From Opitutia bacterium (lineage in GTDB: Bacteria > Verrucomicrobiota > Verrucomicrobiia > Opitutales > Opitutaceae): 37,564 nucleotides of DNA. Where the stretch lies: positions 1 to 37,564 of the forward strand of contig CANJCM010000046.1 in NCBI GenBank assembly GCA_947472765.1. Reading direction: 5' to 3'. Shown here in pieces: positions 1-37,564 of this stretch. The position numbers and the translations under genes were made by a program. The number at the start of each line of letters is the position of its first letter. Position 1 is the stretch's first letter. The notes below the pieces were generated by a model. That model did not search any database, was not told where the DNA came from, and worked only from the letters and a program-made list of their open reading frames with translations.

Positions 1-147
1 GACCGCGGCCGTCGGCGGAAAAATCACGGCCCAGGCCGACAAACCGAACTGGTCCAGCGTCCGCCGCAGCCCCTGCTGAAATCCCGCCAGATTGCGCTGC
101 AGCGCGAGATCCAGCAGGCATTCATTCAGCGCGGAGGTGACGACCAT
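1..147 (-). CDS. N-terminal part of an unidentified protein (cut by left window edge)
   Basis: The minus-strand frame opens at an ATG at 147 and stays open for 49 codons to the window edge. An in-frame TAA lies four codons upstream (157-159), so this ATG is the earliest possible start. The visible peptide begins MVVTSALNECLL, followed by an amphipathic helix-like stretch and then a hydrophobic strand (SAWAVIFPP). The spacing of a helix before a strand loosely recalls the beginning of a LuxR-type autoinducer-binding or GAF-like sensory domain, but 49 residues are too few to assign a family. It points the same way as the M50 fusion gene upstream of it, separated by 344 bases of repeats, so it is probably not in the same tight operon. 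Confidence 0.55.
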   Translation of the reverse strand, partial: MVVTSALNECLLDLALQRNLAGFQQGLRRTLDQFGLSAWAVIFPPTAAV

Positions 148-267
148 GCCGGAGAATTAGCCGCGAGCGACCGGCGCGCAAAGCTGAAACCCGATTGCCT
201 GCGGCCCCCACACCCCGCGCTGCGGGCACCCCTCTCCAAGAGGGGATCTTTCCCGAGGCCCTTCTTG

Positions 268-400
268 AGCCGGAATGATGCAGTAGAACGAACCGGCGGG
301 TGTGGGCACCCGCCCTCCATGGCCGGCGCATCGTTCATGGATGCGTCAGGTTCCACTCTCCGAAAACAATCCCTGGAGGGACGGTGCCCCCACCGTCCGG
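268..400. repeat. Family C paired hairpin element (copy 1)
   Basis: Two hairpins face each other. The first (295-322) has stem GGCGGGTG/CACCCGCC followed by CTCCATGG; the second (371-400) starts CCTGGAGGG and has stem GACGGTG/CACCGTC. The CCATGGAGGG flank is shared with copies at 12976-13105 and 32368-32445, while the stem sequence differs with both arms changed together. The left end (268-282) is the reverse complement of the terminal motif TGCATCGTTCCGGCT seen in other elements, with one difference. Just before it, 231-250 is a separate short hairpin (CCCCTCT/AGAGGGG). With the next element this fills most of the gap 148-491; I see no gene in it. Confidence 0.75.
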
Positions 401-411
401 CGCGAAGAAAG

Positions 412-480
412 GGGGCGGCACGCCGCAAGCGGCGGCCCTACATTTATTGGTCAGCGCCCGCCGGCGAGCAGCGGCCCTAC
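412..480. repeat. Family B hairpin pair (copy 1), downstream of the M50 fusion gene
   Basis: Two GC-rich hairpins each end in GGCCCTAC: 412-441 (CGCCGC/GCGGCG arms) and 454-480. They lie directly beyond the stop codon of the leftward gene ending at 492 and could serve as its transcription end or RNA 3' stabiliser. The same GGCCCTAC end is found at 17442-17523 and 25020-25113. No T-run follows either hairpin on the minus strand, so a classical intrinsic terminator is not shown. Confidence 0.65.
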
Positions 481-491
481 AATCTACCGGC

Positions 492-2711
492 TCAGTGCTG
501 GACCGGCGTGGTCTTCAGGTTCAAGAGCGACACCCACCATCGCCAGGCCTTGTGGGCGAGGGTCGTGGCGTGCCCCTCGATCGTGACCCGAACGCGCAGG
601 CCTTCGATGACCTCGTGCGGCGGCTTATCAAAGACGGCGCTGGCGAAAAAGAACGGATGCTCGCCGCGATCCTTGCTGTTACGGTCGACCAGCTGGGAGG
701 GCACCGCCCCGCCAAAGAAGGCGAGCATGCCGACGTGGAACTCCGTGGGCTTCGCCGGCTGGGAGGAAACCGACTCGAGCTCCGTGTGAAATTTCTCCCC
801 GTTTGCCAGCCATCGGCCGGTGAGCGGCGAGCCCCGGCTGACCAACTGCGCCTCGTCCTCCGTCAGCGGAATCGTCAGCCGGAGCCGCGAGCTGTCGCCG
901 AGCCGCATGAAGGGCACCGAGGGTGAAACAAATGAGCCCGCGAGCCTCTGCACGTTCGGGGTCAGGACGTATCCACTCGCCTTGGCGCGCAGTTCGAGAC
1001 TCCGAAACCGAGCCAGCGCCCGCTCGTAGCCCGCTTCCGCCATCTCGAGTTCCTGGGCCAGCTTCGGGGGAGCCTCCGCCATCGTCCACCCCTTCTGGTA
1101 CCGAAGCGCACCAAAGCGCACCCGGGCCTGTTCGCGACTGGCCTCGGCGACCTTGAGTTCGGATTCGATTTCCGGATTGCGCAACGTGACCAGCAGATCG
1201 TTCGCCTTCACGGCCTGCCCGGTGGTGACGTGAACCTTCTCAATCACGCCGCCAATCTCCGAGGTGACGGCTTCAAAGGCGTCCGGTGTGACGATGGCCT
1301 GCTGCGTGACATGGTGATGGGTCGGCACGACAAAGCTCAACGCCACGAGGCCCGCGATGACCGCCGCGATCGTGCTCAGCCGGCGGGCCGCGGAGCCCGT
1401 CTTGACGATGTGCACCCCCGGATTCGACGAGTCCATGAACACCTTGATGAAAGGGAGAACCACAAACGAAGCTTCAACAAAATAACCGAGATACAGTCCC
1501 ACGTCGCTCAATCCAAAGGGAGCGAGGAGCCGCGCAAAAACCTGCGTGACGCCATAGATGATGAAAATCATGTAGGCGTAGGCGAAAAGTGCGTACACCA
1601 CGAACACCCGGCCGTTGGCCTCCTGATCAAACATCGTTTCCTGCTGGCGATTGCGGTAGCCGAGAAAAATCCGCTGCAGATGGTAGGAGCAAAACATGAT
1701 CGCCTTGGAACGGAGGTTCGGAATCTCGAGCAGGTCGCAGGCGACGTAGTAACCATCAAACCGCATCAGCGGGTTGATGTTGAAAATCACGGTATTCACG
1801 CTCGCCACCACCATGGCGTTGAAGGCAAGGCTGCGGCCGATGCCATCAGGAAGCACGAGCCAGAGATGGGCCGCGATGCAGGCGATGATCAGCTCGGTGA
1901 ACACTCCGGCGATGGTGACAAACAGCTTGTGGCGCTTGAGGCGCATCATCCACGCATCGGAAGCGTCCACGTAACCGCAGGGCGTAAACAGCATGAAGCA
2001 GACGCCCATCTCGTGCACCTCGCCGCCGAAGCGACGGCAGGTCATCGCATGCCCGAACTCGTGCAGCGTCTTGATGATGACGACTGAAATCCACAGCAGG
2101 ATCAGATTGCTCGCCGAGAAGAAATCGATTCGCCGCGTGGTGAACTCCGCGGCATTCGCCAGCAGCAAACCGGCGGTCCACACATACAAGGTGAGCACAC
2201 CCGCCACGAACCACTTGCTCCAAAAAAAGCGGACGGCGTGAACGAGTTTGCCCAGCCAGGCGCTCGGATCGAGCAGGGGGACCTTGATGAACAGGGCGCT
2301 CGAAACCACTTTGGCCCAGACCATCAGGAGCTGCGAAGAACGCGTCTGCCGCGCTCCTTCCACGAAGCGGCTCGCGCTCAGGTTCAAGAGGCCGCTCACC
2401 CCTAGCTGGCTGACGAAGTTCGCCAGCTCCGGGACGGAGCGGGTGTGATTGGGATAGCGCTGTTCAAACAGATCAGAGATCTGCCGCAAGGTGCGTTTCC
2501 CATCCAGCAGCGTGAGGATAAAAGCCTCTTCCGGTTGAAGTCGGAAGTAGGTCAGTGCGAGCGGGTCCTTAACGACATAGTATTCCTGATGCTTGAAGAA
2601 CTGCCGGCGGATGATGATGTCCGCTCGCAGCTTCGCCGGCGCCACCGCATCCAAATGGCGGGAGGGCGCAGCCGCCGCGGGCGGCGGGGTCGTCGGCGCT
2701 ACGGCTTCCAT
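492..2711 (-). CDS. PqqD-like / M50 site-2 metalloprotease / HlyD fusion membrane protein
   Basis: A 739-residue inner-membrane protein that probably takes part in export or processing of a peptide or protein. Domain order: a proline/alanine-rich start, a PqqD-like region at about 38-115 (PqqD domains are known in RiPP systems as peptide-recognition elements), then several membrane segments carrying the zinc motif HEFGH at 217-221 and NPLMRFDG at 313-320, which match the HExxH and NPxxxxDG signatures of M50 proteases. After a last membrane segment near 430-450 follows a barrel-sandwich/coiled-coil region of HlyD type (about 460-720). The architecture resembles proteins annotated as putative peptide zinc metalloproteases. 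Its first 13 bases overlap the end of the upstream TolC-family gene in another frame, implying one transcript and coupled translation. The proteolytic residues are intact, so I infer an active protease; the substrate is unknown. Confidence 0.88.
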   Translation of the reverse strand: MEAVAPTTPPPAAAAPSRHLDAVAPAKLRADIIIRRQFFKHQEYYVVKDPLALTYFRLQPEEAFILTLLDGKRTLRQISDLFEQRYPNHTRSVPELANFVSQLGVSGLLNLSASRFVEGARQTRSSQLLMVWAKVVSSALFIKVPLLDPSAWLGKLVHAVRFFWSKWFVAGVLTLYVWTAGLLLANAAEFTTRRIDFFSASNLILLWISVVIIKTLHEFGHAMTCRRFGGEVHEMGVCFMLFTPCGYVDASDAWMMRLKRHKLFVTIAGVFTELIIACIAAHLWLVLPDGIGRSLAFNAMVVASVNTVIFNINPLMRFDGYYVACDLLEIPNLRSKAIMFCSYHLQRIFLGYRNRQQETMFDQEANGRVFVVYALFAYAYMIFIIYGVTQVFARLLAPFGLSDVGLYLGYFVEASFVVLPFIKVFMDSSNPGVHIVKTGSAARRLSTIAAVIAGLVALSFVVPTHHHVTQQAIVTPDAFEAVTSEIGGVIEKVHVTTGQAVKANDLLVTLRNPEIESELKVAEASREQARVRFGALRYQKGWTMAEAPPKLAQELEMAEAGYERALARFRSLELRAKASGYVLTPNVQRLAGSFVSPSVPFMRLGDSSRLRLTIPLTEDEAQLVSRGSPLTGRWLANGEKFHTELESVSSQPAKPTEFHVGMLAFFGGAVPSQLVDRNSKDRGEHPFFFASAVFDKPPHEVIEGLRVRVTIEGHATTLAHKAWRWWVSLLNLKTTPVQH

Positions 2712-4111
2712 CGGGTGGTCAGGGGCACGGAATCGCCCAACTGGCCTCCGACGGAAAACTCGATGTCGGCGACCAGTGAATTATACGTGTAGACGGCTTC
2801 GGAGTACCGGGATTCCGCCCGACGACGGGTGACGCCCGCCTGCAAGACCTGCTCGAGGTTGGCCTGCCCCGCCTCGAACATCCGCCGCGCGTCGCGGGCG
2901 GCGCGAGTGGCGAGGCTCACGCTCTTGGCCTGAGACTCCATCGCCACTTTGGCCTGTTCAACTCCTTGGTAGAATTCGCGTAGTCGGGAGGTAATTTGAT
3001 GCTTCGTATCGATCAATTTGTCCTCCGCTGCCCTGCGTTCAGCTCGTAAGACCGCATCCTGGCCTCGACCCGCCCCACCCTCGAACAGGCTCCACTGTCC
3101 CGCCGTCCCGACGGTCCAGCCTTCAAGCCGATAGGAAGAATCATAGTAGGAACTGCGGGCGCCATAGTTGCCGAAAATTTCGACGCGCGGGACGTAGCGG
3201 CTCTTCTGGGAGCGCTCGTTGCGCTTCGCCGCTTCCACGGCGAGCGCCGCCCCTTCCAGATCCGGACGATTGGCGACCGCCCGGCTGATGGCCTCATCGA
3301 GCGGAAGCTTGAACTCACGGGGCTGGAATTCCCCCGAAAGTTGCAGCGCCTCCGCCTGATCCGAGATTTGCAGCAGCCGGCGAAAACCCTGTCGCGCCTG
3401 GCCCAAGGCCCGGCTGGCGTCCGCCATCTCCGCCCTCGCCCCCTGCAACTCCGCCTCGGCCCGCAGTAGTTCGAACTCCGGGATTTCGCCGACCGCCTGC
3501 TTGCGCGCCGTAATCGACACAATTTGCTCGAACTCCTCCACGCGGCGCGACTCGGAGTTGAGCATGCCGGTACGCATTTGCACTGCATCGAAGGTCTGCC
3601 GAACTTGGGACGCCGTGCGAAGCGCCGTAGCGTGAAGGTTCAGGTAGGCCTGTTTCGCGACCAACTGCTGGCGCTTGACTTGGTTCCACGTGCCGAAGCC
3701 GTCGAACACCAGTTGTCGGATCTCGATCCGCAAGTCATAGCTGCTGAGTGCGACCGCAGAATCCGCCGTAGGCGGACGCAGACGCTGGGAAGGGGCCTCG
3801 TCGACCAAACCCTGCTGCCGCTGGTTGGCCGAGCCGCTGACCGCGATCGAGGGCAGCATCCTCGCGCGAACCTGCAGCCGGATGCCTTCCTGACGCTCAA
3901 ATTCATGTTTCGCGGCGAGAAGCTCACCGTTCGCCTCCATGGCCCGATCCAGAGCCCGTTCCAGCGTCCAGGCGTTCTCGGCCGCTGTCGTGGGCTTGGC
4001 AGTCGTGCCGGAGCCCATGGTCGATTCGGCCCCAAATGCCTGCCAAGCCACTGCGAACGCGCCGACCGCTGACAGGCGGCGCAGGAAAAACGGGAGTTTC
4101 AGAGATATCAT
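2699..4111 (-). CDS. TolC-family outer-membrane efflux protein
   Basis: A 470-residue protein starting with a cleavable-looking signal sequence (MISLKLPFFLRRLSAVGAF, ending near AFGAES). The mature part consists of two similar long-helix halves with beta segments, as in TolC-type trimeric outer-membrane channels: LDRAMEANGELLAAKHEFER near the N-terminus and a second repeat beginning around LDEAISRAVANRPDLEGAAL. The length is normal for the family. The known role is a channel through the outer membrane and periplasm that docks onto HlyD-type adaptors; two or three such adaptors are encoded alongside. It is the first gene of the leftward operon and overlaps the M50 fusion gene by 13 bases. The partner inner-membrane pump is not visible here. 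Confidence 0.93.
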   Translation of the reverse strand: MISLKLPFFLRRLSAVGAFAVAWQAFGAESTMGSGTTAKPTTAAENAWTLERALDRAMEANGELLAAKHEFERQEGIRLQVRARMLPSIAVSGSANQRQQGLVDEAPSQRLRPPTADSAVALSSYDLRIEIRQLVFDGFGTWNQVKRQQLVAKQAYLNLHATALRTASQVRQTFDAVQMRTGMLNSESRRVEEFEQIVSITARKQAVGEIPEFELLRAEAELQGARAEMADASRALGQARQGFRRLLQISDQAEALQLSGEFQPREFKLPLDEAISRAVANRPDLEGAALAVEAAKRNERSQKSRYVPRVEIFGNYGARSSYYDSSYRLEGWTVGTAGQWSLFEGGAGRGQDAVLRAERRAAEDKLIDTKHQITSRLREFYQGVEQAKVAMESQAKSVSLATRAARDARRMFEAGQANLEQVLQAGVTRRRAESRYSEAVYTYNSLVADIEFSVGGQLGDSVPLTTRWKP

Positions 4112-4462
4112 GATTCCGGCAGAAAGTCGGCCCGCGGGCCCCCAGAGTTACTAGGGGAAGCAAGTTGGCATTCTGCTTCCGCGAAAAACCGGAACGTCAG
4201 CGCACCGGCGGCTCTTGGCAACGACTATCTGCCGACCACGGATGAGCCGTTAGAAGGCCGTGATTTTCCCTGTATATTGAGGTCTTGGCCGACGGCACTC
4301 CTACCGCAGTTCAGCCCCGGATTCTCGCGCTGGATTCCGAAAGCCGCTTCCCGTGAAGGCACGCGCGAGTTTTGGCGGCCGAATCACGCCGCTGCTGCAA
4401 CCGCGCCGGTACTAATTTTGTTTGCTATCGCGGATGCCGGGGTGAGTTTCTCCCAGTTCGAT
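4112..4462. promoter_or_regulatory. Divergent control region of the export locus
   Basis: This 351-base gap separates the leftward tolC-like/M50 pair from the rightward adaptor genes and must carry promoters for both directions. It is one of the few long gaps in the window without a hairpin repeat element. A frame opening at a TTG (4277) runs through it into the rightward gene, but its translation does not look like a conserved protein. I could not identify a leftward promoter with confidence. Confidence 0.5.
4250..4278 (+). promoter_or_regulatory. Candidate sigma70-type promoter for the rightward adaptor operon
   Basis: TTAGAA (4250-4255) and TATATT (4273-4278) are separated by exactly 17 bases. 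The -10 box matches the consensus at five of six positions; the -35 box is weak. The preferred start codon of the next gene lies at 4463, implying a leader of about 180 bases. The call rests on sequence pattern only. Confidence 0.35.
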
Positions 4463-6589
4463 ATGACGCCAGTGCAGTCCTCACCTGCGCCAACCCAGGT
4501 CCAACAGTTTTTCAACGGGATTACCGCCCGTTTGGCGCAGTTGGCCAAGGATCCGCCCGAATTGCTCGTGTACCTGCGGGCGCACGCCGAGTGCGTATCG
4601 AGCGCGCTCAATCCGACCGGCTTTTCGTACGAGATGCGGAACGGCCCGGGGCTCCAGCGAATGCTGCAGTCGAATATTGAGTCGCTGGGCTATAAGGATT
4701 CACCCGAGCAGGAAAATGCGTTCCAGCGCGCCATTCAGGCCGTCGCCGATCAGCGCAAACCGTTGCTGCTGCCACCGCACAGCAACGAGTCGACCGGCCT
4801 GCAGGGGCTTTCCGTCGAAGATTCACCCGCGCCCGAGCAGCTCCCGATTTTCAATCGCACGCCCTTCGAGCAGATGTTCATCCCCTTGCCGATGGGTGAC
4901 GTCAGCGCCGGCGTCCTGCATATTTGGTTTCAACCCGGTCCCCCCGGCGCCGCGCAGACGCGGGTTACCCTGCTCAAGCAGCTGTGCGGGGAAATTGATC
5001 AGTATTTCAAAACCCGCCGCTCCCGGGACGTTGCCCAGGAAGTCACGCGGCTGACGACTTACGCCAAGCTGCTCGAGGAACTGACGGGCGACATCGAACT
5101 CGATTCCGTGGGTTGGAATCTCGTGAATTTTGCGCGTGAGGCGGTGGCCTGTGAGCGCGTCTGTCTGTTTACCGCGAGCAACTACGACCGGGCCATGCGA
5201 CCGGACGCCTTGATGAGCCAGCTCGAGTACGAGTTCGTTCTGCAGGCGTGCAGCGGTCTCAAGAAGCCCCACCCGAAGAGCGAACAGGCGGTCGTACTGC
5301 AGCGCGTGGCCCAGACTCTGACACAGATGTCCCTGGAGAAGATGACGGCCCCGTCCGCGGACGGGAACGGAGTGCCTCCGGCGGCGAATACGGATAAGGC
5401 CCTGGTTGCGACGATCGATGCGAAGCGTCCGCGAATGCAGATTACGCTGATGATGCGCGATCCGGCAAAAACCGCGACGCGTCCGCCCGAGGTCAACGAC
5501 TACTTTCATCTCATGCCGATGAACTGGGCGACGGTGATTCCCCTCTTCGATCGGAACCAGCGCGTGTGTGGAATCCTGCTTTTCGAAGGGGTCAAGGTAG
5601 ACGACAAGCTGTCCACTTCAATGAAACCGATGCTGGAGCTGGCCGTCTCGGCGGGTCGCTCGCTCGGGACGGCCTTGTATTGCAACCAGCATCGGTCGAT
5701 GCGGATCGCCCGCCGCGTGATTACCTGGCGCGAGCAATACATCAACACGCCGGCCAAGCGGAAATGGCTGCGCTACGGAATACCGATTTTCGCCGTGATC
5801 GCGCTGATGGCGTTGCCGTTAAATTACCGGATCAAGGGCAACGCGAGCCTCCTCGCGACGACGCAGAACACGATGCCGGCGCTCGTGAATGCCAGTCTGC
5901 TCGAAGTTCCGGTGCACGAGGGCGAAGCCGTCAAGAAAGGGCAGATTTTGGCCCGCTTCGACACCCGCGACATTCGGCTGCAGCTTTCACAGGTGGAACA
6001 GGAGTACGAACGGTCGCTGCTGGAGAGCGACGCGGCCTTGAGTGCGGGCAACGAGAGCCAGATGCAGATTGCGCGGCTGAACGCCGCCAAAGCGGCGGCC
6101 CTGGCCGAGAAGTTGCGGGCGGACGAAGCGCGGGCGGTGGTCCGGGCTCCGTTCGACGGACTCGTTCTGGGTGCCCAAATGCTTTCGACTCGAATCGGCG
6201 ACATCCCCCGCATCGGGGAACCCGTGCTCCAAGTCATCGACCCATCGGCGTGGCAGGTAAAGGCGTCCCTCCGCGAAAGGGACCTGATCTTTTTGGGCGA
6301 TATTCTAAAGGAAAAGGGCGCCGTGCCTGCGACCCTCCGGCTTTCGTCCGATCCAGCCCGCTCCTACCAATTGAGTCTGAATCGACCGGACCAACTCGCT
6401 TATGGCCTAGATACTTCCGTAAACGAGTATCAATTCACCGTCATGGTGCCGCTCCACGAGGTTCTGACGGAAAAGACCTTTCTGAAGTCCGGATTCACGG
6501 GGCGCATCTCGTTCGACGCCGGGACGCGGTCGCTCGCTTATATCCTTTTCAAGGACTTCGTGGACTTTATCACGGTTCGCTTCCTTTAG
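4463..6589 (+). CDS. GAF-like sensory region fused to an HlyD-type membrane adaptor
   Basis: With the ATG at 4463 the protein has 708 residues; an upstream TTG at 4277 would add 62 residues of poor character, so I prefer the ATG. The first 430 residues are soluble and include a GAF-like region (around AREAVACERVCLF and VIPLFDRNQRVCGILLF). One membrane span follows at about 434-456, then a barrel-sandwich and coiled-coil adaptor part (VHEGEAVKKGQILARFDTRD ... RAVVRAPFDGLVLG) as in HlyD proteins. Known HlyD adaptors bridge an inner-membrane pump and a TolC channel. The long N-terminal half would lie in the cytoplasm, so the adaptor may sense a signal or bind a cytoplasmic partner. The next adaptor gene starts 22 bases downstream. 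Confidence 0.85.
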   Translation: MTPVQSSPAPTQVQQFFNGITARLAQLAKDPPELLVYLRAHAECVSSALNPTGFSYEMRNGPGLQRMLQSNIESLGYKDSPEQENAFQRAIQAVADQRKPLLLPPHSNESTGLQGLSVEDSPAPEQLPIFNRTPFEQMFIPLPMGDVSAGVLHIWFQPGPPGAAQTRVTLLKQLCGEIDQYFKTRRSRDVAQEVTRLTTYAKLLEELTGDIELDSVGWNLVNFAREAVACERVCLFTASNYDRAMRPDALMSQLEYEFVLQACSGLKKPHPKSEQAVVLQRVAQTLTQMSLEKMTAPSADGNGVPPAANTDKALVATIDAKRPRMQITLMMRDPAKTATRPPEVNDYFHLMPMNWATVIPLFDRNQRVCGILLFEGVKVDDKLSTSMKPMLELAVSAGRSLGTALYCNQHRSMRIARRVITWREQYINTPAKRKWLRYGIPIFAVIALMALPLNYRIKGNASLLATTQNTMPALVNASLLEVPVHEGEAVKKGQILARFDTRDIRLQLSQVEQEYERSLLESDAALSAGNESQMQIARLNAAKAAALAEKLRADEARAVVRAPFDGLVLGAQMLSTRIGDIPRIGEPVLQVIDPSAWQVKASLRERDLIFLGDILKEKGAVPATLRLSSDPARSYQLSLNRPDQLAYGLDTSVNEYQFTVMVPLHEVLTEKTFLKSGFTGRISFDAGTRSLAYILFKDFVDFITVRFL

Positions 6590-6611
6590 GCATATACCGC
6601 GCCTGCCGCCA

Positions 6612-7484
6612 ATGTTCTGCTCCCGCATCCGTTCCCACGCCTTCGCGTCCCTTCTTTTTCTGACGGGGAGTATCTCAGCGCAGGCAGGGGTCGCGATTCC
6701 CAACGACCCAGCGGCTGCCCTGCCAATGATTCCGTCGTCCGGAACCGCGCGAGGCTCATTTCGCTCGGTGCTGCGGCCGGCGATCGACGTGAGCCTGAGT
6801 GCGCGGGCAGCGGGAGTTGTTGATGCCTTGAACGTCCCGGAGGGCCAGGAGGTCGTGTCAGGACAGCCCATTATCAGTCTCGATTCGGATCAGGAAAAGG
6901 CGGAGGTCGCCCAGGCGGAAGCCGCGGTGCGTGGGTCGAAAGCGGAGATGGAACGGGTGGTGTCGGAGTTGGAGCGCATGCAGAGCCTCCGGGAGGACAA
7001 AATCTACAGCGAAAAGCAGTTCGTCGATGCGAAGTCCCAGGCCACGCAGGCGCGCAGCCGGTACGAGCAGAACGAAGCGGGGCTGCTGATGGCCCAGGCG
7101 CGGCTGGCCAACCGCACGATCAAGTCTCCGATCGCCGGAATCTTCCTCAAGACCAACAAGCTCGTCGGTGAAGCGGTGGAGCGGTATGAGACGGTCGCCC
7201 GGGTCGTAGACGTAACTAGTTTGGAAATGGTGGTCTTCTGCGACGCCCGATATTTTTCGCTGTTCAAACCCGGGCAGCACGTCGATGTAAGGGTGTTCAA
7301 ATCAACGGAAGACCAACCGATCGTTCCAGGCCTCGTCGTTCACAAAGACCCAATTATTGACCCGTCCAGCGGGACCTTCCGCGTGAAGGTTAAGGTTGAG
7401 CGCTCCGAGCATTCCGTGCCGGGTCTCGCCGCCCTGCTCATCGCCCCCGCCGCAGAACCGATTCGCTCCGCTCCGTCCCCATGA
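6612..7484 (+). CDS. Periplasmic HlyD/RND-type adaptor (membrane fusion protein)
   Basis: A 290-residue protein with an N-terminal signal sequence (FASLLFLTGSISAQA, cleavage likely near residues 25-28). It then shows the standard adaptor order: a first barrel-sandwich half (ALNVPEGQEVVSGQPIISLD, about 77-96), an alpha-helical hairpin rich in E, K and Q (about 97-165), the second barrel half (TIKSPIAGIFLKTNKLVGEAV), and a beta-barrel domain ending in PSSGTFRVKVKVE. It is shorter than many RND adaptors and lacks a long membrane-proximal domain. It probably links an inner-membrane component to the TolC-like channel. The last codon overlaps the start of the LEPR-XLL-type gene in an ATGA, which couples their translation. 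Confidence 0.9.
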   Translation: MFCSRIRSHAFASLLFLTGSISAQAGVAIPNDPAAALPMIPSSGTARGSFRSVLRPAIDVSLSARAAGVVDALNVPEGQEVVSGQPIISLDSDQEKAEVAQAEAAVRGSKAEMERVVSELERMQSLREDKIYSEKQFVDAKSQATQARSRYEQNEAGLLMAQARLANRTIKSPIAGIFLKTNKLVGEAVERYETVARVVDVTSLEMVVFCDARYFSLFKPGQHVDVRVFKSTEDQPIVPGLVVHKDPIIDPSSGTFRVKVKVERSEHSVPGLAALLIAPAAEPIRSAPSP

Positions 7485-8866
7485 AGCCGCTCTTCCGCCA
7501 ACCTCGCAGCCTCCAATTGGAGTATCTGGAGACCCGGACGCTGTTGGCGGCGGATCTGGCGGCGGATTTTGAACTCGCGGCGAAGGCCCTCACGGGTTCC
7601 GGGCCATTCGACGCCTCGTTTTCCATCAATTTTGGCAACACGCAGCTCGTGTTGACCGGCCACGGAACGGAGACCCTGAGCGTCGATCTGGATCGGCTGC
7701 CGGCTTTCGTCACCAACCTGAGGATCTCTTCGTTTTCGTCCGTCACCTTCAGTGGCACCGACCACGTCGACAGTTTGGTGGTGTCCGACGTCACAAAATT
7801 TTCGGCCCCCGATCTGAGCGTCACGAAGAGTCTGCACGTTAACAACGTCGCCTCCGTGGATCTCGCGAGTGCGGGGGTCATCGCCGTGCTCAACGGCACC
7901 GACACCAGCCTCTCGGTGGGTTCGTTGGAGTCGACGATGATCATTTCTGATCTCCACACGCTGACGTTGGATTCGCAGACCCGTGAGCTCTACGTGATCG
8001 GGCTCAACAGCGAGCAAACGCTCAACCTGAAGTACCGTCCGGAAACCATTTCCCTGGCGGGGTTGACCTCGGCTTCGGTGCACATGGTCGATGACCTCGC
8101 ATCGCCTCCACCGAGCAGCAACCCGACCGAGCCCGTCGCCTCAACCGGAAATCACTCCGGTTCGAGTCCGGTCCCGGCGGAAAAGCCCGTCACGATCATC
8201 ACTCTTCCGCTCGACGAGCGCACCCGCCATTTTCTGGCTGAGCTGCGGGATGTGGTTCACGGCACCGGCAAGGATTCGGAGCAAATCGTGTCTGAGTTCA
8301 TGGCGCACAACGGCCTTACGGCGATCGGAGCCGGCCCGACGCCGCCGAAGCTCGTTGGCACGCCCGCCGAGGCCCTGCGGCCTGATGTGGAGAATTTGAT
8401 TCGCGCCGCCGGCATCGTTGGCGGGCTCAGTTCGCCATCTGAAGCGCCGAAAGCCGACGCCAACCCGACAGGCAATGACCGGCCGTTACATGCTCCCGAG
8501 CTTGGCATCCAGACTCCGGGTAATTTTCGCGGTTGGAGTTCCGTGAGTGCTCCTGCGCTCGACATCGACGCCACCTGGCCGCTGGCCATGCCGGGCCACG
8601 CCAACTCGGAGTCGGCACGGCCCTTCCTGCCGCCGAGGAAAGAAGTCGAGCCCGTGGAACTGAAATTGGAGGACTCGGTGCGCGCGTTTGGGAACTACGT
8701 CGTCGAGCGCGTCTCGGCTGAATTTTCGCCGGGCGAGCAGTCGCTTATTCTCCTCGTTGACCCGAAGCCGACGCGCGCCGCTGGATTCAATCCCACTTCC
8801 GCGTTGGAGGCCTTTGCCCGCGGCGGCAGCCACATCGTTTCGAACTTGGGGAAGGTGGAGGCTTGA
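7481..8866 (+). CDS. LEPR-XLL-type exported protein with repetitive beta-rich region
   Basis: A 461-residue protein with no ordinary hydrophobic signal peptide. Near its start it carries the motif LETRTLLAAD (residues 16-25), which fits the LE-x-R-x-LLAAD pattern known from the N-termini of large surface proteins of Planctomycetes and relatives. Residues of about 50-210 form an irregular series of short strands (for example SLVVSDVTKFSAPDLSVTKS and STMIISDLHTLTLDSQTREL) suggestive of a beta-helix. A proline-rich linker (about 205-240) and a less ordered C-terminal half follow. Its start overlaps the stop of the adaptor gene, and an intrinsic terminator follows, so it is the last gene of the export operon. 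I infer it is a cargo or an extracellular component of this export system; its biochemical function is unknown. Confidence 0.7.
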   Translation: MKPLFRQPRSLQLEYLETRTLLAADLAADFELAAKALTGSGPFDASFSINFGNTQLVLTGHGTETLSVDLDRLPAFVTNLRISSFSSVTFSGTDHVDSLVVSDVTKFSAPDLSVTKSLHVNNVASVDLASAGVIAVLNGTDTSLSVGSLESTMIISDLHTLTLDSQTRELYVIGLNSEQTLNLKYRPETISLAGLTSASVHMVDDLASPPPSSNPTEPVASTGNHSGSSPVPAEKPVTIITLPLDERTRHFLAELRDVVHGTGKDSEQIVSEFMAHNGLTAIGAGPTPPKLVGTPAEALRPDVENLIRAAGIVGGLSSPSEAPKADANPTGNDRPLHAPELGIQTPGNFRGWSSVSAPALDIDATWPLAMPGHANSESARPFLPPRKEVEPVELKLEDSVRAFGNYVVERVSAEFSPGEQSLILLVDPKPTRAAGFNPTSALEAFARGGSHIVSNLGKVEA

Positions 8867-8904
8867 ACTAGCGCGAGCGGAGCAAAATCCGCATTTACCT
8901 TCCG

Positions 8905-8941
8905 GGCAGACCCGCGCAGCGTCGAAGGTCTGCCTTTTTTT
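8905..8941 (+). terminator. Intrinsic terminator of the export operon
   Basis: A perfect 8-base stem GGCAGACC (8905-8912) and GGTCTGCC (8927-8934) with a 14-base loop is followed at once by seven T residues (8935-8941). It lies 38 bases after the stop of the LEPR-XLL-type gene and 69 bases before the next start, so it separates the export operon from the polysaccharide cluster. Confidence 0.88.
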
Positions 8942-9009
8942 GTCGCCGCGGGCGGCGGCTCGGCTGAACCCAGACTCCTTCCGCCCGGCGACGGGCATCT
9001 TCCTCCTGC

Positions 9010-12000
9010 GTGAACATTCTCTTCGTCAACTACGGCGATTTCACCACCAACAGCCTGAATCACATCGGCGGCTTTGCGAACACGCTGAGTGCCGCCGGCC
9101 ACGCGTGTGTCGTCGCTGTCCCGCAGGACAAGGAGACCCTCAGCCACGTTTTCCAACCGCTGTTCATCCCGGCCACCTACGAGGAGCTGCTCGTGCGACC
9201 CGGACTATTTCCGGATGGCAAACCGGCGACGGTCATCCACGCGTGGACGCCACGCGAAGGCGTCCGCCAGTTCGTCCTCGCCTACCAGCGCGCCGCCTCG
9301 GCGCCCGCGCGACTGCTCATCCATCTCGAGGACAATGAGCGTTTCTTGATCGAGGCCTACACCGGCAAATCGTGGGAAGCCCTGAGCGCCGAGACTTCCC
9401 CGGAAACCGCCCAGTGGCTCATCGATGCGCTGCCCCATCCGCTCCGGCACCAGGCGTTCCTCCGGCTCGCCGATGGCGTGACGCACATTGTCGAACGGCT
9501 GCGGGATTTCGTGCCGGCCGGGGTGCCGACCCACCTGCTGGCGCCGGGCGTCGACTTCAACCTCTACCAACCGCAGGCCCCCGACGCCGCGTGGCGGGCG
9601 GAATTGGGGCTGCGCGAAGACGAGAAGGTCATCGTCTTCACCGGAAGCAACACGTTCGCGAACGAGCCTGAGATGCGGGAACTGTATCTCGCGGTTGCAC
9701 TGCTCAATCAGCGCGGCACTCCCACCCGGCTCGTCCGCACGGGATTCAACTCGCCGAAGTTTCTCGATTCGCTGGCGCCGGACATCCGGCAGCACGCCCT
9801 CGATCTCGGCTTCATTCCGAAGGCCCGGCTGCCGCGGCTCCTCGCGCTGGCCGACGTTCTCGTCCAGCCCGGCCGCCCGGGGCCGTTCAACGACTATCGC
9901 CTGCCTTCCAAGCTGCCCGAATTTCTCGCGAGCGGGAAACCCGTCATCCTTCCTCCCACCAACATCGCCGCCGGCATGATCGACGGCCGCGAGGCGTTGT
10001 TCCTCCCGACCGGCACGCCGGAGGAAATCGCCAGCCTGTGCGAGCGTCTGTTTCGCGACCCCGACCTCTGTGCCACGCTGGGACGACACGGCGAAGCGTT
10101 CGCCCGGGCGCACTTCGATCTCACCGCCAATACCCGCGGACTCGAAACGTTCTACCATCAGATCGCGGCGCAACCGTCCTCGGTCGAATGGGCGCTGGCC
10201 CAACGCGCTACCGTGACCGAGGCCACCCTCGCCGCACGCAAGCTCGCGACCCGCGCCGCCAGCGGAGGTGTCGATCAGCCCGAACTCGCCCGTGAGGCCG
10301 CGCTGCTCGCGAATCTCATCGCGCAAGTCGAACAGTCCGCCGCCGGCCTCCGCCAGGACCCGGGCAATCCGCTCCCGCGCGAACGGCTGACTCCGCCAAA
10401 CCTGCTCCCGCTGGAGAAGCTGCTCAGCGCGGAACGGGCGAACGCCGCCCGGATCGAGGAAGCACGGCTCCTGACCAAGATCCATGCCGACAACATGGAG
10501 CGCATCGCCGGGCAGCATCGCGTGCGGCGTGAGCAGGCGGAGGTCCTCCTCCGTACCGCCCGGCAGCAGGTAATCGCTTACGAGGACGCGTTGCTCAAAT
10601 CCGACGACGCCATCGCGGAACTCGAGGAGCAAATCGCCGGCGTGCGGGATGAACTCGCGCAAGCCCGCGCGGAAACCAAGTCCACCGCCCGGCAGGTCGC
10701 CGACGCCCAGGCGACCATCGGCGCCCGTGAGCAAAAGATCGCCACGATGCAGGCGTCGTTCTCGTGGCGCGCCACTTCGCCGCTGCGTGCGCTGCGCCGG
10801 GCCTTCCTCGATCGGCCCGCGCCGCCTCCGCCGTCGGGCGTGCTGCTGGGCAACGTCGACTATCCGCAGGACTGGAGTCACATCCCGCCCACGCTGAACG
10901 TCCGCGGCTGGTCGCTCCACCGCGACCGACTTCCGCTCCGGGCCGTGCGGGCCCGCCTCGGAAAGCAGAGCGTGCCGGCCGAATTCGGCCTCGAGCGACT
11001 CGATGTGCTGGATCACTTCCGCGATGATCCGGGCGCCGAACGTTGCGGCTGGATCGTGAAGGTCGACGTGCCGCGCCGCGGTTCCCATTCCTTCGTCATC
11101 GAGGTCCAGGATGGGTCCGGCACGTGGCACGTGGCGCAGTCGCGCGTGTTGCGGCGCACGACCGAGGCCCCGCCGCCACCACCGAATTCCTACGCCGCGT
11201 GGGTCGCCAGTTACGACACGCTGACCCCGGAGACGGCCGACCGCATCCGCCAGCAGCTCAGCCGGCTGCAGCGGCGCCCTCTGATTTCCGTCCTCATGCC
11301 GGTGTATAACACGCCGGAGAAATGGCTGGTGCGCGCGATCGAGTCAGTCCGGCGCCAGCTCTACGACAAGTGGGAGCTCTGCATCGCCGACGACGCTTCG
11401 ACCCAGCCACACGTGCGCAAGCTGCTCGAGCGTTACCAGAAGAAGGATCCGCGCATCAAGGTGGTCGGCCGCGAAACCAACGGCCACATCTCCGCCGCCT
11501 CGAACTCGGCCCTCGCGCTCGCCCATGGCGAATTTGTGGCGCTGCTCGATCATGATGATGAACTCCGGCCGCACGCCCTCGCCTGCGTGGCCCTGGAACT
11601 CGACGCCCATCCGGACGCCGATCTCGTCTACAGCGACGAGGACAAGATCGACGAGAACGGCCACCGGTACGACCAGTACTTCAAGCCGGACTGGAACCCG
11701 GATCTCTTCCTCGTCCAGAATTACATCAGCCACCTCGGCGTCTACCGCACGCTGCTGATCCGCGAAGTCGGCGGGTTCCGCGTCGGCTACGAGGGCTCCC
11801 AGGACTGGGATCTCGCGATGCGCGTGGTCGAGCGCTCCGCCGCCGATCGAATCCGGCATATTCCGCGGATTCTCTACCACTGGCGTTCGGTCCCGGGCTC
11901 GACCGCGATGTTGATTGGCGCGAAGTCGTACGCCGTCACGGCGGCGGAAAAGGTGATCACGGAGCACTTCGCCCGCGTCGGCGTGGCGGCCACCATTTCG

Positions 12001-12927
12001 CCGACCAAGGGATCCTACTGGCGCATCCATTACCCGCTGCCCGATCCCGCCCCCCGCGTCACCCTGATCATTCCCACTCGCAACCGCCTGAACGTCCTGC
12101 AGCCCTGCGTGGAGAGCCTGCTCGAGAAGACGACGTATCCAAACTTCGAGCTCCTGATCATCGACAACGATTCCGACGACCCGGAGACCCTCTCCTACCT
12201 CGACGAACTCTCCCGCCGGCCTGGGCCCAACGGCACCCCGCCGCGCGTCCGGGTGCGGCGGTTCCCGGGCGAATTCAATTTCTCCGCGATTAACAATTTT
12301 GGCGTCGCCGAGACCGCGGCGCCGGTCGTCGGCCTGCTCAACAACGACCTCACGATCATCCACGGCGACTGGCTCGACGAGCTGGTCAGTCACGCCCTTC
12401 GTCCGGAAATCGGCTGCGTCGGCGCCAAGCTCTACTACCCTGACGATCGCATTCAGCATGCGGGCGTGATTCTGGGAATCGGCGGGGTGGCCGCCCACGC
12501 CTGGCAGACCCACCCCCGCGGAGCCGCGGGTCAGGCCCACCGCAATCTGCTCCAGCAAAATCTTTCCGCCGTCACCGCGGCCTGCCTCGTGATTCGTCGC
12601 GAGGTTTATCAGGCCGTCGGCGGTTTCGACGAAAAGCTCAAGGTCGCCTTCAACGACGTCGATTTCTGTCTCAAGGTCCGCGCCGCCGGTTATCGCAACC
12701 TGTGGACGCCCTACGCGGAGCTCTATCACCACGAGAGCGCGAGCCGCGGCGCAGAGGACACCTTGGAGAAGCGCGATCGTTTCCGGGGCGAGGTGGAGTA
12801 CATCACTTCGAAGTGGGGCGATGCCCTCGTGAACGACCCGGCCTACAACCCGAACCTCACGCTCACGATCAACGATTTTTCCCTTTCAGTGCCACCGCGC
12901 CCGTGGGCCCCGCTGGATCAGACTTAG
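9010..12927 (+). CDS. Giant multidomain glycosyltransferase: GT4-like, coiled coil, accessory beta domain, two GT2 domains
   Basis: A 1305-residue protein beginning at a GTG, immediately followed by the typical first strand NILFVNYGD of a GT-B fold. Residues 1-390 look like a GT4-family transferase (DYRLPSKLPEFLASGKPVI matches the donor-binding helix region). A helical, probably coiled-coil part spans about 400-600. Residues of about 615-720 form a beta-sandwich-like module with TLNVRGWSLHRD. Two GT-A/GT2 domains follow: one from 759 (ISVLMPVYNTP, with LLDHDDEL near 845 and VYSDEDKID) and one from about 1018 (VTLIIPTRNRL, LLNNDLTI near 1110, FNDVDFCLKVRAAG near 1217). Such chained transferases usually build O-antigen or capsule repeats at the cytoplasmic face of the membrane. 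All three catalytic units keep their acidic motifs, so the protein may add up to three sugars. Confidence 0.9.
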   Translation: MNILFVNYGDFTTNSLNHIGGFANTLSAAGHACVVAVPQDKETLSHVFQPLFIPATYEELLVRPGLFPDGKPATVIHAWTPREGVRQFVLAYQRAASAPARLLIHLEDNERFLIEAYTGKSWEALSAETSPETAQWLIDALPHPLRHQAFLRLADGVTHIVERLRDFVPAGVPTHLLAPGVDFNLYQPQAPDAAWRAELGLREDEKVIVFTGSNTFANEPEMRELYLAVALLNQRGTPTRLVRTGFNSPKFLDSLAPDIRQHALDLGFIPKARLPRLLALADVLVQPGRPGPFNDYRLPSKLPEFLASGKPVILPPTNIAAGMIDGREALFLPTGTPEEIASLCERLFRDPDLCATLGRHGEAFARAHFDLTANTRGLETFYHQIAAQPSSVEWALAQRATVTEATLAARKLATRAASGGVDQPELAREAALLANLIAQVEQSAAGLRQDPGNPLPRERLTPPNLLPLEKLLSAERANAARIEEARLLTKIHADNMERIAGQHRVRREQAEVLLRTARQQVIAYEDALLKSDDAIAELEEQIAGVRDELAQARAETKSTARQVADAQATIGAREQKIATMQASFSWRATSPLRALRRAFLDRPAPPPPSGVLLGNVDYPQDWSHIPPTLNVRGWSLHRDRLPLRAVRARLGKQSVPAEFGLERLDVLDHFRDDPGAERCGWIVKVDVPRRGSHSFVIEVQDGSGTWHVAQSRVLRRTTEAPPPPPNSYAAWVASYDTLTPETADRIRQQLSRLQRRPLISVLMPVYNTPEKWLVRAIESVRRQLYDKWELCIADDASTQPHVRKLLERYQKKDPRIKVVGRETNGHISAASNSALALAHGEFVALLDHDDELRPHALACVALELDAHPDADLVYSDEDKIDENGHRYDQYFKPDWNPDLFLVQNYISHLGVYRTLLIREVGGFRVGYEGSQDWDLAMRVVERSAADRIRHIPRILYHWRSVPGSTAMLIGAKSYAVTAAEKVITEHFARVGVAATISPTKGSYWRIHYPLPDPAPRVTLIIPTRNRLNVLQPCVESLLEKTTYPNFELLIIDNDSDDPETLSYLDELSRRPGPNGTPPRVRVRRFPGEFNFSAINNFGVAETAAPVVGLLNNDLTIIHGDWLDELVSHALRPEIGCVGAKLYYPDDRIQHAGVILGIGGVAAHAWQTHPRGAAGQAHRNLLQQNLSAVTAACLVIRREVYQAVGGFDEKLKVAFNDVDFCLKVRAAGYRNLWTPYAELYHHESASRGAEDTLEKRDRFRGEVEYITSKWGDALVNDPAYNPNLTLTINDFSLSVPPRPWAPLDQT

Positions 12928-12975
12928 TCGGGATCGTGCAGTCGGCTGGAGGGCCGGCGCTCGTTGTGCATTCCT

Positions 12976-13105
12976 GGACGGTGAGGGCACCGTCCCTCCA
13001 TGGATTGCTCTTTGAGAGGAGAGCGAACGAAAGTCTGGGAGATCCGCCTGCCATGGAGGGCGGGTGCCACACCCGCCGATTTCATTCCACTGCATCGTTC
13101 GCGGC
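12976..13105. repeat. Family C paired hairpin element (copy 2)
   Basis: Hairpin 12976-13003 (GGACGGTG/CACCGTCC then CTCCATGG) faces hairpin 13051-13077 (CCATGGAGGG, then GGCGGGTG/CACCCGCC). The two use the same two stem sequences as the copy at 268-400 but in swapped positions. It ends with TGCATCGTTCGCGGC (13091-13105), a variant of the terminal motif also present in family B. A frame reading from here into the next gene exists but is clearly repeat-derived. The remainder of the gap 12928-13194 holds nothing recognisable. Confidence 0.75.
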
Positions 13106-13194
13106 TTGGGCCGCCGCCTGAACTCCGCGCGCGAGGTTCGCGCTTCAGGCAGGTCGGGACTTGGCGCGACGCGCGACCCCGGCAAGATGAGGTC

Positions 13195-15153
13195 GTGGCT
13201 GTCCCCGCGCCGCTCATAATTTTCGCGCACCGGTGGCGCGTTCCCGGACTGGTGCTCGCGCTCGTGGCGCTGGTGGCGGGAGTGCGCTGGGCGACCATCG
13301 ACCGCTTCGGATCCGATTTGCCGAATGCCGATCAGTGGGACGCCGAAGCCGTGGAGACCCTGCTGCCGTGGTTCGAGCGCGACCACTTCGTCTCGCATCT
13401 GCTTCAACCGCACAACGAACACCGCGTCGTCCTCACCAAGCTGCAGGCGCTCGCGGAAGCGTTGCTCGTGGGACAGTGGGACGCGCGGGTCCAGACGGTC
13501 GCCAACGCGGGACTCGCCGCACTTTTTCTCGGCGCACTCTGGCTCGCGGCGCGGTGCTGGACGAATCGGAGCGGAGAGCTCGCGCTGCTGCTGGCAACGG
13601 TGGTGCTCTTCGGGCTGCCGCTGGCGTGGGAGAATATTCTGGGCGGCTTTCACTCGCAGCAATGGTGGCTGATCGGACTGTCCACGATCGCGATCACGCA
13701 ATGGCCCTACGCTTCACCTTGGACCGCACGCTGGTTGGTCGGCGCCGGCGCCGCGATCCTGGCGCTCGGAGCAATGGGGTCAGGCTTCTTCGCGGCGGCG
13801 GTCGTCGCCGGCGCGGTGGCGGACCGTTGGCGCCGGGGGGAAATCCAGGCCCGCGAAGCCGCGCCGACGTTTCTGATCGCGGTCAGCGTCGCGGTCACCG
13901 GCCTCGCCCTCCGCGTCGATTTCGCCCCGCACGAAGCATTGAAGGCGAAGTCGGTCGGGGAATTCGCCACCCATTTTCTGCGCAGTCTGCAGTGGCCGTG
14001 GCGGGGGCAGATTTGGATTGGCGTGCTGCTGTGGCTGCCGTGGTTGATCGTCCTGCTCAAGACGTGGCCTCGCCGACCGCATCCTGCTCCTTCGGGCGGA
14101 CCGACCATCGTCGCTCTCGGCACCTGGGTCGGCCTCCAACTCATCGCCACCTCGTACGTCCGCGGCGCCGGCGCGGATTATCCGGCACCCCGTTACGTCG
14201 ACACGCTCGCTTTCGGCCTGCTCATCAACGCCTGCGCCCTGGCATGGCTGCTCGCCCGGCCGGCGGCGTTGGCAATGTCGCCACGAGGTCGGACCCGACT
14301 CGGCCTGGTTCTGCTCACGGGGGTGTGGTCGTTGACGCTGATCATCGGCCTCGGCGTCGCCACGCCACGGGTGCTGGCTGCGGAGTTGCCAGCCGCACGC
14401 ACATTCATCCGCGCCGCCGAAGGTCACGTGCGCGGTTACCTCGCCAGCAACGACCCGCGAGAACTCGCCTCCGATGATCTTCCGTTTCCCAGTCCCGAAG
14501 GCCTCGTCTGGCGGCTTGGACGGCCGGCGCTGCGCGACCTCATGCCGGTGAGCGTCCGCGCCGCCCTGCCACTCCGTTCCGCCGACGCTTCCTCGAAGGC
14601 ATTCCAGCCGAACCTCGTGTCTCTGCGCGAACTTCCCGGCGGGACCCGTCAAGGGCTGTCCAGCGCAACACCTCCTTACGGCGAGCATCCTACCTGGGGT
14701 TCACACGGCGCGAACGGCCCGGCCGACAAGGGTCTTTGGATGAGCGCGCCCCTCGCCACCGATCTCCAAGGCTGGCTGAAATTCGAGACCGCCGGCCAGC
14801 TCGGCGAGCCCGGCCTCGCCCTCGAACTCCACGATGCGCAAACGGGAGTACTGCTCGCGAGCGTGCGGCCATCACGAACTCCGGGAGACGGTTGGCGCGC
14901 CGCTTACGTGGCCGCGCCCGCCCGGCCCTTTGTCGTCGTGGCGCGCGATGAAGATGCAACGCGATGGTTCGCCTTCAGCGCTCCCGTCGAAATGAGTTCC
15001 GGCTCAAGGGCGGCGCAGCTACTCGCGAAGAATGGACTGCTGATCGCCTTGGTTGGGGCGTTCATCGGATTGTTGCCGGCGGCGGTCTTGCGTTTCGGTG
15101 CGCGACCGCCAGCAGCGTCGCGCAATGCTTGGATTCCGAAGTCGACCTCGTAG
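13195..15153 (+). CDS. Polytopic membrane protein, probable GT-C-like glycosyltransferase (paralogue of 19995-21317)
   Basis: With the GTG at 13195 the protein has 652 residues; an ATG at 13000 in the same frame would add 65 residues translated from a repeat element, so I reject it. The first membrane span (LVLALVALVAGVRW) is followed by a loop rich in acidic and histidine residues (NADQWDAEA, then QPHNEHRVVLTK), then about ten hydrophobic segments and a roughly 200-residue soluble C-terminal region. An acidic first outer loop is typical of GT-C enzymes using lipid-linked sugars, but no specific family can be assigned. The first loop has the same layout as in the protein at 19995-21317. Its last seven residues, WIPKSTS, and its stop codon are supplied by the repeat starting at 15129. 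Confidence 0.7.
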   Translation: MAVPAPLIIFAHRWRVPGLVLALVALVAGVRWATIDRFGSDLPNADQWDAEAVETLLPWFERDHFVSHLLQPHNEHRVVLTKLQALAEALLVGQWDARVQTVANAGLAALFLGALWLAARCWTNRSGELALLLATVVLFGLPLAWENILGGFHSQQWWLIGLSTIAITQWPYASPWTARWLVGAGAAILALGAMGSGFFAAAVVAGAVADRWRRGEIQAREAAPTFLIAVSVAVTGLALRVDFAPHEALKAKSVGEFATHFLRSLQWPWRGQIWIGVLLWLPWLIVLLKTWPRRPHPAPSGGPTIVALGTWVGLQLIATSYVRGAGADYPAPRYVDTLAFGLLINACALAWLLARPAALAMSPRGRTRLGLVLLTGVWSLTLIIGLGVATPRVLAAELPAARTFIRAAEGHVRGYLASNDPRELASDDLPFPSPEGLVWRLGRPALRDLMPVSVRAALPLRSADASSKAFQPNLVSLRELPGGTRQGLSSATPPYGEHPTWGSHGANGPADKGLWMSAPLATDLQGWLKFETAGQLGEPGLALELHDAQTGVLLASVRPSRTPGDGWRAAYVAAPARPFVVVARDEDATRWFAFSAPVEMSSGSRAAQLLAKNGLLIALVGAFIGLLPAAVLRFGARPPAASRNAWIPKSTS

Positions 15154-15252
15154 CCCGCTGCGTGAGCAGCGGGAAGACCTGATGCAGAGCGTTCGAGAAG
15201 TCCCTGTCCTCACGGACAGGGCCACGACGAACCGCTTAACTTCGGAATCCAG
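15129..15252. repeat. Family A element with terminal inverted repeats (copy 1, complete)
   Basis: The ends are TTGGATTCCGAAGT (15129-15142) and ACTTCGGAATCCA (15239-15251), inverted copies of each other. Inside are two hairpins in opposite orientation: 15150-15174 (GTAGCCC, arms GCTGC/GCAGC, loop GTGA) and 15200-15225 (TCCCTGTCC/GGACAGGG, loop TCAC, ending GGCCAC). The second is the reverse complement of the first in its frame but has different, still complementary, arms. This layout is that of a REPIN or small MITE. The left end lies inside the 3' end of the preceding gene. Confidence 0.85.
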
Positions 15253-15282
15253 GTAATGGCTGACGCATCTTGACCGTCCAAA

Positions 15283-15352
15283 CCTCCCGCGGCTCACGCA
15301 GCGGGCCACGACTGAAATGTGGCCCTGCCCGTGAGGGCAGGGATTCGGAACG
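15283..15352. repeat. Family A hairpins, tail-to-tail arrangement (copy 2)
   Basis: Two hairpins meet at their GGGCCAC/GTGGCCC ends across a short spacer (ACTGAAAT region). The left has arms CCCGC-GC/GC-GCGGG with one mismatch, and the right has CCCTGCCC/GGGCAGGG around GTGA. Nearly the same unit is at 22694-22752, and its reverse complement is at 17376-17435. The rest of the gap to 15465 contains nothing recognisable. Confidence 0.78.
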
Positions 15353-15465
15353 TCGGGTCGGCCTGTTCGACGAGCTTCAATCAATCGCGCCGCACCATCC
15401 CTCCCGTCCGGGTTCCGCCTTGCCAGAACCTTGGCCCCAACGACACCGTGCGACTCCCGCCCTTC

Positions 15466-16458
15466 ATGCCCGCCCACCTCGACGAACCCGCGACCGGCCT
15501 GCCCGTCGATCCGCTGTGTTTCATGGTCCGCGGCTGGGCCTGGCTGGATCGCGAGCAGGAGGAAATCGCCGCGCTCGAGGCCTGGAGCGGCGACATCATG
15601 CTCGGTGACACGATCGGCCGCTACGTGCGACCCGACGTCAGCCAGGCACTCGCCCTGCCCGCGTCGGCGCGAACCGGTTTCGAGATCTTGGGCCACCATC
15701 CGAACGTGAAGCCGGGCGAAACGTTCGAGATCGCGCTGCGGGTCCGACGTGCGGACGGCTCGCGCACGCCGCCGCTCGCGCAACGCCGCGTCACCACGAT
15801 CACCCGGGATTACCGCCAGAACGATTTCGGCATTCTCCTCGATCAGCGCACGACGGCCGTCCATCGGCGGCCGAATATTTACACCGAGGGCCCGTCCCAA
15901 TTCGGCGGCAGCGGCGAGGTTGCGGATTTGATTCGTCGGTATGTCGGCCCGCCTCCGCGCCGGCTCGTCGATGTCGGTTGCGGCCTTGGTTTCTACGGGC
16001 GCGGACTGCTCGCCGATGGTTATGACTGGATGGGCGCCGAGGTTGATGGGGACGATTGTGCGGAGCTCACGCGACTGGGCGTACCTCATCACCGCGTCGA
16101 TGGACGGACGCTGCCTTTCGCCGACGGCGCGTTCGACGCGGCCCTTTGCATCGAAGTCCTCGAGCACATCGACGAACCGCACGGCTTTCTGCGGGAGGTG
16201 AAACGCGTGGCACCGCGCCAGCTTCTGGTCTCCGTGCCGAACTGCGAGCTGCTCGGCTATCTCCACGATCACCTCGCCACGCCGTGGCACATGCTCGAGC
16301 CGGACCACAAGAGCTTCTTCACCCGGTGGAGCCTCGGCGCGATCCTGCGAGAGTACTACGCCCACGTCGAAGTCCGGTTTCACACGCCCTACCCGCTTCT
16401 CTCGCCCTCCGGGACGCCGCTGCACTATCATCTGTTCGCGATCGCGACGAGTCCGTGA
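15466..16458 (+). CDS. Class I SAM-dependent methyltransferase with N-terminal accessory beta domain
   Basis: I choose the ATG at 15466 (330 residues); a GTG at 15448 is possible, and the farther upstream frame from 15319 is repeat-derived. Residues 1-115 form a beta-rich module (FMVRGWAWLDREQEEIAALE, then RYVRPDVSQAL and ARTGFEILGH). Its VRGW and GF landmarks resemble those of the module in the giant glycosyltransferase at 9010-12927. The methyltransferase part follows: RLVDVGCGLGFYGRGLL is the SAM-binding glycine motif, and FDAALCIEVLEHID is motif II of a Methyltransf_11-type fold. It probably methylates a sugar of the polysaccharide or controls chain length by end-capping; that role is inferred from context. 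Confidence 0.85.
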   Translation: MPAHLDEPATGLPVDPLCFMVRGWAWLDREQEEIAALEAWSGDIMLGDTIGRYVRPDVSQALALPASARTGFEILGHHPNVKPGETFEIALRVRRADGSRTPPLAQRRVTTITRDYRQNDFGILLDQRTTAVHRRPNIYTEGPSQFGGSGEVADLIRRYVGPPPRRLVDVGCGLGFYGRGLLADGYDWMGAEVDGDDCAELTRLGVPHHRVDGRTLPFADGAFDAALCIEVLEHIDEPHGFLREVKRVAPRQLLVSVPNCELLGYLHDHLATPWHMLEPDHKSFFTRWSLGAILREYYAHVEVRFHTPYPLLSPSGTPLHYHLFAIATSP

Positions 16459-16507
16459 AGCCCTCCTTTCGCTTCCGCAGGCCCGGCGGGCAGGAATCAT
16501 TCGTCGC

Positions 16508-17323
16508 ATGAGTTCGGACGACACCAACCGCACCCACGAGACGAAGGTGGCGCGCTGGATCAAGCCCGGCTCGATCGGCGTGGAGATCGGCGCGTGGAAA
16601 TCGCCGGTACCCGGAATCTCTCCGATCTACGTCGACCGCTATGCGGAGTTTGGCGGCGAACCGTGTCGCGCGGACTATCACGGTGACGCGACCGCGCTGC
16701 CGTTCCACGATCACTCGCTCGACTACGTCGTGACCTCGCACGTGCTGGAGCACGTCGCGAATCCCATCGCGGCTCTAACCGAATGGTGCCGCGTGCTGCG
16801 GCCCGGCGGCATCATCTACCTGCTGGTCCCCGATCGCCGCCTGACGTGGGACCGGTTTCGCGCGCCGACGCCGGTCGAGCATTTGTTCGAGGATTTTGCC
16901 CGCGGGACCACGGCCGTGGATGCGACGCATATCGATGACTTCGCCCGCGGCGTGGATTGGACCACGTTCAGCCCCTCGACTCCGCCGGTTGAGGTAGCGA
17001 AGAAACAAGCCGAACTCAGCGCGCTCTACCACGCCGCCGTCGCCGCCGGCGAAGAGATCAACATTCACTTTCACGTCTTCGAGCCGGCCAACCTGCGCGA
17101 ACTGATCGCGCGGCTTCAGCCGCGGCTGCATTGGGAACTCGTCGATGAGGCGGAGAATTTCCCCGCCTCCGCCCCCAACGGTTTCCTCGTGATTTTGCGG
17201 GTCCGTAAGACCTGGGGCGAACGCCTGCAGGCGGCGTGGCGGCGCCTGACCCGCGGGACCAGCGTGCAGTCCGCACTGCTCCCCACGGCACGGCCCTTCG
17301 TAAAGTCCGCCGCTCCGCCCTGA
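16508..17323 (+). CDS. Class I SAM-dependent methyltransferase
   Basis: A 271-residue protein starting MSSDDTNRTHETKVARW. The SAM-binding strand is present but somewhat atypical (GSIGVEIGAWKSPVPG at about 21-36, where the usual GxGxG is GAWKS). It is followed by YVVTSHVLEHVANP and LRPGGIIYLLVPD, the standard motifs of the Methyltransf_11 group. A C-terminal part, HFHVFEPANLRELIARL, is common in glycan-locus methyltransferases. It lies 49 bases after another methyltransferase and reads in the same direction, so both are probably co-transcribed. The substrate is likely a sugar in the surface polysaccharide, by context only. Confidence 0.85.
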   Translation: MSSDDTNRTHETKVARWIKPGSIGVEIGAWKSPVPGISPIYVDRYAEFGGEPCRADYHGDATALPFHDHSLDYVVTSHVLEHVANPIAALTEWCRVLRPGGIIYLLVPDRRLTWDRFRAPTPVEHLFEDFARGTTAVDATHIDDFARGVDWTTFSPSTPPVEVAKKQAELSALYHAAVAAGEEINIHFHVFEPANLRELIARLQPRLHWELVDEAENFPASAPNGFLVILRVRKTWGERLQAAWRRLTRGTSVQSALLPTARPFVKSAAPP

Positions 17324-17375
17324 GACGGCGTGCGACCGACCAAGGTTCGCACAATAGACTGACAGTAGAGCCCAA

Positions 17376-17435
17376 GTCCCTGCCCTCACGGGCAGGGCTA
17401 CCTGCAATTGGTGGCCCGCTACGTGAGCAGCGGGA
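17376..17435. repeat. Family A hairpins, tail-to-tail arrangement (copy 3)
   Basis: Hairpin 17376-17401 (TCCCTGCCC/GGGCAGGG, loop TCAC, ending CTAC) and hairpin 17411-17435 (GTGGCCCGCT/AGCAGCGGGA, loop GTGA with one extra base) are separated by nine bases. It is the reverse complement of the layout at 15283-15352 and 22694-22752. Confidence 0.78.
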
Positions 17436-17441
17436 GGGTTG

Positions 17442-17523
17442 GCTGTCGGCAGGCCACGGTTTTCGTTTTCGAAGCGGCCCGGCGGCGAGCGCCGGCCCTA
17501 CATTCAATCGAATCGTTCCGGCT
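17442..17523. repeat. Family B paired element (copy 2)
   Basis: A partial left unit (GTCGGCAGGCCAC) is followed after about 20 bases by a strong hairpin (17474-17501; GGCCCGGCG/CGCCGGCC around GCGAG) and the terminal motif ATCGTTCCGGCT (17512-17523). The unit at 25020-25113 is closely similar and has the complete left hairpin. After this, 17524-17640 holds nothing recognisable before the next start codon. Confidence 0.72.
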
Positions 17524-17640
17524 AAGGGCTTGTCGCAGGGCGGCGTTCACGCCGAAACTCGAACGTTCCCGCATGCCCTGCCGCCCTGTTCTCCTTTTTT
17601 CTGTCCGCGCTTGGTTTCGCGCGGCCGTGGCCCGCGATCG

Positions 17641-19998
17641 ATGACCATGGCGATGACTACCGGGAAAGTTTTGCAACCCGGGTTTCCGCGCGGCTGGGGG
17701 CTTCTTGGACCGGTGCTCGCGGTCATCGCCGTCTGGCTGGCTCTGCTCGAAATTCCGGAGGCGCCGGTGCCGCAACTCGACGCGTCCTGGCAGCAGGTCC
17801 TCGTCCACGCCCACGAGCAGCAGGCGGCCTTCGGCAACGGCATCATCTTCACCGCGGGTCCCCTGGGATTTCTCACGTCTCGCTTCTATCTGCCCGACTC
17901 CCTGCCGCTGAAACTGGCGTGGGAGTTCGGCGGCAAGCTTCTGCTCGCGGGCGTCTTTGTCGGACTCACCGGCTTCCTCGGCCGATGGCGGCGCGTGACG
18001 GTGATTCTGGTGACCGTGGTTCTCGCCCCGCTGTTCTCCGATGTGTTCTACACCGTCCTGCTCACGCTGCTGGTCCTGCGCTGGCTCATGTCTGGCAATC
18101 GAACCCGCTGGCACTTCGCGACGGCGCTCGTCCTCCTGAGTTTTCTCGCCCAGCTGAAATTCACCTACTGTCTGCTCGCCGCAGCCGGAGTCGGCCTGGC
18201 GGCGCTCGAGCATCTGCGCCGTCATCAATCCCGCGAAGCCCTCGTCCTCCTCGGCGGATTCATCGGGGCGTTTCTTGGCTGGTGGCTGCTCGGGGGCCAG
18301 AATCCAATCCGCTTGCCCGACTACTTCCGCTACTCGTGGGCCATCAGTTCCGGGTACCCGTGGGCGATGTCGTTCGAAGAGTCGTGGCCCGTGTTCTTCG
18401 CGGGTGCCGGTCTGGCGACGCTCGCGCTGCTGGTCCTCAGCTCGATGCTGCGCGCTGCTCCGGCGCCTCGGGGGGAGGTCGTTGCGCCGGTGCTGTTTCT
18501 CGCCGCGGTCTGGTTCTTCACGTGGAAGCATGGCTTTACCCGGGCCGACGGGCACGTGCTCGGCTTCTTTCTCTTCTCGATTCTCATTGGCATCGCACTC
18601 GCGGATCTCGCTCCGGCACTTCATCGCCGTTGGTTCGAATTCGTTGCGCCGCTCGGTCTGTTCGGCTTCTGGCTGGCCGAACCGGCGCTCCTCCGCAGCG
18701 CACCGGGCGGCATGGTCGATCGGTTCCGCGTCGCGGGCTTTCATTTGCTGCACGCTTCCGCGATTCGCCCGGATTTCGCCGCCAACTTTGCGGCGCGCAG
18801 TCGGACGCATGAACTTCCGCGCCTGCGCGCCGCCATCGGCCAGGGCACCGTGGATCTCTTCAACTACGAGCAAGGCCTGCTGTTTCTCAACGGCCTGAAC
18901 TACCGCCCGCGGCCGATCTTCCAGAGCTACTCCGCCTACACTGGTTCGCTGCTTCAGAAGAACGCGGGATTCTATCGCCGGCCGACCGCGCCGGACTTCG
19001 CGATCGTGCGCGTCGGCTCGATCGACGAGCGGTATCCGACGCAGGACGACTCTCTTGTGCTGGCGGAGCTGCCAACCCGCTACGATTTCATGCTGCAGGA
19101 AGGCGAGAGCGTGCTCCTGCGAAAAAAGGCGTCCGCCCCCGCCGGGGAGCTGCGGCGGGTCGCAGTCGCTGAACACGGCGTCGCACTTGGTCAGGAAGTC
19201 GCCGCTCCCGATGCCGCCGGACATCCCCTTTGGCTCGAAGCGTCATTCCCGCTTTCCTGGATCGGAAAGTTGCGCGCCCTGCTCTATCGGCCGCCGCAAC
19301 TGTTCATCGTCACGACCGACTCGCGCGGCCAGGAGTACCGTCACCGCGTCGTACCGACCATCGCGTCGACCGGATTCGTGATTCAGCCGATGGTGCTTTC
19401 GTCGGAAGACTTTGCCGACTTCGTTCGCGGCCGTGGGACGAAGGCGCTGCGTTCGCTCCGCTTCGAGCCCGCCTCCGCCGCCGAGGCCGAATTCTGGGCT
19501 CCGGGCCAGGTGCGGTTCTCGCAATTGCCGGAGCTGCCGCTGGCAATGATCAATCCGATGCAGGCGCTCGTCGACGCCGGCATCTGCAATGTGGCGCCCG
19601 ATTCCGTGACCTCTGACACGACCGTGGAGTACATCACGCTTCCCGCCGCGCGTCGCGCGTTGCTCGTGCACGCGACCGGCACGATTGCCTTCACCCGGCC
19701 GGAGCCCGCCCGGCGTCTCACGGGCGAGTTCGGACTGACCGAAGGCGCCTACACCGGCGCCAATCGCACAGATGGCGCGGAGTTCGCCGTGGAAGCCGAG
19801 GACGCCAGCGGACGCACCCAGGTATTGTGGCGCCGCACCCTCGAGCCGCTCACCACCGCGGCGGACCGCGGCTCGCAGGCGTTTGCCGTCGAGTTGCCGC
19901 CCGACACGGTCCGCGTCCGGCTCCAAACCCGCACGGGCGCAAAGGGCGATGGGAGCTGGGATTGGACCTACTGGGGCGCGATCGCCTTTCAGCCATGA
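17641..19998 (+). CDS. Large polytopic membrane protein with soluble C-terminal domain, surface-glycan locus
   Basis: From the ATG at 17641 the protein has 785 residues; ATGs at 17647 and 17656 are also possible, and the longer frame from 17236 covers repeats and the previous gene. About ten membrane spans occupy residues 15-370. A soluble part then contains landmarks such as LFNYEQGLLFLNGLNYRPRP, FQSYSAYTGSLLQKNAGFYR and APDFAIVRVGSIDERYP, which I recognise only as a conserved uncharacterised pattern in bacterial polysaccharide loci. The final 200 residues are beta-rich. The early loop LDASWQQVLVHAHEQQ is acidic and histidine-bearing, compatible with a GT-C-like or acyl/phosphotransfer enzyme. 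Its stop overlaps the next start as ATGA, so the two are translated together and may act together. Confidence 0.75.
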   Translation: MTMAMTTGKVLQPGFPRGWGLLGPVLAVIAVWLALLEIPEAPVPQLDASWQQVLVHAHEQQAAFGNGIIFTAGPLGFLTSRFYLPDSLPLKLAWEFGGKLLLAGVFVGLTGFLGRWRRVTVILVTVVLAPLFSDVFYTVLLTLLVLRWLMSGNRTRWHFATALVLLSFLAQLKFTYCLLAAAGVGLAALEHLRRHQSREALVLLGGFIGAFLGWWLLGGQNPIRLPDYFRYSWAISSGYPWAMSFEESWPVFFAGAGLATLALLVLSSMLRAAPAPRGEVVAPVLFLAAVWFFTWKHGFTRADGHVLGFFLFSILIGIALADLAPALHRRWFEFVAPLGLFGFWLAEPALLRSAPGGMVDRFRVAGFHLLHASAIRPDFAANFAARSRTHELPRLRAAIGQGTVDLFNYEQGLLFLNGLNYRPRPIFQSYSAYTGSLLQKNAGFYRRPTAPDFAIVRVGSIDERYPTQDDSLVLAELPTRYDFMLQEGESVLLRKKASAPAGELRRVAVAEHGVALGQEVAAPDAAGHPLWLEASFPLSWIGKLRALLYRPPQLFIVTTDSRGQEYRHRVVPTIASTGFVIQPMVLSSEDFADFVRGRGTKALRSLRFEPASAAEAEFWAPGQVRFSQLPELPLAMINPMQALVDAGICNVAPDSVTSDTTVEYITLPAARRALLVHATGTIAFTRPEPARRLTGEFGLTEGAYTGANRTDGAEFAVEAEDASGRTQVLWRRTLEPLTTAADRGSQAFAVELPPDTVRVRLQTRTGAKGDGSWDWTYWGAIAFQP

Positions 19999-21317
19999 CG
20001 CCCACGAGCCAACGTCCGGTTCGATCCGGCTTCGATCGGTGGGGCATCCCGATCCTGGCGGTCGGATCGCTGCTGCCGCTGTTTTGGTGTCTGCCGGACT
20101 TCCGGGCCCTCTTCTGGTTCGGCGACGAATGGGATCAGCTCGATCAGATTTCGACCCACGGCTTCGCCCACTGGACCCTTGGGTTCTTCGGCGAAAACTT
20201 CGCACCGATCTTCAAGCTGGTGTGGGGATCGGTCGCCCTCGGATCGGGCGGAAGTTATTTTGCTCTGATTGTGACCGTCTGGCTCGCCCATGCCGTCACC
20301 GTCGGCTTGCTCGGTCGCTGGTTGCGAATTGCGGGCTTTGGGTGCGTCGGCACCGCGGTGGCGATGATTGGATTCGGATTTGCCGCCGCCAACGTCGAAA
20401 CCCTCGGCTGGGCCGTTCAACTGATCACCGTGCTCGGGATGTTGTTTTTTCTCGCGGCCGGACAGTGGCAGCAGGCACGGGAACAGGGCGAGGGTTGGAA
20501 CCCGCGATCGCTGCTCGTGCTGGGACTGCTGACGGCGCTGAGCAGTTTTTCCTTCGTGCGGGGAGCGCTGACCGGACTCGCCCTCACCGCCGCGACGATT
20601 TGGAGCCTTTGGGCAAAGCGCCGCGGACCGGGCGCGTGGATTGCTCGCTGGAAGGTTGCCCTCGTCTGCCTGCTGCCGGGCCTGCTTTCGGCCGGGCTGA
20701 TTGCGAAGTTCGCCGGCGGCAACCACCAGCACCTTGCCGCCGCCGGCTGGGCTCCACCACTGGAGTACGCCACGTGGTACTTCCTCCTCAACCCGCTCCA
20801 CCGCTTCCTCGACGTCTCGACCTGGGGACCGCACACGACGCTCGTGCTCGGGGCGGGAAAGATCGCGCTCCTCTACGCCGGCTGGCGGCTCGCGACCCCG
20901 ACCCAACGCGCCCTGCTGGTCCCGCTCCTGGTTTTTGATCTCGGCAACGCGCTGCTGCTCGGCCTCGGCCGGCATCACACCGGACTGCTGACGACCACGA
21001 CATCGCGTTACCAATATGTCTCGTTGCTCGCGACCGTCCCGTTCGTCGCCGTCCTCGTCGACGCGGCCCTCGCGCGGGTCGGCTCCCGGCGCCCGCTGGC
21101 CGCGTTAATCATGGCGGGAGCGACCGGTGGCGTCAGCTGGCTGGCGCTGTCGCCCTGGCCGGCCACGATGAAGTCCTGGGCGGATTGGCGGGGCCGGCAG
21201 GGCCGGCAGACGCTGCTCGTGGAGCTGAACCCGCCGGCCACGGGCGCCGTCCCCGGCATCGACTTCATGCCGACGACGAAGGCGAAGGAACTGATCGAGC
21301 GGTATCGCCTGCACTAA
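19995..21317 (+). CDS. Polytopic membrane protein, probable GT-C-like glycosyltransferase
   Basis: The start codon (19995) overlaps the preceding stop as ATGA, which fixes the 440-residue reading. A first membrane span (ILAVGSLLPLFWCL) leads into an outer loop with DEWDQLDQISTHG, then about ten spans. It lacks the large soluble C-terminus of its neighbours and ends with a short region IDFMPTTKAKELIERYRLH. The DEW/DQ acidic pair after the first span is what GT-C fold lipid-linked sugar transferases show, and its first loop has the same layout as in the protein at 13195-15153. No signature of Wzx or Wzy is clear. I infer a role in assembling or modifying the surface glycan on the outer face of the inner membrane. 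Confidence 0.72.
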   Translation: MTPTSQRPVRSGFDRWGIPILAVGSLLPLFWCLPDFRALFWFGDEWDQLDQISTHGFAHWTLGFFGENFAPIFKLVWGSVALGSGGSYFALIVTVWLAHAVTVGLLGRWLRIAGFGCVGTAVAMIGFGFAAANVETLGWAVQLITVLGMLFFLAAGQWQQAREQGEGWNPRSLLVLGLLTALSSFSFVRGALTGLALTAATIWSLWAKRRGPGAWIARWKVALVCLLPGLLSAGLIAKFAGGNHQHLAAAGWAPPLEYATWYFLLNPLHRFLDVSTWGPHTTLVLGAGKIALLYAGWRLATPTQRALLVPLLVFDLGNALLLGLGRHHTGLLTTTTSRYQYVSLLATVPFVAVLVDAALARVGSRRPLAALIMAGATGGVSWLALSPWPATMKSWADWRGRQGRQTLLVELNPPATGAVPGIDFMPTTKAKELIERYRLH

Positions 21318-21400
21318 GCCAGAACAATTCAGCGGACGCGCCAGGAACGTGAAGCGCCGCGACCGCAGCAGAAATGCCCCAGTTTGTCATCTGGTACCTG

Positions 21401-21520
21401 AATTCCGAAGTTGGCTTCGTAGCCCGCTGCGTGAGCAGCGGGACGGCTTCATGCAGAGCGATCGAGAAATCCCTGTCCTCACGGACAGGGCCACGCCGAG
21501 CCAATCAACTTCGGAATCCA
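21401..21520. repeat. Family A element with terminal inverted repeats (copy 4, complete)
   Basis: The ends are ATTCCGAAGT (21402-21411) and ACTTCGGAAT (21509-21518). The inner hairpins are 21419-21443 (GTAGCCC frame, arms GCTGC/GCAGC, loop GTGA) and 21469-21494 (TCCCTGTCC/GGACAGGG, loop TCAC). It is nearly identical to 15129-15252. The rest of the gap 21318-21596 holds nothing recognisable. Confidence 0.85.
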
Positions 21521-21596
21521 AGTGATCGATGACTAAGGAACGCAGGCTTGGGCTACGCTTGAGTTTGCTTCGCGACCGCGCATCTTGGCCGGTCGC

Positions 21597-22664
21597 ATGT
21601 CCAAGACGCTTCTCGTTACTGGCTCCTCCGGCCTCATTGGTTCCGAGGTCTGCGCGTACTTCGCCCACCAGCTCGGCTACGCGATTCATGGCGTCGACAA
21701 CAACCAGCGCGCCGTTTTCTTCGGCCCCTCCGGCGATACCCGCTGGAACCAGCAGCGCCTCTCCCAGGAACTCGAGAAGACCGGGTACGTGCATCACGAA
21801 CTGGATATTCGCGATCGGGCCGGCGTCCTCGCCCTTGTCCAGGAGGTCCGGCCGCACGCGATTGTTCACGCCGCCGCGCAGCCGAGCCACGATCGGGCCG
21901 CCGCCATTCCCTTTGACGATTTCGACACCAACGCCGTCGGCACGCTGAACTTGCTCGAAGCCGCCCGCCAGGGGTGTCCCGAGGCCCCGTTCGTGTTCAT
22001 GAGCACGAACAAGGTTTACGGCGATGCCCCCAATCGCATCGCCCGCCGGGAACTCGAGACGCGCTACGAGTTCGCCGATCCGCTCTTCGAGCACGGCATC
22101 GCCGAGACCTTCACGATCGATCAGTCCAAGCATTCCGTCTTCGGCGCGAGCAAGGTCGCCGCCGACATCATGGTGCAGGAGTACGGACGTTATTTCGGCC
22201 TGCCCACCTGCGCGCTGCGCGGTGGCTGCCTGACCGGCCCCAACCACAGCGGGGTGGAACTGCACGGCTTCCTCAGCTACCTCGTGAAGTGCAACCTCGA
22301 GGGCAAGGAGTACAAGGTTTTCGGTTACAAGGGCAAGCAGGTGCGGGATAACATCCACGCCCTCGATGTCGCGCGTTTCATCGCGGCCTTCATCGATGCC
22401 CCGTGCGCGGGCGAGGTGTACAACCTCGGCGGCGGCAAGGCCAACTCCTGCTCCATTCACGAGGCCTTCAAGCTGGCCGAGAAATATTCCGGCAAGCCGC
22501 AGGTTCACACTTACGTGGACCAGAACCGGATCGGCGATCACATCTGCTACTACAGCGACCTGCGGAAAATGCGGGCCCATTACCCCGCGTGGAACATCAG
22601 TGTTTCGCTCGAGGAGACGATCCGGCAGATCGTGGAGTCCTGGCAGCGCCGGCAGCAGACTTGA
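21597..22664 (+). CDS. NAD-dependent sugar-nucleotide epimerase (CDP-paratose 2-epimerase-like SDR)
   Basis: From the ATG at 21597 the protein has 355 residues. The NAD-binding loop is GSSGLIGS (9-16), the serine/threonine site is in STNKVYGD (136-143), and the protein continues through [19 protein letters not shown] and [14 protein letters not shown], all familiar from SDRs annotated as CDP-paratose 2-epimerases. The usual catalytic YxxxK reads FGASK here (Phe182, Lys186). As I recall, Phe at this place is normal for this subfamily. It may interconvert C2 epimers of a CDP- or other NDP-sugar, but no CDP-sugar synthesis genes are in view, so the substrate is open. A second epimerase of the group lies at 25937-27013. 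Confidence 0.85.
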
Positions 22665-22693
22665 GCCGTTCGGGAGCGGCAGCTGGCCAACCC

Positions 22694-22752
22694 TCCCGCT
22701 GCTCAAGCAGCGGGCCACGACTGAATTGTGGCCCTGCCCGTGAGGGCAGGGA
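22694..22752. repeat. Family A hairpins, tail-to-tail arrangement (copy 5)
   Basis: The left hairpin (CCCGCTGC/GCAGCGGG, loop TCAA, then GCCAC) and right hairpin (GTGGCCCTGCCC/GGGCAGGGA, loop GTGA) are joined by ACTGAATT. It is nearly identical to 15283-15352, but the left stem is perfect here. Confidence 0.8.
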
Positions 22753-22811
22753 TTCAAAACTTGCTGTCAGCCCGATAGCAGAGCCTCCCCAGGCAGGCGG
22801 GTCGGGGGAAC

Positions 22812-22930
22812 CATTTTGCACCCGTCAAGGGCATCGACGGCACCATCGTCGTCGCGATGGTCGAGTCCGGCGAAGTGGACCGTGAGACCGTGACGGCCGG
22901 CATCAGTCGCGAAGTCTGCGGACATCTTTG
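22812..22930 (+). other. Possible coding remnant upstream of the acyltransferase gene
   Basis: In one plus-strand frame this stretch reads APVKGIDGTIVVAMVESGEV and then DRETVTAGISREVCGHLW, with the composition of a real protein rather than of a repeat. It has no proper start and does not join the next gene's frame. It may be the remains of a deleted gene or chance coding potential; I recognise no family. It is the only non-repeat content of the gap 22665-22969. Confidence 0.22.
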
Positions 22931-22969
22931 GTCTGGTCAGAAAAATCGCCCCGGCTACGGTCATCCCCA

Positions 22970-24166
22970 ATGGGAGAGTCCAACACGAGCCGGGTCTTCG
23001 GGTTGGATTTCATGCGGGCGGTGGCGATTTTGAGCGTGGTGCTGGCACACGGCGGACTCGTTCACCTGCTGGTGACCACGGTGTCGCAGCTGGCCCCCGG
23101 TTTGGCGCCTTCGACCTATTGGTTCGGCCTGCTGTCCCATGCCGGACTCGTCGGGGTCGAAATATTCTTCGTCCTCAGCGGCTTCCTCATCGGCGGGATT
23201 CTCCTGCGCAGCGCCGGATCGCTGGGGACGGCGCGAGGCCTCCTGCACTTTTATGCGCGGCGCTGGTTTCGCACGCTGCCGCTGTTCTGGCTCTTCGTCA
23301 TCCTGAACATCCTGCTCGAGCGTTTCCTCCGGGATCGGTCGCTCACCGGATCCGAGGTGCTCGCCCACGCCTTCTTCCTGCGGAATTTCGATCACGTCGC
23401 GCTCTCTTTCTTTCCGGAATCCTGGAGCCTGGCCGTCGAAGAGTGGTTCTACCTGCTTTTCCCCGCGGCCTTGTGGGTGGGCCTGCGCATAGCGCCGCGA
23501 TATTTTGGCCGCGTCTTCCTGATCTGCGCTGGCCTCTTCCTCATTCTCGCGGTGGCCGCCCGCGTCCATGGCGCCGTGCAACCCGGCGCGGAATGGGTCA
23601 ACGGCCAGCGTTGTACGGTCCTCTTCCGCTTTGATGCCCTGATGGCCGGCGTGCTCGCCGCGTGGGTCGCGCAAACGCAGCCCACCCTCTGGCGGCGGGC
23701 CGTGGTACCCGGCGCGCTGGCGGGCCTCGTGATTTTCGCGCTGACCTACGGCGGTTTGTGGCAGTGGAGTTTCTCGCCGCTCACCATCGCCGAGGCGCCC
23801 GACACCTTCTTCGCCCGGACGTTTCGGTTTCTGCTGTTCCCGCTCGGCTTCGCCCTGCTCCTCCCGCTCGCGTCCCAATGGGTGCCAGCACGCGAATCGG
23901 TCTGGCACACCGCCGTGCGCAAGACGGCCCTTTGGTCGTACGCTCTCTATCTCGTGAACTGGCCGCTGATTCAGATTCTGTCCGATCCACGGATCGCGCC
24001 GGCCTCACAGAGTTGGCAGATGGTGGCCGGCTGGTTCGGCCTGAAGATCGGTGTCGCGTTCGGGATCAGCGCGGCGCTTTACCGCTTCTACGAGGCGCCG
24101 TGCACGCGGTCGCGGGAGAAGCTGCCTTGGGCGGTGCCGCGGCCCGCCCGGGCAATCGCGGCCTGA
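22970..24166 (+). CDS. Acyltransferase family 3 (OafA/YrhL-like) membrane protein
   Basis: From the ATG at 22970 the protein has 398 residues; the upstream TTG at 22928 is less likely. It opens with FGLDFMRAVAILSVVLAHGG, the conserved first helix of the acyl_transf_3 family with the catalytic His in the LAHGG context, and has the SLAVEEWFYLLFP motif around residue 160. Ten or so membrane spans follow the family layout, with no SGNH extension. Members transfer acyl groups, usually O-acetyl, from the cytoplasm to sugars of O-antigen or exopolysaccharide in the membrane. Within this cluster it most likely decorates the surface glycan. The next gene starts 79 bases on. Confidence 0.93.
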   Translation: MGESNTSRVFGLDFMRAVAILSVVLAHGGLVHLLVTTVSQLAPGLAPSTYWFGLLSHAGLVGVEIFFVLSGFLIGGILLRSAGSLGTARGLLHFYARRWFRTLPLFWLFVILNILLERFLRDRSLTGSEVLAHAFFLRNFDHVALSFFPESWSLAVEEWFYLLFPAALWVGLRIAPRYFGRVFLICAGLFLILAVAARVHGAVQPGAEWVNGQRCTVLFRFDALMAGVLAAWVAQTQPTLWRRAVVPGALAGLVIFALTYGGLWQWSFSPLTIAEAPDTFFARTFRFLLFPLGFALLLPLASQWVPARESVWHTAVRKTALWSYALYLVNWPLIQILSDPRIAPASQSWQMVAGWFGLKIGVAFGISAALYRFYEAPCTRSREKLPWAVPRPARAIAA

Positions 24167-24245
24167 TGGCAACCCGCCCGCTGGTTCGCGGTCGAAGGGG
24201 TGCGGTAGTTTGACGCCGCGTCCGGCTCACACCACCGTCGTTCCA

Positions 24246-24962
24246 ATGGCGCCACGCCACTTCAGCTCCTCATCCGTTCTTGTTCGCCGCCGCCTCACGT
24301 GGGTTGCGGCGCTCGCGGTCGTGGCGCTTGAAGTCGCAGCGCAAACCTCGCTGCCGAAGGACTCACCGTTCCTGCCGCCCAACTCACCCTCGGCCGCCGC
24401 CGCCAACGACGAAACGCTCGAATTTGCCGGCGTCAGCACCGTCGGAAAGAAGACCGACCTGATCATCTTCGACAAGGCCGCCAAGAAGAACCGGTGGATT
24501 CCGCTCGGTGACACCGTCGCGGGCATCACCGCGGTAAAGTACGATCCCAAGGCCGAGATGGCCGTGATCCGCGCGAACGGCGTGGAGAAAAATCTGCCGC
24601 TCCGGAAAGGCAGCGGTCCGATTAACGCCCCGGTCCCGGTGAATGTTCCTCCACCCGTCGCGATCAGGACCGCGCCTGCTCCCACCGGAGGACAACCGGT
24701 GGCCTTGCAGGCCGCGCCGGCTGTGCCCGCGACGCCCGAGACGATTGCCAAGCAGGAGGTCGAAGCGCGGATGCTCGTCAGCGACCTGCTCGAAATCGGG
24801 ATGGCCCAGCGCAAGGCTTACGAAGAGGCGCATCGCAAGGCAGCCGAGGCGAGTGCCGGCGGAACGGCAGCTCAGCCAGCGAACACCGGTGCTCCGGGCA
24901 GTCTCCCGGCCGCACCCGACACGCCGGCGCCCGCCCCGGTGCCGACGCCGGCGCCGAACTGA
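24246..24962 (+). CDS. Small secreted or membrane-anchored protein of unknown function
   Basis: From the ATG at 24246 the protein has 238 residues; the longer frame from 24051 is in the acyltransferase gene. An N-terminal hydrophobic stretch (LTWVAALAVVALEVAAQ, about 17-33) is a signal peptide or anchor. A compact beta domain, LEFAGVSTVGKKTDLIIF then NRWIPLGDTVAGITAVKYD, recalls the small homology domain of GspC or PilP-like secretion pilotins, where a short beta unit senses a property and sets a value. A proline/alanine-rich C-terminus ends the protein. The resemblance is faint, so I call its function unknown. Confidence 0.65.
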   Translation: MAPRHFSSSSVLVRRRLTWVAALAVVALEVAAQTSLPKDSPFLPPNSPSAAAANDETLEFAGVSTVGKKTDLIIFDKAAKKNRWIPLGDTVAGITAVKYDPKAEMAVIRANGVEKNLPLRKGSGPINAPVPVNVPPPVAIRTAPAPTGGQPVALQAAPAVPATPETIAKQEVEARMLVSDLLEIGMAQRKAYEEAHRKAAEASAGGTAAQPANTGAPGSLPAAPDTPAPAPVPTPAPN

Positions 24963-25019
24963 GCCGGAATCCAGCAGTCGGAAATCTCATCCCGAGGGCG
25001 AGGACGCACACACTAAGTT

Positions 25020-25113
25020 GTAGGGCTGCCGCTCGTCGGCAGGCCACGGGTTTCATTCAGAAAGCGGCCCGGCGGCGAGCGCCGGCCCTACACTGAAGTG
25101 CATCGTTCCGGCT
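25020..25113. repeat. Family B paired element (copy 3) between convergent genes
   Basis: Hairpin 25020-25047 (GTAGGGC, arms TGCCG/CGGCA, ending GGCCAC) and hairpin 25064-25091 (GGCCCGGCG/CGCCGGCC, ending CTAC) are inverted relative to each other. The terminal motif TGCATCGTTCCGGCT (25099-25113) follows. It sits between genes that converge at 24962 and 25135, where it could end transcription from both sides. Confidence 0.75.
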
Positions 25114-25134
25114 GAACGATCCAGCGTCTGAAGA

Positions 25135-25818
25135 TCACCCGGCCACCGGCTTCGTGCCCCAACCGTACACCCAGAAATCGAGCCGGCCCGCAACCTGCAC
25201 ATCGGCAAACCCCGCGCGCTTCAGATAGGTCTCAATCTCCGGCAGCGTGGAACACTTCGAGATCTGCGCCGGACGTTCCATCGGCTTGAACTGCCGGCGG
25301 CTTTCCTCGAACACCCGCCAGCCCGCCGGCGAAGCGAGATCCACGTTGTCGCAGTAAAAGCGCCCGCCCGGTTTCAAGACGCGGAAGGCCTCGAGCACAT
25401 AGGTGTAACGGTCCCACTCCTCGAGGTGCATGAAGACCACCGTGGTGTAGACGACGTCAAAGGTTCGATCGGCGAACGGACGCAGGTCGTAGCCGGAAAT
25501 TTCCTGGAGCCGCGTATTCGGAATTCCGAGCAGGCGGCGACCGGCGAGTCGCAGCATGTTCGACGAGACGTCGCAGCCGACCCACTCCTTCACAAACGGC
25601 GCGAGCACCCGCCCCACCCGGCCGACGCCGCAGCCAATCTCCAGCACCACGTCGTCGCGGCGTATTCCCACCGTCTCGCGCAGGATCTCCGCGGTGTCTT
25701 CGCCGTCGTCATGAAACTTCTCCTCGTCCGTGTGGCCCGAAACGTGGAGGTAGGCGTCGCGCTTCGTGCCCGCGAGCGAGTTCCAGACGGACTTGTAGTC
25801 ACCGCGCAGTTGACTCAT
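25135..25818 (-). CDS. Class I SAM-dependent methyltransferase
   Basis: The ATG at 25818 gives 227 residues (MSQLRGDYKSVWNSLAG); the frame extends upstream into the next divergent gene, so the internal ATG is right. SAM-binding motif VVLEIGCGVGRVGRVL, acidic motif GCDVSSNML, motif II TFDVVYTTVVFMHLEEWD and motif III LKPGGRFYCDNV are all present and in normal order. It is the only leftward gene in the stretch 9010-32281 and is divergent from the epimerase at 25937. The short C-terminus FWVYGWGTKPVAG closes the fold. It probably acts on a sugar or lipid intermediate, from context. Confidence 0.88.
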   Translation of the reverse strand: MSQLRGDYKSVWNSLAGTKRDAYLHVSGHTDEEKFHDDGEDTAEILRETVGIRRDDVVLEIGCGVGRVGRVLAPFVKEWVGCDVSSNMLRLAGRRLLGIPNTRLQEISGYDLRPFADRTFDVVYTTVVFMHLEEWDRYTYVLEAFRVLKPGGRFYCDNVDLASPAGWRVFEESRRQFKPMERPAQISKCSTLPEIETYLKRAGFADVQVAGRLDFWVYGWGTKPVAG

Positions 25819-25936
25819 CCGCGCAGCCAAGGCGCCGCGGCCGGAACGGTCAAACCTTCCGGTGGCCCGCGTCGTCCGTTTGTCGCCGCCAAAAATCTCC
25901 CTTCCCGCCTCCGGCGTTTTTCGCATGCTCCGCCCG

Positions 25937-27013
25937 ATGCGCATCCTCATCTCCGGCGTCTGCGGCTTCGTGGGCAGCACGATCGCCCGCGCATTCGTGG
26001 AGTCCGGGGCGGGCCATGAGTTGAGCGGCCTGGACAACTTCATCCGCCCGGGCAGCGAGTCGAACCGTCGCGAACTGGGGCGGTTGGGCGTGAAGCTTTA
26101 CCACGGCGATTTGCGGGCCAGCAGTGATATCGACGCGCTTCCGGCGGTGGACTGGGTGATCGATGCCGCCGCGAACCCCAGCGTGCTCGCCGGCACCGAC
26201 GGCCAGTCCAGCTCCCGCCAGCTCGTCGAACACAACCTCGGTGGCACCGTCAACCTGCTCGAGTACTGCAAGCGCCACCACGCCGGCTTCGTCCTGCTGA
26301 GCACCAGCCGTGTTTACTCGATTCCGGCGCTCGCCGACCTGCCGCTGATCGCCAACGGCTCGGCGTTCCGGCTGGACGAGCGCGCCGGTTCGCTGCCCGC
26401 GGGCGTCAGTGCAGCCGGCATCGCCGAGTCTTTCTCCACGCAGGCGCCGGTCTCGCTCTACGGCGCGACGAAGCTGGCGAGCGAGGCCCTTGCGCTCGAG
26501 TACGGCGAGACCTTCGGCCTGTCCGTGTTCGTCAATCGGTGCGGCGTTCTCGCCGGTGCCGGACAATTTGGCCGGCCGGATCAGGGGATCTTCGCCTATT
26601 GGCTCAATTCCTGGCTGCGGCAGCGCCCGCTCAAGTACATCGGGTTCGGCGGCACGGGGCGTCAGGTGCGTGACTGCCTGCACCCACGCGATCTGCTGCC
26701 GGTCCTGCAGCAGCAGTTCACCGCTTCAGCGCTCCCGGCGGCGGATCGGATCGCCAATTTTTCCGGCGGCGCGGATTCCGCGATGTCCCTGGCCGAGTTG
26801 AGCGACTGGTGCGCCACGCGCTGGGGCACCCGGCCCGTCGCGGTCGATCCCGTCCTGCGCCGGTTTGATCTGCCGTGGATTGTACTGGATGCCAGCAAGG
26901 CCGCACGGCTCTGGCAGTGGCGCCCCGCCACGAGCCGGGAGGCGATTCTCCACGAGATCGCCGCCCACGCCGAAGCGCATCCTGACTGGCTCGAGATCTC
27001 CGCCCCGCTCTGA
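25937..27013 (+). CDS. NAD-dependent sugar-nucleotide epimerase (CDP-paratose 2-epimerase-like SDR)
   Basis: From the ATG at 25937 the protein has 358 residues; upstream ATGs at 25862 and 25925 only extend into the divergent gap. The NAD loop is SGVCGFVGS, the serine site is in LLSTSRVYS (120-128), and the catalytic pair is Tyr175/Lys179 in YGATK, which is canonical. The middle part NRCGVLAGAGQFGRPDQGIF and FGGTGRQVRDCLHPRDLLP matches SDRs annotated as CDP-paratose 2-epimerases. It differs from the related gene at 21597 in keeping the Tyr, so the two may do different steps, for example one dehydratase- or reductase-like and one epimerase. The next gene begins 23 bases later. Confidence 0.85.
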   Translation: MRILISGVCGFVGSTIARAFVESGAGHELSGLDNFIRPGSESNRRELGRLGVKLYHGDLRASSDIDALPAVDWVIDAAANPSVLAGTDGQSSSRQLVEHNLGGTVNLLEYCKRHHAGFVLLSTSRVYSIPALADLPLIANGSAFRLDERAGSLPAGVSAAGIAESFSTQAPVSLYGATKLASEALALEYGETFGLSVFVNRCGVLAGAGQFGRPDQGIFAYWLNSWLRQRPLKYIGFGGTGRQVRDCLHPRDLLPVLQQQFTASALPAADRIANFSGGADSAMSLAELSDWCATRWGTRPVAVDPVLRRFDLPWIVLDASKAARLWQWRPATSREAILHEIAAHAEAHPDWLEISAPL

Positions 27014-27036
27014 GCGCGACGGTCACGCCTTCCCCC

Positions 27037-27786
27037 ATGCCTGCCGTCCCCTTGAAGCTTTTCTCCGTCGTCATTCCCGCCCGCGACGAGGAGGAATCGC
27101 TGCCGTCCACCATCGCCGACATCGCCGCGACGTTTACGGCTCATCAGATTCCATTCGAGATCGTCGTGGTCGATGACGGCAGCCGGGATCGCACCTGGGC
27201 GGTGCTGCAGGAGTTGAAGTCGCGTTATCCGCAGCTCGCCCCGACGCAGAACGGCGGGGCGAACGGATTCGGACGCGCCGTCGTCTGGGGGTTGGATCAC
27301 TCGAAGGGTGACGCCGTCGTAATCATGATGGCTGACGCCTCGGATTCGCCGGCGGACGCAGTGAAGTATTGGGAGCTGCTCAACGCGGGGCACGACTGCG
27401 CCTTCGGCAGTCGCTTCATCGCCGGTGGACGCGTGGTCGATTATCCGCGCGTGAAGCTGTTCGTGAACCGGCTCGCGAACTTCTTCGTGCGAGTCGCGTT
27501 CAATATTCCGCTCAACGACACGACCAACGCGTTCAAGGCGTACCGACGCACCGTCATCGATGGCTGCCGGCCCTTTCTCGCCCCGCATTTCAATCTCACC
27601 GTTGAACTGCCGCTCAAGGCGATCGTGCGCGGGTACTCTTTCGCGGTGACGCCGATCTCATGGCAGAATCGGAAATACGGCGAGGCCAAGTTGAAGATCA
27701 AGGAAATGGGCAGCCGCTATTTCTTCATCTGCGCGTACGTTTGGCTGGAGAAATATTTCAGCCGCGGCGACTACCGGCGGAAGTAG
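27037..27786 (+). CDS. GT2 glycosyltransferase, dolichol-phosphate-mannose-synthase-like
   Basis: A 249-residue GT-A protein. FSVVIPARDEEESLPSTI is the first strand, VVVDDGSRDRT is the nucleotide-binding acidic site, and the usual DxD position reads MMADASDSP, which is typical for DPM1/DpgA-type enzymes. The LNDTTNAFKAYRR and WQNRKYGEAKLKIKEM parts are well known from this group. There is no membrane extension. It presumably transfers a sugar to a polyprenyl phosphate or to the growing glycan. It lies 23 bases after the epimerase gene and is followed by a block of four hairpins before the next gene. Confidence 0.88.
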   Translation: MPAVPLKLFSVVIPARDEEESLPSTIADIAATFTAHQIPFEIVVVDDGSRDRTWAVLQELKSRYPQLAPTQNGGANGFGRAVVWGLDHSKGDAVVIMMADASDSPADAVKYWELLNAGHDCAFGSRFIAGGRVVDYPRVKLFVNRLANFFVRVAFNIPLNDTTNAFKAYRRTVIDGCRPFLAPHFNLTVELPLKAIVRGYSFAVTPISWQNRKYGEAKLKIKEMGSRYFFICAYVWLEKYFSRGDYRRK

Positions 27787-27790
27787 CGCC

Positions 27791-27904
27791 GCCTTTCCCG
27801 CTCCGCGGGAAAGGCAGGGATTTTGCTCCGCAAAATCTCCCGGGAAAAATGTTGTTCCCAGCGGTGCCGCGCCGCTGACTAGGTTTTTTGCGCCGCAAAA
27901 AACC
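27791..27904. repeat. Family E: four adjacent hairpins with a GC(T/G)CCGC core
   Basis: Hairpin 27791-27815 is GCCTTTCCCGC/GCGGGAAAGGC with loop TCC. Hairpin 27820-27836 is ATTTTGC/GCAAAAT with loop TCC. Hairpin 27859-27877 is CAGCGG/CCGCTG with a longer loop. Hairpin 27882-27904 is GGTTTTTTGC/GCAAAAAACC with loop GCC. Three of the four share a GC-NCC-GC tip while the arms differ completely yet stay perfectly paired. The last ends three bases before the ATG at 27908, so it would hide the start codon region of that gene. Confidence 0.8.
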
Positions 27905-27907
27905 GCC

Positions 27908-28780
27908 ATGATTTATCTGCTCGGAGGTTCCGGTTACGTGGGTCAGGCCTACCAGGCGCTGCTGACGCGCAAGGGGATCGCGTTTCGCAATCTGCGGCGC
28001 GCCGAGGTGGACTATGCCAACGGCGACATCCTGCGCGCGGCCCTCCTCCGGGATCGTCCCGAGTTCCTGATCAATGCGGCGGGCTACACCGGGAAGCCGA
28101 ACGTCGATGCCTGCGAACTCCACCGGCACGAATGCCTCGCGGGCAACGCCGTGCTGCCCGGCATCGTGGCCGACGCCTGCGCGGCGGCCGGCGTGCCGTG
28201 GGGCCATGTTTCCTCCGGCTGCATTTTCACGGGGGCGCGGCCCGACGGCAGCGGCTTCACCGAGCAGGACACGCCGAATTTCACCTTCCGGACGAACAAC
28301 TGTTCATTCTACAGCGGCACCAAGGCCCTCGGCGAAGAGGTGCTCGCCGGAAAGCCGGGACACTACGTCTGGCGGCTGCGGATACCGTTCAACGAGGTCG
28401 ACAATCCGCGCAATTACCTGACGAAGCTGATCCGGTATTCGCGACTGCTGGAGGCGACCAACTCAATCTCGCAGCTCGAGGAATTCTGCGCCGGGACGTT
28501 CGCGTGCTGGGAGAAACGCGTGCCGTTCGGCACCTACAACGTCACGAATCCCGGCCAGGTCACGACGCGTGAGGTGGTTGATCTCATCCGGCAGTCAGGC
28601 GTTTCCCGGAAGGACTTCGATTTTTTTGCGAGCGAGACCGAATTCATGCGCATCGCCGCGAAGACGCCGCGTTCGAATTGCGTGATGGACTCGTCGAAGC
28701 TGGCGTCCGTCGGCATCAAGCTGACCGAAGTCCACGAAGCGGTGGCTCGGGACCTGGCCCGGTGGAAGGCCGGATCCTGA
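27908..28780 (+). CDS. RmlD-like reductase resembling bifunctional 3,5-epimerase/4-reductases (NRS/ER, UER1 type)
   Basis: A 290-residue SDR. Its NAD(P) loop is GGSGYVG (6-12), and YSGTK gives Tyr135/Lys139. The stretches INAAGYTGKPNVDACELH, SSGCIFTG, FTEQDTPNF and NPRNYLTKLIRY closely resemble, from memory, plant NRS/ER (UER1) and mimivirus enzymes that turn NDP-4-keto-6-deoxy-glucose into NDP-rhamnose in one protein. The Cys of GCIF (105) and the Lys of NYLTK (173), which I recall as epimerase residues in the plant enzyme, are present. Flanking rmlB and rmlA with no rmlC fit such a function. A plain RmlD is the alternative. No good ribosome-binding site is visible; a hairpin ends just before the start. 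Confidence 0.82.
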   Translation: MIYLLGGSGYVGQAYQALLTRKGIAFRNLRRAEVDYANGDILRAALLRDRPEFLINAAGYTGKPNVDACELHRHECLAGNAVLPGIVADACAAAGVPWGHVSSGCIFTGARPDGSGFTEQDTPNFTFRTNNCSFYSGTKALGEEVLAGKPGHYVWRLRIPFNEVDNPRNYLTKLIRYSRLLEATNSISQLEEFCAGTFACWEKRVPFGTYNVTNPGQVTTREVVDLIRQSGVSRKDFDFFASETEFMRIAAKTPRSNCVMDSSKLASVGIKLTEVHEAVARDLARWKAGS

Positions 28781-28896
28781 TCGGGCCTCGCAAAGGAAAT
28801 TTTACCACCGAGACACCGAGGCACCGAGCAAGGCATCGCGCGACGGGGGCATTGGCACAGAAGTCGAACCAAGGCCGGGCGAAGAGAAACAACCCG

Positions 28897-29078
28897 GCTC
28901 ACGCGGAGTCGCGGAGATGTCCAGCTGGGGCATTCAGTGCCATCCGTGCACTTGTGGTCCAAGCCCGGAGTTTGAACCACGGAACACGGAGTACACCGAG
29001 TTCAACCACCTTGGCGTGCGATTGCAGGCACAGGGCGCCTCGCCCCAAACCTCCGCGTCTCCGCGACTCCGCGTGAGC
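28897..29078. repeat. MITE-like unit with a perfect 21-base terminal inverted repeat
   Basis: Bases 28897-28917 and 29058-29078 are exact reverse complements of each other (starting GCTCACGCGGAGTCG). Between and just before them lie short near-repeats of an ACCGAG/ACGGAG type: ACCGAGACACCGAGGCACCG near 28807 and ACCACGGAACACGGAG near 28976. The element accounts for most of the gap 28781-29209. Repeats built of such ACGGAG words are, in my recollection, common between genes in several bacteria including Verrucomicrobia. Confidence 0.7.
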
Positions 29079-29088
29079 TCCGCAACCG

Positions 29089-30205
<1,117 letters not shown>

Positions 30206-30271
30206 CGGCCGTCCTCCCGCTGCCGTTGGCTCGCGTTCCGCGGAACAGCCGACTCAGACTCCCCGGCTTCG

Positions 30272-31204
30272 ATGAGCACACCACTCTACCAGGTTCTCCC
30301 TTCCTCTCGCAAAGGCATCATCCTCGCCGGCGGCTCCGGCACGCGGCTGTACCCGCTCACGATCGCCGTGAGCAAGCAGCTCATGCCGGTGTACGACAAG
30401 CCGATGATCTATTATCCGCTGTCGGCCCTGATGGTCGCCGGGATTCGCGAGATCCTCGTCATCTCGACGCCGCAGGATCTGCCGCTCTTCCGGCGACTGC
30501 TCGGCGACGGCGCCAATCTCGGGTTGAAGCTTTCCTACGCCGAGCAGCCGAGCCCCGATGGACTCGCGCAGGCATTTCACATCGCCGGCGACACCGGCTT
30601 CCTGCGCGACGAAGCCGCCGCGCTCGTGCTCGGCGACAATCTCTTCTACGGGCACGACCTCGCCAAGTCGCTCGAGGCGGCCAGCCAGCGCGAGACCGGC
30701 GCGACGATTTTCGGCTATCACGTCGCCGACCCGAAGAGTTATGGCGTGGTGGAGTTCGCTGCGGACGGACGCGTGCTTTCCCTCGAGGAGAAGCCGGCGC
30801 AGCCAAAATCCAATTACGCGATCCCCGGCATCTATTTCTACGATCGCGACGTCGTCCGGCTTGCTCGCAAACTCAAGCCGTCGGCGCGCGGCGAACTGGA
30901 GATCACGGACCTCAATCGGCTCTATCTCGAGGCCGGACGCCTCCACGTGGAAGTCCTCGGCCGCGGCACGGCCTGGCTCGACACCGGCACGCACGAGTCG
31001 CTGCTCGACGCCGCCCAGTTCGTCCACGTGATCGAGAATCGGCAGGGGTTGAAGATCGCCTGCCTCGAGGAAATCGCGTGGCGCAAGGGATGGATCGATC
31101 GCGCGGGGCTCGAGGCGAATATCGCCCGACTCGGCAAATCCGCATACGGCGCTTATCTCCGCCGGCTCGCCAGCGAAGTCGCAACGCAGCCGGGCAAAGT
31201 TTAA
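30272..31204 (+). CDS. rmlA: Glucose-1-phosphate thymidylyltransferase
   Basis: A 310-residue nucleotidyltransferase. [16 protein letters not shown] (15-30) is the nucleotide-binding motif, [17 protein letters not shown] follows as in RmlA, GDNLFYG (121-127) holds the metal-binding Asp, and [20 protein letters not shown] and [12 protein letters not shown] complete the signature. It forms dTDP-glucose from dTTP and glucose-1-phosphate, the first step of the pathway continued by rmlB. The N-terminus is about 10-14 residues longer than in typical RmlA ([14 protein letters not shown]). The GT2 gene begins 18 bases after its stop. Confidence 0.96.
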
Positions 31205-31222
31205 GCGGTCCAGGCGCGAGGC

Positions 31223-32281
31223 ATGAAAGAGGGCAACGAAACGTCGGCCCACGACTCCCGTGCCTCGGGAGCTGACGCCCGATTCCCCGCCTCCGCCTCG
31301 ACCCCCGACCGCGCTTCCGGGCCCGCGCCGTCGATCAGTTTCATCATCCCGCTGTTCAATTGCCTCGAGCTGACCCGGGCGGGTCTCGCGAGCTTGCAGG
31401 CCACCCTCCCGGCCGGGTTGGCGCATGAAGTCATTCTCGTCGATGACGGCAGCACCGACGGTACGCGGGAATGGCTCGCCACCCTCGGAGCGCCGTATCG
31501 CGTCGTCCTGAATGAGCGCAATCTCGGGTACGCGAAGGCCAACAACCGTGCCGTCCGGTTGGCGCGGGGCGAGTGGCTCGTCCTGCTGAACAACGACCTG
31601 ATCCTCCTCCCCGGCTGGTTCGAAAAAATGCGGCGCGCGCACGCATCGCTTGGGCCGCGGGCCGGCCTGATCGGCAACGTGCAACTCGACGTCCGCTCGG
31701 GCTTGGTCGATCACGCGGGGATTGTGATCAACCGTCAGGGCAAACCCGTTCATGCGCTTAACCGGTCCGCGTGGCTCTCGCGACTTTTCCGCCCGGTGCG
31801 ACAAGTGCCCGCCGTGACCGGCGCGTGCCTCCTCGTGCGTCGCGACTTGTGGCAGCAACTCGGCGGTTTCGACGAGGGCTATGTCAATGGTGGCGAGGAC
31901 ATCGATCTCTGCTTCCGTGCGCGGGCCGCGGGCCGCGTCAACGCCGTCGCCCTCCGCAGCGTCATCCGCCACCACGTGAGTTCCTCGCCGGGGCGAAAGC
32001 TTCGCGATGAGGAGAACTCGTACCGGCTGGCGCGGCGGTGGCACCGTGAGTTCGTGGCCGCGGCGCCGGAGGCCACCCGTGATTGGTGCCGGGAGTATCT
32101 CGCGGCTATTCTCCCCGAGCCGGAGTCCGCTGGCTATCCGCTCGCCCGCCACGCCCTGCTGCACGCCCTGCACCTGCAACCGACGCCACCCGCGGAAGCC
32201 GTCGCCTCGCTCGAGGCGGCGCTGGAACGCGAGTTCGCCGAATGGCGCCGCCGCTTTGGCGAGCCGCGCGATGCGGTGTAG
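31223..32281 (+). CDS. GT2 glycosyltransferase, rhamnosyltransferase-like
   Basis: A 352-residue GT-A protein with a low-complexity start of about 30 residues (ASGADARFPASASTPD). The domain starts at PSISFIIPLFNCLELTRAGL, has VDDGSTDG, VLLNNDLILLPGW as the DxD-equivalent region, ACLLVRRDLWQQLGGFDEGY and NGGEDIDLCFRARAAG. The ED/GFDE pattern is the one seen in rhamnosyl- and related O-antigen transferases and matches the second GT2 domain of the protein at 9010-12927. Directly following rmlB and rmlA, it may use dTDP-rhamnose, which is inference. It is the last rightward gene of the cluster. Confidence 0.9.
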   Translation: MKEGNETSAHDSRASGADARFPASASTPDRASGPAPSISFIIPLFNCLELTRAGLASLQATLPAGLAHEVILVDDGSTDGTREWLATLGAPYRVVLNERNLGYAKANNRAVRLARGEWLVLLNNDLILLPGWFEKMRRAHASLGPRAGLIGNVQLDVRSGLVDHAGIVINRQGKPVHALNRSAWLSRLFRPVRQVPAVTGACLLVRRDLWQQLGGFDEGYVNGGEDIDLCFRARAAGRVNAVALRSVIRHHVSSSPGRKLRDEENSYRLARRWHREFVAAAPEATRDWCREYLAAILPEPESAGYPLARHALLHALHLQPTPPAEAVASLEAALEREFAEWRRRFGEPRDAV

Positions 32282-32367
32282 GAGCCACCGGAGTTTGAGC
32301 CGGAATCCAGGAACCAGCCCAAGCTCACTTCCCGGCCTTCCTGTGGCCCCTGTTCCAGTGCAATTCC

Positions 32368-32445
32368 CCATGGAGGGCCGGTGCCCCCACCGGCCACAGG
32401 ATATACCAAAGACTTTTGGCGGGTGAGGACACCCGCCCTCCCTTG
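32368..32445. repeat. Family C paired hairpin element (copy 3) between convergent genes
   Basis: Hairpin 32368-32395 (CCATGGAGGG, arms GCCGGTG/CACCGGC) faces hairpin 32418-32442 (GGCGGGTG/CACCCGCC, then CTCCC). The stem GCCGGTG is a third variant of this family with both arms changed. It lies between the convergent genes ending at 32281 and 32485, where it could act as a two-way terminator. Nothing else is seen in the gap 32282-32484. Confidence 0.75.
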
Positions 32446-32484
32446 GCGTACGACGAAAAAAGGGTGTGCGACCGCGCCCTGCGT

Positions 32485-33423
32485 TCAGGAACTCGAGACC
32501 ACTTCACGGACCACGGCCTGCGGGCGCTGGTTCACGGTCAGGAACATCCGACCGACGTATTCGCCAATCAGCCCGAGCATCAGGAGCTGCGTGCCGGAAA
32601 AAATCAGCAGCGCGGCCATCAGCCAGCCGAAGCCGAACGCGGGACCGCGGTTCGTCGCCCACAGCCAGACAACGAGCCCGAGCGAGAGCACTCCGGCCAC
32701 TGCAATGAGCATCCCGACGACGGTCGCGACGCGCAGCGGCAGCACTGAGAAATTCACCCAGGCGCTGAGCCACAACTGAATCAGCCGCCGAAACGTGTAC
32801 GTGCTGGAACCGGAGCGGCGCACGTCGTGCCGGACCTCGATCGATCCCAGTCGCTGGGTGACCTGGAGCAACAGGCCATCAAGATACGGATACGGGCCGG
32901 CGTAGTTGGTCACCTGCTGCGCCGCGAACGCACTCACGCAGCGAAAGCTGGAAAGATAAAAACCCGTCGGCTTGTCCACCGCCCAGTCGGTCATCCGGTT
33001 CGTGAACCAACTGCCGAGGTTCCGCCAGGCGGAGTGCTGCTTCACCTCGTAGTGCCCGAAGACGACATCCAGCCCGTTGGCCTGCGCGTGCTGCCAGAGC
33101 CGCACCGCCTCGGCCGGCGGATTCTGGCCGTCATCGTCCAGGTTCACGATGTGCCGGCCGCGCGCGTGTCGCCAGCCGGTGAGCACGGCATTGTGTTCAC
33201 CGAAATTTCGGGCGTGTTCGATCAGAGTAATCGGGACGCGTGCGTTCCGGACCAAGTCCCGGGCCACGCTGCCGGTGGCATCCGCGCTCCCGTCGTTGAC
33301 GAGAATGATTTCGTGCCCGCCTTCGACGTGCAGTTCCTCAATCTCGCGCACGACCGCACCGATGCTGGTGGCGCTGTGATAGAGCGGGATGACGAAACTC
33401 AGGGCTGGGGCCGGACCTGACAT
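32485..33423 (-). CDS. GT2 glycosyltransferase with two C-terminal membrane spans (GtrB/ArnC-like)
   Basis: A 312-residue protein starting SGPAPALSFVIPLYHSATSI. VNDGSADAT and NLDDDGQNPP (the DxD-like site) are canonical for GtrB/DPM enzymes. A catalytic-region helix and HARNFGEHNAVLTG match the family. Two membrane spans (ATVVGMLIAVAGVLSLGL and LMAALLIFSGTQLLMLGL) and a positive tail close it. Known members put glucose or another sugar onto undecaprenyl phosphate at the inner face of the membrane, giving a donor for GT-C enzymes on the other side. The large polytopic proteins in the window are candidate users of that donor. Confidence 0.92.
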   Translation of the reverse strand: MSGPAPALSFVIPLYHSATSIGAVVREIEELHVEGGHEIILVNDGSADATGSVARDLVRNARVPITLIEHARNFGEHNAVLTGWRHARGRHIVNLDDDGQNPPAEAVRLWQHAQANGLDVVFGHYEVKQHSAWRNLGSWFTNRMTDWAVDKPTGFYLSSFRCVSAFAAQQVTNYAGPYPYLDGLLLQVTQRLGSIEVRHDVRRSGSSTYTFRRLIQLWLSAWVNFSVLPLRVATVVGMLIAVAGVLSLGLVVWLWATNRGPAFGFGWLMAALLIFSGTQLLMLGLIGEYVGRMFLTVNQRPQAVVREVVSSS

Positions 33424-33521
33424 TCACGGCATTAGCCACGAAAAGCCCGGCCCGGCGCAACGGATTTTTTGACGCCGCAATCCCCGCCAGTCTGCTACCA
33501 TTTAGAACGGAGCGGTTGTGA

Positions 33522-33594
33522 ACCACTGATTTTCACTGATGGGACGCTAATCCCAAGCGTCGGACCAGGCAGTTCACCACTCACTTTCACTCAC
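33522..33594. repeat. Degenerate direct repeat
   Basis: ACCACTGATTTTCACTGAT (33522-33540) recurs as ACCACTCACTTTCACTCAC (33576-33594) with 15 of 19 positions equal. It resembles short dispersed repeats known from several bacteria. It accounts for part of the gap 33424-33758. Confidence 0.4.
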
Positions 33595-33641
33595 CCGGCA
33601 CCAACGCGGAGAAACCGGATTGGGGCCGACCTACAGAATGG

Positions 33642-33739
33642 TTGGATTCCGAAGTTGGCCTCGTAGCCCGCTGCGTGAGCAGCGGGACCACATCATGCGA
33701 AGCGTTCGAGAAGTCCCTGCCCTCACGGACAGGGCCACG
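33642..33739. repeat. Family A element (copy 6, right terminal repeat missing)
   Basis: The left terminal repeat TTGGATTCCGAAGT (33642-33655) and hairpins 33663-33687 and 33713-33738 agree with copies 1 and 4. In the second hairpin one arm reads CCCTGCCC and the other GGACAGGG, so a single pair is mismatched, as expected for an intermediate between the TGTCC and TGCCC variants. The right terminal repeat is absent; the end of the leftward gene at 33759 follows within 20 bases. Confidence 0.82.
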
Positions 33740-33758
33740 CCGGCCCGCTCCGCCCGGC

Positions 33759-34760
33759 TCAGACATAGTGCCGCCGGTGAACGCGGTAGAACTCCACGGT
33801 CCGTTCGAGCGCGGTCGCGAGGCTTGTCCGCGGCCGCCAGCCGAGCCGCCGGCGAATCAGGCGGTCGTCGGCATAATAGTTGCCGATATCGATCTTCTTC
33901 CGCGCGGCCGGAAACTCGCGGACGAGAAATTCACCGCCGCCATTCGCGGCGACGAGCTGGACCGCGAGCTGCTTCAGCGTCACCGGCGGAGGGCCACCGA
34001 GATTGAAGACTTCCCCGACCGCCTTGGGATGCACGGCGGCGAGGAGAAACGCTTCGACGGCGTCGTCCACATAGGTGAAGTCCCGCAACTGCCGCCCGCC
34101 CCAGACTTCGATGGGCTGTCCCTCGAGCAGACGGCGAATCCACACTCCGACAAAGGTCTGGCGGGCGTCCTTGATCCGCATCCGCGGACCAATCGTGTTG
34201 GTCAGTCGCAGCGCCGTCGCCGGCAGGCCGTGGACGCGGGCGTAGAGCAGATGGAAGGATTCGCCCGCCAGCTTGTTGATGCCGTTCACGTCCACCGGGC
34301 GCAGCGGGTGCTTCTCGTCGACCGGCAGGTAATCGGGCCGGCCATAGATCTGGCGCGTGCTGGCAAAGACGATCCGCACCTGCGGATTGTGCAGCCGGCA
34401 CGCTTCGAGAATCGCCAGTTGCGCGCGGCAGTTGATGTCGAGGTCCGTCTGGGGATCCGACATCGAGTCCATGTGGCTCGTCTGGCCGGCGAGGTTGAAG
34501 AGGAAATCCTGTCCGCGCACGAGGCGGGGCAGCCGCGGCCAGTCGCGCACATCCGCGATGTGCACCTTCACGTCCTTCGCCACGCCCGCGAGATTGTGCC
34601 GGTTGCCGCCGTAGTCCGGCTGGAGGCTGTCGATGATCGAAACCCGGGCCCCGAGTCCCACGAGCGTCCGCGCCAGGTTGGAGCCGATGAACCCCAGTCC
34701 GCCCGTAATCAAAACCCGTCGCCCGGCATAGGCCTGCCGAAAGTCGATTAGGGTGGGCAT
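33759..34760 (-). CDS. NAD-dependent epimerase/dehydratase (extended SDR)
   Basis: The ATG at 34760 gives 333 residues; the frame upstream is repeat sequence. The NAD loop is TGGLGFIGS, the serine/threonine site is in FASTRQIYG, and a characteristic stretch LRLTNTIGPRMRIKDARQT follows. The catalytic YxxxK reads NGINK (Asn159, Lys163), so the Tyr is missing. I recall VNGINK as usual in one group of polysaccharide-locus SDRs annotated only as epimerase/dehydratase, so it is probably a subfamily trait. The true reaction is not known to me. It is 335 bases upstream of the GT2 gene in the same direction, with a repeat between. Confidence 0.85.
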   Translation of the reverse strand: MPTLIDFRQAYAGRRVLITGGLGFIGSNLARTLVGLGARVSIIDSLQPDYGGNRHNLAGVAKDVKVHIADVRDWPRLPRLVRGQDFLFNLAGQTSHMDSMSDPQTDLDINCRAQLAILEACRLHNPQVRIVFASTRQIYGRPDYLPVDEKHPLRPVDVNGINKLAGESFHLLYARVHGLPATALRLTNTIGPRMRIKDARQTFVGVWIRRLLEGQPIEVWGGRQLRDFTYVDDAVEAFLLAAVHPKAVGEVFNLGGPPPVTLKQLAVQLVAANGGGEFLVREFPAARKKIDIGNYYADDRLIRRRLGWRPRTSLATALERTVEFYRVHRRHYV

Positions 34761-34835
34761 CGGTCGGGCAGCAAACACCGGCCGGCGGTTTGCCGCCAAC
34801 TCGAAAATCAAACGGGGTGAGGACACCAACGACCT

Positions 34836-34950
34836 GAAATCCGAGGTTGGCGTTGTAGCCCGCTGCGTGAGCAGCGGGACGACTTTGATCCCAGCGATCC
34901 AGGAGTCCCTGCCCTCACGGGCAGGGCTACCAATCCAGGCCAACTTCATA
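34836..34950. repeat. Family A element (copy 7, degenerate terminal repeats)
   Basis: Hairpins 34855-34880 (GTAGCCC frame, arms GCTGC/GCAGC, loop GTGA, ending GGGAC) and 34904-34930 (GTCCC, arms TGCCC/GGGCA, loop TCAC, ending GGGCTAC) are exact inverted frames around different stems, the clearest example of the pattern. The outer ends (AAATCCGAGGTTGG and CCAACTT) are eroded. It fills the short gap between two leftward genes. Confidence 0.82.
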
Positions 34951-34999
34951 AGTCAGAAAGCACGCCTCGGCGCGCGTGGCCCACCCGGCGCACGGCGGC

Positions 35000-37186
35000 T
35001 CAGTCCTCGACCGTCAGCTCGAGTTGAAAGACACAGATCGCCAGCCGCCGCGTCTCACCCGCCGGCGCCGCCGCCGGAGGATCGGACCGCAACATGAGCG
35101 TGGAATGACCGGGCGGCAGAGTGACCGCGGGCAACGAGGTCCGCGTTCGCGCCGTGCCGATCTCCACCCTGGCGGCGGCCGCGTCGCCGCTGCGCTGGAA
35201 GCTTATCTTCCGTGATCCAAAGCCGTGACCATCGAGCCGCGCGGTGAGCCGCAGCGGTCGGTCGTGGGGATTATCCACCTCGAGCCGCGCCTCGGTGTCG
35301 GTCCATTGCCAGCGCACGGTCGTGCCGGGCAGCGACTCCTCCGCATGCCAGCCGCTTCCGGGCACGACCCGGACGAAGTGGGAGGAACGGGCGTTGACCA
35401 ATGCGAACCGCGGCGTGAGCTGCCGGCGGTCGTCGCCGGGAAGCAGCAGCGAAATCCTTCCCCCTTCGAGATCCCAGTCGCCGCGCAGCGGTGTGTTCAG
35501 CCGCCCCTCGTAGGTATGCGTGGGAAAATACTGGGCCTTCCGCAGCAGAAACGCGTTCGCCCAGAGTCGGGACCACATGTCCGGCACCATGAGGTTGACC
35601 GATTGCACGTCGGGCATCGCCTCGATCCGGCGCAACTGGCGCAACTCGCCGTCGACCTGCAGCGGCGGGCGCGCAAGCGGGACGATGAACATCACGCACG
35701 CGATCAGGTTGAAACCGATCACCCCGGCCGCAATCGTCACCACGCCGATCCACTCGAAGAGCCGGTGGCTGCGTCGCAGCGTGACCCACCAACAGAATGC
35801 CGGCAGCAGCAGGGCGAAGAACGACGCGAAGAGCTTGTAGGCATCATAGCTGGCATTGGTTCCCAGTCGCGCCCCGCGAGCCTCGAGGTACGCATAGCCG
35901 AGAAGAACCGGCACCGTCAGACACATCACGACCCACACGGCCCGTCGACGTTGCCGCCAGCCGCGGATGAGGGACCAGCCCAACATGGCCACGACCACAA
36001 GCGCCAGCATCCAGCGAACGCCTCCCCAGGACCACGGAGCGAGGTCCGGCCCCTGCACCATGCCGAGCCAGCCTTCGGGCCCCAGCGCCGGAATCCGCCA
36101 GCCGAAATCGTACGCGCGGAGCAGGAGGAACCGTTCGGCGAGTCCGGCCACGCGTTCGGCGAAAAACAGCGAACCCAGCAGCAGCGGTGCGAGCATCGCC
36201 GCAAGCCAATGGCCCAGCCGCCGCCATTCCCCACTCCCGAGCACCAGCGAGCCCGCGTAGGCGACCGCGGGAACGAGGCACACGAGCAGCATGAAATTAT
36301 AGGCCCCGAGCAGAATCCCATAACCGATCGCCAGCACGCCGCCGAACTGCGCGGCGCGGGACCACGTCAACCGACCGCGCCACAGAGCGATTCCGGCCCA
36401 GGTGATCAAAGCGATCGCCTGCGCCGCGAGCAGCTGGCCCGGGGAGACGTGAGCCACGGCGTACCAGGTCACGGGGCTCAGCCCGTACAACGCCGCGATG
36501 ACCAGGCTCGCTGCACCGCCATAACCAATGATCGCCCGCGCCACCCAGAAAACGAGCGGCAGCGTGCCCACAAGGATGACCACCGTCATCAGCCCGACGA
36601 TCTCATGGGGCGCGCAGCCCAGCACCGCTCCGTTGAAGGCCATCAAGGCTGACGGGGTGAAGTGATTCAGCCGCAGCCAGTGATCGAAGAAATTGTCCAC
36701 CGAGTGGAGCTGCACGACCTCGGTGAGGCCCATGAAGCCCATCCGATCCGAATGGGCGAACTCGAGCAGCACTCGCGCCCCGGCCGCGTAGTCGGCGGCG
36801 TCATTGCTGCCGAGCGAAATGGTCGTCAGTCCGCGCGAAGCCAGCGCGAGCGGGAGGACCAGCAGCACGAGGCAGCCCGCGACAATCCCCGCCAGGACCC
36901 CGAACCGCCCGACATCCGCCCGCGCCCCGCGCCAGCCGCGGCGCCACAGCCCGAGCGCGATCAGGATCACCGGCAGCGGTTCGGTCCAGACGGCGTAGCT
37001 GCGCGCTCCGGGCAAATCCGCATAGGCCGCGAGCCAGACGATCGCCGACTGCAACGCGAACCCCGCCGGCAGCACGAGTACGGGCCAGAAGCGCCGCCAG
37101 CGCCAGGGCATCGCCAGCAGGGCCAGACCCGCGCCCCAGAGCCAGACGTGCAGCAACAGGCCAAAGGCGACGAGGAAGTGAATCAT
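35000..37186 (-). CDS. Large polytopic membrane protein with soluble C-terminal domain, GT-C-like
   Basis: A 728-residue protein starting MIHFLVAFGLLLHVWLWG. About twelve hydrophobic segments lie in residues 1-490. After roughly the third span a loop with SNDAADYAAGARVL gives the acidic pair expected of GT-C enzymes. The last 210 residues are soluble, beta-rich and probably outside the membrane (WRWQWTD-like strands, TLMLRSDPP). The layout is like that of the proteins at 17641-19998 and 13195-15153, with little direct sequence similarity that I can see. It could be a lipid-linked sugar transferase, ligase or polymerase. It starts 42 bases after the stop of the methyltransferase gene. Confidence 0.72.
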   Translation of the reverse strand: MIHFLVAFGLLLHVWLWGAGLALLAMPWRWRRFWPVLVLPAGFALQSAIVWLAAYADLPGARSYAVWTEPLPVILIALGLWRRGWRGARADVGRFGVLAGIVAGCLVLLVLPLALASRGLTTISLGSNDAADYAAGARVLLEFAHSDRMGFMGLTEVVQLHSVDNFFDHWLRLNHFTPSALMAFNGAVLGCAPHEIVGLMTVVILVGTLPLVFWVARAIIGYGGAASLVIAALYGLSPVTWYAVAHVSPGQLLAAQAIALITWAGIALWRGRLTWSRAAQFGGVLAIGYGILLGAYNFMLLVCLVPAVAYAGSLVLGSGEWRRLGHWLAAMLAPLLLGSLFFAERVAGLAERFLLLRAYDFGWRIPALGPEGWLGMVQGPDLAPWSWGGVRWMLALVVVAMLGWSLIRGWRQRRRAVWVVMCLTVPVLLGYAYLEARGARLGTNASYDAYKLFASFFALLLPAFCWWVTLRRSHRLFEWIGVVTIAAGVIGFNLIACVMFIVPLARPPLQVDGELRQLRRIEAMPDVQSVNLMVPDMWSRLWANAFLLRKAQYFPTHTYEGRLNTPLRGDWDLEGGRISLLLPGDDRRQLTPRFALVNARSSHFVRVVPGSGWHAEESLPGTTVRWQWTDTEARLEVDNPHDRPLRLTARLDGHGFGSRKISFQRSGDAAAARVEIGTARTRTSLPAVTLPPGHSTLMLRSDPPAAAPAGETRRLAICVFQLELTVED

Positions 37187-37228
37187 GACCCGTCGTCCAT
37201 GCTTCCCACACCGCCATCCGGCGCAAAT

Positions 37229-37564
37229 TCAAACGCGGCCGCCGACTCCGGGCTTCCGCGCGATCGCCAGGATCGAGCTGCCCCATGCCCACCGCCCGCC
37301 CGCTCGCAACCAGGCGTGCTCCACGGCCATCGCGGCGTTGAGCATCGCTTCGACCGGCGCTGGCGAAAGCTTCACGTCGCTCGTGTCCTTCGCGGACGCC
37401 AGCAGCTTTCGCTTCACCACGATCAAAGGAAACGGCAGCGCGTTCCAATGCGTGAGCCGCCGCTCCGCGAAGCCCGAGGCCGTGAGCAATTGATCGACCT
37501 CGGGTCGCGTGAAACGGTGGCGCGAACGCACGGCGACGTCGTGATACGACCACAGCCACCGATA
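37229..37564 (-). CDS. C-terminal part of a SAM-dependent methyltransferase (cut by right window edge)
   Basis: The frame is open from the window edge to a stop at 37229-37231, giving the last 111 residues. It reads YRWLWSYHDVAVRSRHRFTR, then PEVDQLLTASGFAERRLTHW and NALPFPLIVV, which is the typical C-terminal third of Methyltransf_11/23-type enzymes in glycan loci (WSxHD, HRFTR, and the GF-x-x-x-x-x-x-x-WN pattern). The SAM-binding part lies beyond the window. A GTG at 37531 is inside the gene and not its start. It leads into the membrane protein gene 42 bases on. Confidence 0.85.
   Translation of the reverse strand, partial: YRWLWSYHDVAVRSRHRFTRPEVDQLLTASGFAERRLTHWNALPFPLIVVKRKLLASAKDTSDVKLSPAPVEAMLNAAMAVEHAWLRAGGRWAWGSSILAIARKPGVGGRV

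Follow-up and report, generated by a model that had tools for sequence, protein, structure and literature searches.

LEPR/Planc_extracel-type proteins as probable cargo of a SecA-less M50-HlyD/GAF-HlyD locus in an Opitutaceae bacterium

The DNA analysed here (the window, 37,564 nt) is an entire contig from an Opitutaceae bacterium, and carries five genes arranged in two tight divergent units. The minus strand encodes a fusion protein (492–2711) and a TolC-family channel (2699–4111), whose genes share 13 bases (2699–2711). The plus strand encodes a GAF-adaptor protein (4463–6589), a third adaptor (6612–7484) and a LEPR-type protein (7481–8866), the last two genes being joined by ATGA coupling (7481–7484). 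A check of the open reading frames returned the positions, the divergence, the overlap and the coupling just as an earlier note on this DNA had given them. All five genes listed in that note are present, but a sixth had been missed: the contig ends at position 1, where it cuts the gene of a LuxR-type (GerE) regulator, leaving the 5' part of 49 codons on the minus strand (147–1, with the ATG at 147; tblastn, 57.5 % over 40 aa, E 1e-8). The terminator proposed to close the locus did not stand out from background, as 11 terminator-like sites in 12 kb against 10.7 expected in shuffles is chance level. No sigma-70-like promoter was found across positions 1–12000. A polysaccharide cluster comes after the export locus in the window.

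The first minus-strand gene (492–2711) encodes a protein of 739 aa with approximately seven membrane helices, which profiles, alignments and predicted structure resolve into an RRE (PqqD-like) domain, an M50 site-2 protease and a HlyD/MacA-type adaptor. Pfam matched HlyD_D23 at E 4e-10 and PqqD weakly (E 0.011), whilst Peptidase_M50 reached 26.9 bits, under its cut-off of 27.2. The PqqD-like label proposed earlier thus has little from Pfam, yet the predicted structure supports it: for residues 23–111 (2379–2645, minus strand, as are all parts of the fusion) the predicted fold is that of RRE domains that bind leaders, matching the leader-peptide-bound structures 5v1u, 5v1v and 6jx3 with Z 10.5–10.9 and rmsd 2.7–2.8 (82/84 residues at Z 10.9). 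In the predicted structure, residues 198–329 (1725–2120) match the RseP orthologue 7w6y (Z 10.3, rmsd 3.1, 129 residues). This M50 core has the hallmarks of site-2 proteases, an HExxH motif (aa 217–221, 2049–2063) and a distal NP..D, both in membrane helices, and H217, E218, H221 and D319 are invariant in 19/19 and 45/45 aligned sequences. The predicted membrane-fusion (adaptor) domain (aa 463–717, 561–1325) matches MacA, MexA and ZneB with Z of about 14–16 (up to 16.4).

The predicted placing of an RRE domain N-terminal to a site-2 protease recalls the daptide proteases MpaP/DapP. Daptide clusters were found via RRE domains fused N-terminally to a site-2 protease that is said to remove the leader, and the daptide leader motif ELExMEAP resembles LExLExR (PMC10036551). 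The daptide protease model NF041824 aligned with residues 47–412 of the fusion at E 9e-49 and 166.5 bits, missing its curated cut-off of 300, and the front half of the fusion is distantly related to that RRE-protease. The YydH/LiaK model NF058609 gave 42 bits (cut-off 225). No daptide protease structure was among the matches listed by the fold search, which does not imply that none exists. Unlike the daptide systems, the fusion adds an adaptor domain, its partner is a protein (very long in sister loci) in place of a RiPP precursor, and no daptide-type modifying enzymes occur among the locus genes. Another M50 protein, EpeP, is reported as the likely agent of both the cutting and the export of what it produces, but it serves a single RiPP, and the available part of that source mentions no adaptor/TolC path (PMC10885120).

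Loci of the window's form, without SecA, are termed type A here, and the sister form with a SecA-type ATPase type B. The TolC-family outer-membrane channel (470 aa; 2699–4111, minus strand) matched OEP (PF02321) at E 1.6e-45 and TIGR01844 at 113 bits (cut-off 225), and a TolC gene adjoins the fusion gene in 14/14 type A loci clustered. The third adaptor (6612–7484, plus strand) is of the RND-type periplasmic family (TIGR01730, 139 bits, cut-off 94.9), with a hydrophobic, signal-peptide-like N terminus (stretch 11–29). With three adaptor modules and a TolC-family channel, the locus resembles type I secretion and tripartite efflux systems (HlyD/MacA/AcrA-TolC). It differs from them in that its candidate signal is N-terminal and its genes include no ABC, RND or MFS pump; the earlier statement that no pump is visible was upheld by Pfam, which found none of the five genes to be ABC or RND.

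The GAF-adaptor protein (708 aa; 4463–6589, plus strand) most likely starts at the ATG at 4463, rather than at an upstream TTG at 4277 that would give 770 aa. Pfam found no GAF domain at E 0.1, yet the predicted structure comprises a tandem GAF followed by a single membrane helix and then an adaptor domain, which supports the GAF label: it matches the PDE5A tandem GAF with Z 19.5 (rmsd 9.9 over 305 residues) and single GAF domains with rmsd of about 3. This predicted tandem GAF fold suits a regulatory device, in which the GAF adaptor senses, the M50 protease performs regulated intramembrane proteolysis and the LuxR-type protein responds, while a small molecule leaves through the adaptors and TolC, with the LEPR protein as an accessory. 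A sensory role for the GAF protein was proposed by Kamneva et al. (PMC4452313), the polysaccharide cluster beyond the locus would fit, and 12 of 14 type A loci have a LuxR-type homologue adjoining the M50 gene; the remaining two are the window, which holds only the gene's start, and L034, where the contig ends too soon. GerE (PF00196) was present in both LuxR-type homologues tested. However, no LuxR-type homologue was detected in 22 type B stretches (E 1e-5), and the close co-occurrence with motif-bearing proteins described below, very long open frames among them, is not expected of such a device, which we regard as quite improbable.

The LEPR/Planc_extracel-type protein (461 aa; 7481–8866, plus strand), the probable cargo, carries the strict LExLExRxLLA pattern as LEYLETRTLLA at residues 13–23 (7517–7549). 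It shares this core motif near the N terminus with the proteins described by LEPR-XLL (NF012209) and Planc_extracel (PF07595), but is short and lies below or outside both curated models: PF07595 gave 17 bits (E 0.0046, cut-off 25.5), and NF012209 (cut-off 17) gave no match at E 0.1. Amongst eight locus proteins tried, NF012209 exceeded its cut-off in four, all type B (L042, L043, L047 and L049), and missed four from type A loci (two in L035, one each in L038 and L040). Counterparts of the 461 aa protein in nine type A loci cluster by BLAST, and an alignment of 12 proteins in the same locus position revealed a conserved C-terminal region. The protein is such a constant feature of the locus that it could be a part of the machine instead of its cargo. 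Elsewhere, motif-bearing open frames reach 20,466 residues. Eight of the ten longest T. immobilis proteins carry the motif, which has been called a novel signal peptide and has long been suspected of directing surface proteins out of the cell (PMC8567305).

The strict motif was found in 15/20 type A loci (window included) and 12/22 type B loci, counts that include truncated contigs such as L053 (fusion only) and L142, compared with 0/20 control regions of 20 kb, which were set at round coordinates and are not random draws. A looser pattern added three type B loci and none of the five type A misses, and occurred in 1/20 control regions. The lack of strict matches in 400 kb of control sequence speaks against chance occurrence of the motif. 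Four of the five type A misses are on contigs of <7 kb; L041, followed for 7 kb past the GAF-adaptor gene, showed neither a second adaptor nor the motif. The motif variant follows the machine type, with LLA at 18/19 type A sites and LLS or MLS at 11/12 type B sites (P=1.6e-6, without correction for relatedness). Amongst 79 other loci, mostly planctomycete, only five had the strict motif in the stretches covered, and linkage there is therefore genomic, not local.

At the genome level, the fusion was present in 60 and the motif in 51 of 252 family genomes: 49 had both, 11 the fusion only, two the motif only (G250 and G619) and 190 neither (P=7.6e-39), with fusion matches weaker than E 1e-40 and motif matches of E 0.005–0.05 left out. 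The latter come from seven fusion-less genomes (G012, G019, G055, G070, G497, G566 and G580), and adding them changes the four counts to 49, 11, 9 and 183 (P=4e-32). By hand tally, the motif occurred in 20/24 genera with the fusion versus 0/25 without it (P=3.8e-10), or 1/25 with the weak matches added (P=7e-9). Forty-eight of 72 motif sites lay within 10 kb of a fusion gene, compared with about 0.5 % expected per site in a 4.5 Mb genome. The curated model NF012209, which was made by others, was positive at ≥20 bits in 25 of 387 phylum genomes, of which 23 also had the fusion and two the motif only (P=6e-15); it exceeded its cut-off in 1/14 control genomes (Deinobacterium chartae).

In Planctomycetes, the motif was detected with profile A4, whose training set drew in part on motif sites next to fusion genes, that of the window among them, in 16/40 genomes with the fusion versus 1/40 without. 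These were sampled from 46 genomes with the fusion and 153 without it, the negative set being partly inferred from handle numbering. Large genome size was rejected as the cause, as the association held in each of two size classes (P=0.006 and P=0.014). PF07595 was positive in 16/199 planctomycete genomes at E≤0.01 (7/46 with the fusion versus 9/153 without, a weak association, P=0.06), and was judged too insensitive as a marker and replaced by profile A4. A motif match was lacking in 11/60 fusion-bearing genomes of the family, in 24/40 of those from Planctomycetes and, with NF012209 at ≥20 bits, in 60/83 across the phylum. These include fragmentary drafts, but also G558, which has a listed completeness of 99 %. 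Almost no motif matches came from divergent families, f41 and f46 among them.

The earlier note had proposed that the LEPR-type protein belongs with the M50-HlyD/GAF-HlyD/TolC machinery, and local linkage together with genome-level co-occurrence now supports this well, the co-occurrence of fusion and motif being beyond chance in the family, the phylum and the Planctomycetes. Neither of the outcomes it had named as counting against the proposal was obtained, these being chance-level co-occurrence, or a pump always adjacent with the LEPR gene absent. Across the genomes surveyed, tag and machine strongly tend to co-occur, which suggests a possible route out of the cell for such proteins, although association is no proof of binding, cleavage or export.

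We therefore favour, with a probability of roughly 65 %, a reading in which the locus represents the SecA-less form of an export system dedicated to cargo with an N-terminal LExLExRxLL(A/S) motif. On this reading, the RRE domain would bind the motif (a LEYLETRTLLAAD-type peptide) on the cytoplasmic side, and the M50 centre would release or trim the leader; provided that the N terminus is inside, its HExxH would lie where a membrane helix ends towards the cytoplasm. The fused adaptor, GAF adaptor, third adaptor and TolC would form the path across the periplasm and outer membrane, and the GAF domains and LuxR-type gene would couple the machine to signals. Chain movement in the sister form would be driven by a secondary SecA, whilst candidate energy sources for the SecA-less form are the canonical SecA, a separately encoded ATPase or another source.

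The machinery is not wholly new, since Kamneva, Poudel and Ward described M50-HlyD/GAF-HlyD loci with a secondary SecA in 2015, for which the substrate was not known (PMC4452313). Their secondary SecA_DEAD, or type I secretion-like, module likewise brings together M50-HlyD, GAF-HlyD and a further HlyD protein, sometimes with OEP. They suggested that the M50 protein might form an inner-membrane pore and found no ABC transporter; their module description, in the text available, names neither a substrate nor the LEPR motif. Unlike that module, the window has no secondary SecA, and type A loci have TolC beside the fusion and, where the contig reaches, the LuxR-type gene. We recognized no paper in the PMC open subset (bioRxiv and subscription papers being outside its scope) that links LEPR/Planc_extracel proteins to the M50/SecA module. 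As far as the literature searched extends, the assignment of these proteins as probable cargo and the SecA-less variant are thus probably new. Two loose ends would meet here, a widespread module described without a known substrate and a suspected export motif of giant planctomycete surface proteins for which the sources consulted name no machine. Should the link hold, very large surface proteins as a class would acquire a machine, and RRE leader-reading would extend from RiPP peptides to the export of proteins.

The SecA-less form raises the question of how a tripartite exporter could run without an evident motor. No secondary SecA_DEAD was found in the window or in its own genome (95.9 % complete), which has one SecA_DEAD, in a 1012 aa frame on a separate contig. 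Exactly one SecA_DEAD (frames of 957–1034 aa) was detected in 12 of a further 13 type A genomes lacking a type B locus, and none in G625, whilst the second SecA of G002 sits only at its separate type B locus. A single canonical-sized SecA in 13/14 such genomes would be consistent with the motif being an unusual Sec signal, with canonical SecA/SecYEG exporting the LEPR proteins and the M50-adaptor complex doing no more than trimming or releasing them or taking them across the outer membrane. The SecA-type ATPase of the sister loci and the term 'novel signal peptide' point the same way. Hydrophobicity did not separate the cargo N termini from Sec signals: 15-residue values of cargo N termini (0.24–1.74) overlap those of TolC (1.43) and the third adaptor (1.49), and a 19-residue test found no core in the LEPR protein and none in TolC either. 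Against this, the fusion of an RRE-fold domain with the protease suggests that the machine itself recognizes the peptide, and we consider a Sec signal unlikely. Rather unlikely, too, is a motorless machine, in which protease, leader reader and adaptor replace the inner-membrane pump, gating, cutting and handing tagged proteins to TolC, and whose SecA-driven sister form would export some of the largest predicted bacterial proteins; the presence of a secondary SecA next to the fusion in that form speaks against the fusion acting as the motor by itself.

Finally, the adaptors might be powered by a conventional ABC exporter encoded nearby. No ABC exporter is present among the genes at 492–8866, the contig reaching no further than position 1 on that side. 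A Wzt-type ABC ATPase occurs in 7/14 type A stretches (ABC_tran plus Wzt_C in the six of these tested), directly after the LuxR-type gene in L035 and L036 and accompanied by an ABC-2 permease in L040 and L143. It was not seen in the other seven stretches, which end within about 20 kb, and type B loci carry SecA instead. We judge this nearby pump very improbable, as Wzt_C and the neighbouring glycosyltransferases point to polysaccharide export.

The putative export locus at the start of the window is real, and its five genes lie where the earlier note had placed them. On the minus strand are a fusion of a PqqD-like RRE, an M50 protease and an HlyD/MacA-type adaptor (492-2711, 739 aa) and a TolC-family gene (2699-4111). 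On the plus strand are a GAF adaptor (4463-6589), a second adaptor (6612-7484) and a LEPR-type protein (7481-8866, 461 aa) with the motif LExLExRxLLA. The 13-base overlap was confirmed, as was the ATGA coupling; the likely start of the GAF-adaptor gene is 4463, not 4277. The terminator said to close the locus did not rise above chance. No sigma-70-like site was found in the divergent intergenic region (4112-4462), so other kinds of promoter may operate there. The window covers contig C46 in full. It begins 491 bases beyond the fusion gene's end, and of a LuxR-type gene in this stub it includes the first 49 codons (57.5% identity across 40 residues). A LuxR-type homologue adjoins the fusion gene in 12 of the 14 SecA-less (type A) loci examined, the copy of locus L054 being cut by the contig end; the remaining two are the window, with the start only, and L034, where the contig stops.

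A neighbourhood of SecA_DEAD, M50-HlyD, GAF-HlyD and HlyD genes was described by Kamneva et al. 2015 (PMC4452313), who proposed SecA as the ATPase and M50 as the pore and, in the sections consulted, called the broader role unknown. The locus is a SecA-less variant of this module. Two locus forms occur within the Opitutaceae. In type A, the fusion and TolC genes usually diverge from those for the GAF adaptor, a second adaptor and a LEPR protein about 430-510 residues long; L038 and L140 differ in having the adaptor genes downstream of the fusion and LuxR-type genes, all on one strand, and the LEPR protein seen there is long. Type B has an adaptor and the GAF adaptor together with the fusion and a secondary SecA, and in many cases a long LEPR open frame as well. 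The secondary SecA was present in all five type B genomes tested. It was not found in the 14 genomes whose loci are type A alone: 13 of these show one canonical-sized SecA, and G625 shows none. Genome G002 has both locus types, and its extra SecA sits at the type B locus. Further loci, mostly planctomycete, all contain the fusion and mostly GAF or other adaptors within the stretch covered; SecA adjoins the fusion in a minority and LEPR is rare.

The proposal that the LEPR protein is tied to this machinery survived the co-occurrence test set for it. The strict motif occurred in 15/20 type A loci (window included), 12/22 type B loci and 0/20 control regions from genomes that have such loci (P=8e-7 and 7e-5). 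Four of the five type A loci without it are contigs of <7 kb; in the fifth, L041, neither a second adaptor nor the motif was found in the 7 kb covered beyond the GAF-adaptor gene. With a looser pattern, another three type B loci and one of the control regions matched. Among 252 genomes of the family, which are related to one another, the fusion was found in 60 and the motif in 51 (E<=0.005): both in 49, fusion only in 11, motif only in 2 and neither in 190 (P=7.6e-39). By genus, in a count that ignores the tree, the motif was present in 20/24 with the fusion vs 0/25 without (P=3.8e-10), and in the window's own genus in 3/4 with the fusion vs 0/21 listed without (P=0.0017). Of 72 motif sites, 48 were no more than 10 kb away from a fusion gene, and the motif variant tracks the machine type, LLA occurring at 18/19 type A sites and the S form at 11/12 type B sites (P=1.6e-6).

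Across 387 genomes of the phylum Verrucomicrobiota, the curated LEPR-XLL model NF012209 at >=20 bits gave 23 genomes with both, 2 with the motif only and 60 with the fusion only (P=6e-15). With the model's own cut-off of 17, both were found in 26 genomes and the motif alone in 8 (P=6e-13). Among 14 control genomes, one (Deinobacterium chartae) was also matched by the model. In planctomycetes, our motif profile A4, trained partly on motif sites adjoining fusion genes, found the motif in 16/40 genomes with the fusion vs 1/40 without, a difference seen in both size classes, and PF07595 matched in 7/46 vs 9/153 (P=0.06). Of the fusion-bearing genomes reached from named loci, 18/24 had the motif; in many divergent fusion-bearing genomes the motif search was without match. 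One planctomycete genome in which no fusion was found has a clear motif (G840:C203:5661-5723, E 1.7e-6) in a 1192-residue frame.

As the cargo class of the locus, LEPR proteins are well supported. The short type A proteins form a BLAST cluster spanning nine loci; an alignment of 12 proteins from this position shows conservation of a C-terminal region, and the most distant of them share 20-22% identity with the window's protein. A second LEPR protein, longer than the first, is encoded in several type A loci, that of L134 carrying RTX calcium-binding repeats, and the window's own genome has a second on another contig (G000:C9). PMC8567305, in the portions consulted, credits Studholme et al. 2004 with RRLxxExLExRxLLA as a putative signal for export; T. 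immobilis has 52 genes with it, 20 detected by proteomics, and it occurs on 8 of the 10 longest proteins. No paper joining LEPR motif proteins with the SecA_DEAD/M50-HlyD module was found in the open PMC literature. LEPR-bearing open frames predicted at 18,189-20,466 residues, as called, occur at G127:C142:82006-82068, G130:C1:3411911, G045:C1:3960295 and G252:C29:69057. Two Alphaproteobacteria, Shimia (L123) and Sedimentitalea (L132), have the SecA form followed by giant LEPRYLLSAD open frames of 9,696 and 9,708 residues, where the motif sits some 80-100 residues from the start of the called frame.

The structure model of the fusion (45 sequences, mean pLDDT 86) placed its predicted RRE segment close to RRE domains solved with leader peptide (5v1u, Z 10.9, rmsd 2.8, 82 residues; 6jx3, Z 10.5), its protease segment close to the site-2 protease RseP (7w6y, Z 10.3, 129 residues) and its adaptor segment close to MacA/MexA-type adaptors (Z up to 16.4). 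H217, E218, H221 and D319 are invariant in 19/19 and 45/45 aligned sequences. Hydrophobicity and the model suggest about seven membrane helices; by this count the RRE would lie inside the cell, the adaptor domain would be periplasmic and HExxH would sit where a helix meets the cytoplasm. The GAF adaptor (pLDDT 82, pTM 0.45) is predicted to combine a pair of GAF domains, which match the tandem GAF of PDE5A (Z 19.5), with a single membrane helix and a domain of MacA/MexA type (Z 16).

In the parts of PMC10036551 consulted, daptide systems have an RRE fused N-terminally to a site-2 protease and precursors with the motif ELExMEAP, and leader removal is ascribed to this RRE-dependent protease. Residues 47-412 of the fusion match the NCBI daptide-protease model NF041824 with E 9e-49 and 166.5 bits, where the cut-off is 300. 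The fusion is a distant relative of the daptide protease, with LExLExR in its partner where daptides have ELExMEAP. This likeness is the strongest independent pointer to the RRE reading the motif; the resemblance between the motifs spans few residues and was assessed by eye. We infer that the RRE would recognize LExLExR in the LEPR protein and that the M50 part may cut near LLA/LLS; from family knowledge, the adaptor/TolC path would carry the protein. As for a motor in type A, no second SecA was found, nor any ABC gene among the window's locus genes. A Wzt-type ABC gene, present in 7/14 type A stretches, is more likely to act with the adjacent polysaccharide cluster than with the type A machine.

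In the window, 9010-35000 looks like such a surface polysaccharide cluster, with a run of glycosyltransferases, sugar-nucleotide epimerases/dehydratases, methyltransferases, one acyltransferase and unannotated ORFs; its 1305-aa glycosyltransferase has relatives in five other type A stretches. A 456-466-aa protein lies beside TolC in four type A loci (L039:10198-11568, L040:12648-14048, L143:11981-13381 and L054:7228-8607), with methyltransferase domains in both of the two tested. Dispersed GC-rich repeats of 43-135 nt occur in the window at 15130-15264, 21399-21533, 33643-33777 and 34835-34969, at 15278-15378 and 22687-22787, and as inverted pairs at 273-332/13041-13100 and 356-398/12976-13018; they resemble a family of mobile or REP-type elements.
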